Source: Candidatus Methylacidiphilales bacterium
GTDB lineage: Bacteria; Verrucomicrobiota; Verrucomicrobiia; Methylacidiphilales; CAZTYG01
Reading direction: 5' to 3'
NCBI GenBank assembly: GCA_033875315.1
Contig: JANRJG010000019.1
Location: 1-49,454 of the forward strand
Length of the DNA stretch: 49,454 nucleotides
Shown here: positions 1-49,454 of the stretch, piece after piece
How positions within the stretch are numbered: position 1 is the first letter of the stretch
Layout of the letters: each line of letters opens with the position of its first letter
Position numbers and translations under genes: made by a program
Notes under the pieces: generated by a model
Databases searched by the model: none
The model's input: the letters and a program-made list of their open reading frames with translations, nothing else
Told to the model about the DNA's origin: nothing

Positions 1-69
1 CGCCGCACTCGCCCCCTTGGAACGACGCTTGATAATCTTGGCCCGCAAATCAGCACTGTAGGATTTCAT
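1..69 (-). CDS. IS630-type transposase, N-terminal fragment (cut by window edge)
   Basis: The minus strand from an ATG at 69 reads MKSYSADLRAKIIKRRSKGA and runs off the window start. This opening (M-K-x-Y-S-x-D-L-R-x-K-I-I) is the usual start of the helix-turn-helix domain of IS630/Tc1-mariner-like transposases, which bind the element's terminal repeats. Only 23 codons are visible, so neither the DDE catalytic domain nor gene integrity can be judged. The next 75 bases hold no gene and probably include the element's end. Confidence 0.6.
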   Translation of the reverse strand, partial: MKSYSADLRAKIIKRRSKGASAA

Positions 70-143
70 CCCAATCTTCTACGGGATACCACCAACACTG
101 TACAGCTTTTACGAAGCTAATTAAATGCAAAATGCTCTAGATG
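1..143 (-). mobile_element. End of an IS630-like insertion sequence (partial)
   Basis: The transposase start at 69 is followed by a short AT-rich non-coding stretch reaching about 143. On the minus strand this stretch contains TCTAGAGCATTTT followed by an AT-rich run. The same 13 bases occur at 38948-38960, so they may be a terminal inverted repeat. The exact boundary and target duplication cannot be fixed because the other end lies outside the window. Confidence 0.4.
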
Positions 144-192
144 AATAAATACCGTTCACCGCAAAGGGCGCGAAGCACACGAAGCGGAAACA

Positions 193-275
193 CATGACCC
201 GAACTACTTTCAGGTATTTCTTGAAGGCCCTGGCGTTGGCTTTGGAGGGGGGTAGTCCGCATATCAAGCTAGGAG
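193..275 (-). pseudogene. Decayed C-terminal remnant of a GIY-YIG gene
   Basis: Read on the minus strand this stretch gives ICGLPPSKANARAFKKYLK. That lines up with YAGFPSKAKAMTFEKYLKSG, the C-terminal half of the intact GIY-YIG protein at 674-913. No start, no GIY or YIG motif and no extended reading frame remain. It is the third and most decayed copy of this gene family within 1 kb. The rest of 70-311 holds nothing I recognise as coding. Confidence 0.5.
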
Positions 276-311
276 CCAAGGGCGGTAGGGTGGGGTAGCA
301 CCAAATTAAAA

Positions 312-427
312 TGACTGAGCGACAGAATAAACGGGAGGGCGAGGCTCCTGCCGAGCCGGTTTGATATCTCTATTCCAGGGCGGCTCGGCAGTAGCCTCGC
401 CCTCCCGCTGATCTTGTCACTCAGTCA
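312..427. repeat. Long palindromic repeat element, copy 1
   Basis: Arms at 332-358 and 381-407 (starting CGGGAGGGCGAGGCT) pair over 27 bases with one mismatch around a 22-base loop. An outer 8-base pair, TGACTGAG at 312-319 with CTCAGTCA at 420-427, extends the element. Related copies lie at 27685-27780 and 38878-38910. The right end joins directly onto the truncated GIY-YIG copy and supplies its stop codon. It looks like a non-autonomous, REP- or MITE-like intergenic element that could form a very stable hairpin in RNA. Confidence 0.75.
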
Positions 428-550
428 ATAGGGTTGGGTGAAGCGTTGTTTGCCTTCGTTGTGGTCCTTCAGACGCAGTCGCAGATCGGAAGTCGCGCCC
501 ACGTAATGGTTCGGAGTCTTCTCCGACTTCAGGATAGAGACGTAGTGCAT
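425..550 (-). pseudogene. Truncated duplicate of the GIY-YIG gene
   Basis: From an ATG at 550 the minus strand encodes 41 residues beginning MHYVSILKSEKTPNHYVGAT. This is nearly identical to the first half of the intact gene at 674-913. It ends at a TGA formed at the junction with the palindromic element (425-427). The C-terminal half, including the conserved glutamate region, is missing, so a working nuclease is unlikely. One change (Y to S within the first conserved motif) adds to the view that it is decaying. Confidence 0.7.
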
Positions 551-1034
551 GGGGCCCCTCCTGCGCTGAAGCTTCGGAGGAACACCTTCGCACCGGGGGT
601 GATTAACCAGCCACAGGTTCAGCTTCGTTTTTGCGTGGACCGTGTCCACCGTAGCTCCGTCTGGAGCGAAGCTTCAAATCAAATGCCGGTTTCTGAAAGC
701 ATGGCCGGAACCGCTTTTCAAATATTTCTCAAAGGTCATGGCTTTTGCTTTCGATGGGAAACCCGCATACCAGGCCAGCGTCCAGGGACGGTGGGGTTGG
801 GTGAAGCGTTGTTTGCCTTCGTTGTGGTCCTTCAGACGCAGTCGCAGATCGGAAGTCGCGCCCACGTAATGGTTCGGCGTCTTCTCCGACTTCAGGATAT
901 AGACGTAGTGCATGGGGCCCCTCCTACGCTGAAGCTTCGGAGGACCACCTTCGCACTGGGGGTATTTAACCAGCCACAGGTTCAGCTTCGTTTTTGCGTG
1001 GACCGTGTCCACCGTAGCTCCGTCTGGAGCGAAG
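431..1034. repeat. Direct tandem duplication, period 363 bp
   Basis: Bases 431-671 and 794-1034 are near-identical over 241 bases, offset by exactly 363. The repeated unit carries the first half of the GIY-YIG gene and its upstream region. Identity stops on the left at the palindromic element's edge and on the right one base before the tRNA-Gly 3' end (1036). Scattered substitutions show that the duplication is not recent. Confidence 0.8.
674..913 (-). CDS. Small GIY-YIG nuclease-superfamily protein
   Basis: This 79-residue protein starts MHYVYILKSEKTPNHYVGAT. It has the two short motifs of the GIY-YIG/URI domain (here YVYIL and HYVGAT), a conserved arginine in RLRLKDHN, and the later F-EKYLK segment. 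Stand-alone URI proteins of about 80-100 residues are widespread, and their cellular role is mostly unknown; the fold cuts or nicks DNA in homing endonucleases and UvrC. I chose the ATG at 913 because the domain begins right there, although the frame stays open upstream to 1096, overlapping the tRNA. It sits next to tRNA-Gly and between relics of itself, which suggests spread as a mobile or repeated element. Confidence 0.75.
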   Translation of the reverse strand: MHYVYILKSEKTPNHYVGATSDLRLRLKDHNEGKQRFTQPHRPWTLAWYAGFPSKAKAMTFEKYLKSGSGHAFRNRHLI

Positions 1035-1035
1035 G

Positions 1036-1111
<76 letters not shown>

Positions 1112-1172
1112 AATGTAGACTGAAGAATGTATCGGACCGGGACCATGGGCTCAAGTGGAAAATTCAGGCCGG

Positions 1173-1574
1173 TCAGAGCACCTGGTTTTCAAACAATTCG
1201 ACGATCTCGCCATCCGGCCCCTTGAAAAAAGCGATCTTCACCAGCACGGGCCCGATGTTGGAGGCAATGGTCACTTCCTTCGGCTCCATCGTGATCTCGG
1301 CCCCGACCGCGCGGACTTTCTCCAACATGGCCGAACAATTGTCGGTTCTCAGGGCGAAATGGAGGATTGTCCCCTCCACCTGCGGGAAGGCGGCGTCGCG
1401 GGCGAAGACTTCAATGTAATTGCCGTCGCCGGCATCGATCATGGCGGCCCGGCCCGCTCCTTCGCCCCAGGTGATCCGGACCTTGAGGCCAAGGACCTTG
1501 GTGTAGAATTTCACACTGGCATCGAAGTCGGCCGAACGCAGTGCGGTGTGGTGGAATCCCTGGATGGTGGCCAT
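1173..1574 (-). CDS. VOC-fold (glyoxalase/dioxygenase superfamily) protein
   Basis: This 133-residue protein starts MATIQGFHHTALRSADFDAS. It has the paired beta-alpha-beta-beta-beta units of the vicinal oxygen chelate superfamily. Candidate metal ligands are His-8/His-9 in GFHHTAL, His in ILHFALRT, and the glutamates in YIEVF and GEIVELFE. The length suits a single two-module lactoylglutathione-lyase-like protein, but the substrate cannot be told from sequence. It lies 47 bases downstream of the membrane protein at 1622-2572 on the same strand and may be co-transcribed with it. Confidence 0.8.
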   Translation of the reverse strand: MATIQGFHHTALRSADFDASVKFYTKVLGLKVRITWGEGAGRAAMIDAGDGNYIEVFARDAAFPQVEGTILHFALRTDNCSAMLEKVRAVGAEITMEPKEVTIASNIGPVLVKIAFFKGPDGEIVELFENQVL

Positions 1575-1621
1575 GGCGCAGTATGATCCAGGCCCGGCGG
1601 GGTTCAACAGGGAAAGCAGAC

Positions 1622-2572
1622 TCAGCCGTAGATGGGCACGAGGTAGCTGTGTTGGAAATCGACGCCGGGCTGGCGGATCTTGACCTCCAATTCCCAGTAA
1701 AGGGGCTCGGTTGCCGTGATGGTGGTGGGCGGAGCATCCCTGGGCAGGGTGAAGGAAAGGTCGACCGCCCCTCCATTGGCCAGAGGGGTGTCGCCCCCGA
1801 AGGTCCGGGTTTCTTCCCAAAGGCAATCGTAGACCCGTGAGGTTTCGGTCTCGCTCCCACTTTTGACCGTCTCGGATTTCTCGCGGATGCATCGCAGGGT
1901 GAAGGTGCCGGATTGCCAGCCGCGCAGGCCGCGACCCGGCTCCCAGCGGAGGAATACGGCCTCACGGCGCAGGGGAAAGGTGCCCCAGGTCAGGCGGGCC
2001 GGGCCGTATTTGATTGCCCAGACCAAGGTGTAAAGGGCTCCGTAGAGAACGGCGATGAGGATCAGGTCAAAGATCCCGACGATGATGCGGACCATGAGGT
2101 GGCCTTCATTGGAGAAATAAGCCCACCAGTTGAACGGGGCCAGGAATGCGCCCAAGACCAGGAGGGATAAAAAGCTCTGCAGGACACGCAGGAAGCGGTT
2201 CTGAACGGAACCGGCAGGATTCCAAAAGTGGTCCCAGAGGGCCGGCTGGTTGGGATGGAGTCGCCGGTTGCGCATCAAGGCACGCAGGCGGAACGGCCGG
2301 TGCAGGCCCATGCCAATGACGGCCAGGCCGGCGACAAAGAACACAAACCCGATACAGCCCACCATCCAGCGTGGGCCGTGGAAGGAGGATTCTTCCGATG
2401 GAATCCAACCCGCAGCGAGGGCGCTGACCGCGCCACCTACCCCGGCAAAAATCAGGCCGAACACGACAAGGGCCGTGGTCGGCACGGGGTTGGGTTGGAC
2501 GAATCCAAAGGGGGAGCTGCGGGGAGGCAGCCGCTTGGGGGAAGGCATGGAAGATGCGGTTTCGCCGTTCAC
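1622..2572 (-). CDS. Hypothetical membrane protein with four predicted helices
   Basis: Not recognised as a known family. The 316 residues show hydrophobic helices at about 33-55, 70-92, 130-150 and 160-187. The two pairs are separated by a basic, proline-rich stretch, and a C-terminal domain of about 125 residues looks beta-rich (many alternating hydrophobic residues, ending SYLVPIYG). This resembles membrane proteins with a soluble domain after paired helices. The start is a GTG at 2572; an ATG at 2548 (MPSPKRLPPR) is equally possible because neither has a clear ribosome-binding site. It probably forms an operon with the VOC protein. Confidence 0.6.
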   Translation of the reverse strand: MNGETASSMPSPKRLPPRSSPFGFVQPNPVPTTALVVFGLIFAGVGGAVSALAAGWIPSEESSFHGPRWMVGCIGFVFFVAGLAVIGMGLHRPFRLRALMRNRRLHPNQPALWDHFWNPAGSVQNRFLRVLQSFLSLLVLGAFLAPFNWWAYFSNEGHLMVRIIVGIFDLILIAVLYGALYTLVWAIKYGPARLTWGTFPLRREAVFLRWEPGRGLRGWQSGTFTLRCIREKSETVKSGSETETSRVYDCLWEETRTFGGDTPLANGGAVDLSFTLPRDAPPTTITATEPLYWELEVKIRQPGVDFQHSYLVPIYG

Positions 2573-2683
2573 GGGGAAACCCTATCGAGTGCACAATCAT
2601 CTGCCAAGCCAGTGGTTGCACACCGTGGCATTCCGGAATCGCGCATTGACATCCGTAGCAGGCAGAATTAAATTCAAACTTCA

Positions 2684-2764
2684 ATGTTCGGGATCGCCAA
2701 AGCCGTAGTATCCGTAGCCGTCGTCGCCGTTATCGGCGCTGCCGTGGCGGATGCTCGTGCCTGA
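2684..2764 (+). CDS. Candidate 26-residue hydrophobic peptide
   Basis: From ATG at 2684 the frame reads MFGIAKAVVSVAVVAVIGAA followed by VADARA and TGA. It is one short hydrophobic helix with a lysine near its start. A rho-independent terminator begins 27 bases after the stop, which supports a short transcript from this strand. There is no good ribosome-binding site (only AGGCAG about 18 bases upstream) and I do not recognise the peptide. It could be a small membrane protein, a leader peptide, or chance. Confidence 0.35.
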   Translation: MFGIAKAVVSVAVVAVIGAAVADARA

Positions 2765-2790
2765 TCCTGACAAAAAAACACGAACATCCA

Positions 2791-2816
2791 CCCACGGCAG
2801 CAGCCGTGGGTTTTTT
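2791..2816 (+). terminator. Rho-independent terminator
   Basis: CCCACGGC at 2791-2798 pairs with GCCGTGGG at 2803-2810 around a short AGCA loop, and is followed by TTTTTT. The T-run lies on the plus strand, so it ends plus-strand transcripts arriving from about 2600-2764. It lies 35 bases before the methyltransferase start. Confidence 0.8.
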
Positions 2817-2850
2817 ATTGCCCGCGGCTCTCCACCACTCAAGGAACCGC

Positions 2851-3654
2851 ATGAACACCCCCAGTCAAAATCAACATCCCACCCGATGTCGCCCAACTGA
2901 ATCGTACACACCGGGACACAACTCCCTCAGCGCCGCCTTCATGGCGGCACGAACACTCGGCAGTCACGGGTCATTCGTGCTGCCCTGGCTCCAACCCGGT
3001 CAGGAAGTTCTGGATCTGGGTTGTGGTCCGGGAACGATCACCCTCGGTCTGGCCCAGGCGCTCCTGCCCGGTCGGGTGACCGGGATCGATTCCTCCCCCG
3101 CAGCCATCGAAACCGCCCAGCGCCTGGCCGGTGGGATGGAGCTGGTCAATGTCACCTTCCGCACGGGGAACGCCTACGAACTGCCGTTTGAAGATGCCTC
3201 GTTTGATCTGGTCTTCTCCCACGCGCTCCTGGAACACCTCTCCCGTCCGGATGAAGTGCTGGCGGAAATCCACCGGGTCCTCCGTCCCGGTGGCATCGCG
3301 GCCCTGTGCTCGCCCAACTGGAACCAGTTCCTCCTCGCACCGGAATCCCCCGCATTGGGATTCGCCCTGGAGGCCTACCGTTCCCTTCAGGAAGGAAATG
3401 GCGGCTGCACCGAGGCGGGCGCCCGGCTCGGCCCCTGGGCTGCGGATGCCGGATTCGAAGTGCTGGACAGCAACACACGCTACGAAGTCTACGACGACCC
3501 CCGCAGGATCGGGGATTATCTGGCCCGGCAACTCGAAGAAGCGGGAGCGCTGCGTCAGGCGGAATCCTGGCGGCGCTGGAGCCGGAGCGAACGGGCCACT
3601 TTTGCCCAGGCCTGGGGACACGTCATCGCCCGCAAGGCCGGAGGGGAGGAATGA
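2851..3654 (+). CDS. Class I SAM-dependent methyltransferase
   Basis: This 267-residue protein has a Methyltransf_11-type core. Motif I is VLDLGCGPGTITLGLA (about residues 53-68), the acidic ribose-binding residue is in GRVTGIDSSP, motif III is FDLVFSHALLEHL and motif IV is HRVLRPGG. It should transfer a methyl group from S-adenosylmethionine to an unknown small molecule or quinone-like acceptor. The ATG at 2851 is preceded by AAGGA at a good distance; an upstream ATG at 2806 would lie inside the terminator. It is monocistronic, between the terminator and the convergent kdp operon. The gap 3655-3803 shows nothing I can name. Confidence 0.85.
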   Translation: MNTPSQNQHPTRCRPTESYTPGHNSLSAAFMAARTLGSHGSFVLPWLQPGQEVLDLGCGPGTITLGLAQALLPGRVTGIDSSPAAIETAQRLAGGMELVNVTFRTGNAYELPFEDASFDLVFSHALLEHLSRPDEVLAEIHRVLRPGGIAALCSPNWNQFLLAPESPALGFALEAYRSLQEGNGGCTEAGARLGPWAADAGFEVLDSNTRYEVYDDPRRIGDYLARQLEEAGALRQAESWRRWSRSERATFAQAWGHVIARKAGGEE

Positions 3655-3803
3655 AGTCGGGCAAAAGTCTTACGCCATTCTCGCCCGCCGCGTTGATGGT
3701 CCAACATCCATTTCTTGATGGTGACGTCCGGTTCCATGGCGTCATGACTAGCCCACAAGCCGCCCCAACGTCTGTTTACCTGTTATAGAATCGGATAATT
3801 GGG

Positions 3804-4388
3804 TTAGAGCCCATCCAATGACCGGTTCAGGAGGAGAACGTTGATAGTGGACTCGCCTAGGATGCCCAGGGTGGGGCCTTCGGTGTGTTTCTCCACCAAG
3901 GTGCGGACGGCTTCGACACCCAGGCCACGGGCGCGGGCGACGCGGTTGATCTGGAGCTCGGCGTTGCGGGGGCTGATGTGGGGGTCCAGACCGCTGGCTG
4001 AAGCGGTCACGGCATCGGCGGGGACGGGGGCATCCGCAGCCAGGCCGTTCACGGTCCGATACGCCGCCACGCGCTCTTTGATGGCGTCGTGCAGTTTCTG
4101 CGAAGTCGGCCCGAGGTTGGAGCCACTGGAAGAGGCGGCATCGTAGCCCACCGCTCCGGCGGCCGAGGGTCGCGAATGGAAGTAGCACTCCCCGCTGAAC
4201 GGTTGGCCGAGCAAGCGTGATCCGTGAACGTTGCCCTCTTTATCGGTGATGAGGCTGCCGTTGGCCTGATCGGGGAACACGCCTTGGGCGATCAATGTGA
4301 CAATCAGGGGATAGGCCCCGCAACAAACGAGGGCCAGGACCAGGGTGGCGCCGAGGGCGGCGCGGAATTCACTGAAAAGTTTTTTCAT
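3804..4388 (-). CDS. kdpC: KdpC, potassium-transporting ATPase subunit C
   Basis: This 194-residue protein has a single N-terminal membrane helix (about 12-35, LGATLVLALVCCGAYPLIVT) and the KdpC signatures GSRLLGQPF, YFHSRPSA, SGSNLGPT and SGLDPHISP. KdpC is the small subunit that ties KdpB to the KdpA channel and raises ATP affinity. It is last in the kdp operon, 29 bases after kdpB. The length is normal. Confidence 0.97.
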   Translation of the reverse strand: MKKLFSEFRAALGATLVLALVCCGAYPLIVTLIAQGVFPDQANGSLITDKEGNVHGSRLLGQPFSGECYFHSRPSAAGAVGYDAASSSGSNLGPTSQKLHDAIKERVAAYRTVNGLAADAPVPADAVTASASGLDPHISPRNAELQINRVARARGLGVEAVRTLVEKHTEGPTLGILGESTINVLLLNRSLDGL

Positions 4389-4417
4389 GGGATTTATTTC
4401 AAAACTATGGGGTCGGA

Positions 4418-6463
4418 TTAAATGAGGGCGTTCAAGATAAGGTCGATGACTTTGATTCCGGCGAAGGGGGCGAGGAGGCCTCCGACTCCGTAGATGAGCA
4501 GGTTGCGTTGCAACACTTGCAGGGCGTGGGAGGGTTTGTATTCCACCCCGCGCAACGCCAGGGGGATGAGGGCGACAATGATGAGGGCGTTGAAGATGAC
4601 CGCACTGAGGATGGCGCTCTGCGGGCTGCCCAAGTGCATGACGTTGAGCGGGGCAATGGCGGGGAAGGTCACCATGAGCATGGCCGGTATGATGGCGAAG
4701 TATTTGGCCACGTCGTTGGCAATGCTGAAGGTGGTGAGGGCTCCGCGGGTCATGAGCAGTTGTTTCCCGATTTCCACGATCTCGATGAGCTTGGTCGGGT
4801 TGGAATCGAGGTCCACCATGTTGCCGGCTTCGCGGGCGGCCTGGGTGCCGGTGTTCATGGCCACGCCGACATCGGCCTGGGCCAGGGCGGGGGCGTCGTT
4901 GGTGCCGTCGCCGGTCATGGCGACCAGATGACCCTTGGCCTGTTCCTCGCGGATGCGTTTGAGTTTGTCCTCGGGGGTGGCCTGGGCCATGAAGTCGTCC
5001 ACTCCGGCCTCGGCGGCGATCGCGGCAGCGGTGAGTGGGTTGTCCCCGGTGATCATGATGGTGCGAATGCCCATGAGGCGGAGGTGGGCGAAACGTTCCT
5101 TGATGCCGCCCTTGACCACATCTTTCAAATGGATGACGCCAAGAACTTCGACGTTTTCCACCACGACCAGGGGGGTGCCCCCTGCGCGTGAAATGGTGTC
5201 GACGGCGTGCTGGACCCCTTCGGGGTAGTGTCCGTTCTCGGATTCAACCCACGCACGGATGCTTTCCGCGGCCCCCTTGCGGATGCGGCGGGCGGGTTTC
5301 CTCTCGCCGGCGGGGAAATCAACCCCACTCATACGGGTCTGGGCGGTGAAGGGGACGAACATGGCATGGGGCTCGGCCACATCGCGTCCGCGCAGGTTGA
5401 ACTTCTCCTTGGCCAGGACAATGACGGAACGACCCTCGGGGGTTTCATCGGCGAGTGAAGCGAGCTGGGCGGCATCGGCGAGGCGGTCGGCGGAAATACC
5501 GGGAGCAGGCACGAAGTCCGTGGCCATGCGGTTGCCCAGGGTGATGGTGCCGGTCTTGTCAAGCAGGAGGACGTCCACATCCCCCGCCGCTTCCACGGCA
5601 CGGCCGCTGGTGGCAAGAACGTTGCGGCGGATGAGGCGGTCGATCCCGCTGATGCCGATGGCGCTGAGCAATCCCCCGATGGTGGTGGGTATGAGACAGA
5701 CAAGCAGGGCGATGAGCACGGGCAGGGGGAAGACGGCGGCTGTATAGGTGCCGAAAGGACGCAGGGTCACGACGACAGCAAGAAAAATCAGCGTAAGTGC
5801 ACTCAAGAGGATGGTGAGGGCGATTTCGTTGGGGGTCTTCTGCCGCGCGGCCCCTTCGACCATGGCGATCATGCGGTCGAGGAAGCTGTGGCCCTTCTCC
5901 GCGGTGATGCGGACGACGATGCGGTCGCTGAGGACGCGCGTTCCTCCGGTCACGGCGGAACGGTCGCCGCCGCTTTCGCGGATGACGGGGGCGGATTCGC
6001 CGGTGATGGCGGCTTCGTCCACGCTGGCGATTCCTTCGATGACTTCGCCATCGGCGGGGATGATGTCGCCAGGGAGGCAGACCACGCGGTCGCCGGGGTG
6101 GAGATCGGCGGCGGAGACGGATTCGTAGATATCGCCCTGGCCTGGGAGTGAGGTGAGGCGCTTGGCCTGGACGTCGGTGCGGAGCTTGCGCAGGGCATCG
6201 GCCTGGGCTTTGCCGCGGCCTTCGGCCACGGCTTCGGCGAAGTTGGCAAAGAGGACGGTGAACCAGAGCCAGAGGGCGAGGTGCGCTGTGAAGGCGTGTT
6301 CGCTCGGGGAGGTAAAAATCGCCGCTGTGGTCAGCACTGCACCGACGAGGGTGACAAACATGACGGGGTTCTTGATCATCAAGCACGGATCGAGCTTGCG
6401 GAAGGCATCGGCGACGGCAGGCAGGAGGATGCTGCTGTTGATGAGGGGGGAGGAAGGAGTCAT
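4418..6463 (-). CDS. kdpB: KdpB, P-type ATPase subunit of the Kdp potassium pump
   Basis: This 681-residue P-type ATPase hydrolyses ATP to drive potassium uptake through KdpA. It has TGES in the actuator domain ([10 protein letters not shown]), the phosphorylated aspartate in [14 protein letters not shown], and the hinge motif [18 protein letters not shown]. Membrane helices lie near the N-terminus, after the actuator domain and at the C-terminus. I chose the ATG at 6463 ([11 protein letters not shown]) because it precedes the conserved [11 protein letters not shown] segment by a family-typical length. The longer frame to 6529 would overlap kdpA. Confidence 0.97.
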
Positions 6464-6509
6464 GAAATCTGATGGGTTGAAGGGAGGAGAGGTTGAAAGG
6501 ATGAGTGAG

Positions 6510-8285
6510 TTAGAAGAGTTGACCGGCATTCATGAGGAAATGTTCGACCACGGGGCCGAGGGCGAGGGCGGGAAGGAAGTTGAGGGCGCCGACGAGCAGG
6601 ACGGTGCCGATCAAGAGGATCGTGAAGGTGGTCCCGGAAACCGGGAAGGTGCCGGAACTGGGGGGAGCGGATTTTTTGCGCCCGAGGGAACCGGCCAGGG
6701 CCATGATGGGCACGATCATGAGGAAGCGCCCGAAGAGCATGGCCACTCCCAGGGTGGTGTTATACCATGGAGTGTTGGCGGTCAGGCCGGCGAAGGCGCT
6801 GCCGTTGTTGCCCACAGCCGAACTGAAGGCGTAGAGGATTTCCGAGAGACCATGGGGTCCCTGGTTGTTCAATCCCGCCAATCCCCACTCGCTCACCACA
6901 GCCCATGCGCTGAAGCCGAGAATGGTAACGGAGAGGATGAGCAATGAGAGCATGGCCATCTTGACTTCGTGGGCCTGAATTTTTTTCCCGAGGTATTCCG
7001 GGGTGCGACCGACCATCAGGCCGGCAATGAAGACGGCGAGGACCACGAAGACCAACATGCCGTAGAGACCCGCGCCGACGCCGCCGATGACGACTTCGCC
7101 GAGTTCGATGTTGAACAGGGGCACGAGGCCACCAAGGGGGGTGAAGGAGTCGTGCATGGCATTGACCGCACCGCAGGAAGCCGCGGTGGTGATGGTGGCA
7201 AAGAGGGCGGAGTTGAACGTGCCGAAGCGGACTTCCTTGCCCTCCATGTTGCCATCGGCGACGGCAACCCCGAGACTCTGGTGGATGGGGTTGCCCTTGG
7301 CCTCGGCCCAGGCACAGACGAGCACGCCGGCAAGGAAGAGCGTGATCATGGCCGACCATACGGCCCAGCCGTGGCCCTGGTTTCCGGTCATACGGCCGAG
7401 GTAATAGGTCAGGCCACTGCCGATGGCAAAGATCGAGAGCATCTGGATGAAGTTGGAGAACGGGTTGGGGTTTTCGAAGGGTTGGGCGGCGTTGGCGTTG
7501 GTGAACCCTCCCCCGTTGGTGCCCAACATTTTGATGGCGACCTGCGAAGCCATCGGTCCCTGGGCGATGGTTTGCGTGTCCACCGTTTGCGTTTCCGTGG
7601 TCTTTCCGCCCGCCCCGTCGTCCTTCTCAACCTGATGCACTACAGGCTCCAAAAGTTTGGCGGAGGTGGTGGGCTTGAAATTCTGAATCATGCCCTGGGA
7701 GACCAGAAAGACGGCAAAGACCACGCAGATGGGGAGCAGGAGGTAGTAAGTGGTGCGGACCAGATCGACCCAGAAGTTGCCCAGGGTGGTGGTGGACTGG
7801 CGGGAGATCCCGCGCACCAGGGCGGCGGCAATGCCAATGCCCGTTGCGGCGGAGGTGAAGTTGTGCAGGGTCAGTCCCACCATCTGGGAGAAAGTGGACA
7901 TCGTCCCCTCGCCGCCATAACTCTGCCAGTTGGTGTTGGTGGTGAAACTGACGGCGGTGTTGAAGGCCAGGTGCGGGCTGAGGGGCCCGAGTCCCTGGGG
8001 GTTGAGCGGCAGAATGTGCTGCAGGCGCAGGATGGCGTAGGTGAAGAGGAGGCTGACGAGGCTGAAAAGCAAAACGGCCAGGGTGTAGTTCTTCCACTCC
8101 TGCTCGCGCTGCGGATCGACGCCGAGTACACGGTAGGTCAGGCGTTCGAGGGGACGGACCACCGGATCGAGCCAGGTCCGGCCGTTGGCATCGAGCACTT
8201 GGACCAGGTAGAGGCCGAGGGGCTTGGTGAGTAGGGCGAGCAGCCCCAAGTACAACGCGAGTTGGACCCAGTCGGTGGCGTGCAT
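6510..8285 (-). CDS. kdpA: KdpA, potassium-binding channel subunit
   Basis: This 591-residue polytopic protein starts [20 protein letters not shown]. The four selectivity-filter repeats are visible: [35 protein letters not shown] and [11 protein letters not shown]. KdpA binds and conducts potassium, energised by KdpB. The frame is open upstream to 8531, but the ATG at 8285 fits the family start and lies 14 bases after kdpF. Length is within the usual range of about 555-600. Confidence 0.97.
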
Positions 8286-8299
8286 GGTGCTTGAGTGAT

Positions 8300-8383
8300 T
8301 TAGAATTTTTCGGGCCAGATCATGGCCACGAAGAGGTAGATGAAGAGGGCGAGGCCAATCAGGCCGGTGATGAGGGTTTCCAT
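8300..8383 (-). CDS. kdpF: KdpF, small stabilising subunit
   Basis: This 27-residue peptide is a single membrane helix, starting METLITGLIGLALFIYLFVA and ending MIWPEKF. The xxPE(R/K)F ending and length are typical of KdpF, a lipid-like stabiliser of the KdpABC complex. It sits between the extra small ORF at 8395-8478 and kdpA, 14 bases from kdpA. Confidence 0.92.
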   Translation of the reverse strand: METLITGLIGLALFIYLFVAMIWPEKF

Positions 8384-8394
8384 GGGATGCGTTC

Positions 8395-8478
8395 TCAGAG
8401 TTTTTCGCAGAAGCGGGCATAGAGCGCGGCGGCGATGAAGAATGCGGCGCTGACCGAGAGGTATAGGATGTCGTCCAT
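8395..8478 (-). CDS. Small membrane peptide preceding kdpF
   Basis: An ATG at 8478 opens 27 codons reading MDDILYLSVSAAFFIAAALY then ARFCEKL. It is one helix with an acidic N-terminus and a basic, cysteine-containing end. It is the first gene of the kdp operon, 11 bases before kdpF. From memory, similar peptides (x-LYLxxxxxFFxxxxxYxxxCxxL) precede kdpF in many bacteria and are usually left unannotated. Its likely role is an extra small subunit or assembly aid, but no function is proven by the sequence. Confidence 0.7.
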   Translation of the reverse strand: MDDILYLSVSAAFFIAAALYARFCEKL

Positions 8479-8602
8479 GACACCAACATGCCCGAATCGT
8501 GGCGGCGGTGGTAGTTAAGGAGCGATGTCAAAGCGCTAAGATTCCGCTAAGAAGTTGTTTTGGTGGTGCTCGATGGCACGATGAAGAGGTAGATTAACCC
8601 CA
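8479..8602. promoter_or_regulatory. Divergent kdp intergenic region
   Basis: These 124 bases separate the leftward kdp structural operon from the rightward kdpDE genes and must contain both promoters. A direct repeat, GCGCTAAG at 8533-8540 and CCGCTAAG at 8544-8551, is spaced 11 bases centre to centre. That is the usual layout for OmpR-family regulators, so it is a candidate KdpE site. I see no convincing -10/-35 pair. Confidence 0.4.
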
Positions 8603-11293
8603 GTGAACGACGACCTTCGTCCCGATCCTGACGCCCTTCTGGCCCGGTTGGATTTGAAAACTCCAAAGACCAAAAAAGGACGGTTGAAGATCTTCCTAGG
8701 CATGTGTCCTGGGGTGGGCAAGACCTATGCCATGCTCGAGGCTGCCAGGGCGGCCAAGCGCGGAGGATTGGACGTCGTGGCGGGCGTGGTCGAAACCCAC
8801 GGTCGGATCGAGACGGTCGCCCTCTTGGAGGGGTTGGAGGTCATGCCCCGTCAGTCATTCGATTACAAGGGGGCCATCCTTCAGGAAATGGATCTGGACG
8901 GCCTCCTGCGCCGTCGCCCAGAGGTGGCGCTGGTCGATGAACTGGCCCACAGCAATGCCCCCGGCAGTCGACATCCCAAGCGCTACCTGGATGTCCGGGA
9001 ACTGCTCGATGCCGGGATCGATGTATGGACTACGGTCAACATCCAGCACATCGAAAGCCGGACCGATGTGGTCCGGCAGATCACCGGGGTGGCCGTGCGG
9101 GAGACGGTGCCCGATTCCCTGGTGGATGATGCGGACGAAATCGAACTGGTCGACCTGGCCCCCGAAGCCCTGCGTCGCCGCCTGGCCGAGGGAAAAGTCT
9201 ATCTGGGCGAACGCGCCCATGCGGCGGCAGAACATTTTTTCAAATCGGAACAGCTCACCGCCCTGCGGGAAATGGCCCTGCGCTACACCGCAGAGAAAGT
9301 GGACCAGGAGTTGCGAGAACTTCTGGCCACGCGCCGGATCAAAGGGCCGTGGAAGAGCCATGAACGCCTGCTGGTGGCCGTGGGGGCCAGTCCCTACGCG
9401 GAAAGCCTGATCCGCTGGACGCGGCGTCAGGCGGGGATGCTCGATTGTCCGTGGACCGCGCTCTGCATCGACACCGGTGAAGAGTTGGATGCGGCGACCC
9501 AGTCCCGTCTGGGGCGCAATCTGGCCCTGGCCCGCCAATTGGGGGCGGACGTCGTCACCCAACCGGGGACCGAGGTGGCGGGCGCGGTGCTGGAGTATGC
9601 CCGGGAGCACCACATCACCCAGATCGTCCTGGGCAAAACCGAAGCCCCGCCCTGGTGGCGTCACTGGCAGCCCTCGTTTTCCGACCGGATCATCCGGGAG
9701 AGCGGGAAGATCGATGTGTTGGTGGTTCGTCCGGAGAAGGACTGGCGGGTGGAGGAAAGCCTACCGGTGCCCCGCCTGCCCACCCCCTGGACACTGCGGC
9801 CCTGGCTGGAGGCGGCGGGTTGGACCGCAGCCCTGACCGGGGCAGGCTGGATCATCCAGGCGCAAACCGGTTATTGGACGGTTTCCCTGATCTACCTGCT
9901 GGGCATTGTGCTCGCCGCCCTCCGCCTGCCGCGCGGACCGGTGCTGGCTCTGGCGGTGACGTGCGCACTGGTCTGGGACTACCTCTTCATCCCCCCATTC
10001 CACACCTTCTCCATCCGGGAGACACACGATGTCTTCATGTTCCTGATGTTCCTGGTGGTGGCACTGGTCATCGGCCACCTCACCAGCCGCTTGCGTGAAA
10101 GGGAGAAAGTCGAGCGGGTGCGGGAACGCCGGACGGCCGCGCTGCTGGCTTTCACCCAGACCCTGGCCCTGGAACCGGAGACCGGTCAGGCCCTGCGGCA
10201 GGCCTGCGTGATGCTGTCCCGTTTGTTCCAGTGTGATGTTGGGATTTTGAGGCGGAAGGACCCGGCTTCGCTGGTCGAAACCCCTGCGGAAGGATCCACG
10301 TTTTATCCCGGCGAGAAGGAATTCGCCGTGGCCCGGTGGGTTTACCAGCACCGCCAGCCGGCCGGCCGGGGCACCGACACGCTGGCCACGGCCGAGGCCC
10401 TGCATCTGCCCTTGTTCACGCCGGTCCTTTCCTGTGGCGTACTCCTGGTCAAGCCCCGCCAGGACCGGGCCTGGGAACCGGCTGAACGGGCCATGTTGGA
10501 AAACTTCGCCGCCCAGCTGGGATTGTTCCTCCAGCGCGACCACATCGCTGAAGCGGTGCAGCGGGCGGAAGTGGCCCATCGTTCCAGTGCGCTGCAGAAG
10601 AACCTGCTCGACAGTGTTTCGCATGAATTGAAAACCCCGCTGGCCACGCTCCAGGCCGCGGCCGAGGCCCTCTCCCGGGTGGCCACCACCGGGGCCGCCT
10701 CCGGACTGGCGGATGAAATCACCGCCGCCACCTCCCGGCTGCACCGCATCGTCAACCACTTGCTGGAGATGACGCGGCTGGATTCGGGAAAAGTGGAACC
10801 CCGGCTGGAGTGGTGCGACCCGGCGGAAATCGTGGGGGAGGCGGTGAAGCAACTGCGGGAGACGCACCCGGGGCGGCCGGTCCAGATCGAGGTGGAAGGT
10901 TTGCCGTGGGTGCTGACCGATCCGGAACTGGTGGGCAAAATCCTCTTCAATCTTTTACACAACGCCGCCCTCTACACCCCGGCGGAAATGCCGGTCAAGG
11001 TGCGGGCGGCTTGGAACCAGGGACACCTGCGCTTCCGTGTGCGCGACCACGGGCCGGGCCTGGGCGATACGGACCCCACACGCCTGTTTGAAAAGTTTTA
11101 CCGCCCGCCCGGGTCCCCGGCGGGAGGGAGCGGGCTCGGACTGGCCCTGGCGCGGGGATTCGCCCGCACCCTGGGCGGCGACCTGAGCGCGGCCAACGCC
11201 CCCGACGGCGGGGCGGTCTTCCGCCTCGATCTTCCGTCCGAGTCGCGCGAAGATACACCGACCGCCACCCATGCCGACCGCCCTGATCATTGA
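8603..11293 (+). CDS. kdpD: KdpD, osmosensitive potassium sensor histidine kinase
   Basis: This 896-residue protein has full KdpD architecture. An N-terminal KdpD domain carries Walker A GMCPGVGKT (33-41) and ALVDELAHSN. A UspA-like domain follows from about 252 (RLLVAVGASPYAESL), then four membrane helices at about 405-495, a GAF-like region at about 520-650, the phosphoacceptor His-674 in SVSHELKTPL, and an ATPase domain with NLLHNA, DHGPGLG and GSGLGLAL. It senses low potassium or turgor and phosphorylates KdpE. The start is a GTG at 8603. It overlaps kdpE by 23 bases and diverges from the genes it controls. Confidence 0.96.
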   Translation: MNDDLRPDPDALLARLDLKTPKTKKGRLKIFLGMCPGVGKTYAMLEAARAAKRGGLDVVAGVVETHGRIETVALLEGLEVMPRQSFDYKGAILQEMDLDGLLRRRPEVALVDELAHSNAPGSRHPKRYLDVRELLDAGIDVWTTVNIQHIESRTDVVRQITGVAVRETVPDSLVDDADEIELVDLAPEALRRRLAEGKVYLGERAHAAAEHFFKSEQLTALREMALRYTAEKVDQELRELLATRRIKGPWKSHERLLVAVGASPYAESLIRWTRRQAGMLDCPWTALCIDTGEELDAATQSRLGRNLALARQLGADVVTQPGTEVAGAVLEYAREHHITQIVLGKTEAPPWWRHWQPSFSDRIIRESGKIDVLVVRPEKDWRVEESLPVPRLPTPWTLRPWLEAAGWTAALTGAGWIIQAQTGYWTVSLIYLLGIVLAALRLPRGPVLALAVTCALVWDYLFIPPFHTFSIRETHDVFMFLMFLVVALVIGHLTSRLREREKVERVRERRTAALLAFTQTLALEPETGQALRQACVMLSRLFQCDVGILRRKDPASLVETPAEGSTFYPGEKEFAVARWVYQHRQPAGRGTDTLATAEALHLPLFTPVLSCGVLLVKPRQDRAWEPAERAMLENFAAQLGLFLQRDHIAEAVQRAEVAHRSSALQKNLLDSVSHELKTPLATLQAAAEALSRVATTGAASGLADEITAATSRLHRIVNHLLEMTRLDSGKVEPRLEWCDPAEIVGEAVKQLRETHPGRPVQIEVEGLPWVLTDPELVGKILFNLLHNAALYTPAEMPVKVRAAWNQGHLRFRVRDHGPGLGDTDPTRLFEKFYRPPGSPAGGSGLGLALARGFARTLGGDLSAANAPDGGAVFRLDLPSESREDTPTATHADRPDH

Positions 11294-11945
11294 CGACGAG
11301 CCCGCCATCCGGCGCCTGCTGCGGCTGGCGCTGGAGGGTGAGGGCTACCGGGTGCTGGAGGCGGATGAAGGCCGGGTGGGTTTGTTGGAGGCCGCGCGGG
11401 CGAGGCCCGAGGTGATCGTCCTGGATCTCGGTTTGCCGGACAAGGACGGACTGGAGGTCCTGAAAAATCTGCGCGAATGGAGCCAGATCCCGGTGTTGAT
11501 CCTCTCGGTGCGCGACGACGAGCAGGACAAGGTGCGGGCGCTGGATCTGGGGGCGGACGACTTTGTCAACAAACCGTTCGGCACGTCCGAATTGCTGGCG
11601 CGGCTGCGGGCGGTGCAGCGCCGGGCGGCGGAACAGGAAAACGAAAGTCCGGTCTTCCGGAGCGGCGGGCTGGAGGTGGATTTGGCCGCACGCCGGGTGC
11701 GGGTGCAGGGCGTGGAAACCAGACTCACGGCCACAGAATACCATTTGTTGCGCCTGCTGATACGCCACGCCGGAAAGATTGTGACACAGAAACAATTGCT
11801 GCGCGAGGTTTGGGGACCGCAGGCCGAGGAACAGACGCAATACCTCCGTGTGCACCTGACCCACCTGCGGAAAAAAATTGATCCCAAGGGCACGGGGTTG
11901 GTGGAAACCGAACCCCGGGTGGGTTATCGGTTGAAAGCCAGTTAG
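11271..11945 (+). CDS. kdpE: KdpE, OmpR-family response regulator
   Basis: The 224 residues have a receiver domain with acidic pair IIDDE, phosphoacceptor Asp-52 in VLDLGLPD, and the switch lysine in VNKPFG. A winged-helix domain follows, with LTATEYHLLRLLIRHAG and the EPRVGYRL ending. It activates kdpFABC. It is translationally coupled to kdpD by a 23-base overlap. Its stop codon overlaps the stop of the convergent resB gene, so there is no spacer between the two operons. Confidence 0.96.
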   Translation: MPTALIIDDEPAIRRLLRLALEGEGYRVLEADEGRVGLLEAARARPEVIVLDLGLPDKDGLEVLKNLREWSQIPVLILSVRDDEQDKVRALDLGADDFVNKPFGTSELLARLRAVQRRAAEQENESPVFRSGGLEVDLAARRVRVQGVETRLTATEYHLLRLLIRHAGKIVTQKQLLREVWGPQAEEQTQYLRVHLTHLRKKIDPKGTGLVETEPRVGYRLKAS

Positions 11946-13849
11946 GAATCTGAATGATTGCGGAGGGGAGGACGCAAATCAGGTCTGACCGGACGCAGGT
12001 AGAATAAACAGAAGATCCCGGTGCAGAGGATGAGGCTGCCCAGCCACTTGAAAATCCAGCCCGGGTCGCGGAGGATCTGGATGGAGGATTGCTCCAGATT
12101 CTCGGGGTTCCAACTGGCCTGGGACATCTTCCAGGTCAGGCCGGTCCAGCCGCGCCACCAGTCGTCGGGATAATTCATGGGTACGTTCATCGAGCACTTT
12201 CCGGTGACCTCGGACCCCTCGGGGGTGATGACGCGCAGCAGGCTGCGGAACTCGGAGGGGTTGCCGGTCCCGCCGTAACGTTCGAGCTGGAAGTCGTCGA
12301 GCTTGAGGCCGAAGGGCAGGGGCTCGGTGCGCCAGCCATAAGATAGTTTGAGCAGACCGTCTTTGGAAGGGGACTGGATGACCCAGCCCTGGGGGACCCA
12401 TTCCTCGATGCGTTCGCCGCCCCGGGTCAGGCGGACCAGGACCCCGGGAACCGGAGCATCCTGGCCGGGCAGGGTCATGGCGTTCGCCTCACGGGGGCGG
12501 AAGACGGTGTCACCGCTGGCCTTGGGCAGGACTTCTTCCACGGTGAAGGCCCAATCCGCCCATCCAGTGGTGAGGGGCGCACCGGGCGCGAGGATGCCCC
12601 GGGATTCCCCATGCTTGCGGGAGACGAGGACGTAACGGAGGCCTTTCCCATCGAAACCGGTGTAGAGGTCGAGCCGGTTGGCCGGCCCCTCCCCATCCCC
12701 CGCCGCCGCGGAACTTGTGATCGAGTGAGGATCGGTCGCAGCCACCGCAACCGGCACGGTGCGTCCGCGCAATTCCACCAGGATGGCGGGATTGTTGGGT
12801 TCATTGGAGAGGGTGACGGGTTTGTTGTCACGAAGTTGGAAGTCGGGCCAGTAGGAAATGGCGCGCAATTCCAGGCCGGTTCCCTTGAGCGGCCAGCTTT
12901 TGGGGATTTCCGAGGCTGGCGCGGTCAGGCTCCAGGAGTCCCCGCCACGGCTGAGTTCGATGATGAGCCGGCCCATTTCTTCGCGCAGCCTGACTTTCAT
13001 CCCGGTAGAACCACCTTGTATGGTTTTGGCGACCTGCTGGTCGGGCATCTTGGCGAAGGCGAAGATGTTTTCCACTACATCCACGGCGACCGCCACGGGG
13101 GCGCTTTTCTTGGCCGCCACGGATGAGGAGGAGGAAGGAGGATCGCCGGCAAGGAGGCGGATGCGGGCCAAGCCGAGGTCGAGAACTGAGGAATCAGCCT
13201 CCCCGAGCCAGAGCCAGGGCTCAAGTGTCTGGTTCATCATCGCCGTCTTGAGTCGGATGCGAACGGCAGGTGCGCCTTCGGCGGACGGACGGGCGGTGAA
13301 GACGGGCTGGAGGGTTTCCGTGGCCCCGACCGCTTCGAGCTTCCAGCCGGCGTGGTCACCCAGCCGGAGCGGACGCTCCGGTGTGGGCAAGCGGTGGATG
13401 ATGCCGACGGGGAAGCGGACCACAGGCTGGTCGCCGGCGGAGAAGCGGACTTGCTTTTCGTTGATGAGCAAGGACGAAGCGGGGTCGCGGCCCTCGAAGA
13501 GGGTGATGCTGCCCTCGATGCCGAAGATTTTCCCGATGAAGGCCCCGAAGAGCAGGATGATGATGCCGAGGTGGGTGAGGAGGAAGCCGGTGTGGGCTTT
13601 CTTCCAGGGGAGGCGCGAAAAGGCCACGGTGGCGAGGTTCAGAACGAGGAGCAGAAGCCAGAGGTTGAACCACCAGGCTTCATAGATGTAGGCCCGGGCG
13701 ACTTCGGCCGTCAGGCGGGACTCGTAAATGGTGCCGACGATGGAAGCAACGATGAGCACGGCCAGCAGCAGGAGGGCCAACTGGAGAGAAGCAAAAAAGC
13801 GGAAGACCGGATTCCTGCGGATGGCGGGTGAGAGGGAACCAAAGGGCAT
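11942..13849 (-). CDS. resB: ResB-like cytochrome c biogenesis protein
   Basis: This 635-residue protein starts MPFGSLSPAIRRNPVFRFFA. It has the ResB/CcsB core: helices at about 17-38 (ASLQLALLLLAVLIVASIVG), about 58-80 and about 86-110 (GFLLTHLGIIILLFGAFIGK), a large periplasmic domain, and a last helix near the C-terminus (GSLILCTGIFCLFYLRPV). In System II maturation ResB works with a CcsA/ResC partner to deliver haem to CxxCH motifs outside the inner membrane. It ends the operon encoding a ten-haem cytochrome, which fits well. No CcsA gene is in the window. The frame is open far upstream of the ATG at 13849, but that part overlaps the preceding gene out of its frame. Confidence 0.85.
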   Translation of the reverse strand: MPFGSLSPAIRRNPVFRFFASLQLALLLLAVLIVASIVGTIYESRLTAEVARAYIYEAWWFNLWLLLLVLNLATVAFSRLPWKKAHTGFLLTHLGIIILLFGAFIGKIFGIEGSITLFEGRDPASSLLINEKQVRFSAGDQPVVRFPVGIIHRLPTPERPLRLGDHAGWKLEAVGATETLQPVFTARPSAEGAPAVRIRLKTAMMNQTLEPWLWLGEADSSVLDLGLARIRLLAGDPPSSSSSVAAKKSAPVAVAVDVVENIFAFAKMPDQQVAKTIQGGSTGMKVRLREEMGRLIIELSRGGDSWSLTAPASEIPKSWPLKGTGLELRAISYWPDFQLRDNKPVTLSNEPNNPAILVELRGRTVPVAVAATDPHSITSSAAAGDGEGPANRLDLYTGFDGKGLRYVLVSRKHGESRGILAPGAPLTTGWADWAFTVEEVLPKASGDTVFRPREANAMTLPGQDAPVPGVLVRLTRGGERIEEWVPQGWVIQSPSKDGLLKLSYGWRTEPLPFGLKLDDFQLERYGGTGNPSEFRSLLRVITPEGSEVTGKCSMNVPMNYPDDWWRGWTGLTWKMSQASWNPENLEQSSIQILRDPGWIFKWLGSLILCTGIFCLFYLRPVRPDLRPPLRNHSDS

Positions 13850-13938
13850 GGTGAAAGATAGAAAGCTAAAGGCAAAAAGCGAAAAGCAAAGGGCGGGAAT
13901 TCCGGCACGGGGCCGGAACGGTCCATGGCTCAACAGGT

Positions 13939-15519
13939 TCAGCGGGTGGGTTGTCTGGGGAATTTGGCGAAGGGGAGGCGGGCGCCGCGGTAGGCAAAGG
14001 CATCGGCGCGAATGGCAGGCGGTGCGGTGAAGCGTCCGAGTCCGTCGGCACGGAGGGCGGCGGTTCCGGCACAGGCGACGAGATCGTCCTGGTCGATGGC
14101 GTCGCCGGAGATGCCGATGGCACCAACGAGTTCGGTGCCCTTGTAGAGGGGCTGGCCGCCGGGGAAGATGGTGATGCCATTGGCGAAAAAGCGGTTGGGC
14201 GCCGAGGCGGAGGGGTTGAGCAAGTCGGCCGGGACAATCGAAGTATCGGAATAGAAGGGCTGGAGTCCGAAAAAGGGACCGGAGTTGGTGTCGTTGATGC
14301 CGGGCGGATAATAAAACTGGGACAAAAAGCCGACACTGCGGGAGGAGAGGGCTTTGGTGTTGCTGGAGAAGCCGACGCAGGTCCGGCCCTTGGCGACAGC
14401 GAAGTCCCACGAACGGGTGACCGCATCGGGCATTTTGAAAATACCGAGGATGGGGGGCGGCACGAGTGGGAGGACGTTGGGATTGCCCCGGCCGACGACG
14501 GCGATCCACATGGAAGTGGGGCCGCCGAGCGGCCGGCGGACCGCGGTGCGGGTTGAAAGCGCCGCGCGCACGGCGGCCTCGATGATGTTGTTGACATCGG
14601 CGGCAGTGAGGCGGAGGGCGGAGGCGTTGGCGACATCCGTGACCACGGGTGCGCGGAATTCCCCGGCCACTCCGGCCACGGTGCCCGGGGGGTAGATATT
14701 GACATTGGGGTAACCCGCCGGGAGGGGTGACCCGAGAAGCGGGAAACCCGCCACCGCCGCGCCCACCGGGGCGATGACGGCCGGGAGCCGGGTCGAGGTC
14801 CGGACGTAGGGCACGCTGATGCCATCGAGGAAAATCCGATCGGAGCGTATGCGCGCGGGAGGTTCGAAACCTTTTTGTCCCGCCAAGGCCACATCCTCAT
14901 CGGTGTCGGGCTCCACAGCGGCGGAAGGACTGATGGTGTCGTCCCCATCTCCGGCCACACCCACGCCCCCGACCAGGACGCCGTTCTTGTAGAGCGGCAC
15001 GCCGCCACAAAAGCCACTGAGCGAAGTGAAGCGGATGGCGCCGCCGAGTGTGCCGATGGGCGGCGCGACAGCGGGGTTGACGGCGTAGACGGGGAACGGT
15101 TGCTGGCGGAAACGGTTCACGTCCGAGTAGGGAAGATTGGAAAAATTGACCCCGGTGAGGGGCCCGTTGTTGCGGTTGCGCAGGCCCGGGGGGAAATTCG
15201 GCTGGACGAGGTAGTTGGCGGAGCGGGAAGTCAGGGCATTCTGGTTGCTGTTGAGGAAGCAAGCCGTGCCCCCCCGGGATATGGCGTCCCCGATGCGCTG
15301 GGCGCTCGGAGCGGCCCCAGTGGCCCAGACGACGAGGACATTGCCCTCACGGTCGACCACGGCGATGGTGCTGTCGGGGGAGACGATGGCGGCGCGGCTG
15401 GAGGCCTGGTTGACGATTTGCTGCACGTCGACGGCGCTGAGGATCTGGGCCATGGCCGGACTGGGCATCGAGCCACCGATGCAGGCGATAACGGCAATGA
15501 GGAGGAGGCGTGTATTCAT
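13939..15519 (-). CDS. Secreted double-domain GlcG/HbpS-type haem-binding protein
   Basis: The 526 residues begin with a signal peptide (MNTRLLLIAVIACIGG, cleavage near PAMAQ). Two related halves follow, about 28-250 and 300-515, each like the GlcG/HbpS (DUF336) fold. Matching pieces are LTSRSANYLVQ with LSSRSVGFLSQ, and PLYKNGVLVGGVGVAGDG with PLYKGTELVGAIGISGDA. HbpS-type proteins bind haem or help in redox sensing; the exact role of this duplicated form is unknown. It overlaps the cytochrome gene by four bases (ATGA), so the two are coupled. A haem-trafficking or structural role in the periplasm is a fair inference. Confidence 0.8.
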   Translation of the reverse strand: MNTRLLLIAVIACIGGSMPSPAMAQILSAVDVQQIVNQASSRAAIVSPDSTIAVVDREGNVLVVWATGAAPSAQRIGDAISRGGTACFLNSNQNALTSRSANYLVQPNFPPGLRNRNNGPLTGVNFSNLPYSDVNRFRQQPFPVYAVNPAVAPPIGTLGGAIRFTSLSGFCGGVPLYKNGVLVGGVGVAGDGDDTISPSAAVEPDTDEDVALAGQKGFEPPARIRSDRIFLDGISVPYVRTSTRLPAVIAPVGAAVAGFPLLGSPLPAGYPNVNIYPPGTVAGVAGEFRAPVVTDVANASALRLTAADVNNIIEAAVRAALSTRTAVRRPLGGPTSMWIAVVGRGNPNVLPLVPPPILGIFKMPDAVTRSWDFAVAKGRTCVGFSSNTKALSSRSVGFLSQFYYPPGINDTNSGPFFGLQPFYSDTSIVPADLLNPSASAPNRFFANGITIFPGGQPLYKGTELVGAIGISGDAIDQDDLVACAGTAALRADGLGRFTAPPAIRADAFAYRGARLPFAKFPRQPTR

Positions 15520-18500
15520 GGTCGGATCATGGCGGTGGGAACGCCGGGTGTCGGGTTTTCGGGCCGGACAGGGGGCACTTCGGGGGTGAAGGTGAAAGGA
15601 GCCGGGGCGGGCAGATCGCGGCCGTTGCGGAAACGGAGGCGGCCGTCTTTCCAGACGGTATCGTCAACATAGTAGAGGTCGCCATCCGGACGGGCGCGTT
15701 TTTCCAACCGGGCCAGGGCGTCGGAGCCGTGGCGGAAGAAGGCGGCCATTTCATCGAGGTGGAAGGGACGGGAGCCACGGCGGCCGAAGACAACGGTCTG
15801 GTTGCCGGTCTCGTCGACCACGCGGTCGCGGTCGAGGCCGCGCCCGACCACGAGGGCCTCGCCTTTGGTTTTGAAATTGGCGATGAGCTTGGGGTTGGGT
15901 TTGGGGCTGAATCCCATGTGGCCGGGGACGGTGTCGGGGGAAATCATCTGGAGGACACGGAACCCATTCCGTCCGTCGGCCAGGAGGGCGAACATGGAGG
16001 CGTTGACCGAGCCGATCTTGACGTCGTGCAGGTCGTTGATTTTTCCATCGGCGGTGAAGAAGGAATCGATTCGGGGTTTCTCGGGATTGAGGATGTCGAC
16101 GATGGCCAATCCCTGCGAACCGGCCGCGACGTAGGCGTAGGTGCGGGCGAGGTAGAACTTGTGGGCTTCCTGGAAGGGGACGACGGCACCGGGGACAGCC
16201 TTGGGATGGACGGGATCCGTGATGTCGACGGTCTTCAAACCTTCTTCATCGGCGATGAAGGCGTAGCGGAACTGGATCTGGACATAATGGGGTTTCTTGA
16301 GGAACGGTGCTCCGAGCTCGCCGACCAAGCGGGGGTGGGCGGGGTCGTTGATGTCGACGACCATGAGGCCGCGGTCGCAGGTGACGTAGAGGTAGTGTCC
16401 GGCGACGAAAGAATGGGTGGCGCCGTGGAGTTTGCCCTCCGGATTGAAGACGACGTCTTTCTTGAGGAAGTTGTTGCGCGGGTTGCCATCGACAAGGGTG
16501 GCCACGTTGACCATGACCAGGCCTTCCTCGCGGTCGGTGATGTAGGCGTAGGCGTAGAGCATGTGGATGGGCTGCTCTTCATTGGCGGGGTTGCGGACGC
16601 GGGCGGGGTCGAGCGCGAGGGTGCTGGGAAGGGTGACGGATGTGGCGTCGTGGGTTTTGACGTAGGTGCGCCAGCCGACGGGGGAGAAGGGGGCGGTGAC
16701 GATGCGTTCGGCAAATCCTTTGTTCTGGATGGTGGAGACATCCACGACCTCGAAGCCGCCATGGCCCTGGGCGGTGTAGAGGAATTCACCGCGGAGGGCG
16801 AGATCGACGACCTCCGGGTGTTCACCGGTGAATTTGTTGATCCATTGCTTGTAGGCGTCGTAGCCGTGGTGGTGGTGGGCTTCGCGGAGGTGGAGGTTGT
16901 CCTCTTCGAGGTGGCGTTTGTAGAAGTCGGGGTAGGCCAGCCGGTGGAGACTGCTGCCGATGGCGGCCTGGGGTTCGGACTGCTCGGTCCAGGCGATGGC
17001 GTAGAGGCCCTCGCCGCCGACGCCGACGAAGGCGTAACGTCCGAAGAAATTGACGGTGCCGGTGCCGAAGCCGAGCAACTGGGTCATCCAGGCGTTGTTG
17101 TCGTTGGCGGAGGAGAGGTGGCAATCGGCACAATTCTTGGTCGTGCCAACGCCGCTGGTGGTGTGGGCGAAGTGGGGGTTGAAGGCCTGTCCGCTGTAGC
17201 CCTCCTGAGAGATGGTCTGCTGTTGGTGGTAAATCCATTCGCGCTGGGCGTTCTGGGAACTGACGATGACGGCGCTGGAGGAGCGGATGACTGCAAGCTG
17301 GTTCTTTTTGATGGTGCCGTCGAGGCCGAGCATGAAGACATCGTCACGGATGACCTGGGGGTTGTAGGACGTGTAGAAACGGGAGACGGTGCCTTCGAAT
17401 TTGTTGGTCGGTTGGTAGTTGTTGTTTTTCAGCGGCAGGTGGCAACCGAAGCAACTGGTGGCCCAGGAGGTGTGGCAGACCTGGCAGCCGATGGCGTCGT
17501 TGTCGTGGGCCAGCTCGGCCTTGCGGGTGGCGTTGCCCGCCGGGAGGTTGCCCCAGGTCCAGCCGTCACGCTTGAGGGTCTTGGCGTAGCGGGAGGCGGC
17601 GTTGTATTGGTGCGAGCGCGGGTCGAGGGTGTCGAGGGTCTGGGGGATTTCCCAGCGGAGATCGGGGCTCATGTTGGACTGCTGGAAGAGGCGGTTGCCC
17701 TCCCAGGTGAAACGCGGGCCGAAGGGGGTGCTGCTCTTGTTGAGGTCGATGTGGCCGCCATTGCCCGAGGTGACCAGGGTGGGGCGGGAGGCGGCGGTGC
17801 CGTGGCAATCGATGCACTCGATGCTGGTGGCGTTGCGGGGCTCGCCATAAATCAGGCCATTTCCATGGACATCACTGAGGAAGTGGCAATCGGCGCACTG
17901 CATGCCTTTCTCAAGGTGGATATCCTTCAGGTGGACAGCCTTGCTGAATTTTTTCGGGTCATCATGGGAGATGGGATTGTCTCGCAGGTCGAGGAGCGTG
18001 CCCTGGCGGTCCTTCTTGAAGACGGCACGGAAGACCCAGCCGTGTCCGTGGTAGTCGGCGAATTGGGTTTGTTTCAGCTTGGGGTTGAGCTCGGATACTT
18101 TTTCAAGGAAGGCGAGATCTCCCCAGAGGCCCCGGACGGCGGCCTCTTCGGGGTTTTTACGCATTGAGCGGGTGATCTCGGCGGGCGTGGGGTGCTTTTG
18201 TTCCTTGGGATACATGAAGTTCCCGTCGGATTCCTGGTCCCACCAGATGTAGCCGAGGTAGGGGTTGACGAAGAGGTTGCCCTGGTGCATGTGGCAGCTC
18301 ATGCACTGGCTGGAGGGAATGGAGCGGGTGAACTGGTGCTTGATCGGGTGACCCCGTTCATTCTTGGGGATGGTGGGGTCGGCGCTGAAGGAGAGTCCCT
18401 GGTGGCCGTATTTGGCGTAGTGGCCGGAATTGTGGGGTGAACGGTCGTTGGCGTAAACGACATGACAGGCGGTGCAACCGCTGGAGCGGTAGTCGCCGGG

Positions 18501-19424
18501 ATGGTCGTTCGAGCCGAGGAAGGCGAGGAGCGGGTCATTCAGGCGGGTTTTTTGCAGGCCGAGGAAGACCGGGTCGGTACGGTTGTTGGTGCCGAGGCCG
18601 CGCTCGGAGAGGCGGCGGATCGGGCGTCCCGGGGGTTCGAAGGGATTGGGGTTGCCGAGTTCGGGAATTTTTTCGCCGCCTTTCTCGAAGATGCGGAGGA
18701 TGTTGCCGGGCTGGCTGAAGGCATAGCGTGGAATCGGGTCGAGGCGGGGGAGGATGCCGTGTTTTTGCGTCATCTCGGGGGTCACTTCGACCGGACTCTT
18801 GAGGGCGAGGGCGGTGCCGTTGGCGCTATAGGCCTGGCCGAAGACGTAGTTTTTTTCATGGTAGCTGCCGTTGTTGTAGAGGGCGGCCCCCCAGAGCATG
18901 GCGCCATGGTTCATCATGCTGTGGCCGACCTGGTCGATGATCTGCTGGTGACAGTCGCCGCAGGCTTTGCTGGCCACCCGCAGGTCGCCGGGGTTGACGA
19001 ATTGGATGAACTCGGGGGACTCGTGATTGAGGAGGACGCTGGAATCGACGGGATTGGCGGAGGACTTCCAATATTCCGGGTTGAGGGGGTGGACGTGGGC
19101 CTGCTCCTTGGATAGGCCGCGGGCGGGGTTGCCGCCGTGGCAATCGGTGCAGCCGAGTACGACGGCCGGGGAGGCGTGCATGTCCTCGGAGCCCTGGTGG
19201 CACTGGAGGCAGCCCGTGCTTTTGGCCGCGGCCTCGGCGGCGGTCTGGTCGATGCGGTTGCGCGCGGGCAACTTGACCGCCTTGGGCACGGGTTCGGCGG
19301 CGGCGGTGACCGGGCCATGGCCGTGGTTGTCCCCGGCAAGGAGACGGGCGGGGTCAGACAGGACCAGGCCCGCAATCCCGATGGAGGCGGCAAGGAAGAA
19401 AAGTGGCAAGGGGCGGTAGTTCAT
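15516..19424 (-). CDS. Ten-haem c-type cytochrome fused to an LVIVD beta-propeller
   Basis: This 1302-residue exported protein (signal peptide about 1-30) has ten CxxCH motifs: CLQCH, CTDCH, CGDCH, CTACH, CMSCH, CADCH, CIDCH, CQVCH, CFGCH and CADCH. They lie between residue 72 and roughly 770. A C-terminal region of about 400 residues carries LVIVD-type repeats such as GLMVVDINDPAHPRLVG, GLKTVDITDPVHPKAV and GLAIVDILNPEKPR, which form a beta-propeller usually found at cell surfaces. It should carry electrons across the periplasm or outside the cell. It starts one base after the stop of the outer-membrane barrel gene and is followed by the HbpS and ResB genes, so the four form one unit. No lipobox is seen. 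Confidence 0.85.
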   Translation of the reverse strand: MNYRPLPLFFLAASIGIAGLVLSDPARLLAGDNHGHGPVTAAAEPVPKAVKLPARNRIDQTAAEAAAKSTGCLQCHQGSEDMHASPAVVLGCTDCHGGNPARGLSKEQAHVHPLNPEYWKSSANPVDSSVLLNHESPEFIQFVNPGDLRVASKACGDCHQQIIDQVGHSMMNHGAMLWGAALYNNGSYHEKNYVFGQAYSANGTALALKSPVEVTPEMTQKHGILPRLDPIPRYAFSQPGNILRIFEKGGEKIPELGNPNPFEPPGRPIRRLSERGLGTNNRTDPVFLGLQKTRLNDPLLAFLGSNDHPGDYRSSGCTACHVVYANDRSPHNSGHYAKYGHQGLSFSADPTIPKNERGHPIKHQFTRSIPSSQCMSCHMHQGNLFVNPYLGYIWWDQESDGNFMYPKEQKHPTPAEITRSMRKNPEEAAVRGLWGDLAFLEKVSELNPKLKQTQFADYHGHGWVFRAVFKKDRQGTLLDLRDNPISHDDPKKFSKAVHLKDIHLEKGMQCADCHFLSDVHGNGLIYGEPRNATSIECIDCHGTAASRPTLVTSGNGGHIDLNKSSTPFGPRFTWEGNRLFQQSNMSPDLRWEIPQTLDTLDPRSHQYNAASRYAKTLKRDGWTWGNLPAGNATRKAELAHDNDAIGCQVCHTSWATSCFGCHLPLKNNNYQPTNKFEGTVSRFYTSYNPQVIRDDVFMLGLDGTIKKNQLAVIRSSSAVIVSSQNAQREWIYHQQQTISQEGYSGQAFNPHFAHTTSGVGTTKNCADCHLSSANDNNAWMTQLLGFGTGTVNFFGRYAFVGVGGEGLYAIAWTEQSEPQAAIGSSLHRLAYPDFYKRHLEEDNLHLREAHHHHGYDAYKQWINKFTGEHPEVVDLALRGEFLYTAQGHGGFEVVDVSTIQNKGFAERIVTAPFSPVGWRTYVKTHDATSVTLPSTLALDPARVRNPANEEQPIHMLYAYAYITDREEGLVMVNVATLVDGNPRNNFLKKDVVFNPEGKLHGATHSFVAGHYLYVTCDRGLMVVDINDPAHPRLVGELGAPFLKKPHYVQIQFRYAFIADEEGLKTVDITDPVHPKAVPGAVVPFQEAHKFYLARTYAYVAAGSQGLAIVDILNPEKPRIDSFFTADGKINDLHDVKIGSVNASMFALLADGRNGFRVLQMISPDTVPGHMGFSPKPNPKLIANFKTKGEALVVGRGLDRDRVVDETGNQTVVFGRRGSRPFHLDEMAAFFRHGSDALARLEKRARPDGDLYYVDDTVWKDGRLRFRNGRDLPAPAPFTFTPEVPPVRPENPTPGVPTAMIRP

Positions 19425-19425
19425 A

Positions 19426-21732
19426 TCACCAGGTCAGGGACAGGGAAACGAAGGCACTGTATAGGAATTGGACCTCGTCTTCGGGATAATCTTTGAAGCC
19501 CACCACCTTGCTGCGGGCCTGGTCGTAAATGTCGTTGTATCCTTCGTCGGGAATGAGGGTGGCAAAGCCCGCGGTGATGACGATGTTGTCGTTGAGCAGT
19601 GGGCGCGAGATGATGCCGATGCTGAGGTCTCCGCCGACGGAGGAATCGACGTCGTTGGTGAACAGAACCTGCTTGATCACCCCGGTGTCGGCGAAACGGA
19701 TGTAATTGGCGTTGAGAAAAAGACGGGTTTCCGGGGTGAGTTCGATGTCGGTGCCGAGCCCCCAGATGAGGACGCCCGGGTTGACGAAATTGGACTGGCC
19801 CTCGAACTTGCTGGTGCGGAGATTGGGGATGAGGCTGTTGCGCTGCTTGAGGTTGACTCCGGTGCCAGCGAGGTTGAAGCCCTGCCGGACCCAATAGCTG
19901 AAGGGGCCCCCGAAGAGATTGGGATTGTCGATCACGGAGTCGAAACCGCCGCCCACACCGTCCTCCGGGTTTCCATCCCCGGAAGCGTAGAAGAACGCGG
20001 CTTTGTAGCGGATCCAGTCGCGGTCGTAGGACAACTCGAGGTGGCACTGCTGGGCATCGATGCGCGTTTGCCGGCCCTCGATGTTGTTGATTTCTTCCCC
20101 GCCAAAGGCTTGATAAAACGAATGGGAAATGTTGACGCGGCCGATCTTGCCCTCGCCGGAAAAACCGACGTAGTAGGCATGGATGTCATGCACGGTGGCC
20201 GTGCCGATGGGGGCGGGACGGGCGACGAAGCCGTTGCGGTCGTAATGTTCCTTGCCCTTGTCGAAGTTGGCCACCGTGTTCAGGCTGACGGTGTATCCGG
20301 GAACGATGAAATCCTGGCGGAAGACGTTGGCGACAAAAACTTGTTGGTCTCGATCATCAAAGGTGTTGAGTTCGCTGTTGGTGTCTTTTTCCCGGAGGTC
20401 GAAATAGGCCAGGTTGTACTGCCAGAGGTTGTTTTCCGCATTGCCAAAGAAGCGGAGTCCCAAGTTGGTGTCACGGAAGAGCAGGCCGCGGAAATCACTG
20501 TTGAAGGTCTGGTAGCCCAGGCGTGAGGAGATGAAATCGTAGTTGTCGGAAACATCCGCCAGGTGAACTTCGAAAAAGCCCTCCTGAAGGGCCCACTTGT
20601 CGCGGAGGCGGGAGGTGTAATCGTTGCCGCTGTTGCCCCCTTCCGTGTCCAGATTGTTGTCGAGGAAATCGGCAATGTCATTGGGGTTGGTGCCGGGCCC
20701 GAGGGGGAAGGCGGGGTTCGTGTTGGAGCCACCGGCGTCGCCACGGGGGTCGGGTTGGAGGGCGTTGGTTTCGCGCGCTTCGGTGTAATTGACATTGTAG
20801 ACAGGCTGCAGGCGCAATTGCCAGGCCACCGGCTTGAAGACCTCGGTTTCACCCTGGAAAAAGTCGAGGGTGAAGATGAAGTTCTGTTGGACGGTGTAGA
20901 TGTCTCCCTCCCCGAAAAACTCCGAGCTCCGGGGGTTGGCGGAGCTGATTCCACTGGGGACGGGCAGCCGCCGGGTTTCGAATTCCGTGAAACTGGCCAC
21001 GGCCAGTCTGAGGAAGATATCCTCGCCCAGGACGGGCACATCGCCCTTCAGGACACTCTGCCGGTAAGGGTGCCAAAGTTCCGGCAGGGGATCCTGGAAG
21101 GCGGTTTCGGCGGTTTCACGGTTTTTGTAGCGATCACGGGTCTGATAGGGAATATTCCAGCGGCTGGGGACGACCTCGGTGTGGGCGGGCAGGCCTTCTT
21201 CGAGGAAGGAATCTCGGTTGCCGAATTTGGGCAGTTTGCGGCGCCCAAGCCGGACATCGTCGCGTGGCAGGACCAGTTCCTCCGGGAGGGGTTCCAGTCC
21301 ATAGACCGGCGGGGGGGCCAAAACCGGGGTCATCCACTCCAACGGGCCGGTGGCTGTATCGTCGGCACCCGGGTCCGGGTTGAACACCCCCTGGACATCG
21401 GCCACACCTTCAGGAACAACCGGGCCTTGCGGGGGGCGAAGGTCTTGCGGCGCCACCGCGGTTTCCTCCGCGACGGACTCAACTGGATCTTCAGCAGCGG
21501 GCAGTGCGAGGTCGTCCGGCAACGCGTGCCCAGGGTCGGGAGCGGGTGGTGTTGATGCAGATAAGTCGGGAGGCGAGGATGAAGGGCTCTCAGGCGGGGG
21601 AGCCGGGTCGTGCTGGGCGGGCGAAACGGCAGGTGTCGAGGTCGGTCGCTTACATGAAAGGCACAATAGAGACGCCGCCAGACCTGCAATCAAAAGCAGG
21701 GACCGGTAAATGCCTGAAATCGGAATCGACAT
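19426..21732 (-). CDS. Outer-membrane beta-barrel (candidate porin of a porin-cytochrome conduit)
   Basis: From the ATG at 21732 this is 768 residues; a further ATG at 21762 would add ten. A hydrophobic signal (LLLIAGLAASLLCLSC) ends in a lipobox-like cysteine. It is followed by about 100 residues rich in proline, serine and acidic residues, as in a flexible linker. From about residue 200 the sequence alternates like membrane beta-strands with many aromatics. It ends SAFVSLSLTW, the terminal aromatic typical of BAM-assembled barrels. I cannot place it in a named family; DUF1302-like or MtrB-like porins are possible. Its coupling to the decahaem cytochrome gene suggests that it houses or anchors the cytochrome. 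Confidence 0.7.
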   Translation of the reverse strand: MSIPISGIYRSLLLIAGLAASLLCLSCKRPTSTPAVSPAQHDPAPPPESPSSSPPDLSASTPPAPDPGHALPDDLALPAAEDPVESVAEETAVAPQDLRPPQGPVVPEGVADVQGVFNPDPGADDTATGPLEWMTPVLAPPPVYGLEPLPEELVLPRDDVRLGRRKLPKFGNRDSFLEEGLPAHTEVVPSRWNIPYQTRDRYKNRETAETAFQDPLPELWHPYRQSVLKGDVPVLGEDIFLRLAVASFTEFETRRLPVPSGISSANPRSSEFFGEGDIYTVQQNFIFTLDFFQGETEVFKPVAWQLRLQPVYNVNYTEARETNALQPDPRGDAGGSNTNPAFPLGPGTNPNDIADFLDNNLDTEGGNSGNDYTSRLRDKWALQEGFFEVHLADVSDNYDFISSRLGYQTFNSDFRGLLFRDTNLGLRFFGNAENNLWQYNLAYFDLREKDTNSELNTFDDRDQQVFVANVFRQDFIVPGYTVSLNTVANFDKGKEHYDRNGFVARPAPIGTATVHDIHAYYVGFSGEGKIGRVNISHSFYQAFGGEEINNIEGRQTRIDAQQCHLELSYDRDWIRYKAAFFYASGDGNPEDGVGGGFDSVIDNPNLFGGPFSYWVRQGFNLAGTGVNLKQRNSLIPNLRTSKFEGQSNFVNPGVLIWGLGTDIELTPETRLFLNANYIRFADTGVIKQVLFTNDVDSSVGGDLSIGIISRPLLNDNIVITAGFATLIPDEGYNDIYDQARSKVVGFKDYPEDEVQFLYSAFVSLSLTW

Positions 21733-21922
21733 GGTTCTGGTTCGAAGGACAAGAGCAGGCACGAACTTCCCCGATCAGGCCATTTCCGCGTTTCCCGTCC
21801 ATCACTTTTGAGTTTTCCCGATTCTTATATAGGAACAAGGAAAAAGCTTTCTGCCGGCGCGCAGGCAGCCATCAGGGGTTGCCGGATCGGCCAAAGAAAA
21901 ACCGGATTTCGGTTTGACAAAA

Positions 21923-21945
21923 CAAATGTTTGAAACGACTGTTTC
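21923..21945 (+). promoter_or_regulatory. Candidate TetR-family operator
   Basis: Two overlapping inverted repeats, CAAA-tg-TTTG (21923-21932) and GAAAC-gact-GTTTC (21932-21945), lie just before the regulator's ATG at 21948. A TTGACA box is at 21914-21919, but no good -10 follows. The position suits autoregulation of the efflux operon. Confidence 0.4.
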
Positions 21946-21947
21946 GC

Positions 21948-22616
21948 ATGGTCCAACCTGAACTGCATGCGCATGACCCCGGTCACGCCGAAGCGATTCG
22001 TGAACGCATCATGGATGCGGGGGAAAAGGCCTTTGCCGAATGGGGTTTTGCCGCGGCCTCGCTGCGCCAGATCACCAGCGAAGCCGGAGTCAATCTGGCT
22101 GCGGTCAATTATTACTTTGGTTCCAAGGACGTTCTTTACACCTCGATCCTGTCAAGGGTGGTCCAACCCCTCAACCAAGCCCGCATCGCCCTGCTGGAGA
22201 AAGCCCTCCTGCGGGCGGCCGGAAAGCCCTTGGCGCTGGAAACCATCCTGGATGCCTTCTGTCGCCCCTGCTTCGAGTTTTCGCGCCAAAAGGAGAAACA
22301 GCACCTGCTGGTCCTCCTGGGCAAATCTCTTTACGAAAGCGACGCCTTCATGATCCGGCTGATGGAGCATGAATGGAAACCGGTGGTGGTTCATTTTGAG
22401 CGCGAGCTCAAGCGCACGCTGCCCGAGTTGCCATCGGCCGAACTTACCTGGCGATTCCATTTCGCCATCGGGGCCATGATCCACACCATCAGCCAGGCCC
22501 GTGCGCTCGAATACCTCTCCAATGGGGAATGCAACATGACGGACGGCGAAGAAGTCCTGCGACGCTTGGTGGCCTTTGGGGCCGCAGGCATGCGCCACTC
22601 CCCCGACAAACACTAA
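21948..22616 (+). CDS. TetR-family repressor (CerR/YbiH-like) of the efflux operon
   Basis: The 222 residues carry a TetR helix-turn-helix (FAAASLRQITSEAGVNLAAV followed by NYYFGSKDVLY). The longer ligand-binding part resembles the CerR/YbiH C-terminal domain (YESDAFMIRLMEHEWKPVV). Such proteins usually repress a neighbouring transporter until a toxic ligand binds. I prefer the ATG at 21948 to a TTG at 21930 because the palindromes lie just upstream. It is followed after five bases by the TolC-like gene. Confidence 0.85.
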   Translation: MVQPELHAHDPGHAEAIRERIMDAGEKAFAEWGFAAASLRQITSEAGVNLAAVNYYFGSKDVLYTSILSRVVQPLNQARIALLEKALLRAAGKPLALETILDAFCRPCFEFSRQKEKQHLLVLLGKSLYESDAFMIRLMEHEWKPVVVHFERELKRTLPELPSAELTWRFHFAIGAMIHTISQARALEYLSNGECNMTDGEEVLRRLVAFGAAGMRHSPDKH

Positions 22617-22621
22617 CAAGT

Positions 22622-24034
22622 ATGAACCGTCCCTTTGTGAACACCCTCCATAGCCTGGCCCTGCTCCCGGCCTTTTTGCTGTTACTTCCGCTCCCACCGG
22701 CCAGCGCGGCCTCTGCTGAAGCAGACGCGGCCAAAGCGGCAGCGAGAAAGCTGGACTCCTCCAAACCCACCCCGGTTCCCCTCCCGGTCGAGACTCTGGA
22801 TCTCGGACTCTGTTACCAACTCGCCCTCTTGCGCATGGAAAGCATCGGCCTGAGTGAAGCGGATGTGCGGGTGGCCCAGGCCCGTTTCTGGCAGGCCGTC
22901 GGCGCCGCCCTGCCCACGCTGAAGGTTTTGGGCGAACAGTCCGTATACAACGACCGCAGCGCTTCCTTCGGCGTCAACAATTCCGGCGGCGGGATTGGCG
23001 GACCGGCGCCCAAAATCGACAACTACCCCCAGACCGCCCGGGTCAATCTCAAGGTGCCTCTTTTTTCCGGGATGCGTGATTTCCAAGTGGCCCGCGCCGC
23101 GCGGGCCGACATCGAAGGCAACCGCCAGACCATCCGGCGGGTCCGACAAAACCTCTACCTCGATGTCGCCGAGGCTTTCTACCAAGTCCTGCAATACGAG
23201 GACGACCTGCGTGTGCTCGGGGATATCGAACAGACCCTGCTCGAACGGGTGGCCGACCAGGAACGACGGGTCAAGCTGGGGAAATCACGGCAAAGCGAAC
23301 TCATCCAAGCGCGCAACGACCTGGCCCAGGCCCGGGTCAGCCTTGAGCGCACACGTGGGCTGCACGGGGCCTCGCGCGAACTCCTGCTTTTCTACACCGG
23401 ACTTCCTGAGGAACAGTTGAAAATCAAGGACACCGCCCCGCCTCCGCCGGGCAGCCTGACCCTGGCGCATTACCTGGAAAAATCCGGCCAGCGGCCCGAT
23501 GTTCTTGCCGCTGTCGAGGCCGAGCGTTCCGCCCGGGCCCAGCTCTCCGCCGCCAAGGGGGAACATTGGCCCACCCTCAGCTTCGAGGGAAACTACTACC
23601 TCTACGACTCGGACAAAATCCAGGACGGGGAGTGGAACGGCTTCCTCACCCTGGAAATCCCGATCTTCGACGGGGGCAGCATCGAGGCCCGGGTCGATGA
23701 AAACAAAGCGCTCTTCGCCAAGAAGCAACTCGACGTCTCGAAGCTGGAACGGGAAACGGTCCGCGACATCCGCACGGCCTGGAATAATTTCAACTCCTCC
23801 CTGGCCGAACTGGCCCGCACCGACGAAGCGGCCCGCACCGCGGAGATGAACTACACCGCCCAGAAGGCCGACTACGAACTCGGGGTGGTCAAGAGCCTCG
23901 ATGTCCTCGATGCCCTCCGTTCCTGGCAGGACACCCGTCGCGATCTCATCGCCGCCCACCTCGCGAGCAAGCTCAACCTGGTCAAACTCCATGTCGCCGC
24001 CGGGGACATCGATCAAGGACCCCTTAAGAAGTAA
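22622..24034 (+). CDS. TolC-like outer-membrane efflux protein
   Basis: The 470 residues start with a signal peptide (LALLPAFLLLLPLPPASA). Two OEP repeats follow with long helical stretches (VAEAFYQVLQYEDDLRVLGD; LARTDEAARTAEMNYTAQKA) and strands suited to a trimeric channel-tunnel. It would form the exit duct for the adjacent RND pump. The ATG at 22622 lies five bases after the tetR stop and just before the signal peptide. It ends five bases before the pump gene. Confidence 0.9.
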   Translation: MNRPFVNTLHSLALLPAFLLLLPLPPASAASAEADAAKAAARKLDSSKPTPVPLPVETLDLGLCYQLALLRMESIGLSEADVRVAQARFWQAVGAALPTLKVLGEQSVYNDRSASFGVNNSGGGIGGPAPKIDNYPQTARVNLKVPLFSGMRDFQVARAARADIEGNRQTIRRVRQNLYLDVAEAFYQVLQYEDDLRVLGDIEQTLLERVADQERRVKLGKSRQSELIQARNDLAQARVSLERTRGLHGASRELLLFYTGLPEEQLKIKDTAPPPPGSLTLAHYLEKSGQRPDVLAAVEAERSARAQLSAAKGEHWPTLSFEGNYYLYDSDKIQDGEWNGFLTLEIPIFDGGSIEARVDENKALFAKKQLDVSKLERETVRDIRTAWNNFNSSLAELARTDEAARTAEMNYTAQKADYELGVVKSLDVLDALRSWQDTRRDLIAAHLASKLNLVKLHVAAGDIDQGPLKK

Positions 24035-24039
24035 GAAGT

Positions 24040-27000
24040 ATGAACCTAGCCGAAATCTCCGTCAAACGCCCCGTCTTCGCGTGGATGCTCATGTCCGCGC
24101 TCATCATCTTCGGGGCCATCTGCTTCGGCCGCCTCGGGGTCAGTCTGCTTCCCGACGTCGAGGTGCCCAACGTCCTTGTCCAGGTCACCTGGCCCGGGGC
24201 CGCGCCCGAGGTCATGGAAACGGAAATCGTCGACCAGATGGAACAGGCCCTGGTCAACGTCTCGGGGATCAAGAACCTCAATTCGACCATCTATCAAGGA
24301 AGTGCCAACATCAGCCTGGAGTTCTACCCCGGTCGCAACGCCGACGCCGCCCTGCTCGAGGTCCAGACCAACATCACCCGCGTCCGCCTCCCCAAGGAAG
24401 TCGACGACCCGCTCATTTTCAAGGTCAACCCCTCCGACCAGGAAATCATGTGGCTGGGCATCAGCAGCGACACCTGGTCGCTCCTGGACCTGACCGTTTA
24501 TGCCGAGCGCTACCTGCGCGACAAGTTCCAGGTGCTTCCCGGAGTCGGGCAGCTCATCCTTTCGGGTTTTGCCGAACGCAACCTCCGCGTCTGGGTCGAC
24601 CACGACAAGCTGGCCGAATACGACCTGACCATCCTCGATGTCCAGAACGCCCTGCGCACCCAGCATATCGAGCAGGCCGCCGGTCTTCTGGAAAACAACC
24701 AGCAAGAAATCAACGTCCGCCTGATGGGCGAGGGCCTGACCGCCAAGGATGTCGGACAAATCCTGATCAAACAGCGCGGCGGCCAGCCGATCCACAACGC
24801 CCTCATACGCATCGCCGATGTGGCCGTGGTCCAGGACGGTCTCAACGATGTCCGCTCCATCTCGAAAATCGCCGGGGTGCGCGGCGGCGGCATCGGTTTC
24901 CGCAAACAGCGCGGGGCCAACTCCATCGAAGTGGCCGACAACATCAAGAAAACCCTCGAGGAAATCCGCCCCTCCCTGCCCAAGGACGTCAAGATCAGCG
25001 TCAACTACGACGAATCCAAATTCACCAAAGAATCAGTCGAGGAAACCGAATTCACCCTCATCCTCTCCGCCATCCTCACCGCCCTCATTTGCTGGCTCTT
25101 CCTTGGCTCCCTTTCTTCGACCTTCAACGTCGTCATGTCGATCCCGACCTCGATCCTCGGGTCTTTCATCATCCTCTATTTTCTCGGCTTCACCCTCAAC
25201 CTCTTCACCCTGCTCGCCCTTTCCCTCGCCATCGGCGTGGTCGTGGACGATGCCATCATGGTGCTGGAGAACATCGTCCGGCATTTCGAAATGGGGAAGA
25301 GTCGCATGCAAGCCTCCATCGACGGCACCAAGGAAATCACGGGCCCGGCCCTCGCCTCCACCCTGGCCGTGTTGGCGGTGTTCCTTCCCATTGCCCTCAT
25401 CCAGGGCTCGGCCGTGGGCCAGTTCCTCTTCCAGTTCGGCATCACCATCGCCGCCGCCGTTGCCCTTTCCCTCGTCGAAGCCATCACCCTGACCCCGATG
25501 CGCTGCTCGCAATTCCTCTCTGTCAAGCGCACCAACCCCGTCACCCGCGGGGTCGACGGCCTCCTTAAGTTCCTCACGGACCGCTACCGCTCCGCACTGC
25601 CCTTCTGCCTGCAACACCGTTTGCCTGTTCTGGGCGCTTTCCTGCTGGCATTCGCCGGCTCACTCTACATCGCGGGCAAAGTGCCGGGGGAATTCTCACC
25701 CTCCCAGGACCAAGGCACGCTCTTCGTCAAATACGAAACCCCCGTGGGCTCCTCCCTGGCCTACTCGGAAAACCGCATCGCGGAAGCCGAGAAGCTGGTC
25801 CTGGCCCTTCCCGAGACCCGCACCTACTTCCTGGCCGTGGGCAGCTTCATGGATGGCAACATCAACAACGGCATCATGTTCGTCGATATGAAACCGAAAG
25901 CCGAACGCACCCGCAGCCAGCTTGAAGTCATGGACGCCCTCCGCCCCGAATTGGACAAGATCAGCGACCTGAAGTCCTTCCTGGTGGACCTTTCCAAGGG
26001 AGGTCCCGAGGGCGGCCTGGGTTTCCCCATCACCTTCTCCCTCCAGGGCCCTAACCTTGATGTGTTGAAAAAGGAGTCGGCCCGGCTCATCGGTTGGATG
26101 AAAGACGAAAAGCTGGCCACCGACCTCAACACCGACTTCAAGGAAGGCCAGCCCGAGTTGAGGGTTTACATCGAGCGCGAGGCCGCCTCGGCGCGGGGCG
26201 TCACGGTGCAGGAAATCTCAGACACCATTGCCGCCGCCATCGGCGGGGTGCGCGAGGGCAAGTTCACCAACGACGACCGCCGCTACGACGTGCGGATCCG
26301 GCTTCTGCCCGAAGAGCGTGAACGGGTGGAAGACTTGAAAAAGCTGACCGTACGCAACATCTACGGCGAGATCATCCCGGTCAAAGATGTCGTTCGTTGG
26401 GAGCAGGTGTCCAGTCTCCAGACCATCGCCCGCCGCAACCGTGAGCGGTCGATCACCGTGACCGGCAATCCGGCCCCCGGGGTGGCGGAAAACACGGCCA
26501 TGGGCCGGATCAAGGAGCACGCCCAACAGACCCTGCCCCAGGGCTACCGCCTCATCCCCTCACAGTCGGCGGAAACGAATGAGAAATTCGGACGCGACAT
26601 GATGTTTGCCCTCGGCCTGGGCATCCTGGTGGCCTACATGGTGCTGGCGGCCCAGTTCAACAGCTTCGCCCAGCCTTTCCTCATCCTCCTGGCCATGCCC
26701 TTCGCCATCAGTGGCGCGGCCCTCGGTCTCTTCGCCTTCGGCCAGACTTGGAACCTTTACAGCGGGATCGGCATGATCCTCCTTCTGGGGATTGTGAAGA
26801 AAAACTCCATTCTTCTGGTGGAGTTCACGGACAAGGTGCGTGAAACCGATGGGGTGGGTGCGGATGCGGCCTTGCTCAAGGCCTGCCCGATCCGGCTGCG
26901 TCCGGTGCTCATGACCTCGATCGCCACCATCGCCGCCGCCGTCCCGCCCGCGCTGGCCCTGGGACCGGGGGCGGAAAGCCGCATCCCGATGGCCCTGACC

Positions 27001-27138
27001 ATCCTCTGTGGTTCGGCGGTGTCCATGCTCTCGACCCTGTTCATCGTGCCTTGTGCATACAGCGTGCTCGAGAGCGCCAAGGACCTTTTTCGCCGCCACA
27101 TTCTGCATAAGCCCGCAGGCCCCGGGCTTGTCCAGTAA
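24040..27138 (+). CDS. RND-family efflux pump (HAE-1/AcrB-like)
   Basis: This 1032-residue inner-membrane pump begins MNLAEISVKRPVFAWMLMSA. It has the conserved FGRLGVSLLPDVEVPNV segment, the proton-relay region LSLAIGVVVDDAIMVLENIV with two adjacent aspartates, and the repeated second half (MLVEFTDK-type segment as ILLVEFTDKVRE). The twelve-helix plan with two large periplasmic loops is complete. It exports toxic compounds using the proton gradient. No periplasmic adaptor (MFP) gene is present between tolC and this gene or after it, so the adaptor must come from elsewhere. Confidence 0.93.
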   Translation: MNLAEISVKRPVFAWMLMSALIIFGAICFGRLGVSLLPDVEVPNVLVQVTWPGAAPEVMETEIVDQMEQALVNVSGIKNLNSTIYQGSANISLEFYPGRNADAALLEVQTNITRVRLPKEVDDPLIFKVNPSDQEIMWLGISSDTWSLLDLTVYAERYLRDKFQVLPGVGQLILSGFAERNLRVWVDHDKLAEYDLTILDVQNALRTQHIEQAAGLLENNQQEINVRLMGEGLTAKDVGQILIKQRGGQPIHNALIRIADVAVVQDGLNDVRSISKIAGVRGGGIGFRKQRGANSIEVADNIKKTLEEIRPSLPKDVKISVNYDESKFTKESVEETEFTLILSAILTALICWLFLGSLSSTFNVVMSIPTSILGSFIILYFLGFTLNLFTLLALSLAIGVVVDDAIMVLENIVRHFEMGKSRMQASIDGTKEITGPALASTLAVLAVFLPIALIQGSAVGQFLFQFGITIAAAVALSLVEAITLTPMRCSQFLSVKRTNPVTRGVDGLLKFLTDRYRSALPFCLQHRLPVLGAFLLAFAGSLYIAGKVPGEFSPSQDQGTLFVKYETPVGSSLAYSENRIAEAEKLVLALPETRTYFLAVGSFMDGNINNGIMFVDMKPKAERTRSQLEVMDALRPELDKISDLKSFLVDLSKGGPEGGLGFPITFSLQGPNLDVLKKESARLIGWMKDEKLATDLNTDFKEGQPELRVYIEREAASARGVTVQEISDTIAAAIGGVREGKFTNDDRRYDVRIRLLPEERERVEDLKKLTVRNIYGEIIPVKDVVRWEQVSSLQTIARRNRERSITVTGNPAPGVAENTAMGRIKEHAQQTLPQGYRLIPSQSAETNEKFGRDMMFALGLGILVAYMVLAAQFNSFAQPFLILLAMPFAISGAALGLFAFGQTWNLYSGIGMILLLGIVKKNSILLVEFTDKVRETDGVGADAALLKACPIRLRPVLMTSIATIAAAVPPALALGPGAESRIPMALTILCGSAVSMLSTLFIVPCAYSVLESAKDLFRRHILHKPAGPGLVQ

Positions 27139-27192
27139 ACCCTCCAGCAGGGAATTCAAAGTGCCTCTAGTGCCCGGGGGATCACCACCGCG

Positions 27193-27669
27193 ATGAACCG
27201 GGACCGCTTGATTGCGATCCTCCTTTTTCTGGCGGTGGCCTTGGTCGGATGGAATTTTTGGGGCGGCTGGCAGGCGCCCATGCCTCCAGCCGACCAAGAG
27301 ACGTTTCTGGGAAGCTGGACGGATCCACATGGCCCGTCAGAAAACCAGATCCGGTTCTCCACCCGCCGGACCAACATCCCCGGGGGAGCATATGGTATTG
27401 AAGGATTGATCGAGGTCCGCGGCCTCTTGGGCGTGGAAAACACCACCGGTGTCTGGAACTACGCCAAGCTGCGGCCGGATCTCCAACTCAATCTGGTCTA
27501 CAACAACCAAACCAGCGTCGTGCGCCTGCGCCAAGGCGGAAACGACCGTTTGGAACTGACCCTTCTATACACCGTCAAGCAAGGACCGGATTTCAAACCT
27601 GTTTTCATCCCCGAGGAAAGACCCAAGCCGGTGTGGCTCGAACGCACTGCCCCCAATCACGGGGAGTGA
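27193..27669 (+). CDS. Hypothetical membrane-anchored protein
   Basis: Not recognised. The 158 residues have one N-terminal helix (LIAILLFLAVALVGWNFWGG) and a short domain rich in beta-type residues (about 40-145) with a W-x-D-P-H-G opening. It looks like a small periplasmic lipocalin-like or sandwich domain. It starts 54 bases after the RND gene on the same strand and may be the last operon member. No strong ribosome-binding site is visible. Confidence 0.6.
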   Translation: MNRDRLIAILLFLAVALVGWNFWGGWQAPMPPADQETFLGSWTDPHGPSENQIRFSTRRTNIPGGAYGIEGLIEVRGLLGVENTTGVWNYAKLRPDLQLNLVYNNQTSVVRLRQGGNDRLELTLLYTVKQGPDFKPVFIPEERPKPVWLERTAPNHGE

Positions 27670-27684
27670 GCGGCAACTTGCTAG

Positions 27685-27780
27685 CGGGAGGGCGAAACTC
27701 CCGTTGAGCCACCCTTGGCAGTAAGACCTCAAACCGGCTCAGCAGGAGCCTCGTCCTCCCGCGGATCCTGTCCCTTAGTC
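27685..27780. repeat. Palindromic repeat element, copy 2
   Basis: Arms at 27685-27710 (starting CGGGAGGGCGAAACTCCCG) and 27736-27761 (GGCTCAGCAGGAGCCTCGTC onward) pair imperfectly, about 20 of 26 positions. The right flank GATCCTGTCCCTTAGTCA matches the flank of copy 1 (GATCTTGTCACTCAGTCA). It lies between convergent genes, where its hairpin could also end transcription from both sides. Confidence 0.65.
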
Positions 27781-27821
27781 ATGAGGACTGGATATAGCTC
27801 ACGGGATGTGAACCGTGCGGA

Positions 27822-29009
27822 TTAGAACTGATAGCCGAGGGAAAGGTTGATGGCGGGGATGATGTAGCGGAATTTCCCGTCGGCGGATTCCCCGGAGGTG
27901 GAAACCGGGCTGCCGGACACATCACGCCAGGGCCCCATGGTGAGCTGGGCGGCGGCGGCATAGGTCCACGGACCACGACGATAGGTCGCCCCCACGCTGC
28001 CGGTGTGAACCTCCGTGTCGGGCACGCCGGGAGTGAAGGTTCGGTCGGGCACGGTTTGCTCGGTGTAGAAGTAACCGGCACTGATGGACCAACCGTTGAG
28101 AAAATCGTAGGTCGCTCCGAGTTTGTACATGAAGCCGGGTTCCCAATCGAAGGGAATGGAAATGTCCCCGGATGAACGCCGGATGGTGACCGTATCGAGG
28201 GAATCCCAATCAGTGTATTCGAGGTTGAACTCGATGTTCCAATGGGGATCGGGACGGTAGGAAAGGCCCCAGGTGAACCATAGGGGAAATTCAAGCCGGG
28301 CGTCGGCTTCCTCTTCCCGGGCGAGTCCCGGAGTGTTGGTTGAGCCCTGATAGTTGATAGAGGACGCACTGTGGTAGCTGAAGCCGGTGGAAAACTGCGG
28401 GTGGAACTTCCAAAGAATGCCGGCGTTGAAACCGACATCGACGTTGTTGCCGTCGAAGGTGAATTCCTGTCCGGGAGCGGGAAGGGAATTTTTCAGGACG
28501 ACGGAGCTGTAGTTGAAGGCCGGACCGGCTCCGAGGGAAAGGCCGGGGACGAGGTCGACGGCCACCACCGGATTGACCCGGATGTAGGTCAACTGGGTCG
28601 TGGTGGCCCGGGTGGAAAACCCGGAATCCTCCGGCCAGATCGTTCCCAGTCCGAAGGGGGAATAAATGCCCAATCCGAAGGAGAACCGGCTCTTGTCCGG
28701 CGTGTAAGTACCGAACATCTGGGGGACCATGGCGGGTTTGTCCTTTGTGCTGGAGAAGGCCCCGTTGGGAGACCGGTATTGGGACTCGACCATGGTCAGG
28801 TAGGAACCCAACCGCACCTGCCCTCCCGGCAACTGCCGGATACCGGCCGGGTTGTAGTAAACCGCCGAGGGATTGTTGGCGGTGGCGACAAAGGCATTGC
28901 CGCGTGCGACGGCCTCGGCGTCCTGGTTGGCGATGCGCGAACCCAGCCCGTAGGCCGCAGCCGGCAGGGCGGCCATGAGGGCGGCGGCCCATACGCGGGA
29001 AGCCTTCAT
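27822..29009 (-). CDS. FadL/TodX-type outer-membrane transporter
   Basis: This 395-residue protein has a signal peptide (MKASRVWAAALMAALPAAAY) and the OMPP1/FadL hallmark region right after it: GSRIANQDAEAVARGNAFVA then NNPSAVYYNPAGI. The rest is beta-barrel and ends INLSLGYQF with the terminal phenylalanine. The family passes fatty acids or aromatic hydrocarbons across the outer membrane. Its start overlaps the SDR gene stop by four bases, so uptake and oxidation of a hydrophobic substrate may be linked. Confidence 0.9.
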   Translation of the reverse strand: MKASRVWAAALMAALPAAAYGLGSRIANQDAEAVARGNAFVATANNPSAVYYNPAGIRQLPGGQVRLGSYLTMVESQYRSPNGAFSSTKDKPAMVPQMFGTYTPDKSRFSFGLGIYSPFGLGTIWPEDSGFSTRATTTQLTYIRVNPVVAVDLVPGLSLGAGPAFNYSSVVLKNSLPAPGQEFTFDGNNVDVGFNAGILWKFHPQFSTGFSYHSASSINYQGSTNTPGLAREEEADARLEFPLWFTWGLSYRPDPHWNIEFNLEYTDWDSLDTVTIRRSSGDISIPFDWEPGFMYKLGATYDFLNGWSISAGYFYTEQTVPDRTFTPGVPDTEVHTGSVGATYRRGPWTYAAAAQLTMGPWRDVSGSPVSTSGESADGKFRYIIPAINLSLGYQF

Positions 29010-29779
29010 CGTGCCACCACCCCTCCATCGACCGGGAGGGCGACCCCGGTGACAAATGAAGCCGCGTCGGAACACAGCCAGACCGCGGCCGCGGCGATTT
29101 CTTCCGGGCGGGCGACGCGCCCGATGGGTTCCTGTTGGACAAAGAGTTCCTCGGTGATCAAGCCGGGGTTGTCCCGGATCATACGATCCATGAGGGGGGT
29201 CTGGACCGCACCGGGGCAGAGGGCGTTGACCCGGATGCCGGCCTGGGCGTATTCCAGTGCGGCGGCCTTGGTCAGGCCGACGATGCCGTGCTTGCTGGCG
29301 GCATAGGCTGGATAGCCGGGGAGGGCGACCAGACCGAGCACGGAGGAAATGTTGACGATCGAGCCCGCGCCCTGTTTGAGCATCTGGTTGATCTGCTCGC
29401 GCATGCAGAGCCAGGTGCCCTTCAGATTGACCGAAAGGACGCGGTCCCAGTTTTCCTCGGAACAGGCGGCGGTGGGGGCGAGCTGGCCCTCGATCCCGGC
29501 GTTGTTGATCGCGCAGTCGATGCGGCCGTATTTTTCCACCACACTGCGGAAGAAATCCTTCACCTGGACCGGTTGGGAGATATCGAGTTGGGCGTAGAAA
29601 CCCTGGCCGCTCATCTCGGCCACTGTCTGTTGCAGGCCCTCAAGATTGAGATCGGCCACCACCGTGACCGTGGCCCCCTGGCGGCTGAGGGCGAGCGCAC
29701 AGGCCTTGCCGATCCCGGAGCTTCCCCCGGTCACCACCACTACCTTACCATCCAAACCCGAGCCGCTTTGGATTGCCAT
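29006..29779 (-). CDS. Short-chain dehydrogenase/reductase
   Basis: This 257-residue classical SDR has the NAD(P)-binding TGGSSGIGKA, NNAG, the catalytic serine in NISSVLG and the YxxxK in YAASKHGIV. The C-terminal GVALPVDGG is usual. It oxidises or reduces an unknown alcohol or ketone; the FabG or glucose-dehydrogenase subgroup is possible. The ATG at 29779 fits the family start. It is first in a two-gene operon with the FadL-type porin. A 91-base gap separates it from the divergent cyclic-nucleotide protein. Confidence 0.9.
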   Translation of the reverse strand: MAIQSGSGLDGKVVVVTGGSSGIGKACALALSRQGATVTVVADLNLEGLQQTVAEMSGQGFYAQLDISQPVQVKDFFRSVVEKYGRIDCAINNAGIEGQLAPTAACSEENWDRVLSVNLKGTWLCMREQINQMLKQGAGSIVNISSVLGLVALPGYPAYAASKHGIVGLTKAAALEYAQAGIRVNALCPGAVQTPLMDRMIRDNPGLITEELFVQQEPIGRVARPEEIAAAAVWLCSDAASFVTGVALPVDGGVVAR

Positions 29780-29870
29780 CACCTGCCTATGCCCAAACCG
29801 CTGTGAGGTGTCACGCGGGAAGTTTCCCAACCCTCCTTTTTTTGTTGGGCACAACTGGCGGCACGGCACT

Positions 29871-30356
29871 ATGCTGGCGGCCATGATCGACGGCCAACAG
29901 GAAATCACTTACGCCCGGAATGACATCATCTTCCACGAATCGGAGCGACCGGACGGGGTTTACATTGTCAAAGACGGCTTGGTGCAAATCTTCCAAAGCG
30001 TGCAGACCCCGGAGGGTGTGGTGGATGTTGAATTGGGGCGCATCGGGGCGCGGGGCATGTTCGGAGAAATGGGGCTGATCGACCACCGCCCGCGCAGCGC
30101 GTCCGCCAAGGCCCTCGGCCCGACCACCCTCCTCTTCATCCCCAAGGAACAATTCCGCAAGCACCTCGAACAACTGCCCCCCTGGGTCACCCTATTGATC
30201 AAGACCTTTGTCCACCGCCTCCGTGAGACCAACGACCGTTTGGTGGAAGTTCTGGAAGCCCGTGGTGAAAGCCCGGCCATCCACCTCCACCCCCATGACT
30301 TGGTCATGACCGAGGGCGAAGGTGCGGGGCAGTCCCCACCGCAGCCGGGGGTCTGA
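29871..30356 (+). CDS. Cyclic-nucleotide-binding domain protein
   Basis: The 161 residues are almost entirely one cNMP-binding beta-roll. Visible pieces are GVYIVKDGLVQIF, the loop RGMFGEMGLIDHRPRSASAKA (phosphate-binding cassette, with Glu and the RxxS arginine) and a final helix. There is no helix-turn-helix, so it is not a CRP-type regulator by itself; it may act through protein contacts. Starts at 29871 and 29883 (MIDGQQEITY) are both possible. It converges with the TPR gene, with seven bases between the stops. Confidence 0.8.
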   Translation: MLAAMIDGQQEITYARNDIIFHESERPDGVYIVKDGLVQIFQSVQTPEGVVDVELGRIGARGMFGEMGLIDHRPRSASAKALGPTTLLFIPKEQFRKHLEQLPPWVTLLIKTFVHRLRETNDRLVEVLEARGESPAIHLHPHDLVMTEGEGAGQSPPQPGV

Positions 30357-30363
30357 AGGTTGT

Positions 30364-31722
30364 TCAGCGCCGGGCGGCTGGGGCCAGGTGCGGGGCCGCT
30401 TTATTCAGCTGGGTCAGCCATTCCGCTTCCGCCTTCCGGTCCCCGCGTTTCCGGGCCAGCGAAACCAAGCCCATCAATCCCTGGACTTCCATGCCCGGAT
30501 CTGCGGCCAGCTCCCGGCAGAGTTCCTCCGCCCTGGCGTCCCATCCCATGGCGGCCGCGTAGTTGGCCAGAAGGGTCTTGTTCGTGGGCTCCTTGTTTGC
30601 CTCCACCAGGGCCAGCCGCCAGTAACGCAGGCCCAATCCTTCGTCGCCCTGTTTCTCGGCCGCCCTGGACCGGTAGGCATAATGGAGGCAGGTGGGCAGA
30701 AAAGGTGGCGCCTCCGTGAGAAAGGCGGCCATTTCCGCCCATTGTCCCCGGGCACCGAGAATATCCAGATAGAGGTGGTAGGCCCCGCGGTTCTTGCGCG
30801 CTTCTTCCGGACTGATCCACCCGGTGGCGGCAACGGCCCGGCCCCCGGCCACCAACCAGCGGGCGGCCTGGATCCGTTCTTCGACAGAAAGCGAGGAACC
30901 GAGCTCGCGCCATCCTGCCGCCTCATCCTTTTTACCGGCAGAAATATGTAAGACCTGGGCCAGCAAACGGGCTTCCCAGCCCGCCAGTGGGTGGCTGCGC
31001 AGCCGGACGGACAGGGCTTCGGATGCTTCGTTTTTCCGTCCCGTTGCCCGGGCCATCAGGATGAGCGCTGCCAGGCCATCCTGGCCGGGATCTTCCCCCT
31101 TTTTATCCAGCCAGGCCAGGGCTTCGGCACGCTGGGTTTCATTCCCCCGCAACATCAACTCCCTGGCATAAAGGTCGAAAACCGGATTGCTCTGGTTCGT
31201 GCGGAGGATGTCGGAAGCCAGATCCGCCGCGGCCGGCCCTTTGTCCCAGGCCACCAAGACCCGACATTGGTATCGCCGGAAAGCCGCCGTTTCCTGGGGG
31301 GCCGCCTTGCGGAAACCCTCCAGCGCCCGGTAGGCTTGGACCCGGTCGCCCCGTTGCAGGGAGGCCAGGAGCAAGCCTTCCCAATCCTGGGCCGAGCCCG
31401 GATTCATCTGCACCAGGCGCAGCCAAAGCTCGGCGGCGTTGGAGTTGCGGTCGAGCAGGGCGTAGCGGGCCCGGGCCCGCAGGACCGCCGGCTCAAAGGG
31501 TGCCAGCCGGGTCGCCGCTGCCAGGGCCTCGGACGCTTTCCGGGGGTCGTTCCGGGCGATGGCAGCTTCGGCTTGTGAGGTGAATTCCCGCGCCCGCCAG
31601 GCCTTGGCCTGACGCCACAGGCGCGGTCCTTCGAGAACAGGCACAACCAACAGGGCAAGGGTTGCGGCCGCGGCCATGAGGACGCGCGTCCATGGCCAGT
31701 TCGGAGTTTTCAAAGGCTGCAC
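30364..31722 (-). CDS. Membrane-anchored TPR-repeat protein
   Basis: The 452 residues have one helix near the N-terminus (VLMAAAATLALLVVPVLEG) followed by alanine- and leucine-rich helical pairs with TPR character throughout (ASEALAAATRLAPFEPAVLR; AELWLRLVQMNPGSAQDWEG). It is probably a scaffold on the periplasmic side of the inner membrane. I chose the GTG at 31722, two bases after the stop of the PEP-CTERM gene, because it suggests coupling; an ATG at 31677 is the alternative. TPR proteins are common companions of PEP-CTERM/exosortase loci. Confidence 0.7.
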   Translation of the reverse strand: MQPLKTPNWPWTRVLMAAAATLALLVVPVLEGPRLWRQAKAWRAREFTSQAEAAIARNDPRKASEALAAATRLAPFEPAVLRARARYALLDRNSNAAELWLRLVQMNPGSAQDWEGLLLASLQRGDRVQAYRALEGFRKAAPQETAAFRRYQCRVLVAWDKGPAAADLASDILRTNQSNPVFDLYARELMLRGNETQRAEALAWLDKKGEDPGQDGLAALILMARATGRKNEASEALSVRLRSHPLAGWEARLLAQVLHISAGKKDEAAGWRELGSSLSVEERIQAARWLVAGGRAVAATGWISPEEARKNRGAYHLYLDILGARGQWAEMAAFLTEAPPFLPTCLHYAYRSRAAEKQGDEGLGLRYWRLALVEANKEPTNKTLLANYAAAMGWDARAEELCRELAADPGMEVQGLMGLVSLARKRGDRKAEAEWLTQLNKAAPHLAPAARR

Positions 31723-31724
31723 GA

Positions 31725-32786
31725 TCAAGCCGTCTGATGGGGGCGGCGACGGCGACGCCAGCCCTCCCCGGCGGCCAGCAACAACAGGACCGCCCCCGTG
31801 ATCCACGTCGAAGGTTCAGGCACCACGATCCCCGTGGACAGAGTGTTATCGATGTAGAAGTGCAAATCATTGAAATCATCGTCTGATCCCCCCCCCGTGC
31901 GGCGGGTGATGTCCTCGAAGGTGATGACGGATCCCGGGGAATTCGGGTCGGGAGCGAAGTTCGGATTGCTGGTGTTGCTTCCCACCGCATTTCCATTGTT
32001 GTTGCGTGTCGTGCCAAAAAAAGTGAATGCCTGGTCCAGACCCGTCCCTGCCCCTGCCGTGTCATTGCCCGGGTTTCCCTCGCTGACCGCAAAGAGCGGC
32101 CAGGCACTGGCCCCGGTTCCATCAAGGGCAAACGAGGTGAACGTGTTGTCTGCGGCGTCGTTCAGAAAGGCTTCTAATGAATTGTTGGGGATAATGAAAA
32201 AGGAATAAAACCGGCCGCCCTCCAAAGTCACCACATTGGTGTCGTTCGTGATGTCGTAGGTGTCGCCGTTTCCCCGGTCATGGTTGCGGGTTTGGTCATT
32301 ATTTGGAGTGGGAGTGGTATACGCATCATCCGTGTCCCGGGTCACTTGCTTGGCCCCGCTCGGCACGGTAAAGATCGCCGCTTGGTCGACGAAGACCACT
32401 TGGGCCGTGGAGAGCGCCTCGATGGCCCAGGCTTGTTTTTCGGCCACCGTGTCATAGGGCAAGGCCGCGAGAGTGCTGGTGACTTCGAAATAGCCGAATG
32501 AAAAAGTGTAGGCTCCATCATCATACAGAAACGTCATGTTGATCGACTGGGGGCCGGTACCATTGATCTGGTACAAGCCGTAATTCACCTCGTTGAATGT
32601 CCCGCCCAGCGCGTTGTTCCCGTAAACATCGGTCAGCGTATTGCCGATGTCGTCATAAGCGGGGTTGGTCGAGTTGCTCCCGTAGAAGACCGTGTCTGCT
32701 GGCAGGTTCATCACCGATCCCCATAAAAGGGCAGCGGCGGCACAAACCAGTGACTTGCGAATGGGCCAGGTACAGAACAATTTCAT
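31725..32786 (-). CDS. PEP-CTERM sorted exoprotein with DUF4114-like domain
   Basis: This 353-residue protein has a signal peptide (IRKSLVCAAAALLWGSVM). A domain with TGGGSDDDFNDLHFYID near its end is the acidic signature seen in DUF4114 proteins. A textbook PEP-CTERM tail follows: VPEPSTW at 322-328, a hydrophobic helix, then GWRRRRR. Exosortases recognise this tail and cut it after membrane transit. The mature protein is rich in N, T, G and D, as expected for a surface protein. It is transcribed away from creBC, and its downstream partner is the TPR gene. Confidence 0.85.
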   Translation of the reverse strand: MKLFCTWPIRKSLVCAAAALLWGSVMNLPADTVFYGSNSTNPAYDDIGNTLTDVYGNNALGGTFNEVNYGLYQINGTGPQSINMTFLYDDGAYTFSFGYFEVTSTLAALPYDTVAEKQAWAIEALSTAQVVFVDQAAIFTVPSGAKQVTRDTDDAYTTPTPNNDQTRNHDRGNGDTYDITNDTNVVTLEGGRFYSFFIIPNNSLEAFLNDAADNTFTSFALDGTGASAWPLFAVSEGNPGNDTAGAGTGLDQAFTFFGTTRNNNGNAVGSNTSNPNFAPDPNSPGSVITFEDITRRTGGGSDDDFNDLHFYIDNTLSTGIVVPEPSTWITGAVLLLLAAGEGWRRRRRPHQTA

Positions 32787-32792
32787 CTGATT

Positions 32793-32811
32793 CTGTAAAA
32801 CTTTATTACAG
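32793..32811. promoter_or_regulatory. Inverted repeat upstream of the PEP-CTERM gene
   Basis: CTGTAA-aacttta-TTACAG is a perfect 6-base inverted repeat with a 7-base spacer. It lies seven bases before the start codon at 32786. The position suits a repressor or autoregulatory operator, but I cannot name a protein for it. Confidence 0.4.
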
Positions 32812-32926
32812 TTTTGGGCTTTTGTCGATGTAAATCACTCTGGTCTGGGCCCCCGGCTTCCCGGCTGATTTCCCAGCAAAGCCCTTACGCCCAAGGTTTT
32901 GCCTTGGTCGTGCTTCTTCACAGCTT

Positions 32927-32955
32927 TTGACAGGGGCCACGCGACAGGTTACAAC
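32927..32955 (+). promoter_or_regulatory. Candidate promoter of the creBC operon
   Basis: TTGACA at 32927-32932 is a perfect -35 box. TACAAC follows after exactly 17 bases (32950-32955, four of six matches to TATAAT). Transcription would begin at about 32961-32963, on or next to the ATG at 32961, so the message may be leaderless. No Shine-Dalgarno is present, which agrees. A short hairpin CCAAGG-ttttg-CCTTGG lies upstream at 32891-32907. Confidence 0.45.
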
Positions 32956-32960
32956 CGCCC

Positions 32961-33680
32961 ATGCCCCGACACATCCTCGTGGTCGAAGACGAACCGCTGA
33001 TCGCGGACAATATCCACTACGCCTTGGAAACCGAGGGTATGGTGGCCATTCCTTGTGCCACGCTTGGCGAAGCGGAAATGCACCTGCGGGAACAATCTTT
33101 TGATCTCATCGTCCTCGACGTCAACCTACCCGACGGCAACGGCTTTGATTTTTGCCGCGGCCTCCGAACCCGCCAGTCCACCCCGGTCATCTTCCTCACC
33201 GCACGGGCGGCAGAAATCGATCGCGTGGTGGGCCTGGAAATCGGCGGCGATGACTACCTGGTCAAACCCTTCAGTCCCCGGGAACTCACGGCCCGCATCA
33301 AGGCCGTTTTGCGCCGGGGTGGATCCGCTTCCCCATCTACATCCCAGTTGCCTCCTCCCCAGCAGAACACTCCAACTGCCAGCAATGGAAATTTCTCTAT
33401 CGATGAAGATCGCAAAGAGATTCTTTTATCCGGGGTTGCCTTGGGTTTATCGCGCTATGAGTTCCGTCTGCTCAAGGTTCTGGTCGAGCGTCCCGGGCGG
33501 ATCTTCAGCCGCGACGAATTGATGGACCGCGCCTGGGACGAGCCCGATTCCAGCACCGACCGCACCGTCGATGCCCACATCAAAAAAATCCGCTCCAAGA
33601 TCCGCGCCGCCGTCCCAGGCGCCGACCCCATCGAGACCCACCGCGGTTACGGCTATTCCCTCCGGCCCACCCCCCAATGA
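32961..33680 (+). CDS. creB: CreB-like OmpR-family response regulator
   Basis: The 239 residues have a receiver domain (VVEDE, Asp-53 in VLDVNLPD, VKPFSPREL) and a winged helix. Close resemblance to E. coli CreB is visible in PVIFLTAR, VGLEIGGDDYLVKPFSP, LSRYEFRLLKVL and THRGYGYSLR. A longer, proline- and serine-rich linker (about 125-145) separates the domains. It should bind the TTCA[T/C] repeats at 35275-35321. It overlaps creC by four bases (ATGA). Confidence 0.88.
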   Translation: MPRHILVVEDEPLIADNIHYALETEGMVAIPCATLGEAEMHLREQSFDLIVLDVNLPDGNGFDFCRGLRTRQSTPVIFLTARAAEIDRVVGLEIGGDDYLVKPFSPRELTARIKAVLRRGGSASPSTSQLPPPQQNTPTASNGNFSIDEDRKEILLSGVALGLSRYEFRLLKVLVERPGRIFSRDELMDRAWDEPDSSTDRTVDAHIKKIRSKIRAAVPGADPIETHRGYGYSLRPTPQ

Positions 33681-35107
33681 AAATCCGCACCGTGGTCTTT
33701 CTGGCCTACGCGCTGGTCTTCGGCCTGGCCTTTGCCTTCCTCCTCCGCTGGGTCATCGATGGGTTGCGTCCCCGCTACTTGGAAGCGGTGGAAGAATGCC
33801 TGGTCGACACTTCCGTGCTGGCCGCCGAATGGCTGGCCGGCGAGGCCCGGCCCGACGGCACCCTGCCGACGGAGGTGTTGGCCGGCACGTTCGCCCGGCT
33901 CAAAAACCGGCGATTTGAGGCCTGCATCTACGATCTGGTCAAAACCCGCGTCGATCTCGATTTCACCGTCACCGACCGGAACGGGATTGTTCTCTTCGAT
34001 TCCGGTGACTCGTCCCGCATCGGCCAGGACTTTGGCAACCGCTGGCGGGACATCCGCCTGACATTGAAGGGAACCTACGGTGCCCGCACGACCCGGCTGG
34101 TCGAGAATGATCCCACCACCTCCGTGCTCCATGTCGCCGCGCCCATCCGGCTCAAGGGCGAATTGATCGGGGTCGTCTCTGCCTACAAACCCTCCGACAA
34201 TGCCGACCAGTTCATTGCCGGGGCCGCCTGGAAGATCACCCAGGCCGGCTTCCTCGCCACCGCCGTGGTCGTCCTGACTTCGCTCCTGCTTTCTTTCTGG
34301 ATCAGCGCCCCTATCGAAAAACTCACCGCCTACGCCCGCGCCGTGCGCGATGGTGCCAAGCCCCCCAGGCCGCGCCTGGGATCGGCCCGGGAAATCCGCG
34401 CCCTCGGACAGGCCTTCGAGGAAATGCGCGACACCCTCGAGGGAAAAAACTACATCGAGAACTACATCCAGTCCCTGACCCACGAACTCAAAAGCCCCAT
34501 CACCTCGATCCGCGGCGCGGCGGAACTCATGGGCGAGGACATGGAACCGGGGCGCCGGCAAAAATTCGCCGAAAACATCCGCTCCGAGGCGGCCCGCATG
34601 GCCCAGATCGTCGACCGTCTGCTCGAATTGGCCTCTGTCGAATCGCGCAAGAGCCTGGGCCCAACCCACCCCTTGGACTTGGTGGAAATTCTGCGCGACG
34701 TCTTGGCTTCCGTACCCGGTCTCCAAGGCCTTGTCATCGACGCCCCTCTTCCCGACACCCTCGCCTTGCGGGGTGAACGTTTTCTGCTCCGGCAGGCGTT
34801 GGAAAACCTGCTCATCAATGCCATCGAGTTTTCCCCGTCCGGCGGGCGCATCCGCGTGGACGCCCAACGTGATTCCAAGCATGTGGTCGTGCGAATCGAG
34901 GACGAAGGCCCGGGCATTCCGGACTATGCCCAGGAGAAGATCTTTGAACGTTTCTTCTCCCTGCCGCGTCCCGGGACACAGAAGAAAAGTTCCGGCCTGG
35001 GTCTGCCCTTTGTCAAGTTGGTGGCCGAGTTGCACGGCGGCACTGTCACTGTGGCCAACCGTCCCGGCGGAGGCGGCACCCGCGCGGAGTTGACCCTCCC
35101 AACCTGA
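33677..35107 (+). CDS. creC: CreC-like sensor histidine kinase
   Basis: This 476-residue kinase (E. coli CreC has 474) carries CreC-specific stretches: LTLKGTYGART, EGKNYIENYI, LTHELKSPITSIRGAAEL with phosphoacceptor His-269, and IFERFFSLPRPGTQKKSSGL. Helices at about 7-27 and 185-210 bracket a periplasmic sensor part. A HAMP-like linker, HisKA and an ATPase domain (NLLINA, DEGPGIP) follow. CreC responds to carbon or fermentation state and envelope stress in enterics; here the signal is unknown. No creD is present. Its place is taken by the VIT/exosortase pair. Confidence 0.9.
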   Translation: MKIRTVVFLAYALVFGLAFAFLLRWVIDGLRPRYLEAVEECLVDTSVLAAEWLAGEARPDGTLPTEVLAGTFARLKNRRFEACIYDLVKTRVDLDFTVTDRNGIVLFDSGDSSRIGQDFGNRWRDIRLTLKGTYGARTTRLVENDPTTSVLHVAAPIRLKGELIGVVSAYKPSDNADQFIAGAAWKITQAGFLATAVVVLTSLLLSFWISAPIEKLTAYARAVRDGAKPPRPRLGSAREIRALGQAFEEMRDTLEGKNYIENYIQSLTHELKSPITSIRGAAELMGEDMEPGRRQKFAENIRSEAARMAQIVDRLLELASVESRKSLGPTHPLDLVEILRDVLASVPGLQGLVIDAPLPDTLALRGERFLLRQALENLLINAIEFSPSGGRIRVDAQRDSKHVVVRIEDEGPGIPDYAQEKIFERFFSLPRPGTQKKSSGLGLPFVKLVAELHGGTVTVANRPGGGGTRAELTLPT

Positions 35108-35119
35108 GCCACACGCTGC

Positions 35120-35254
35120 CCTTGGCAGCATCGTTCCGGTTCGGAGCCAGATCGCAGCCTTGAAATGGCGTTGGATGGTCCGGTCCTTGGTCGCCAGCAC
35201 CCGGTCGAGGAGATTGTAGACATCTTCACGCAGCTTGGAGGGGGCTGGCGGCAT
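35120..35254 (-). pseudogene. Probable relic of a Phd/YefM-like antitoxin gene
   Basis: From an ATG at 35254, with GGAGG nine bases upstream, the minus strand reads MPPAPSKLREDVYNLLDRVL. This looks like the first helix of a small antitoxin (SKLRxxxYxLLDxVLxTG). After about 22 residues the likeness stops, and the frame runs on, antisense, through creC with no stop of its own. No toxin gene adjoins. I read it as a broken antitoxin start left in the creC-VIT gap. Confidence 0.35.
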
Positions 35255-35274
35255 CCTTCAGCCTCCGGCGTTTC

Positions 35275-35321
35275 TTCATCAATTCATGATCTATTCATCC
35301 CCGGTTCATCATCGATTCACC
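35275..35321 (+). promoter_or_regulatory. Array of CreB-type direct repeats
   Basis: TTCAT or TTCAC begins at 35275, 35283, 35294, 35305 and 35316. The last four are exactly 11 bases apart (TTCATG, TTCATC, TTCATC, TTCACC). The E. coli CreB target is TTCAC-N6-TTCAC, which also has an 11-base period. The array ends 62 bases before the VIT gene ATG and directly follows creBC, so CreB control of the VIT-exosortase genes is the natural reading. Confidence 0.7.
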
Positions 35322-35383
35322 GGCGTGTTGCAGGGTCTTGGGCGTCAACCAAACCCCAACCCCGACACAAGCAAAGGAACCCG

Positions 35384-37402
35384 ATGAAAACACCCCGCCT
35401 CCTCCAAGCCATCCTATCCCTCCTGCTGCTGGCCTGGGCCGCCCTGCCGGCCCACGCCACCAACCACGACCCCGATGACCACACCCTCTCCCCCTACTTC
35501 TTCGTACACTCGAGCGGGAAAGGCACGGAGCAACTCCCGCTCAAGTCCACCCAGGTCGATGCCCGCGTCACCGGCGTCATCGCCGACGTCGTCGTCACCC
35601 AGGCCTACGAAAACACCGGCACCGTCCCCATCGAGGCCGAGTATGTCTTCCCCGGCTCGACCCGGGCCGCGGTTTATGCCCTGGAGATGCGCATCGGCGA
35701 CCGCCGCATCACCGCGGAGATCAAGGAAAAGGAGGAAGCACGCGCCGTCTATGAAACCGCCAAGAAGGAGGGCAAAAGCGCCTCGTTGCTCGAACAGGAA
35801 CGCCCCAACGTCTTCAAGATGAAGGTGGCCCACATCCTTCCCGGCGACCACATCGAGGTCGAACTCCGCTACACCGAGCTGCTCGTTCCGGAAAACCTGG
35901 TCTACCAATTCGTCTACCCCACGGTGGTCGGTCCCCGCTATGCGGGCAACACCGGCGAGCGCGACCCCAAGGAACACCAGTGGGTGGCCAGTCCCTACTT
36001 CAAACAGGGCCAGCCCAGCCCGGCCGCCTTCACCTTCAACCTGGAAATCAATGGCGGCATGCCCCTGCAGGATGTGCGTTCCACCACCCACAAGATGAAA
36101 ACGGCCTTCAACGGCCCGGAACTGGTCGACCTCCAGCTCGATCCGGCCGAGGCCCACCCCGCCGACCGTGACATCATCGTGGAATACCGCCTGGCCGGCA
36201 ACAAGGTCCAGACCGGCCTCATCCTCCACCAGGGAGAGAAGGAAAACTTTTTCCTCGCCATGGTCCAGCCTCCGGTGCGTCCGCAGGACATGGAAATCCC
36301 CGCCCGTGACTTGGTCTTCATCATCGATGTGTCAGGCTCGATGGGAGGCTTCCCCCTCGACACGACCCGGGAGCTGATGAAGAACCTGCTCGGCAAACTG
36401 CGTCCGATCGACACCTTCAACATCCTCTTCTTCTCCGGCGGTTCGTTCGTGCTTTCCGAACAATCGCTGGCGGCCACCCCGGATAACCTGGAAAAGGCCC
36501 GGCAGGCCATGGAACAGATGAATGCCGGTGGCGGTACCGAATTGCTACCCGCCTTGCAGCAGGGGCTGGCCCTGCCCCGGGCGGAGAACATCTCCCGCAG
36601 CTTCCTCGTCATCACCGATGGCTATGTCATGGTGGAGCCCGAGGCCTTCGACCTCATCCGCAAAAATCTCAACCGGGCCAACCTCTACGCTTTCGGCATC
36701 GGGTCCTCGGTCAACCGCCACCTCATCGAAGGCATGGCCCGCGTCGGCCAGGGCGAACCCTTCATCGTCACCGAGCCCGGCGAGGCAGCGGCCACAGCCC
36801 GTCGATTTGCCGAGTATGTCTCCCGTCCGCTCCTGACTGACATCCAGGTCGCCTTGATGGATTTCCACGCCTACGACATCGAACCGCTCCGGCAACCCGA
36901 CCTGCTGGCCGAACGTCCTCTGGTCGTTTTTGGCAAATGGCGCGGCAATCCGTCCGGCGTCATCCGGGTATCCGGCAAGACCGGCCGTGGCTTGTTCCAA
37001 CAAGACCTTTCCGTGGCCGAAGCCGCCTCCACGCTCGACCACCCCGCCCTGGCCCAACTGTGGGCGCGCAGCCGAATCGCCCAGCTGGGAGATTACAACA
37101 ACCTGCAGAAGACCGATGATCGCGTGAAGGAAATCACCCGCCTCGGCTTGGAATACCACCTGTTGACCGCCTACACCTCGTTTGTGGCCGTGGACAAGAT
37201 CGTCCGCAATCCATCGGCCGGCCTGCAAAACGTCAAGCAACCCCTCCCTCTGCCCAAGGGCGTTTCCAATGCCGCGGTGGGCGAAGTGGGAACCACGCCG
37301 GAGCCGGGAGAGTGGATCTTGCTGGGGCTGGCTTCCGCCCTGCTGGCACTTTGGTCCTGGAACCGCCGTCGCCTAAACGCACACTCGGAGACCGTAGCGT
37401 GA
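35384..37402 (+). CDS. VIT/von Willebrand A protein with PEP-CTERM-like tail
   Basis: This 672-residue exported protein (signal MKTPRLLQAILSLLLLAWAA, cut near AHA) has a VIT domain at about 45-175 (VVTQAYENTGTVPIEAEYVF, Y-ETAKKEGKSASLLEQERPN). A von Willebrand A domain at about 308-490 carries the metal site DVSGSMGG (Asp-315). The C-terminus has TPEPGEW (638-644), a hydrophobic helix and NRRR. The same VIT-vWA plan is the single target of dedicated sortases in marine proteobacteria, where the tail is LPxTG. Here the tail is of exosortase type, and the next gene, overlapping by four bases, is an exosortase. AAAGGA precedes the ATG. Confidence 0.9.
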   Translation: MKTPRLLQAILSLLLLAWAALPAHATNHDPDDHTLSPYFFVHSSGKGTEQLPLKSTQVDARVTGVIADVVVTQAYENTGTVPIEAEYVFPGSTRAAVYALEMRIGDRRITAEIKEKEEARAVYETAKKEGKSASLLEQERPNVFKMKVAHILPGDHIEVELRYTELLVPENLVYQFVYPTVVGPRYAGNTGERDPKEHQWVASPYFKQGQPSPAAFTFNLEINGGMPLQDVRSTTHKMKTAFNGPELVDLQLDPAEAHPADRDIIVEYRLAGNKVQTGLILHQGEKENFFLAMVQPPVRPQDMEIPARDLVFIIDVSGSMGGFPLDTTRELMKNLLGKLRPIDTFNILFFSGGSFVLSEQSLAATPDNLEKARQAMEQMNAGGGTELLPALQQGLALPRAENISRSFLVITDGYVMVEPEAFDLIRKNLNRANLYAFGIGSSVNRHLIEGMARVGQGEPFIVTEPGEAAATARRFAEYVSRPLLTDIQVALMDFHAYDIEPLRQPDLLAERPLVVFGKWRGNPSGVIRVSGKTGRGLFQQDLSVAEAASTLDHPALAQLWARSRIAQLGDYNNLQKTDDRVKEITRLGLEYHLLTAYTSFVAVDKIVRNPSAGLQNVKQPLPLPKGVSNAAVGEVGTTPEPGEWILLGLASALLALWSWNRRRLNAHSETVA

Positions 37403-38814
37403 AGGAGGCAGGCCCCCGTCCTCCATTTGGAAACGCGGTTCTTCTGTCCCTCCCTTGGGGACCGCTTCCGGCCCCCGCCTTCCAACTCCCCCGTTGGGGG
37501 GTGTTGGCCGGCTTGGTTCTGGTTTTCTGGCCCTTGTTCGCTTGGTGGACAGGCCGCAGTGCGGGGGCCGCGGAAGGGGGGTGGCCCCTGGCCGCCCTGA
37601 TCGGGATCGTCTTCCTAACTCGATGGAAGACTTTTCTCCAACCGGTGGATGAGCGCACACTGGTCCGGCTGTGCGCCGGCCTGGCAGTGATGCTCCCGTT
37701 TCTGGCCGAGGGCAGCCTGCCTCCCCTGGCGAGAGGGCTGGCGGCGGCGGGTTTTGCCGCCGTGCTCTGGCACGGAACCGGGGCACCTCCCGCCCTCTGC
37801 CTGATGCCCTTTCTCCTCCTGCCGGTGGCCGACACGGCCGACTTCTATCTCGGTTATCCCTTGCGCGCTTTCGTGGCCGAAGGTTCAGCCTTGCTGCTGC
37901 GGACGCTGGGGGTTTATGTCTCGGTTTCTGGAACCGGATTGGTGCATGCGGGACGTGAGGTATGGGTCGATGCCCCATGCAGTGGACTCCGGATGCTTTG
38001 GTTCGGAGGCTGGATGACCCTGGTGGCCGCGACCCTGGCCCGGCTGCATTCCCTGGCTCTCGTCTGGTTGGGTCTCGCTGCCCTGGTTCTTTTGATCGCG
38101 CTCAACGTTCTCCGGGCCACACTGCTTTTTTTCCCGGAAAGCGGCCTGTGTTCGCTGCCTGCCTGGAGCCACGGGGCCATCGGGGCCGCTTGTTTTCTCG
38201 CTGCAGGCGGACTGATTCTTCTCCTGGCCCAGAGACTGCAATCGTTTCGCATCCCGCCGGCTGGAGAAACACCCCCGAACGCCATCAAACCCGCGCGCCG
38301 GGTGGTGCTCTTCTTCCCGGTGCTGTGCCTTTTCGGCTTGGGACTGACTTTTCTGCCGCATCCCGGTCCAAAGCCCGATGCGATCACCTCCACAGGATTT
38401 CCGGGCTGGCCTTCCAGCCTCGAAGGCCGGGCTCTTGAATCCGTGCCCCTTTCCGCCAAAGAAGCCGCTTTCCTGCGCGATTTTCCCGGGCACACCGCGG
38501 CGTTCCAAGATGAAGACGGACGTTGGATCGTGCGTTGGGTCACCGCTCCGACCCGCCGCCTTCACCCCGCGCGGCACTGCTTCGCCGGTTCCGGCCACCA
38601 GATCCAACCGGAGGGGATCGTTCGCGACGGATGGGAAACGCTCTGGGGAAGCTTTCAAGCCAGCAAAGAGGGTCAAACATGGACCGTGCGGGAGCGGATC
38701 GGTGATGCCGCGGGTAATAATTGGACCGATGTGTCGTCGTGGTATTGGGCCGCCGTCCTCGGTCGCACCCAGGGTCCTTGGTGGGTCTACACACGGATCA
38801 CCCAGGATAGCTGA
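37399..38814 (+). CDS. Exosortase fused to an EpsI-like C-terminal domain
   Basis: From the GTG at 37399, overlapping the VIT stop (GTGA), this is 471 residues with about eight helices in the first 280. The exosortase triad is visible: Cys-194 in DAPCSGLRML, Arg-239 in LNVLRATLLF, and His-258 in PAWSHGAIGA. After a helix at about 300-320, the last 150 residues include LHPARHCFAGSGHQI, which recalls the HxPxxCYxxxGW region of EpsI (DUF3485), an exosortase partner usually fused or adjacent. It should cut the tail of the VIT protein after export. The subtype is not assigned. Longer in-frame starts lie inside the VIT gene. Confidence 0.85.
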   Translation: MKEAGPRPPFGNAVLLSLPWGPLPAPAFQLPRWGVLAGLVLVFWPLFAWWTGRSAGAAEGGWPLAALIGIVFLTRWKTFLQPVDERTLVRLCAGLAVMLPFLAEGSLPPLARGLAAAGFAAVLWHGTGAPPALCLMPFLLLPVADTADFYLGYPLRAFVAEGSALLLRTLGVYVSVSGTGLVHAGREVWVDAPCSGLRMLWFGGWMTLVAATLARLHSLALVWLGLAALVLLIALNVLRATLLFFPESGLCSLPAWSHGAIGAACFLAAGGLILLLAQRLQSFRIPPAGETPPNAIKPARRVVLFFPVLCLFGLGLTFLPHPGPKPDAITSTGFPGWPSSLEGRALESVPLSAKEAAFLRDFPGHTAAFQDEDGRWIVRWVTAPTRRLHPARHCFAGSGHQIQPEGIVRDGWETLWGSFQASKEGQTWTVRERIGDAAGNNWTDVSSWYWAAVLGRTQGPWWVYTRITQDS

Positions 38815-38877
38815 GGCTGAGTCATCCGAATGATGAGTGAGGGGCTGTTATACTCGAGGGCCTTACTATTAATTACC

Positions 38878-38910
38878 AAGGGCGGCTCAGCGGGAGCTTC
38901 GTCCTCCCGC
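38878..38910. repeat. Palindromic repeat element, copy 3 (partial)
   Basis: AAGGGCGGCTCAGCGGGAGC and the bases after it match the right arm of copies 1 and 2. The left arm is lost. GCGGGAG (38890-38896) and CTCCCGC (38904-38910) form a 7-base stem that could end the exosortase transcript, although no T-run follows. Confidence 0.55.
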
Positions 38911-38943
38911 AAGAACCCACGCGGATAACCCCCGTGGTCCGTG

Positions 38944-39087
38944 CAGCTCTAGAGCATTTTTGTTTAATCTGCTCATCGTTTTCGTACTCTTTCCCATTCT
39001 CGTTCTCTCAGATATGGAGAGAACGAGCACGAGATCGAGTAAGAGAAACAAAAAAAAACGCTGACGCTCGGGAGAAATGCTAGCTAT
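38944..39087. repeat. Possible MITE-like element with internal 11-bp hairpin
   Basis: The stretch starts AGCTCTAGAGCATTT and ends AAATGCTAGCT, an imperfect inverted pair. TCTAGAGCATTTT is shared with the IS630-like end at the window start. Inside, CTCGTTCTCTC (38999-39009) and GAGAGAACGAG (39017-39027) form a perfect 11-base stem with a 7-base loop, followed by GAGCACGAGATCGAG-type repetition and an A-run. It overlaps the last codon and stop of the prc gene. The 269-base gap between exosortase and prc holds only this and repeat copy 3. Confidence 0.4.
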
Positions 39088-41285
39088 GAGCCGCTCTGCT
39101 GGGCGGCGACTTTCACCGCGCTGCCGTTCATGCCGATGAAATCCTGCAGTATACGGAGGGTTTCCTGGAGGTGGAGATCGCCGGCATAAAGTTCGTTGCC
39201 GGTGATCGGCTTGTCTTTGGGTGTGACGGCGTCTTCGTCCTCATCCGTGGCCACGGCATTGGGGTTGATCGGTTCGGTGCCGGCCGAGACCTTGATGCCC
39301 TCGTCTTTGTCGAATCCGTAACGGGTCACTTTGGGGCAGTTTTGGGCCAATTCCTTGATCTTGGCCTTGCGCTGTTCTTGGCGGGTTTTGTCCTCCAAGC
39401 GCTCCTTCTGGCGCTCTTTCTCATTGAGTGACACCGAAGGATTCTCGATGCGGGTGCGGAGTCGGGCGATTTCTTTGTTTAATTCGGCAAATTCAGGATT
39501 CTGGGCCAGGCGGTCTTTCGAACGTTTGATCAATTGGGGCAGGTCCCCGGCGATATCCGTGGAAACCTTGAATTTCTCGCCTTCGATTTCGTCCCAGGGA
39601 AGCGCATGCGGGAGTTTTTCCTCGCCGAGGTCGAGGTAGTCATTGAGCGAGGGCAGGTTGATGTCGGGCACGACGCCGCGCACCTGGGTGGAGTGGCCGT
39701 TGGGGAGGTAGAACTTCTGGATGGTGAGCTTGATCGCCCCGGCCTCAGGGGGTTTGCCGGTGATGCCGGCCAGATAACGTCCGATTTCCTGCACCGTCTG
39801 GACCGTGCCCTTGCCGTGGGTGCTCTGGTCGCCGATGATCAGGGCCCGCCCGTAATTCTGCAGTGCCCCCGCCGTGATCTCCGAGGCCGAGGCGCTCATC
39901 TTGTTGGTCAGCACAAAGAGAGGGCCGGTGTAAAAGGCCCCCTTGTCGAAATCGGAAAGCACGTGTTTTTTGCCGCGGGAGTCCTTGACCTGGACGACCG
40001 GGCCCTGGTCGATGAAGAGGCCGGTCAGGTCGACGGCCTCACTCAGCAGGCCGCCCCCATTGTTGCGCAGATCCAGGACCAGGCCGTCGACCTTGGATTC
40101 CTGCAGCTTGCCGATGAGCCGCTTGACGTCGGCGGTGGTGTTGGCCGCGGTCGATCCGTCGCTGCGCTCGATGTCCCCGTAAAAGGAGGGCAGTTGGATG
40201 ACCCCCAGCTTCATGGCCGGAGTGTCCTTGATCGGGGGAATCTCGATCAGCTCGGCCTTGGCACGTTGGTTGGTGATCTTGATCTCGTCGCGCTTGAGGG
40301 CGACCTCCGACCTCATGGAGGGATCGGTCGCGTCGGCGGGTATGACCTTCAAGCGCACCTCGCTTCCTTTGGGGCCGCGGATGAGTTTGACCGCATTGCG
40401 CAGACGCATGTCGACGATGTCGACATATTCGCCCGGACCCTGGGCCACGGCGGTGATGCGGTCGTTGACTTTCAATCGCTTGTCCAGGTCGGCCGGACCC
40501 CCGGGCATGATTTCACGGATGGTGCAGTAGCCCTCGGGTGAAACCGTCAGCACGGCGCCGATGCCGAAGAGGGAGTTTTTCATCCCGATGACAAAATCTT
40601 CCAACGTATCGGGGCTGAGGTATTGGCTGTGGGGATCGTAAACCCGGGCCAGTGCGGTGAGGTAGGTCTCCACCACTTCTTCCGAGTCCATTTCCTCGAT
40701 GTTTTTCTTCAGCCGGTCGTAGCGTTTTTGGATGCGGGCCAGCGGCGATTCGGTGGTTTTTTTGCCTTCATAGGCCAGTTTTTCCGATAGGACATCGTTT
40801 TTCAGCCGGCGTTCCCAGAGCACGTCGGCCTCGGCCGCATCCTTGGGCCAATTGCTCTTGCTGCGGTCCGGGTTGTAAGCTTCCGCGCTGTTGAAATCGA
40901 AGGGCTGTTTGAGACGCACGGCCACCTGGGCCATGCGCTCGTTGAAGCGTTTTTCGAAGATCTGGAAAATCTCCAGCGAAGCGGTGATCTCCCCGCGCTT
41001 GAGGTCGCCCCCGAGGGTTGGTCCAAATTTTTGGCGGATTTCCTCTGCGTCCGACTGGAGGAAAAAAAGCCGGTTGTAATCGAGGTCCTTCATGAAGGTG
41101 TCGATCCACTCCAAAGAAACCTGGTCGTCAATCGGGCGGCGGGCGAAGTGTTCTTCCTGGAGGAAACGGGCGATGTAGAAAGCCACCTGCCGGTATTTCG
41201 GGTCGATCGGACCCAGCTCGGCGCAAAGGGGGCGGACCTGGCCAACCAACAGGAGAAGCAGGAGCACCCAACGGAAGCATTTCAT
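39084..41285 (-). CDS. prc: Tail-specific (C-terminal processing) protease, Prc-like
   Basis: The 733 residues start with a signal peptide (MKCFRWVLLLLLLVGQVRPL). The Prc plan follows: an N-terminal helical domain, a PDZ domain at about 235-330 (FGIGAVLTVSPEGYCTIREI, MPGGPADLDKRLKVNDRI), the S41 protease core with the catalytic serine in NKMSASASEITAG and lysine in THGKGTVQT, and a C-terminal DUF3340-like region rich in charged coiled coil. It trims or degrades periplasmic proteins from their C-termini. The ATG at 41285 begins the signal peptide. The gene stands alone on this strand, 85 bases from the next. Confidence 0.92.
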   Translation of the reverse strand: MKCFRWVLLLLLLVGQVRPLCAELGPIDPKYRQVAFYIARFLQEEHFARRPIDDQVSLEWIDTFMKDLDYNRLFFLQSDAEEIRQKFGPTLGGDLKRGEITASLEIFQIFEKRFNERMAQVAVRLKQPFDFNSAEAYNPDRSKSNWPKDAAEADVLWERRLKNDVLSEKLAYEGKKTTESPLARIQKRYDRLKKNIEEMDSEEVVETYLTALARVYDPHSQYLSPDTLEDFVIGMKNSLFGIGAVLTVSPEGYCTIREIMPGGPADLDKRLKVNDRITAVAQGPGEYVDIVDMRLRNAVKLIRGPKGSEVRLKVIPADATDPSMRSEVALKRDEIKITNQRAKAELIEIPPIKDTPAMKLGVIQLPSFYGDIERSDGSTAANTTADVKRLIGKLQESKVDGLVLDLRNNGGGLLSEAVDLTGLFIDQGPVVQVKDSRGKKHVLSDFDKGAFYTGPLFVLTNKMSASASEITAGALQNYGRALIIGDQSTHGKGTVQTVQEIGRYLAGITGKPPEAGAIKLTIQKFYLPNGHSTQVRGVVPDINLPSLNDYLDLGEEKLPHALPWDEIEGEKFKVSTDIAGDLPQLIKRSKDRLAQNPEFAELNKEIARLRTRIENPSVSLNEKERQKERLEDKTRQEQRKAKIKELAQNCPKVTRYGFDKDEGIKVSAGTEPINPNAVATDEDEDAVTPKDKPITGNELYAGDLHLQETLRILQDFIGMNGSAVKVAAQQSGS

Positions 41286-41370
41286 GGGAAACGACACGCG
41301 TAACAACTTACCTGCTAAACGGGGAAAAGTCACATCAGTTTCTGGGCGCCTGATTGTGCGGGTCCCGCCT

Positions 41371-41796
41371 TCACCCCTTGCACCCGCAACCCGAGCCACA
41401 TCCACCCTGGTTGTCGCAGGCCAGTTCTTCTTCGGTGGGCAGACGCCCCAGTTCGAAGGTCTTGCTGATCAGCTTGTTGACCTCGTCCTGGATGCCGTTC
41501 ATCGATTGCTGGGCCTCCAAGAAGGCCAAAGCCACCGGGTTCTGGACCAGGAGGGTGCGTTGGCGCTCAAAATCGGCAAAATCCTCGTCGCTGATTTCCT
41601 GTCCGGCGTGCTGGCGGGACTGGAGCAGGCGGCCCTTTTCGGTCACATGCCGGTATTGGGTTTGGGCTCCTTCGTCGACCAGGAAGCGTTCGACATCCTT
41701 GCGCAGTTCGAGGAAGGCCGGTTGGTTGACGATCAATTCGCAGAGTTCGCGGGTTTTGTCGCGGATGGCGGCTTCGTCGATGGCGGGCTGGATCAT
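41371..41796 (-). CDS. YlbF-family protein with cysteine-rich tail
   Basis: This 141-residue, mainly helical protein matches the YlbF/YmcA (DUF964) family: IRDKTRELCELIVNQPAFLE, DFERQRTLLVQNPVALAFLE and VNKLISKTFEL. In Bacillus these proteins form a complex that affects RNA processing and binds iron-sulphur clusters. The last 16 residues carry C-x5-C-x3-C-x-C (ACDNQGGCGSGCGCKG), a likely metal or cluster site. ATG 41796 is preferred over a TTG at 41814. It diverges from the ABC genes. Confidence 0.75.
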   Translation of the reverse strand: MIQPAIDEAAIRDKTRELCELIVNQPAFLELRKDVERFLVDEGAQTQYRHVTEKGRLLQSRQHAGQEISDEDFADFERQRTLLVQNPVALAFLEAQQSMNGIQDEVNKLISKTFELGRLPTEEELACDNQGGCGSGCGCKG

Positions 41797-41931
41797 CCCG
41801 AGAGAATCCGCCAAGCGGGGGAAGTTTCAAGTTCCAATTCCGGGCAACGCCCGCAACCACGCCCTGCCGTCGGTCCATCTGCTGCCAGAACTTGCCCACC
41901 CCCGTCCCTCCTGTAATTTGTGGAACTTTTC

Positions 41932-42864
41932 ATGGCTTCCCCCCCATCCTCACCCCTGATCATCCGCGCCCGCGCCGTGGCCAAACGCTTCGGCGATTTC
42001 GAGGCCCTGCAGTCCTTGGACCTTGATGTGCACGCCGGCGAATGCGTCGGGCTGCTGGGCCCGAACGGCGCGGGCAAATCGACCTTCATCGGCTGCCTCT
42101 ATGGGGTGGTGGCCCGCAACTGCGGGGAACTGGAGGTTTTCGGACACGACCCGGCGAAAAGCCCGCGGCTGATCAAGGAACGTCTCGGGGTCGTGCCCCA
42201 GGAGAACGCCCTCGACGAGGGCCTGACGGTGCTGGAAAACATGCAGATCTACGCCCGCTTCGGGGGGCTTTCGAGGAAAGCGGCTCTGCCGCGCATCCAG
42301 GAACTCCTGGCCCACATGGCCCTTGAGCACAAGCAAGACGCCACCATCAAAACCCTCTCCGGCGGGATGAAACGACGCCTGACTTTTGTCAGAGCCCTGC
42401 TGTCCGACCCGGAATTGCTAATTCTTGATGAGCCCACCACCGGACTTGATCCGACGGTGCGACATCTCCTCTGGGACAAAGTCCTTTCCTTCCGCCAGGC
42501 CGGAAAGACCGTCCTCCTCACCACCCATTACATGCATGAGGCGGAATTGCTCTGCGACCGCATAGTCATTTTGAACAAGGGTTCCGTGGTTGGCAAAGGC
42601 GCCCCGCGCGAACTGATCGAGAAGGAGGCCCCGGGTTTTGTCGGCATCTTTGGAGAGGAATCGGAAAGCCGGCTCCGTCCCCATCTGGACAAGGCCTGGG
42701 ACATCTTCCACCAGGGCCACCAATGCTGCATCCGCGCGCCGGGACTGGAGGATCTGGTCCGGCTGCAACAGACCGCCGGCATCCTGGCCCTGCAACTGCG
42801 CCCCTCCAATCTGGAGGATGTCTATCTGAAACTCACCGGCAGGGAGCTCGACGCCAATGAATGA
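41932..42864 (+). CDS. ABC transporter ATP-binding protein (NodI/DrrA-like)
   Basis: The 310 residues have Walker A GPNGAGKST, the Q-loop in VVPQENALDE, signature LSGGMKRRL, Walker B LLILDEPTTGLD and the H-loop in LLTTHYMHEAE. A C-terminal extension of about 80 residues resembles the NodI/DrrA subfamily that energises ABC-2 exporters. It powers the permease encoded next, which overlaps it by eight bases. ATG 41932 is chosen over a GTG four codons upstream. The exported substrate is unknown. Confidence 0.9.
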   Translation: MASPPSSPLIIRARAVAKRFGDFEALQSLDLDVHAGECVGLLGPNGAGKSTFIGCLYGVVARNCGELEVFGHDPAKSPRLIKERLGVVPQENALDEGLTVLENMQIYARFGGLSRKAALPRIQELLAHMALEHKQDATIKTLSGGMKRRLTFVRALLSDPELLILDEPTTGLDPTVRHLLWDKVLSFRQAGKTVLLTTHYMHEAELLCDRIVILNKGSVVGKGAPRELIEKEAPGFVGIFGEESESRLRPHLDKAWDIFHQGHQCCIRAPGLEDLVRLQQTAGILALQLRPSNLEDVYLKLTGRELDANE

Positions 42865-43633
42865 TCTCCGCATCTCCCTCCGGCTGGGCTGGCATGTGGT
42901 TGTCCGCAACTGGATGGTCTATCGGAAAGATTTCCTGGCCAACATCTCGCCCACGCTGGCCGACCCCGCGCTCATGATGGCCGCCCTCGGCTTGGGTCTC
43001 TCCCCCTACATCGGCCAGATCAACGGCCTGAGCTACGCGCAATACCTCGCCCCGGGCATGATCGCCACCACCGCCCTCTTCACCGCGTTCTTCGAATGCA
43101 GCTACGGCTTTTACGTGCGACTGAGCTTCGAATCGGTTTTCAAAGCCATGCTCACCACCCCCATCGGGGTGCGCGAGGTCGTCATCGGCGAATTCCTCTG
43201 GCTCTTCCTGCGCGCGGCGCTGATGGCGCTGGGCGTCGGTCTCGTCCTGGCTTTGATGGGACTGCTACCGAATCCCTGGGCCTTGTTGCTTTTCCCTTTC
43301 CTCGGCGGATTCCTTTCCCTGCCCTGCGGGGCCATCGGCCTGATCGCGGCCTCCCAGGTGCGCAACATCAACCAGTTCCAGACGGTCTACTCCTTCCTCA
43401 TCGCCCCGATTTACTTCCTCTCCAGCGTTTTCTTCCCGCTAACCAACCAACCCGTGCTGGGCGTCATCGTCCAGTTCTCGCCCTTCTACCACGGGGTCCG
43501 GCTGCTGCAGATTTCGGCTTGGGGAACGTGGAACGCGGGGGAAATCCTTTTCCATCTGGGCGCCCTCCTGCTTTTCACCCTGGTCCTGGGCGCCTGGGCC
43601 TTCCGGCGGATCGAACGCAAACTGACGGCGTGA
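42857..43633 (+). CDS. ABC-2 type permease (NodJ-like)
   Basis: This 258-residue protein has six predicted helices and the ABC-2 features PGMIATTALFTAFFECSYG and PIYFLSSVFFPLTNQP. It is the membrane half of the exporter with the preceding ATPase; together they make a two-gene system of the NodIJ/DrrAB kind. The eight-base overlap shows coupling. It converges with livF, 55 bases apart. Confidence 0.88.
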   Translation: MNDLRISLRLGWHVVVRNWMVYRKDFLANISPTLADPALMMAALGLGLSPYIGQINGLSYAQYLAPGMIATTALFTAFFECSYGFYVRLSFESVFKAMLTTPIGVREVVIGEFLWLFLRAALMALGVGLVLALMGLLPNPWALLLFPFLGGFLSLPCGAIGLIAASQVRNINQFQTVYSFLIAPIYFLSSVFFPLTNQPVLGVIVQFSPFYHGVRLLQISAWGTWNAGEILFHLGALLLFTLVLGAWAFRRIERKLTA

Positions 43634-43688
43634 ACCGCTCGTGTGCTAAGGTTCATCCACCGCCCGAGGCGGACAGGAAGCAACGGTT

Positions 43689-44396
43689 CTAACTCTCGCC
43701 GAGATAGGCCCGCCGCACTTCATCGCTGGCCAGGAGTTCCGAACCGGTGCCGCTGAGCTGGATCTCGCCGGTCACCAGGACGTAGCCCCGGTGGGCGATG
43801 CGAAGGGCCTGGCGGGCGTTTTGCTCCACCAACAAGACAGGTGTTCCCTCGCGGTTGATTTCCTGGATGATTTGGAAAATCTTTTCCACGATCAGGGGGG
43901 CCAGACCCAGGGAGGGTTCATCCAACATGAGCAGCTTCGGCTCCGACATCAGGGCCCGTCCCATGGCCAGCATCTGTTGTTCGCCACCACTCAGGGTCCC
44001 GCCCAGTTGTTCGCGACGCTCGGCCAGGATGGGGAAAAAATGGAAAATACGCTCCAGTTTGTCCGGGTTCCGCGCGGCGGGATGGATCAGTCCGCCGATG
44101 AGCAGGTTTTCCATGACGGTCATGCGCGGAAATATCCGGCGACCCTCGGGCGAAAGACCGATGCCACGCCGGAGAATGTCGTCTGGCGTGAGCGGTGGGA
44201 GTTCTTCCCCAAGCCAGCGGATCGATCCTGCGCTCCGGCGGACCACTCCGGCGACGGTCAGAAGGGTGGTGCTTTTGCCGGCGCCATTGGCTCCGAGCAG
44301 GGTGACAATTTCCCCCGCTCCCACCGCCAAGGACACCCCCTTGAGGACCTCGGTCGGCCCGTAACCGGCATGGACCCTGGTCAGTTCCAGCATCAT
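43689..44396 (-). CDS. livF: LivF, branched-chain amino-acid ABC ATPase
   Basis: The 235 residues carry Walker A GANGAGKST, LSGGEQQMLAMGRAL, LLMLDEPSLGLAP and the family-typical QNARQALRIAHRGYVL. With LivG it drives import of leucine, isoleucine, valine or related amides. It is last in the liv operon and overlaps livG by four bases. Confidence 0.95.
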   Translation of the reverse strand: MMLELTRVHAGYGPTEVLKGVSLAVGAGEIVTLLGANGAGKSTTLLTVAGVVRRSAGSIRWLGEELPPLTPDDILRRGIGLSPEGRRIFPRMTVMENLLIGGLIHPAARNPDKLERIFHFFPILAERREQLGGTLSGGEQQMLAMGRALMSEPKLLMLDEPSLGLAPLIVEKIFQIIQEINREGTPVLLVEQNARQALRIAHRGYVLVTGEIQLSGTGSELLASDEVRRAYLGES

Positions 44397-45166
44397 ATCA
44401 GATTTCCCCCCCCCAGATAAGCCCGGATCACATCGGGATTTGCACGGATCGAGGCCGGTTCTCCCTCGGCCAGCATCACGCCATGATCCAATACCAGGAC
44501 ACGGTCTGAAATTTCCATGACCACTTTCATGTGGTGTTCGATAAGCAGGATGGCCAGGTCGCGGCGGCGCAGGGTGGATATCAACTCGATGATCCCATTG
44601 ACCTCGGAAGGATTCATGCCGGCACAGGGTTCATCCAGGAGCAGGACCCGGGGCCGGGTGGCCAGGGCACGGGCTATTTCCAGGCGCCGTTGCATCCCAT
44701 AGGCCAGATCACGGGCGGGTGTTTCTCCCTGTCCTTCCATTCCCACCAACGCGAGCCATTCATGGGCTTCTTCGAGGTGGGCGGCCCGGCATCGCCGGAA
44801 GCGAGGGGTGCGCAGGAGAATGTCCCAGGGGGCGAGGGTGGTGTGGTGGAACTGGCCGACCAGGATGTTTTCCAAGGCGGACATCTCGGGGAAAAGGCGG
44901 ATGTTCTGGAAGGTGCGGGCGATGCCGAGATGGCAGGCTTTGTGCGGGGCCAGGCCGGTGATGTTGCGGCCGTCGAACTCGACCCGTCCCCGGTCCGGGC
45001 GGTAGATGCCGGTAAGGCAATTGAAGAGCGTGGTCTTGCCGGCGCCGTTCGGGCCGATGACGCTGAGGAGGGAGCCGGGCCGGGCCTGGAGGTCGATGGC
45101 GTCGATGGCCTTGAGTCCACCGAACGATTTGCCCAAGCCTTGGGTGGTGAGGAGGGGTGCGCTCAT
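44393..45166 (-). CDS. livG: LivG, branched-chain amino-acid ABC ATPase
   Basis: The 257 residues show GPNGAGKTTLFNCLTGIYRP, the LivG insert GIARTFQNIRLFPEMSALEN, AYGMQRRLEIARAL, LLLDEPCAGMNP and a C-terminal VIRAYLG end. It is the partner ATPase of LivF. It overlaps livM by four bases. Confidence 0.95.
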   Translation of the reverse strand: MSAPLLTTQGLGKSFGGLKAIDAIDLQARPGSLLSVIGPNGAGKTTLFNCLTGIYRPDRGRVEFDGRNITGLAPHKACHLGIARTFQNIRLFPEMSALENILVGQFHHTTLAPWDILLRTPRFRRCRAAHLEEAHEWLALVGMEGQGETPARDLAYGMQRRLEIARALATRPRVLLLDEPCAGMNPSEVNGIIELISTLRRRDLAILLIEHHMKVVMEISDRVLVLDHGVMLAEGEPASIRANPDVIRAYLGGGNLI

Positions 45167-46368
45167 GCCTCCCCCTTGATTTCGTGGGCCCGGCGGGAAC
45201 TGCCAAGGAGACCCTGGGGCCTAAGCAGCATCATGGCCACCATGATAATGCCGAAGAGCAGGAGACGGTATTCCGAGAGGGCCGGAAGCTGGTCGCGCAA
45301 GAGGGTCGGCACCAGGTAGAGAATGGCCGCGCCCAGAAGCGAACCCGGGATGCTCCCCAGCCCGCCCAGGATGACCATGGCCAGGACCATGACCGACTGG
45401 TCGAACGAACAGGCGGCCGGGTCAACGAAGCCGATGAAGGCGGCGTAGAGCACTCCGGCCAAAGCGGCGAAGGCGGCACTGAGGGCAAAGGCCAACAGCT
45501 TCATCCGCACCACGGGGATGCCCATGCAAGCGGCGGCGGTCTCGTCCTCGCGGATGGCCACCCAGGCTCGGCCGATGGCGGAGTGGTAGATCCGACGGAC
45601 CATCCAAGCCGACAAGGCGACGACCAACAAAACGAGCAGGTAACCCACGAGGGGGCCGGAAGCCGGGCCGACGGGTTGGATTTTTGAGGCGGCATCGATG
45701 CTGATCCCTTTGTCGCCGCCGGTGATTTCCAGATTGCGCATCAATTCACGGAAGCTCTCGGCGAAACCCAGCGTCACGATGGCCAGGTAATCGCCGCGCA
45801 GGCGCAGGCAGGGAAGCCCGACAAACCATCCGATCGCGCCTCCCAGGAAAAAAACCACCGGTGCGGCCATCCACCAAGACAGACCGGGCAGAAGGATCTG
45901 GCCGACCGCGAAGGCATAGGCCCCGAAGGCATAAAATCCCGCGTAGCCCAGCACAAGCAGGCCGGCCATACCCACGGTGATGTTCAACCCCAGGGCCTGG
46001 ATCATGAACAGCCCGGCAAAAACCCCCATGGTCAGGTATTTGGGTCCGAGCCAGGGGGCGACAGCAACGAGACCCAACATAAGCATGGGCGTGAAAAGAC
46101 GGTTATGCCCGCAAGCGCATGTCCATTCCCATCCCTTGGAAAAAACCGCCCTGGCCGGGGTCCAATAACGCAGCAAACAAACCGCCAGTACACTCCCGGC
46201 CACCGGGGCCAGGTCGCGGAAAAAGCGCAGGGCGGCGTCCCCCCCCCAAACAGTGGTGACGTTGCCGGAATTGTAATCATAGCGGAGCTTGAGCCAGAGG
46301 AAGGGGAAGGTGATGAGGAACAACCCGGCCGCTCCGAGGACTCCGGGATGTTGCCACCAGCGCTTCAT
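45163..46368 (-). CDS. livM: LivM, branched-chain amino-acid permease
   Basis: This 401-residue polytopic permease has the family landmarks IQALGLNITVGMAGLLVLGY, GLPCLRLRGDYLAIVTLGFA and RAWVAIREDETAAACMGIPV. It pairs with LivH to form the transport channel. An N-terminal extension of about 100 residues carries two extra helices and a CACGH segment in a connecting loop. Spacing to livH is three bases. Confidence 0.94.
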   Translation of the reverse strand: MKRWWQHPGVLGAAGLFLITFPFLWLKLRYDYNSGNVTTVWGGDAALRFFRDLAPVAGSVLAVCLLRYWTPARAVFSKGWEWTCACGHNRLFTPMLMLGLVAVAPWLGPKYLTMGVFAGLFMIQALGLNITVGMAGLLVLGYAGFYAFGAYAFAVGQILLPGLSWWMAAPVVFFLGGAIGWFVGLPCLRLRGDYLAIVTLGFAESFRELMRNLEITGGDKGISIDAASKIQPVGPASGPLVGYLLVLLVVALSAWMVRRIYHSAIGRAWVAIREDETAAACMGIPVVRMKLLAFALSAAFAALAGVLYAAFIGFVDPAACSFDQSVMVLAMVILGGLGSIPGSLLGAAILYLVPTLLRDQLPALSEYRLLLFGIIMVAMMLLRPQGLLGSSRRAHEIKGEA

Positions 46369-46371
46369 CGC

Positions 46372-47283
46372 TCAGGCCTTTTCCGCCACCCGCTCGCCCA
46401 GCAGTCCACGGGGCCGCAGGATCAAGACCACCATGAGGATGAGAAAGGTGGTGCCGTCTTTCCAGTCGCTGCCGATCCGGTAGCTGGTGAGGTCCTCGGT
46501 CATGCCGATGATGAAACCTCCGAGCACCGCCCCCGGAATGTTGCCGATGCCGCCGAGAATGGCCGCGGTGAAGGCCTTCAACCCCATGCTGTAGCCGGAG
46601 TCGAAGCGGAGCACGCCCTGATACATGGCCACCATGACGCCGGCGGCCGCGGCCAGGCCCGATCCGAGGACGAAGGTGAAGGCGATGACCTTGTTGACCG
46701 GCACGCCGACCAGGGCGGCCATGCGCTGGTCCTGGGCGGTGGCCCGCATGGCCAATCCGATGCGGGTGCGGTGGATGAGGAGGAAAAGCCCGCCCATGAG
46801 GAGCAGGGAGGAAACCAGAATGACCGCCTGGAGCAGGGATACGGAAGCCTCGGCGCCCAGGGGGAGGGGAATCCGTGTGTCGGCCAGCGGGCCGCTGTCA
46901 AAGCGCGGGAAGTCGATCTTGTCCTTGCTGACACTGAGCCAGATGAAATTCTGCAGGACAATGGACAGGCCGATGGCGCTGGTCAAAGGGGCCAGGATGT
47001 GGGCCCGGCGCAGACGACGGTAGGCGATGCGCTCGTTGGCATAACCGTAGGCCGCGGCCAGAAGGATGGCCAGCACGGCACCTATCACCAAATTGACACC
47101 CAACACCGGGCCCCAGAGCGTGGAGAGTACCCCGATGGCGAACACGGCGGCGAACATCCCGATCATGAAGATGTCGCCGTGGGCGAAGTTGATCATCCCG
47201 AGGATGCCATACACCATGGTGTAACCGAGCGCTACCAGGGCGTAGATCGCCCCGCGGGCCAGACCGTTGACAAATAAATCCAT
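46372..47283 (-). CDS. livH: LivH, branched-chain amino-acid permease
   Basis: The 303 residues match LivH/UrtB: LVALGYTMVYGILGMINFAH then GDIFMIG, RATAQDQRMAALVGVPVNKV and GIGNIPGAVLGGFIIG. It forms the channel with LivM. It starts three bases after livK on the minus strand. Confidence 0.95.
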   Translation of the reverse strand: MDLFVNGLARGAIYALVALGYTMVYGILGMINFAHGDIFMIGMFAAVFAIGVLSTLWGPVLGVNLVIGAVLAILLAAAYGYANERIAYRRLRRAHILAPLTSAIGLSIVLQNFIWLSVSKDKIDFPRFDSGPLADTRIPLPLGAEASVSLLQAVILVSSLLLMGGLFLLIHRTRIGLAMRATAQDQRMAALVGVPVNKVIAFTFVLGSGLAAAAGVMVAMYQGVLRFDSGYSMGLKAFTAAILGGIGNIPGAVLGGFIIGMTEDLTSYRIGSDWKDGTTFLILMVVLILRPRGLLGERVAEKA

Positions 47284-47286
47284 GGA

Positions 47287-48405
47287 TCAGGGGGCGGCGG
47301 GGACGAATTTCCCGTCTTGGACGGTCCAGATGATGTAGTTGGTCTGGCGCAGGTCGCCCTTTTCATCGAAGGACACGGGACCGAGCGATGTTTCAAAGGT
47401 TTTGGACCGCAGGACTTCCGCCACTTTCGCGGCTTCGGTGGTTCCAGCGGCGGCCATGGCCTGGAAGAGCACGTTGGCGGCCTCATAGCCATAGATGGAG
47501 TACGGACCCTCGGGACCGAAGCGGGCACGGTATTTTTCCAGGAAACCCTTGGCGGCGGGGATTTGTTGGAAATCGGGACCGAAGGTCAGGTAAACGCCAC
47601 TGGCTTTGTTTCCGGCCGTGTTGAGGAATTCCTGCATGATCGTGCCATCGCCGCTGAGGAAAGGCATGTCCGAACCGCCGTCGCGCAACTGCACCAGCAG
47701 GGGCCCGGCCTGGCCATACATCCCCCCCCAGAAAACCGCCTGTGCCCCGGAAGCGCGCACGGCGGAAAGGGTGGCGCGGAAATCCATTTCCTCCCCGCTG
47801 ATGCCGGCGAAGAATCCAACCTTTCCTCCCAGGGCTTCAAAGGTTTTCTTCACTTCCTCGGCCAATCCCTGGCCGTAGGCGGTCTTGTTGTGGAGGACGG
47901 CGATGGTTCCCGCCTTCAGGGTGTCGCGCGCATAGCGGGCCGCCACCACGCCCTGCTGGTCATCGCGCCCGACGATCCGGAAGAGCGAACGGAATCCGCG
48001 TTCGGTGACGGTGGGATTGGTCGAGCCGGGTGTGATCTGCAGGATGCCGTTCTGTTGGTAAATCTCAGAGGCCGGGATGGTGCATCCGCTGTTGAAATGG
48101 CCGATGACGGCGGCCACCCCTTCCGAGACCAGCTCCTGCGCCACGGCCACCGCTTGATTGGGTTTGCCCTCGTCGTCGCGGGACACGGCCACGATTTTTT
48201 TACCGAGGAGTCCGCCCTTTTCGTTCCATTCATCGATCGCGATCTGCGATCCATAAAACATGGTGGTGCCGATCTGTCCATCGGAGCCCGTCTGGACTCC
48301 GGCCAGACCGATCTTGAGGGTGGAATCCGATTTCTGGCATCCGGCTGCTCCGAGAGCAAGAAGCAGACAAAGTATGGGAAAAGGAGCCTTCACGGGTGAT
48401 TTCAT
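47287..48405 (-). CDS. livK: LivK, substrate-binding lipoprotein
   Basis: This 372-residue periplasmic binding protein has a lipoprotein signal (LLLALGAAGC, lipid-modified cysteine about 23). The type I binding fold shows IGLAGVQTGSDGQIGTTMFY, GVAAVIGHFNSGCTIPASEI, ITPGSTNP and FRIVGRDDQQG. It captures the substrate for LivHMGF. Leucine-type amino acids are most likely, but amide or urea variants share this layout. It is first in the operon and diverges from amt. Confidence 0.93.
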   Translation of the reverse strand: MKSPVKAPFPILCLLLALGAAGCQKSDSTLKIGLAGVQTGSDGQIGTTMFYGSQIAIDEWNEKGGLLGKKIVAVSRDDEGKPNQAVAVAQELVSEGVAAVIGHFNSGCTIPASEIYQQNGILQITPGSTNPTVTERGFRSLFRIVGRDDQQGVVAARYARDTLKAGTIAVLHNKTAYGQGLAEEVKKTFEALGGKVGFFAGISGEEMDFRATLSAVRASGAQAVFWGGMYGQAGPLLVQLRDGGSDMPFLSGDGTIMQEFLNTAGNKASGVYLTFGPDFQQIPAAKGFLEKYRARFGPEGPYSIYGYEAANVLFQAMAAAGTTEAAKVAEVLRSKTFETSLGPVSFDEKGDLRQTNYIIWTVQDGKFVPAAP

Positions 48406-48706
48406 CCCTTGCTTGTAAAGTTTAGGACCGGTCGGGTCAACTTTTTCAAATCAACCGGACGTCGAAAGCCCCCCTGTGAAGCGATTTGGGAGCGGGTGGG
48501 CATAGGCCCCGGACATGGGCTTGAAGTGGATCCACGTCCAAGTTGGCATTGCTTTTGCTTATCATTCTTCATGCTCGATACAAACCAGCCCGGATCTGCG
48601 GCTTTCCGCTGCGATAACCGTTTGGGCCGGATCGTGCGCAGGGTGACCACATCACGGGTGTGATGGGGGATATCCCGGAAACAAACAACCCAGTTAGGAA
48701 TCCACT
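48406..48706. other. Divergent livK-amt intergenic region
   Basis: These 301 bases hold no gene. They contain the sigma-54 promoter match for amt at 48543-48559, and they must contain the leftward livK promoter, for which I see no clear boxes. The untranslated leader of amt would be about 135 bases. I see no riboswitch-like fold by eye. Confidence 0.6.
48543..48559 (+). promoter_or_regulatory. Sigma-54 promoter of amt
   Basis: TTGGCATTGCTTTTGCT matches the -24/-12 consensus YTGGCACGRNNNTTGCW at all fixed positions except two in the centre. GG (48545) and GC (48557) are the required 12 bases apart. It points toward amt, whose ATG is 148 bases downstream. This fits nitrogen-limitation control through NtrC-like activation. 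Confidence 0.75.
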
Positions 48707-49454
48707 ATGTTGAAAATCAAGATCGCGGCATTGGCTTTGGCCATGTCGTTCATGGCCGGGACCGGCATGTTGCCGGCCCAGGAAAGCACACCGGCCGCCC
48801 CGGCCGCGGAAGCCGCTCCCGCACCCGAGGCGCCCCCCACCCCGGAACAACTCGCAGCCCGCATCGCCGACCTCGAAACTTATTTCGGGAATGTGGCCCC
48901 CTCGGGCGACGGCAAACTGGCCGGAGTGGCCGGTCCCGGACACAACGGCTTCCTCATGGTTTGCGCCGCGTTGGTGCTTTTCATGACTCTGCCCGGCCTG
49001 GCCCTTTTCTACGGCGGCCTGGTTCGGACCAAGAACGTCCTCAGCGTGCTGGCCCAGTGTCTCGGCATCGCCGGTCTGGTCACCATCCTTTGGTACGTCT
49101 GCGGGTTCACGCTGATTTTCGGCGAACACCCTGCTGAAGGCGCACCTGCTTGGGCTCCTTATTTCGGCAGCCTGAAATACCTTTTCCTCGATGGCGTGGG
49201 TGCCGCACCCAACACCAACTACACCGCCTGGCCCTCCTGGTCCACCTTCTCGATGTACCAATTGATGTTCGCCATCATCACGCCGGCCCTCATTATTGGT
49301 GCGATCGCGGAACGCATGAAGTTTTCAGCCGTTCTGCTTTTTGTCACCATCTGGATGTTTGCTGTATATTTCCCCCTTGCCCACATGGTCTGGGGAGCGA
49401 CAGGTCTCATGAACGGTGTCTGGAATGCGGAAGCCACGATTCCCTCCATCGACT
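48707..49454 (+). CDS. amt: Amt ammonium transporter (3' end beyond window)
   Basis: The first 249 codons are visible. A signal peptide (MLKIKIAALALAMSFMAGTG) and an alanine- and proline-rich linker with a short helix precede the channel. Amt landmarks are LPGLALFYGGLVRTKNVLS, the extracellular gate aromatics, IGAIAERMKFSAVLLF and FPLAHMVWG with the first pore histidine. It conducts ammonium into the cell. AGGA lies eight bases before the ATG. A cleaved N-terminal signal is known for AmtB, but the long linker is unusual. A PII gene often follows; that part lies outside. Confidence 0.93.
   Translation, partial: MLKIKIAALALAMSFMAGTGMLPAQESTPAAPAAEAAPAPEAPPTPEQLAARIADLETYFGNVAPSGDGKLAGVAGPGHNGFLMVCAALVLFMTLPGLALFYGGLVRTKNVLSVLAQCLGIAGLVTILWYVCGFTLIFGEHPAEGAPAWAPYFGSLKYLFLDGVGAAPNTNYTAWPSWSTFSMYQLMFAIITPALIIGAIAERMKFSAVLLFVTIWMFAVYFPLAHMVWGATGLMNGVWNAEATIPSID

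Follow-up and report, generated by a model that had tools for sequence, protein, structure and literature searches.

Does a row of four genes in a Candidatus Methylacidiphilales bacterium encode an electron conduit across the outer membrane, and which of its genes belong to it? The locus lies in the window, the whole 49,454-nucleotide stretch of DNA analysed here (contig JANRJG010000019.1 of assembly GCA_033875315.1). A sequence-only reading had proposed a porin-cytochrome conduit equipped with its own haem-attachment factor.

Gene content and conservation of the locus

Four genes, encoding a barrel protein (POR), a cytochrome (CYT), a double GlcG/HbpS-domain protein (GlcG) and ResB, follow each other head to tail on the minus strand:

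19426..21732, minus strand: POR, 768 aa, start ATG at 21732
21018-19429, minus strand: modelled 18-stranded barrel of POR, residues ~239-768
15516..19424, minus strand: CYT, secreted decaheme cytochrome, 1302 aa, exactly ten CxxCH
17118..19211, minus strand: haem region of CYT, residues 72-769, ten c-haem sites
15735..16787, minus strand: LVIVD beta-propeller of CYT (PF08309), residues ~880-1230, limits approximate
13939..15519, minus strand: double GlcG/HbpS-domain protein, 526 aa
11942..13849, minus strand: ResB, System II cytochrome c biogenesis, 635 aa

Open reading frame (ORF) calls and Pfam searches bore out this row of genes as it had first been described. The ORF coordinates also reproduced the reported junctions, i.e. 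TGA-T-ATG between POR and CYT, an ATGA overlap between CYT and GlcG and a gap of 89 bases before resB, and the claimed terminal tryptophan of the barrel is present (...LSLTW). The 3' end of resB overlaps the convergent kdpE by 4 bases. A GTG located 10 codons upstream is a possible alternative start for POR. No sigma-70-like site was found in the 5' region of POR, where the RNA fold is ordinary (z -0.36; 65 of 200 shuffles equally good).

Orthologues of CYT were found in 7 other genomes among the 116 searched (8 including its own), with up to 81% identity, and one scan returned at least 552 relatives. The counts over 86 loci given below describe the closest of these (best 80 of at least 552 in the scan) and not a random sample; ORFs were clustered without L014 and L016, which are copies of L025 and L042. 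Among the matches listed, 81 loci have 300 nt or more of sequence upstream of CYT; in 76 of them, POR stands directly upstream in the same orientation. The median gap is 3.5 nt, an approximate value since the scripts took an ORF to begin at the first start codon that follows a stop. The pair spans at least eight phylum-level groups, while viral contigs yielded no CYT relative. POR-CYT is thus a strongly conserved pair, and the orthologues and relatives speak against a chance finding. The four genes had been expected to be conserved together. This was the case for POR and CYT and often for GlcG, found near CYT at 51 of 86 loci, but not for ResB, found at only 5 of 86 (both among the matches listed). 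Judged from these neighbourhoods, the conserved unit is POR-CYT with GlcG often near, and not the four-gene set.

A decaheme cytochrome fused to a propeller

The ten CxxCH motifs of CYT start at residues 72, 92, 155, 317, 374, 510, 537, 647, 658 and 765. All ten haem sites are retained in the 74 aligned rows (among the matches listed), the third being CX4CH in 22 rows and the first in 2. Nine further histidines present in 74/74 rows, along with three present in 72-73/74, are candidate distal ligands. L012 was excluded from this alignment, as were, for their size, 8 of the 82 full-length CYT proteins (L041, L049, L055, L057, L058, L061, L064 and L091). In the window protein, the CxxCH sites are ordinary and no CxxCK motif occurs. 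Pfam assigned the LVIVD repeat (PF08309, 85.2 bits, cut-off 20.2) to 4 stretches, the best at 1007-1035, and Cytochrome_C7 (PF14522, 29.6 bits, cut-off 24.8), while nothing in NCBIfam exceeded its cut-off. The LVIVD propeller had been overlooked in the sequence-only reading. No convincing lipobox or clear surface anchor was found in the CYT sequences. The model of the haem region is poor (pLDDT 65.6); it matched no PDB fold at E 0.001, a comparison for which the model is too poor to judge.

A predicted narrow outer-membrane barrel

POR begins with a signal-like helix (residues 6-24) followed by ~200 disordered residues carrying an FNPDPG motif, which recurs in 42 of 78 POR ORFs among the matches listed. 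The last residue is Y in 50, F in 19 and W in 2 of the 71 listed ORFs longer than 500 aa. In the porin alignment (69 rows, without L012, whose POR and CYT frames are broken, and L049, an overlong ORF), many charged residues of the strands are invariant. The window POR matched no Pfam family at E 5 and no NCBIfam family at E 0.1, hence no MtrB/PioB profile, for which these libraries presumably hold a model; its profile gave three chance-like matches only against PDB sequences.

Structure prediction, which had been suggested for the barrel, was performed on POR alone and returned a barrel with 18 long strands (DSSP). Its best fold match is AlgE (Z 29.4, 3.0 Å, 363 residues), and the model places POR with 18-stranded barrels of the AlgE/OprD type. 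MtrB has no place among the fold matches listed; unlisted families may still fit. MtrA is small and MtrB is a far wider barrel. From the standard barrel formula, the backbone radius is ~18 Å for POR versus ~26 Å for 26 strands. Since POR models in this fold class, an MtrAB-like sheath is geometrically doubtful: the predicted barrel could not enclose a 700-residue haem region and appears too narrow to surround CYT in the way that MtrB sheathes MtrA.

An inner-membrane module inherited with the pair

Another contig of the same genome carries, unlinked to POR-CYT, a module ordered FES-CYB-MHC2. It encodes FES, a cNMP-domain/4Fe-4S protein; CYB, a membrane protein carrying a pair of HX13H b-haem motifs; and MHC2, a second decaheme cytochrome that is anchored or periplasmic. 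This module had also escaped the sequence-only reading. CYT and MHC2 occur in the identical 11 of 383 phylum genomes and in none alone; the 11 genomes represent 8 genera and 5 families, so that the counts are not phylogenetically independent. Similarly, of the 116 genomes, 8 have CYT and 7 of these also have MHC2, which occurs in no other; the remaining one is 85% complete. In both comparisons, identical totals and handles indicate that CYT and MHC2 were searched in the same genomes. The two cytochromes are encoded on different contigs in G000, G069, G100 and G113.

Among the matches listed, inner-module genes flank CYT at 24 of 39 well-flanked loci, several of which show the order FES-CYB-MHC2-POR-CYT, and of the 45 largest ORF clusters, those of CYT and MHC2 alone show a median CxxCH count higher than zero. 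Two WX3HX13H motifs are found in 28 and SGXXG in 26 of 30 listed CYB ORFs, and CYB of the own genome has both. In the available text of PMC5566968, these are the motifs of PCC3/PCC4 inner-membrane proteins, which are likened to ferric reductase/NOX cytochromes. FES of L015 matches PF13247 (41.5 bits, cut-off 26.2). Near FES, FAD/NAD/2Fe-2S reductases are encoded at 15 loci and NuoEF-like proteins, named by eye, at 7 (among the matches listed); these reductases are missing from many loci, and the FES locus of the own genome is one of them.

Proposed electron chain

Because the outer pair travels with a separate inner-membrane part, electrons are probably moved in the direction of the outer membrane or past it. 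Reduced ferredoxin or NAD(P)H would reduce FES, from which electrons would pass through CYB to MHC2, then to CYT docked at POR and finally to an acceptor located at the outer membrane or outside it. That these proteins form an envelope electron chain is held with good confidence. That POR and CYT are its outer half and FES-CYB-MHC2 its inner half, probably working outward, is favoured by a modest margin of belief. Outward flow, itself somewhat favoured, appears the most likely direction in view of the reductases or NuoEF-like proteins encoded near FES. We infer this direction, the docking of CYT at POR and the nature of the acceptor from the gene content and models described above. It is a nearly balanced question, leaning slightly to the negative, whether electrons exit the cell by way of the barrel, through it or over it, instead of meeting a soluble acceptor that enters through it.

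The narrow barrel, the absence of a clear CYT anchor, the poor haem-region model and the loci devoid of reductases count against the chain. The porin-cytochrome conduit first proposed is thus partly supported, by the conserved pairing and by co-inheritance with the inner module, but not as an MtrAB-like sheath; as CYT has no clear surface anchor, passage across the outer membrane is one that we infer.

Comparison with known systems

The locus had been described as neither Mtr, Omb/Oma nor Pio type, which agrees with our searches. The likeness to Mtr/Mto/Pio is only functional, a decaheme cytochrome with an outer-membrane barrel: neither POR nor CYT matched an Mtr/Pio-type profile, the window CYT having no match at E 0.1 to the MtrA/DmsE-type decaheme profile TIGR03508, to which CYT of L083 scored 19.6 bits (cut-off 192.2). 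Omb/Oma/Omc systems combine an 8-heme periplasmic with a 12-heme outer cytochrome (available text of PMC6344600 and PMC4245776), in contrast to the ten sites of CYT.

By description only, the inner part resembles PCC4, which, in the portions of PMC5566968 available, comprises an inner-membrane protein in which WX3HX13H occurs twice along with SGXXG, an upstream PF13247 Fe-S protein, a porin and 4-, 5- and 10-heme periplasmic cytochromes with no extracellular one. Here, there are instead two 10-heme cytochromes, one fused to LVIVD, and GlcG. PCC3 cytochromes have ~20-35 haems (same source), versus ten sites each in CYT and MHC2.

The ext cluster of Geobacter (ExtH-S), as far as its available descriptions go, also has a porin and several multiheme cytochromes, and CYT shares a haem stretch with ExtM (NF040943): the window protein scored 77.0 bits and the best of 8 proteins 95.6 (cut-off 800), the latter aligning residues 512-790 of L076 CYT with 251-505 of 599. 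However, ExtM has 12 hemes, its 599-position model leaves no room for a propeller, and the cluster has Rieske/cyt b where FES/CYB stand here.

A Verrucomicrobia porin-MHC set, reported for strains including IMCC26134, pairs a porin with a multiheme cytochrome which is 8-heme and periplasmic (available text of PMC5615132). In IMCC26134, a locus at ~2.59 Mb (L114), ~170 kb from POR-CYT, encodes a 269-aa cytochrome with 8 sites (7 CxxCH and 1 CX4CH) beside a 763-aa barrel; its ORFs had no match at E 10 to the POR, CYT and GlcG profiles. Heme number and adjacency suggest that L114 is the published locus. We had considered that this locus might be POR-CYT itself, which was rejected after a second pattern scan and the identification of L114.

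Group 1 PCCs of Sterkfontein karst metagenome-assembled genomes (MAGs) (PMC13264449, June 2026) place a decaheme cytochrome of 4-5 kbp beside a ~20-strand porin, with a ferredoxin-NADP reductase close by in 7 of 11; most of the clusters surveyed belong to Gammaproteobacteria and Acidobacteriota, and two of the MAGs are Planctomycetota. The CYT gene is 3.9 kb, and LVIVD, GlcG and alginate are absent from the available text. Compared by description only, that survey probably describes the outer pair POR-CYT.

The system therefore belongs neither to Mtr or Ext nor to the 8-heme type published for Verrucomicrobia. In the open-access literature, LVIVD with CXXCH and GlcG with a multiheme cytochrome were not found in print, and LVIVD with a c-type cytochrome was found only for Methanosarcina surface proteins.

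Alternative readings

CYT might instead be a periplasmic terminal reductase or detoxifier of a small soluble acceptor, e.g. an oxyanion, with POR as substrate channel and the same inner-membrane electron source, electrons staying in the cell. This reading is unlikely, while being the most credible of the alternatives. The modelled POR fold is that of the solute and polymer channels AlgE and OprD/Occ, and the many invariant charged residues in the strands are consistent with it, as are the stretch shared with ExtM and a weak local likeness of CYT to eight-heme nitrite reductases (E 4e-4). Furthermore, the ext porin ExtI, weakly like phosphate-selective porins, is needed for normal reduction of selenite and tellurite but not of Fe(III) citrate (available text of PMC5877670). 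However, the 800-bit cut-off indicates that CYT is not ExtM, CYT is devoid of a CxxCK motif, and its large propeller and ten conserved haems fit transfer as well as catalysis.

A second alternative, which follows the sequence-only reading, makes GlcG and ResB integral to the conduit as haem carrier and dedicated haem ligation; we consider it improbable. GlcG (PF03928, 62.8 bits, cut-off 25, two stretches) contains no histidine in 526 aa, other haem ligands being possible, and is best explained as a frequent secreted helper whose ligand we do not name. ResB (PF05140, 73.4 bits, cut-off 24.6) has no CcsA beside it in the window. In the own genome, PF05140 is found on contigs 19 and 26 and PF01578 on contigs 26 and 38, corresponding to a second ResB-CcsA set (contig 26) and a lone CcsA (contig 38). 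In favour of this alternative, ResB follows GlcG both here and in G113, where CcsA comes next; the window ResB is closer to that of G113 (452 bits) than to the other ResB of its genome (304 bits), and the contig-38 CcsA is likewise closer to the CcsA of G113 (577 bits) than to the other CcsA of its genome (382 bits); and at L045, L050 and L060, a ResB-like ORF (38-45 bits) then a CcsA-like ORF lie 1-4 kb downstream of CYT. The lone CcsA is thus the likely partner of the window ResB, as judged by these similarities. Nevertheless, the rarity of ResB near CYT, the second ResB-CcsA set and the ordinary CxxCH sites of CYT speak against a haem-attachment factor of its own, and ResB as dedicated synthase was kept as a minor rival only. 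ResB is best explained as supplying c-haem ligation for its own genome, and not as a core part.

Inward flow to NAD(P)H-linked reductases runs uphill in redox, against the membrane potential. A chain running inward, which would take up electrons outside the cell from a donor such as Fe(II), Mn(II) or humics in the way suggested for PCC4 of iron oxidisers, is very improbable: the CYB motifs and the upstream PF13247 Fe-S protein match PCC4 subgroup II, described in Fe(II)-oxidiser genomes (available text of PMC5566968), but the reductases near FES would need driving uphill, and the 2026 survey, in its available text, takes the porin-cytochrome clusters in MAGs of heterotrophs to be possible electron exporters (PMC13264449).

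Significance

Returning to the outward chain, we tentatively propose that POR-CYT with GlcG is the outer half of a distinct and widespread class of trans-envelope conduit, in which a narrow AlgE-like barrel and a propeller decaheme cytochrome replace the wide MtrAB sheath. It may be fed by an NAD(P)H-linked, ferric-reductase-like inner unit which spends rather than builds membrane potential, making it an electron-disposal line and not a respiratory chain, across at least eight phylum-level groups that are rich in heterotrophs and mostly not known for extracellular electron transfer. Common annotation would miss this line, because no Pfam or NCBIfam family matches POR, CYT falls below NCBIfam cut-offs and the genes for the inner half frequently sit on a separate contig. 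That both halves are inherited alike provides a concrete hypothesis for the sequenced strains IMCC26134 and Pan216. If right, many bacteria of soil, freshwater and groundwater, among them Verrucomicrobiota, Acidobacteriota and Planctomycetota, would share an electron-disposal line, which bears on how carbon flows in anoxic, humic-rich waters and soils.

Gene set and conservation of the outer pair

Four head-to-tail genes run from 21732 to 11942 on the minus strand:

First of four, minus strand, 768 aa: outer-membrane β-barrel (POR)
Second of four, minus strand, 1302 aa: decaheme cytochrome (CYT)
Third of four, minus strand, 526 aa: double GlcG/HbpS protein (GlcG)
Fourth of four, minus strand, 635 aa: cytochrome c biogenesis protein (ResB)

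Both this row and the junctions reported in the sequence-only reading were confirmed (TGA-T-ATG between POR and CYT, an ATGA overlap between CYT and GlcG, and 89 bases between GlcG and ResB). Upstream of POR lies a divergent TetR regulator followed by efflux genes (21930-27138: TetR-family regulator, outer-membrane efflux protein, AcrB-type RND pump), and no membrane-fusion protein was found among these three scanned genes. Downstream, kdpE is convergent with resB, with a 4-base tail-to-tail overlap, and belongs to a region (3804-11945) in which kdpABC, on the minus strand, is divergent from kdpD and kdpE on the plus strand. The window also holds a row encoding a two-component system, a VIT/VWA protein and an EpsH-family exosortase (32961-38814).

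GTDB contigs contain at least 552 CYT relatives, the best 80 of which were retained. POR is present at 77 of the 86 loci representing the closest relatives; where at least 300 nt precede the cytochrome gene (81 loci), POR is its immediate upstream neighbor in 76. GlcG, present at 51/86 loci, is a frequent associate of this pair, being located within 6.5 kb of CYT in 32 of 45 well-flanked loci (opposite strand in 27, same strand in 5). Of the four genes, POR and CYT are conserved together, often with GlcG near, but ResB is not part of this unit, being near CYT at only 5/86 loci (the window, L017, L045, L050 and L060). A tree of 74 CYT sequences comprises eight phylum-level groups, with the Verrucomicrobiota sequences on one side of a fully supported branch; within the phylum, distribution is patchy (11/383 genomes, 8/192 genera). 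The draft genome G029 (locus L012) has disrupted reading frames for POR as well as CYT, through either assembly error or decay. Reductase-like proteins (cluster 22; NADP reductase-like by eye), often in tandem pairs, recur downstream of CYT at L018, L023, L025, L033, L063, L065 and L093.

An inner module elsewhere in the genome

Contig 1 of the same genome carries three consecutive genes:

Contig 1, 567 aa: cNMP/4Fe-4S protein (FES)
Contig 1, 311 aa: di-b-heme membrane protein with two WX3HX13H motifs and SGXXG (CYB)
Contig 1, 489 aa: second decaheme cytochrome with ten CxxCH (MHC2)

MHC2 was found in 7 of 116 genomes, all among the 8 bearing CYT, and, across 383 genomes, in the same 11 as CYT. 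Since the two genes are on separate contigs in four genomes (G000, G069, G100 and G113), their co-occurrence reflects more than linkage. Although the genomes, from 5 families, are non-independent, no other observation argues as strongly as this match for a single system made up of both halves. MHC2, CYB and FES are present at 34, 30 and 29 of the 86 loci, respectively; inner-module genes occur in the CYT flanks at 24 of 39 well-flanked loci, and several loci have the order FES-CYB-MHC2-POR-CYT. Divergent to the contig 1 module is a gene (6617-7813 of L110) whose 398-aa product contains a cytochrome c554 domain as well as three CxxCH and may be part of it.

Properties of CYT and POR

The ten CxxCH of CYT lie within residues 72-769, and its C-terminal third contains an LVIVD β-propeller (PF08309, 85.2 bits, four stretches) overlooked in the sequence-only reading. 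All ten heme sites are kept in 74/74 aligned proteins, with CX4CH at site 3 in 22 sequences and at site 1 in 2. Nine extra histidines are conserved in 74/74 and three more in 72-73/74, which from the alignment would be enough for a second ligand per heme. CYT shares a heme stretch with ExtM from the Geobacter ext porin-cytochrome cluster, yet this scores 77 bits for the window protein and at most 95.6 bits for its relatives, far under the ExtM cut-off of 800; a common ancestor is likely, but CYT does not qualify as a member of the ExtM family.

POR matched no Pfam or NCBIfam family. An AlphaFold2 model built from 69 sequences (pLDDT 76, >90 over most of the barrel; pTM 0.70) has ~200 largely disordered residues followed by 18 long strands. 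Among the matches listed, the closest solved fold is the alginate exporter AlgE (VIA Z 29.4, 3.0 Å, 363 residues), and OprD/Occ channels are also among the nearest. MtrB sheathes MtrA; by the simple barrel formula, the backbone radius of POR would be ~18 Å versus ~26 Å for 26 strands, too narrow for such a sheath around the CYT heme region. The model leaves docking, partial insertion of CYT, or a channel role for POR.

ResB as a local associate

The proposal that ResB is the conduit's own heme-attachment factor was not sustained: it is rarely near CYT, which makes it a local associate without a core role, and the genome encodes a second ResB (two ResB, contigs 19 and 26; two CcsA, contigs 26 and 38). 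The window ResB scores 452 bits against the GlcG-following ResB of G113 versus 304 bits against the genome's other ResB, and the lone CcsA of contig 38 scores 577 bits against the CcsA after that G113 ResB versus 382 bits against the other CcsA. Both being closer to the G113 pair, they likely constitute a second, split ResB-CcsA set. The window GlcG contains zero histidines.

Relation to known systems

The published Verrucomicrobia porin-MHC, for which strain IMCC26134 is named, has an 8-heme cytochrome (PMC5615132), in contrast to the ten heme sites of CYT. IMCC26134 contains POR-CYT at ~2.42 Mb and, at ~2.59 Mb, an 8-site cytochrome with an adjacent barrel, no homology being detectable between the two loci:

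L114, 6423-11271 (IMCC26134): 6-CxxCH protein, 8-site small cytochrome, 763-aa barrel

L114 is likely the published porin-MHC, co-resident with POR-CYT. PCC4, a putative porin-cytochrome system, shares inner-membrane motifs and an Fe-S protein with the present system, but its 4- and 5-heme cytochromes have no counterpart here (PMC5566968). A June 2026 study describes 11 clusters in which a 4-5 kbp decaheme cytochrome gene adjoins one for a roughly 20-stranded porin; 7/11 also have a ferredoxin-NADP reductase in the vicinity (PMC13264449). Matched by description, these probably represent the same outer pair, although the available text mentions no propeller, GlcG or separate inner half.

A putative path for electrons

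The HX13H pairs of PCC3 and PCC4 inner-membrane proteins have been likened to those of ferric reductases and NOX (PMC5566968), and CYB bears two such motifs. FES has FAD/NAD/2Fe-2S reductases nearby at 15 loci or NuoEF-like proteins, named by eye, at 7. In L075, the single Acidobacterial FES that was scanned, a NuoG/HoxU-like part opens the protein. The CYB motifs and these neighbors suggest a path in which NAD(P)H or ferredoxin would feed FES, CYB would carry electrons over the inner membrane to MHC2, and MHC2 would hand them to CYT at POR. Collectively, the electron-conduit interpretation is supported in part: it retains the conserved POR-CYT pair, now with a co-inherited inner half, and loses ResB as a core part, and an MtrAB-like sheath is doubtful. 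Outward flow is redox-downhill and along the membrane field, and both would favor this direction in the POR-CYT chain, toward a final acceptor that may be either outside the POR barrel or inside it.

What the first reader, a model, noticed from the sequence alone, without database searches (positions are those of the whole stretch)
32961..38814. Self-contained dedicated exosortase system: CreBC, VIT-vWA target and exosortase
Four genes in a row read as regulator, sensor, single substrate and processing enzyme. The VIT-vWA protein ends in TPEPGEW, a helix and NRRR, and its stop overlaps the exosortase start (GTGA). In marine proteobacteria a VIT-vWA protein with an LPxTG tail sits with its own sortase and a two-component system (the proteobacterial dedicated sortase system, PdsR/PdsS with TIGR03788-type targets). 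Here the same logic appears with a different enzyme class and a CreBC-type regulator in place of PdsRS. I know of XrtN systems with VIT proteins, but not of this CreBC-linked form.
Basis: partly seen in the sequence, partly recalled or inferred. Interest (0 to 1): 0.88.

Follow-up and report, generated by a model that had tools for sequence, protein, structure and literature searches.

The report
CreB-controlled VIT-vWA surface protein and exosortase
A bacterium of the Verrucomicrobiota keeps one predicted surface protein next to the membrane enzyme thought to process it, and the DNA in front of the pair carries the known binding site of the CreB envelope-stress regulator; the same wiring recurs in many related bacteria and in Proteobacteria, which gives both partners a testable shared function.

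Summary
In detail: CreB (32961-33680), CreC (33677-35107), a VIT-vWA protein with a PEP-CTERM tail (35384-37402) and an exosortase (37399-38814, GTGA overlap).

Beyond it, four half-sites TTCA[T/C] in exact 11-bp phase (35283-35320) precede the VIT gene. This matches the published CreB site TTCACN6TTCAC. It is the only such array in 49 kb, and no other matches overlap in the whole genome. Upstream of VIT genes at related loci the tag occurs 71 times against 0.15 expected, all on the coding strand and almost only with the 6-base spacer, even where creBC lie elsewhere. All 16 of 388 phylum genomes with a strong XrtQ-type hit carry CreC, against 44 of 372 others.

The architecture is not unique to this window. 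Contiguous CreB-CreC-VIT-exosortase recurs in 11 other loci, including Akkermansia and proteobacteria whose exosortase is the named family XrtQ. The VIT/PEP-CTERM/exosortase pairing in Verrucomicrobium was published in 2011. I found no paper on the CreBC link.

"Self-contained, single substrate" is not shown: the genome has four other exosortases and about 25 PEP-CTERM proteins. The window exosortase scores below the XrtQ cut-off. Verdict: new variant of a known kind, with a new, testable regulon.

The parts
32961..33680 (+). creB, response regulator (receiver + winged helix)
   Evidence: NF008296 CreB 287.2 bits over cut-off 273; Pfam Response_reg, Trans_reg_C
33677..35107 (+). creC, sensor histidine kinase, overlapping creB by 4 bases
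   Evidence: NF008312 CreC 521.8 bits over cut-off 356, positions 1-473/477; the only CreC in the genome over cut-off
35283..35320 (+). candidate CreB operator: four TTCA[TC] half-sites at 35283, 35294, 35305, 35316 in 11-bp phase (cre/blr tag TTCAY-N6-TTCAY)
   Evidence: 3 overlapping matches against 0.29 expected; only 11-bp-phased run in the window; the only overlapping matches in the 3.15 Mb genome; conserved at related loci
35384..37402 (+). VIT-vWA protein, 672 aa, with signal peptide (35384-35458), VIT, vWA with MIDAS DVSGS
   Evidence: Pfam VIT and VWA; TIGR03788 420 bits, below cut-off 551.65; homologous to ITIH4, ITIH1 and PARP4 chains
37295..37399 (+). C-terminal sorting tail TPEPGEW - hydrophobic helix - NRRR
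   Evidence: sequence; P639 and P641 of PEP invariant and E640 nearly invariant in the 30-sequence alignment; tails of 91 loci
37399..38814 (+). exosortase, GTG start overlapping the VIT stop (GTGA), 471 aa; membrane core with Cys/Arg/His and a C-terminal region (from about 38296) that is a separate gene in some relatives
   Evidence: Pfam EpsH 5.2e-16; XrtQ 100.6 bits, below 270; C193, R238, H257 invariant, numbered from 37402; split form in L042, L043, L045, L050, L053

Best explanation
This is a CreBC-controlled exosortase cassette, dedicated by adjacency. CreC senses an envelope or cell-wall condition and phosphorylates CreB. CreB binds the tandem TTCA[TC]-N6 repeats at 35283-35320 and turns on the two-gene unit VIT-xrt. 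The VIT-vWA protein is exported by Sec and held in the inner membrane by its PEP-helix-Arg tail. The co-translated exosortase (Cys/Arg/His site) cuts it at or near the PEP motif and probably transfers it to a cell-envelope or surface acceptor, where it acts as a metal-dependent adhesive or scaffold protein. Supported by sequence statistics and comparative genomics: gene content, operator conservation, co-occurrence, target-enzyme adjacency. Inferred: the signal sensed, CreB binding, cleavage, acceptor and surface role.
For: CreB and CreC over cut-off. The operator matches the published cre/blr tag TTCACN6TTCAC (PMC4689548; PMC3660660) as four phased half-sites, the only such array in window and genome. 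At 83 de-duplicated VIT loci the 450 bp upstream hold 62 forward and 0 reverse tags with spacer 6, at most 2 forward for any other spacer 0-15; before de-duplication 71 against 0.15 from shuffles, 1.83/kb against 0.019/kb elsewhere. Where the unit begins with creD or creB the tags sit there instead (L047, L050, L052, L121; L054, L140). creD, a known CreB target, carries the same tag in about half of the genomes with creD, a positive control. One CreC in each of 51 of 68 genomes searched; tag and CreC presence associate, Fisher p=3.6e-6. 16 of 16 phylum genomes with a strong XrtQ-type hit have CreC against 44 of 372 others, p=1.6e-14. CreC lies in the same ~17 kb locus in 22 cases. The VIT gene lies directly upstream of the exosortase in nearly all loci, with a PEP-type tail in most.
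Against: No experiment shows CreB binding or tail cleavage. Pseudomonas loci (L111, L126, L136, L142) have VIT-XrtQ without a recognisable tag; the three of them tested do have CreC. One genome (L096) has tags but no CreC was found in its draft assembly. The associations are partly inherited: only 3-6 phylogenetically independent contrasts exist, too few for a significant tree-aware test. Four other exosortases in the genome could also process the tail.
Confidence: 0.8

Rival explanations
1. The four genes are neighbours by chance or by general operon drift; CreBC regulates other things and the VIT-exosortase pair is constitutively expressed.
For: creBC is not adjacent in most VIT-Xrt loci. 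Many CreC genomes (44) have no strong XrtQ-type hit.
Against: Tag enrichment upstream of VIT is about 100-fold over the rest of the loci, strand- and spacer-specific. 22 of about 50 CreC-bearing loci hold the single CreC within 17 kb (a naive binomial that treats loci as independent gives 5e-39).
Confidence: 0.06
2. The VIT tail is processed by one of the other exosortases (C15, C41, C3) together with the ~25 ordinary PEP-CTERM proteins, and the neighbouring exosortase serves several substrates, including the divergent PEP-CTERM protein at 31725-32786.
For: Tail is PEP-type like the others; several exosortases in the genome; a PEP-CTERM gene lies 174 bp from creB.
Against: VIT and exosortase genes are overlapping or adjacent across at least five phyla. 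The other targets end in [VI]PEP[SG] with shorter tails and their exosortases lie in EPS-type clusters. The 31725 gene is not conserved at related loci.
Confidence: 0.1
3. The exosortase homologue does not cut; it serves as an export or insertion chaperone, or as a membrane anchor partner, for the VIT protein.
For: No solved structure or biochemical test for this subfamily. Some relatives have tails without a strict PEP (PES, PEA, TPGP).
Against: Cys, Arg and His of the exosortase site are invariant and a PE[PSA] motif is kept in most targets.
Confidence: 0.06

Closest known systems
Exosortase Q (XrtQ, NCBIfam NF012182) loci of Pseudomonas, Variovorax, Rhodocyclaceae and Saezia
   Same: VIT-vWA target with PEP tail directly upstream of the exosortase; CreB-CreC nearby in several; cre tag upstream of VIT in most non-Pseudomonas members
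   Different: Window exosortase is only 100.6 bits against the 270 cut-off; it lies in Verrucomicrobiota
VIT-vWA protein with PEP-CTERM and cognate exosortase in Verrucomicrobium spinosum (PMC3237569, 2011)
   Same: Same protein family, same tail type, same enzyme class, same phylum
   Different: The passages read name neither CreBC nor an operator. Verrucomicrobium loci in our set (L110, L112) have no creBC in the fetched stretch but carry four tags each
Proteobacterial dedicated sortase system (TIGR03788 target, TIGR03784 sortase, TIGR03785/TIGR03787 two-component system)
   Same: Logic: two-component system, VIT-vWA target, own sorting enzyme; homologous target (TIGR03788 420 bits)
   Different: LPXTG and sortase replaced by PEP-CTERM and exosortase; CreBC instead of PdsRS; target below the TIGR03788 cut-off
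XrtN and its VIT target (TIGR04476/TIGR04477)
   Same: VIT target plus dedicated exosortase; a CreD-CreBC-linked version with an XrtN-like target exists in L047/L050/L052
   Different: Window exosortase 44.6 bits against 200; window target is the smaller TIGR03788-like protein without a TIGR04477 match
CreBC/BlrAB-CreD regulon
   Same: CreB, CreC and the cre/blr tag TTCACN6TTCAC (PMC4689548, PMC3660660)
   Different: Targets named in the passages read are creD and beta-lactamase genes; here the tagged unit is VIT-exosortase. creD of this genome lies on another contig and has no tag

Membership tests
CreBC two-component system | Response regulator over the curated CreB cut-off | tested here: met
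   287.2 bits against 273
CreBC two-component system | Sensor kinase over the curated CreC cut-off, full length including the sensor part | tested here: met
   521.8 bits against 356, profile positions 1-473/477
CreBC two-component system | cre/blr tag TTCAC-N6-TTCAC in the target promoter | tested here: met
   Three overlapping TTCAY-N6-TTCAY at 35283-35320; relaxed form: three of the four half-sites are TTCAT rather than TTCAC
CreBC two-component system | CreB binds the tag and activates the target | not testable with these tools
   Needs gel shift and expression data
PEP-CTERM/exosortase system | Target with N-terminal signal peptide and C-terminal PEP, transmembrane helix, basic cluster | tested here: met
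   Sequence of the VIT protein; however the tail did not appear among the PF07589 matches of the genome search
PEP-CTERM/exosortase system | Exosortase with catalytic Cys, Arg, His | tested here: met
   EpsH Pfam match; C193, R238, H257 invariant
PEP-CTERM/exosortase system | Tail cleavage by the exosortase | not testable with these tools
   Needs mass spectrometry of mutant and wild type
Exosortase Q (XrtQ) | Score over the NF012182 cut-off of 270 | tested here: not met
   100.6 bits; proteobacterial relatives score 326-401
Exosortases N, O, T | Score over the respective cut-offs (200, 250, 250) | tested here: not met
   44.6, 58.0, 84.4 bits
Proteobacterial dedicated sortase system | Target over the TIGR03788 cut-off with LPXTG tail | tested here: not met
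   420 against 551.65; tail TPEPGEW
Proteobacterial dedicated sortase system | PdsR/PdsS over TIGR03787/TIGR03785 cut-offs | tested here: not met
   142.8 against 335.7; 123.8 against 612.2
Dedicated (one enzyme, one target) sorting system | Only one target for this enzyme in the genome | tested here: inconclusive
   One VIT protein, but four other exosortases and about 25 PEP-CTERM matches

The most novel reading that the evidence does not exclude
A conserved function of CreBC across Verrucomicrobiota and part of the Proteobacteria is to switch on, through phased TTCA[TC]-N6 arrays, an exosortase-processed VIT-vWA surface protein: a stress-induced, sorted envelope protein, with the exosortase pair as the core and, in this genome, perhaps the only CreB target.
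Probability: 0.6. Interest if true: 0.75.

Novelty: new variant of a known kind. Interest (0 to 1): 0.62.

Why it matters
CreBC is known mainly from beta-lactam response and creD, whose role is unclear; exosortases are widespread but little is shown about what they do. A conserved CreB operator in front of a VIT-vWA/exosortase pair ties the two together. It predicts when the surface protein is made (CreC-activating envelope stress) and gives a simple genetic handle, since tag, regulator, target and enzyme can each be removed. The system also occurs in organisms that can be cultured (loci from Akkermansia, Variovorax, Verrucomicrobium, Pelagicoccus). It also shows the same VIT-vWA family being sorted by three unrelated enzymes (sortase, rhombosortase, exosortase; PMC3237569), in at least two of these systems beside a two-component regulator.

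Tried and rejected
The first genome-contig scan, with the window exosortase alone, found nothing, and a protein search of 60 order-level relatives found only the window itself; a family model and then an alignment were needed. The exosortase tree does not place the window protein: it is a long branch without starred support, so no subtype is claimed from it. The VIT tree puts the window target between verrucomicrobial and proteobacterial CreBC-type targets, also without a starred set. The tree-aware test of tag against CreC had too few independent pairs. The idea that the neighbouring Prc protease (39084-41405) or the divergent PEP-CTERM gene belongs to the system was dropped: neither is conserved at related loci. 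An apparent VIT-exosortase fusion in L079 looks like a frameshift: the frame loses VIT homology before the tail. The C-terminal region of the exosortase matches no Pfam family, so 'EpsI-like' is only a description. Paper searches for XrtQ/XrtN or for exosortase with CreC returned nothing relevant. Structure prediction was not run because it would not have decided between the explanations.
Full report
OBSERVATION. CreB and CreC are over NCBI's curated cut-offs (287.2 of 273; 521.8 of 356) and the rival dedicated-sortase regulators are far below theirs. The third gene encodes a VIT-vWA protein with a signal peptide, a MIDAS motif (DVSGS) and the tail TPEPGEW-helix-NRRR; the exosortase starts at GTG 37399, overlapping the VIT stop as GTGA. 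The Cys, Arg and His expected of an exosortase are present and invariant across 14 relatives. The target is homologous to inter-alpha-trypsin inhibitor heavy chains and PARP4.

WHERE IT IS. The window is one contig of a 3.15 Mb, 95.65% complete genome. The phylum is Verrucomicrobiota, inferred from named relatives and the group searches, not stated by a tool for this genome. No other genome of its family was sampled, and in its order (62 genomes) only weak XrtQ-type hits of at most 30 bits were found apart from the window. The genome has one CreC over cut-off, one VIT protein, four other exosortase-family proteins (one, on C12, is XrtZ over cut-off) and 25 PEP-CTERM matches, 22 of them over cut-off. 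So 'self-contained' holds for gene adjacency but not as a genome-wide statement.

CONSERVATION OF THE ARRANGEMENT. A family search of 388 phylum genomes and a scan of named genomes with an alignment gave about 100 loci. In nearly all of them the VIT gene lies directly upstream of the exosortase. CreC lies in the same stretch in 22. Counting a creC-VIT gap under 700 bp, CreB-CreC-VIT-Xrt is contiguous in 11 (L054, L089, L095, L114, L115, L125, L139, L140, L141, L145, L146), among them an Akkermansia, two Pelagicoccus, a Moraxellaceae, a Rhodocyclaceae and Saezia. L047, L050 and L052 have CreD - large XrtN-like VIT target - exosortase - separate C-terminal domain - CreB - CreC. The four proteobacterial exosortases scanned are the named family XrtQ (326-401 bits, cut-off 270). 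The window exosortase scores 100.6 and is therefore a divergent relative, not a member by the curated rule.

THE OPERATOR. CreB's published site is TTCAC-N6-TTCAC (PMC4689548; PMC3660660). The pattern TTCAY-N6-TTCAY occurs three times in the window against 0.29 expected, all overlapping at 35283-35320, 64-101 bases before the VIT start. There are four half-sites in 11-bp phase; all other 219 half-sites in the window stand alone. Genome-wide there are 23 matches, and only these three overlap. The other 20 are about what chance gives, scaling the shuffle expectation of the window to the genome (about 18).

I then looked at VIT loci elsewhere. In the 450 bases before the VIT homology there are 71 tags against 0.15 in shuffles, a density of 1.83 per kb against 0.019 in the rest of the loci, all on the coding strand. 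After removal of three duplicates (83 loci) there are 62 forward tags with spacer 6 and at most 2 for any other spacer from 0 to 15. The spacer bases themselves vary between loci. Where the unit begins with creD or creB the tags are found there, and creD genes elsewhere in these genomes carry the same tag in about half of the full-length cases, a positive control. Tags are present at many loci whose creBC lie elsewhere, which argues that the regulatory link, not gene proximity, is conserved.

CO-OCCURRENCE. 16 of 16 phylum genomes with a strong XrtQ-type hit (at least 100 bits) carry CreC, against 44 of the other 372 (p = 1.6e-14). In 68 genomes with VIT-exosortase loci, 51 have exactly one CreC over cut-off and 17 none. 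Across the 68 loci classified, tag and CreC presence associate: 34 with both, 1 tag without CreC, 16 CreC without tag, 17 neither; p = 3.6e-6. With a looser three-half-site definition, set after seeing the near-misses, the counts are 42, 1, 8, 17. These p-values treat genomes as independent, which they are not; the tree-aware test had only 3-6 contrasts and could not reach significance. Loci without CreC are mainly Melainabacteria/Cyanobacteria, Armatimonadota and others with a different VIT type, and only one of the 28 loci with that VIT type has a tag. Exceptions: Pseudomonas loci with CreC but no recognisable tag, and L096 with tags but no CreC in its draft assembly.

MECHANISM. Most likely: an envelope condition activates CreC; CreB~P binds the phased repeats and switches on VIT-xrt; the exported VIT-vWA protein is held by its tail, cut by the neighbouring exosortase and moved to an envelope or surface acceptor. 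In P. aeruginosa CreBC is activated by loss of PBP4 (PMC2654508), which makes cell-wall stress the first signal to try. Binding, cleavage, acceptor and function are inferred.

KNOWN OR NEW. The pairing of VIT-vWA, PEP-CTERM and exosortase in Verrucomicrobium spinosum, and the swap of tails among sortase, rhombosortase and exosortase in this protein family, were published in 2011 (PMC3237569). XrtQ is a named NCBI family, but I could not read its description text, so its curators may already note the VIT or CreBC context. In the open-access library I found no paper on XrtQ, or on an exosortase with CreC. Subscription papers are mostly not held, so a prior report cannot be excluded. I rate it a new variant of a known kind: a divergent XrtQ-like cassette whose CreBC link and operator appear unreported.

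Noticed in passing
L065 4684-6135 (-) and 6212-7045 (-), contig C12 of the window's genome: A second exosortase with an adjacent likely target: XrtZ (NF050190, 557.5 bits over cut-off 475) beside a 277-aa secreted protein with tail VPAAPVPPQAALGLFALAFALRGRLYRTA (no PEP).
   Followed up: partly
L047, L050, L052 (same genus, another class of the phylum): Operon CreD - 870-aa XrtN-type VIT target with PEP tail - exosortase - separate C-terminal domain - CreB - CreC, with cre tags upstream of creD.
   Followed up: partly
L075-L078, L080, L084, L088, L099, L100, L106, L132: Cyanobacterial/Melainabacterial VIT-exosortase pairs whose tails read PES or PEA instead of PEP; the genomes tested lack CreC and the loci lack tags.
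   Followed up: partly
L081 and L101, end of the VIT gene: Tail motif TPGP in place of PEP although tags and exosortase are present.
   Followed up: no
window 31725-32786 (-): Divergent PEP-CTERM protein (weak DUF4114 match, tail VPEPSTW...RRRRR) 174 bp from creB; not conserved at related loci, no cre tag between them. Possible additional exosortase substrate.
   Followed up: partly
window 39084-41405 (-): Tail-specific protease (Prc/Tsp family) convergent with the exosortase; no homologue found near VIT-exosortase pairs elsewhere.
   Followed up: yes
L111, L126, L136, L142 (Pseudomonas group): VIT-XrtQ pairs without a recognisable cre tag; CreC confirmed elsewhere in the genome for L111, L126 and L136 (L142 not tested).
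   Followed up: partly
L079 1-2814 (Riflebacteria contig): VIT and exosortase in one open frame; most likely a frameshift that removes the VIT stop and tail rather than a true fusion.
   Followed up: yes

Follow-up and report, generated by a model that had tools for sequence, protein, structure and literature searches.

The window analysed here, a stretch of 49,454 nucleotides from a Candidatus Methylacidiphilales contig (JANRJG010000019.1), carries a two-component system beside the gene of a secreted protein and an exosortase gene. A short array of direct repeats lies between the sensor kinase gene and the gene of the secreted protein, its presumed target. The features of the locus are as follows.

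32961-33680, plus strand: creB, response regulator of the OmpR/PhoB type (NF008296, 287.2 bits, cut-off 273; Response_reg and Trans_reg_C domains)
33677-35107, plus strand: creC, sensor histidine kinase (NF008312, 521.8 bits, cut-off 356)
35272-35276, plus strand: candidate fifth in-phase repeat, degenerate TTCTT (11 nt before 35283, with one mismatch in five bases)
35283-35320, plus strand: CreB-box-like array, four TTCAY direct repeats with period 11 (sequence, pattern search and weight matrix)
35331-35336, plus strand: -10-like hexamer CAGGGT, starting 15 nt downstream of the first base of the last repeat and having both the conserved A(+16) and T(+20)
35373-35378, plus strand: AAAGGA, putative ribosome-binding site, 5 nt before the ATG at 35384
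35384-37402, plus strand: secreted VIT and von Willebrand A protein (PF08487 VIT; VWA), the presumed target, with PEP-CTERM-like tail TTPEPGEWILLGLASALLALWSWNRRR
37312-38814, plus strand: exosortase (PF09721, 59 bits, cut-off 25.7), true start uncertain, the listed ORF overlapping the VIT gene

The sequence-only reading had named the neighbouring kinase gene creC, and the name held: the curated cut-offs for CreC and CreB were both passed. The next-best family for the creB product, PhoB, scored 190 bits, under its cut-off of 296. RTVDxHIK, a stretch of the CreB recognition helix, did not vary among the 11 CreB proteins compared, including that of E. coli. In the CreC tree the window's protein formed a long branch of its own without supported close relatives, so that its position is compatible with transfer as well as with loss. 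Divergent from creB, on the minus strand at 31725-32786, is a gene for a DUF4114 protein (25.4 bits, slightly under the Pfam cut-off) with a PEP-CTERM-like tail, VPEPSTWITGAVLLLLAAGEGWRRRRR; no CreB array was found at its start.

The start of the VIT gene at 35384 was chosen on the basis of its signal peptide and ribosome-binding site. The VIT protein was matched along its length by TIGR03788 at 420 bits, below the cut-off of 551.65. The Cys-Arg-His triad motifs PCSGLR, NVLRAT and SHGAIG are visible in the exosortase ORF. Assignment of this enzyme to a named Xrt class was rejected, as all NCBIfam cut-offs were missed (best XrtQ 100, XrtT 84 and XrtO 58 bits; membership of exosortase Q, NF012182, failed with 100.3 against 270 bits). 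Because the class cut-offs were missed, neither protein is named more closely. In the genome that contains the window, four exosortase genes pass the Pfam cut-off, one of them listed as two pieces among the matches, and there is one weak match; the matches lie on contigs C15, C41, C3, C19 and C12 (genome G000), making the window's exosortase one of several.

A TTCAY array with an 11-nt period

Direct reading of the plus strand gave TTCATG at 35283, TTCATC at 35294, TTCATC at 35305 and TTCACC at 35316, in steps of 11 nt, exactly the four positions and the phasing described from the sequence alone. A further TTCATC noted at 35275 is present but out of phase, 8 nt before 35283; the span first given, 35275-35321, had thus joined one out-of-phase match to the four-copy array at 35283-35320. 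Degenerate end copies, like the candidate fifth repeat, are also seen in the arrays of several relatives. The array follows creC, which ends at 35107, and lies 64 nt before the VIT start, a placement that is conserved in relatives.

TTCAY-N6-TTCAY pairs occurred three times in the window against 0.29 expected, a count reached by none of 100 shuffles. Across the 3.15-Mb genome, an exact period-11 TTCAY triple was present in a single place, the array, and pairs were not enriched (23, three of them inside the array, against approximately 18 from the scaled window shuffle rate). One of these sites was counted twice because the ends of contigs C2 and C18 (L003 and L014) share the same stretch of about 150 bases, most likely where the assembly broke at a repeat. 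In the proposed genome scan for further sites, pairs thus fell at about chance and the triple was unique to the array: only the multi-copy array is informative.

A four-copy run is expected by chance 2.6e-6 times per window and approximately 1.6e-4 times per genome, and the latter value refuted a chance origin of the array. The TTCATC runs could also be a low-complexity coding repeat inside an upstream-extended ORF, 35165-37402 (SSIHDLFIPGSSSIHRR), given that this reading frame stays open as far back as an ATG at 35165. Against this, the signal peptide starts at 35384 with AAAGGA before it, homologous VIT proteins align from 35384, and the repeats recur before unrelated genes (creD and creB), so that a chance or coding repeat is hardly credible as an explanation.

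A 44-nt weight matrix was trained on 30 arrays from other genomes, with the window excluded. It scored 31.8 bits at 35294; the runner-up in the window scored 3.2 bits and the best of 2.95 million background positions 23.4 bits. A search for strong CreB sites elsewhere in the window's genome yielded none with zero or one mismatch and one with two, the rest having three, and the control gave five matches. There was no useful matrix score before the window's own creB. Of the CreB targets predicted in this genome, the VIT-exosortase operon alone is a strong one.

Arrays at creBC loci and VIT genes of the phylum

A search of 387 genomes of the phylum identified CreC over the cut-off in 58, the window's genome included, and a fragmentary match below the cut-off in one more. 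Within the window's order, CreC was found in one of 62 genomes, the window's own. When the 58 creBC loci were compared, period-11 TTCAY runs on the creBC strand reached at least three copies in 19 and at least two copies in 32, and were located between creC and the next gene or directly before creB. In the controls, runs of at least three copies were found in no more than one locus, both for other periods from 6 to 25 and for other words of a 4-mer plus Y or R. The remaining 26 loci lacked even an exact two-copy run; some of them carry an array at another promoter. TTCAT and TTCAC mix freely in the arrays of relatives, and the wider TTCAY was used for the element for that reason.

Thirty-one arrays with at least three repeats (the window included, degenerate end copies allowed) were aligned on their last repeat. 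A -10-like hexamer, (T/C)ANNNT, starts 15 nt downstream of the first base of the last TTCA, with A(+16) in 27/31 and T(+20) in 29/31. Among 39 further arrays from named genomes, A(+16) was present in 33 and T(+20) in 27.

A search for VIT relatives with back-translated peptides of the single protein returned 19 stretches, none of which was confirmed. Twelve close VIT homologues (44-54% identity, own protein excluded) were found in the 386 other genomes, all 12 in CreC-positive genomes (hypergeometric 4.6e-11, with related genomes not being independent). Nine of these genes lie on contigs other than that of creBC, and all nine had an array of 17-37 bits whose first base lay 51-173 nt upstream of the matched VIT sequence. 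VIT genes from CreC-less genomes had an array in 0/13 cases, with scores all at or below -0.9 bits (Fisher 2.0e-6 against the unlinked nine, calculated by hand), although these genes were also more distant (25-39% identity). Absence of the repeats upstream of orthologous VIT genes had been named beforehand as the outcome that would count against a binding site; the repeats were present at every unlinked close homologue and, as described below, in other phyla. No array was found directly upstream of distant VIT genes (25-32% identity) in four CreC-positive genomes, and at the linked VIT locus of genome G270 the array stands before creB, not VIT, where the score was 2.4 bits.

Three exact repeats together with A(+16) and T(+20) occurred in 27/59 CreC-positive genomes and 14/328 others (Fisher 1.8e-15), and the reversed-pattern control gave 0 in all 387 genomes. 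One conserved site in one genus accounts for 8 of those 14 genomes; some other pattern sites fall within open frames or precede unrelated genes and may be chance occurrences. A conserved TTCAC/TTCAT period-11 triple, TTCACTTCACTTTCATCCGTAATTCATGATAAAACATGAATGT, is present in genus g17, which is without CreC, at G081:C1:323491-323533 (L324) and in seven further genomes; the triple at L324 directly precedes an ORF resembling an ECF sigma factor.

creD, other phyla and known systems

Sites away from creBC in three genomes (G104, G144 and G432) precede creD (PF06123), the canonical CreB target. The E. coli creD promoter reads TTCAC-N6-TTCAC-N5-TTCAA, with CATAGT following 15 nt from the first base of the last of these; the spacing between the last TTCA and a -10-like hexamer is thus the same as in the window. 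The creD gene of the window's genome (contig C1:44566-45870, L328; 494.5 bits) is unlinked to creBC and had no array; by eye its upstream region, TTGACG...GAGGAT, resembles an ordinary promoter. The canonical CreB target is therefore not shared in this genome, against expectation, and the array-less creD suggests that the regulon has been rewired.

Beyond the phylum, 80 named loci were taken from the CreC alignment. Arrays before VIT genes were also found in Desulfobacterota, in Pseudomonadota (Methylomonas and Comamonadaceae) and in Bdellovibrionota (a Bdellovibrionales bin), in line with the conservation across phyla that the sequence-only reading had raised. In Methylomonas, Comamonadaceae and the Bdellovibrionales bin, an XrtQ-like exosortase, under the model cut-off, follows the VIT gene. 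Loci of the Desulfobacterota type (L164, L165, L168, L172, L188, L191, L192 and others) have, on one strand, an array, a VIT gene with a PEP-CTERM tail, an intervening gene, creB and creC; in L164 the intervening gene encodes exosortase K (XrtK, 125 bits, cut-off 55). As in the window, the array in these Desulfobacterota operons precedes a PEP-CTERM VIT gene, with exosortase and creBC in one stretch; the operons differ in having XrtK and the order VIT-xrtK-creB-creC, whereas creBC comes first in the window.

The cre/blr tag TTCACN6TTCAC of E. coli CreBC, Aeromonas BlrAB, P. aeruginosa and S. maltophilia is described as critical for CreB/BlrA binding (PMC4689548). The window's array has the same word and 11-nt period, as had been proposed for the E. 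coli tag, and stands at promoter distance upstream of a presumed regulated gene adjacent to creBC. It differs from the tag in having four (or five) copies instead of two, in also using TTCAT, in occurring outside Pseudomonadota, and in its location on a VIT-exosortase operon and not on creD. A strict TTCAC-N6-TTCAC is absent from the window, where three copies are TTCAT and only the last is TTCAC. The class of element is thus known, and the array is an extended multi-repeat form of it; the likeness to the two-copy E. coli tag is better described as an array of three to five copies at a fixed distance from the -10 element. The proteobacterial dedicated sortase system (TIGR03785/03787/03788) likewise places a two-component pair beside a VIT/vWA surface protein and a sorting enzyme. 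In the window its cut-offs were missed (124/612, 143/336 and 420/552 bits, respectively), the sorting enzyme is an exosortase, and the surface protein ends in a PEP-CTERM-like tail. In the literature searched, mostly without subscription journals, no report was found of CreBC with an exosortase or in Verrucomicrobia, nor of an array of this length, the use of TTCAT, an occurrence in several phyla or a VIT-exosortase target.

In the pho box bound by PhoB in E. coli, 11-bp direct repeats with the half-site CTGTCAY are arranged head to tail at a fixed distance from the -10 element, which in PhoB promoters is similarly placed after the last half-site. The arrangement in the window is the same, and the regulator belongs to the same OmpR/PhoB family. 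Direct repeats of 11 bp with a nearby -10 element are general in this family, and the window's genome has at least 21 kinase matches, so the array might be the operator of another OmpR/PhoB-type regulator, for example PhoB, with the adjacency of creBC coincidental. This is very unlikely. Arrays track CreC across genomes, unlinked VIT genes have arrays only where CreC is present, and arrays also stand before creD. The repeated word TTCAY is that of CreB and not the pho-box word CTGTCAT; the array has A, A, G and A two positions before TCA and so does not match CTGTCAY half-sites. The neighbouring regulator passes the CreB cut-off and not that for PhoB.

A predicted CreB-activated promoter

The repeats very probably serve as the operator in a promoter from which CreB activates the VIT/vWA-exosortase operon. 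This prediction is based on the conservation of arrays at creBC loci, their placement before VIT genes whether linked to creBC or not, the fixed distance to the -10 element, and the conservation of the helix with which CreB reads DNA. CreB in its phosphorylated form would occupy the 11-bp direct repeats in head-to-tail orientation, spaced by one turn of the helix, in the manner of PhoB on pho boxes. CreB dimers covering the repeats on one face of the helix would then substitute for a -35 element, with RNA polymerase engaging the -10 element at 35331-35336 and transcription starting near 35343. The exosortase would probably be co-transcribed with the VIT gene, such that a signal sensed by CreC would switch on both the surface protein and its sorting enzyme.

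Both the binding of CreB to the array and activation rather than repression are predictions drawn from sequence comparison. CreB might instead bind the array and mainly repress, or have mixed effects, as reported for S. maltophilia creD, where inactivation of creBC led to a 3.8-fold higher creD transcript (PMC4689548). The geometry argues otherwise: the last repeat ends approximately 10 nt before the -10 element, and a good -35 element is neither seen nor needed, an arrangement that belongs to activators in this family. Activated CreBC, moreover, raises creD in E. coli and P. aeruginosa (PMC4689548). Predominant repression is therefore considered unlikely, and activation by CreB remains the preferred reading.

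Even in E. coli, what CreBC does is poorly understood. With a CreB operator recognisable from its sequence across many phyla, as at least three TTCAY repeats with period 11 and a -10 element at +15, the regulon could be read from genomes. The array would also link CreBC to surface proteins sorted by exosortases, a group about whose control and function much is still to be learned. We tentatively suggest that control of exosortase-sorted VIT proteins may be a widespread, perhaps older, function of CreBC over several phyla. The creD regulon of E. coli and Pseudomonas would then be one branch, and in the lineage of the window the regulon would have shrunk to this operon, with loss of the creD array. 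If CreB activates the operon, creB mutants of a cultured relative would be expected to lose VIT operon expression.
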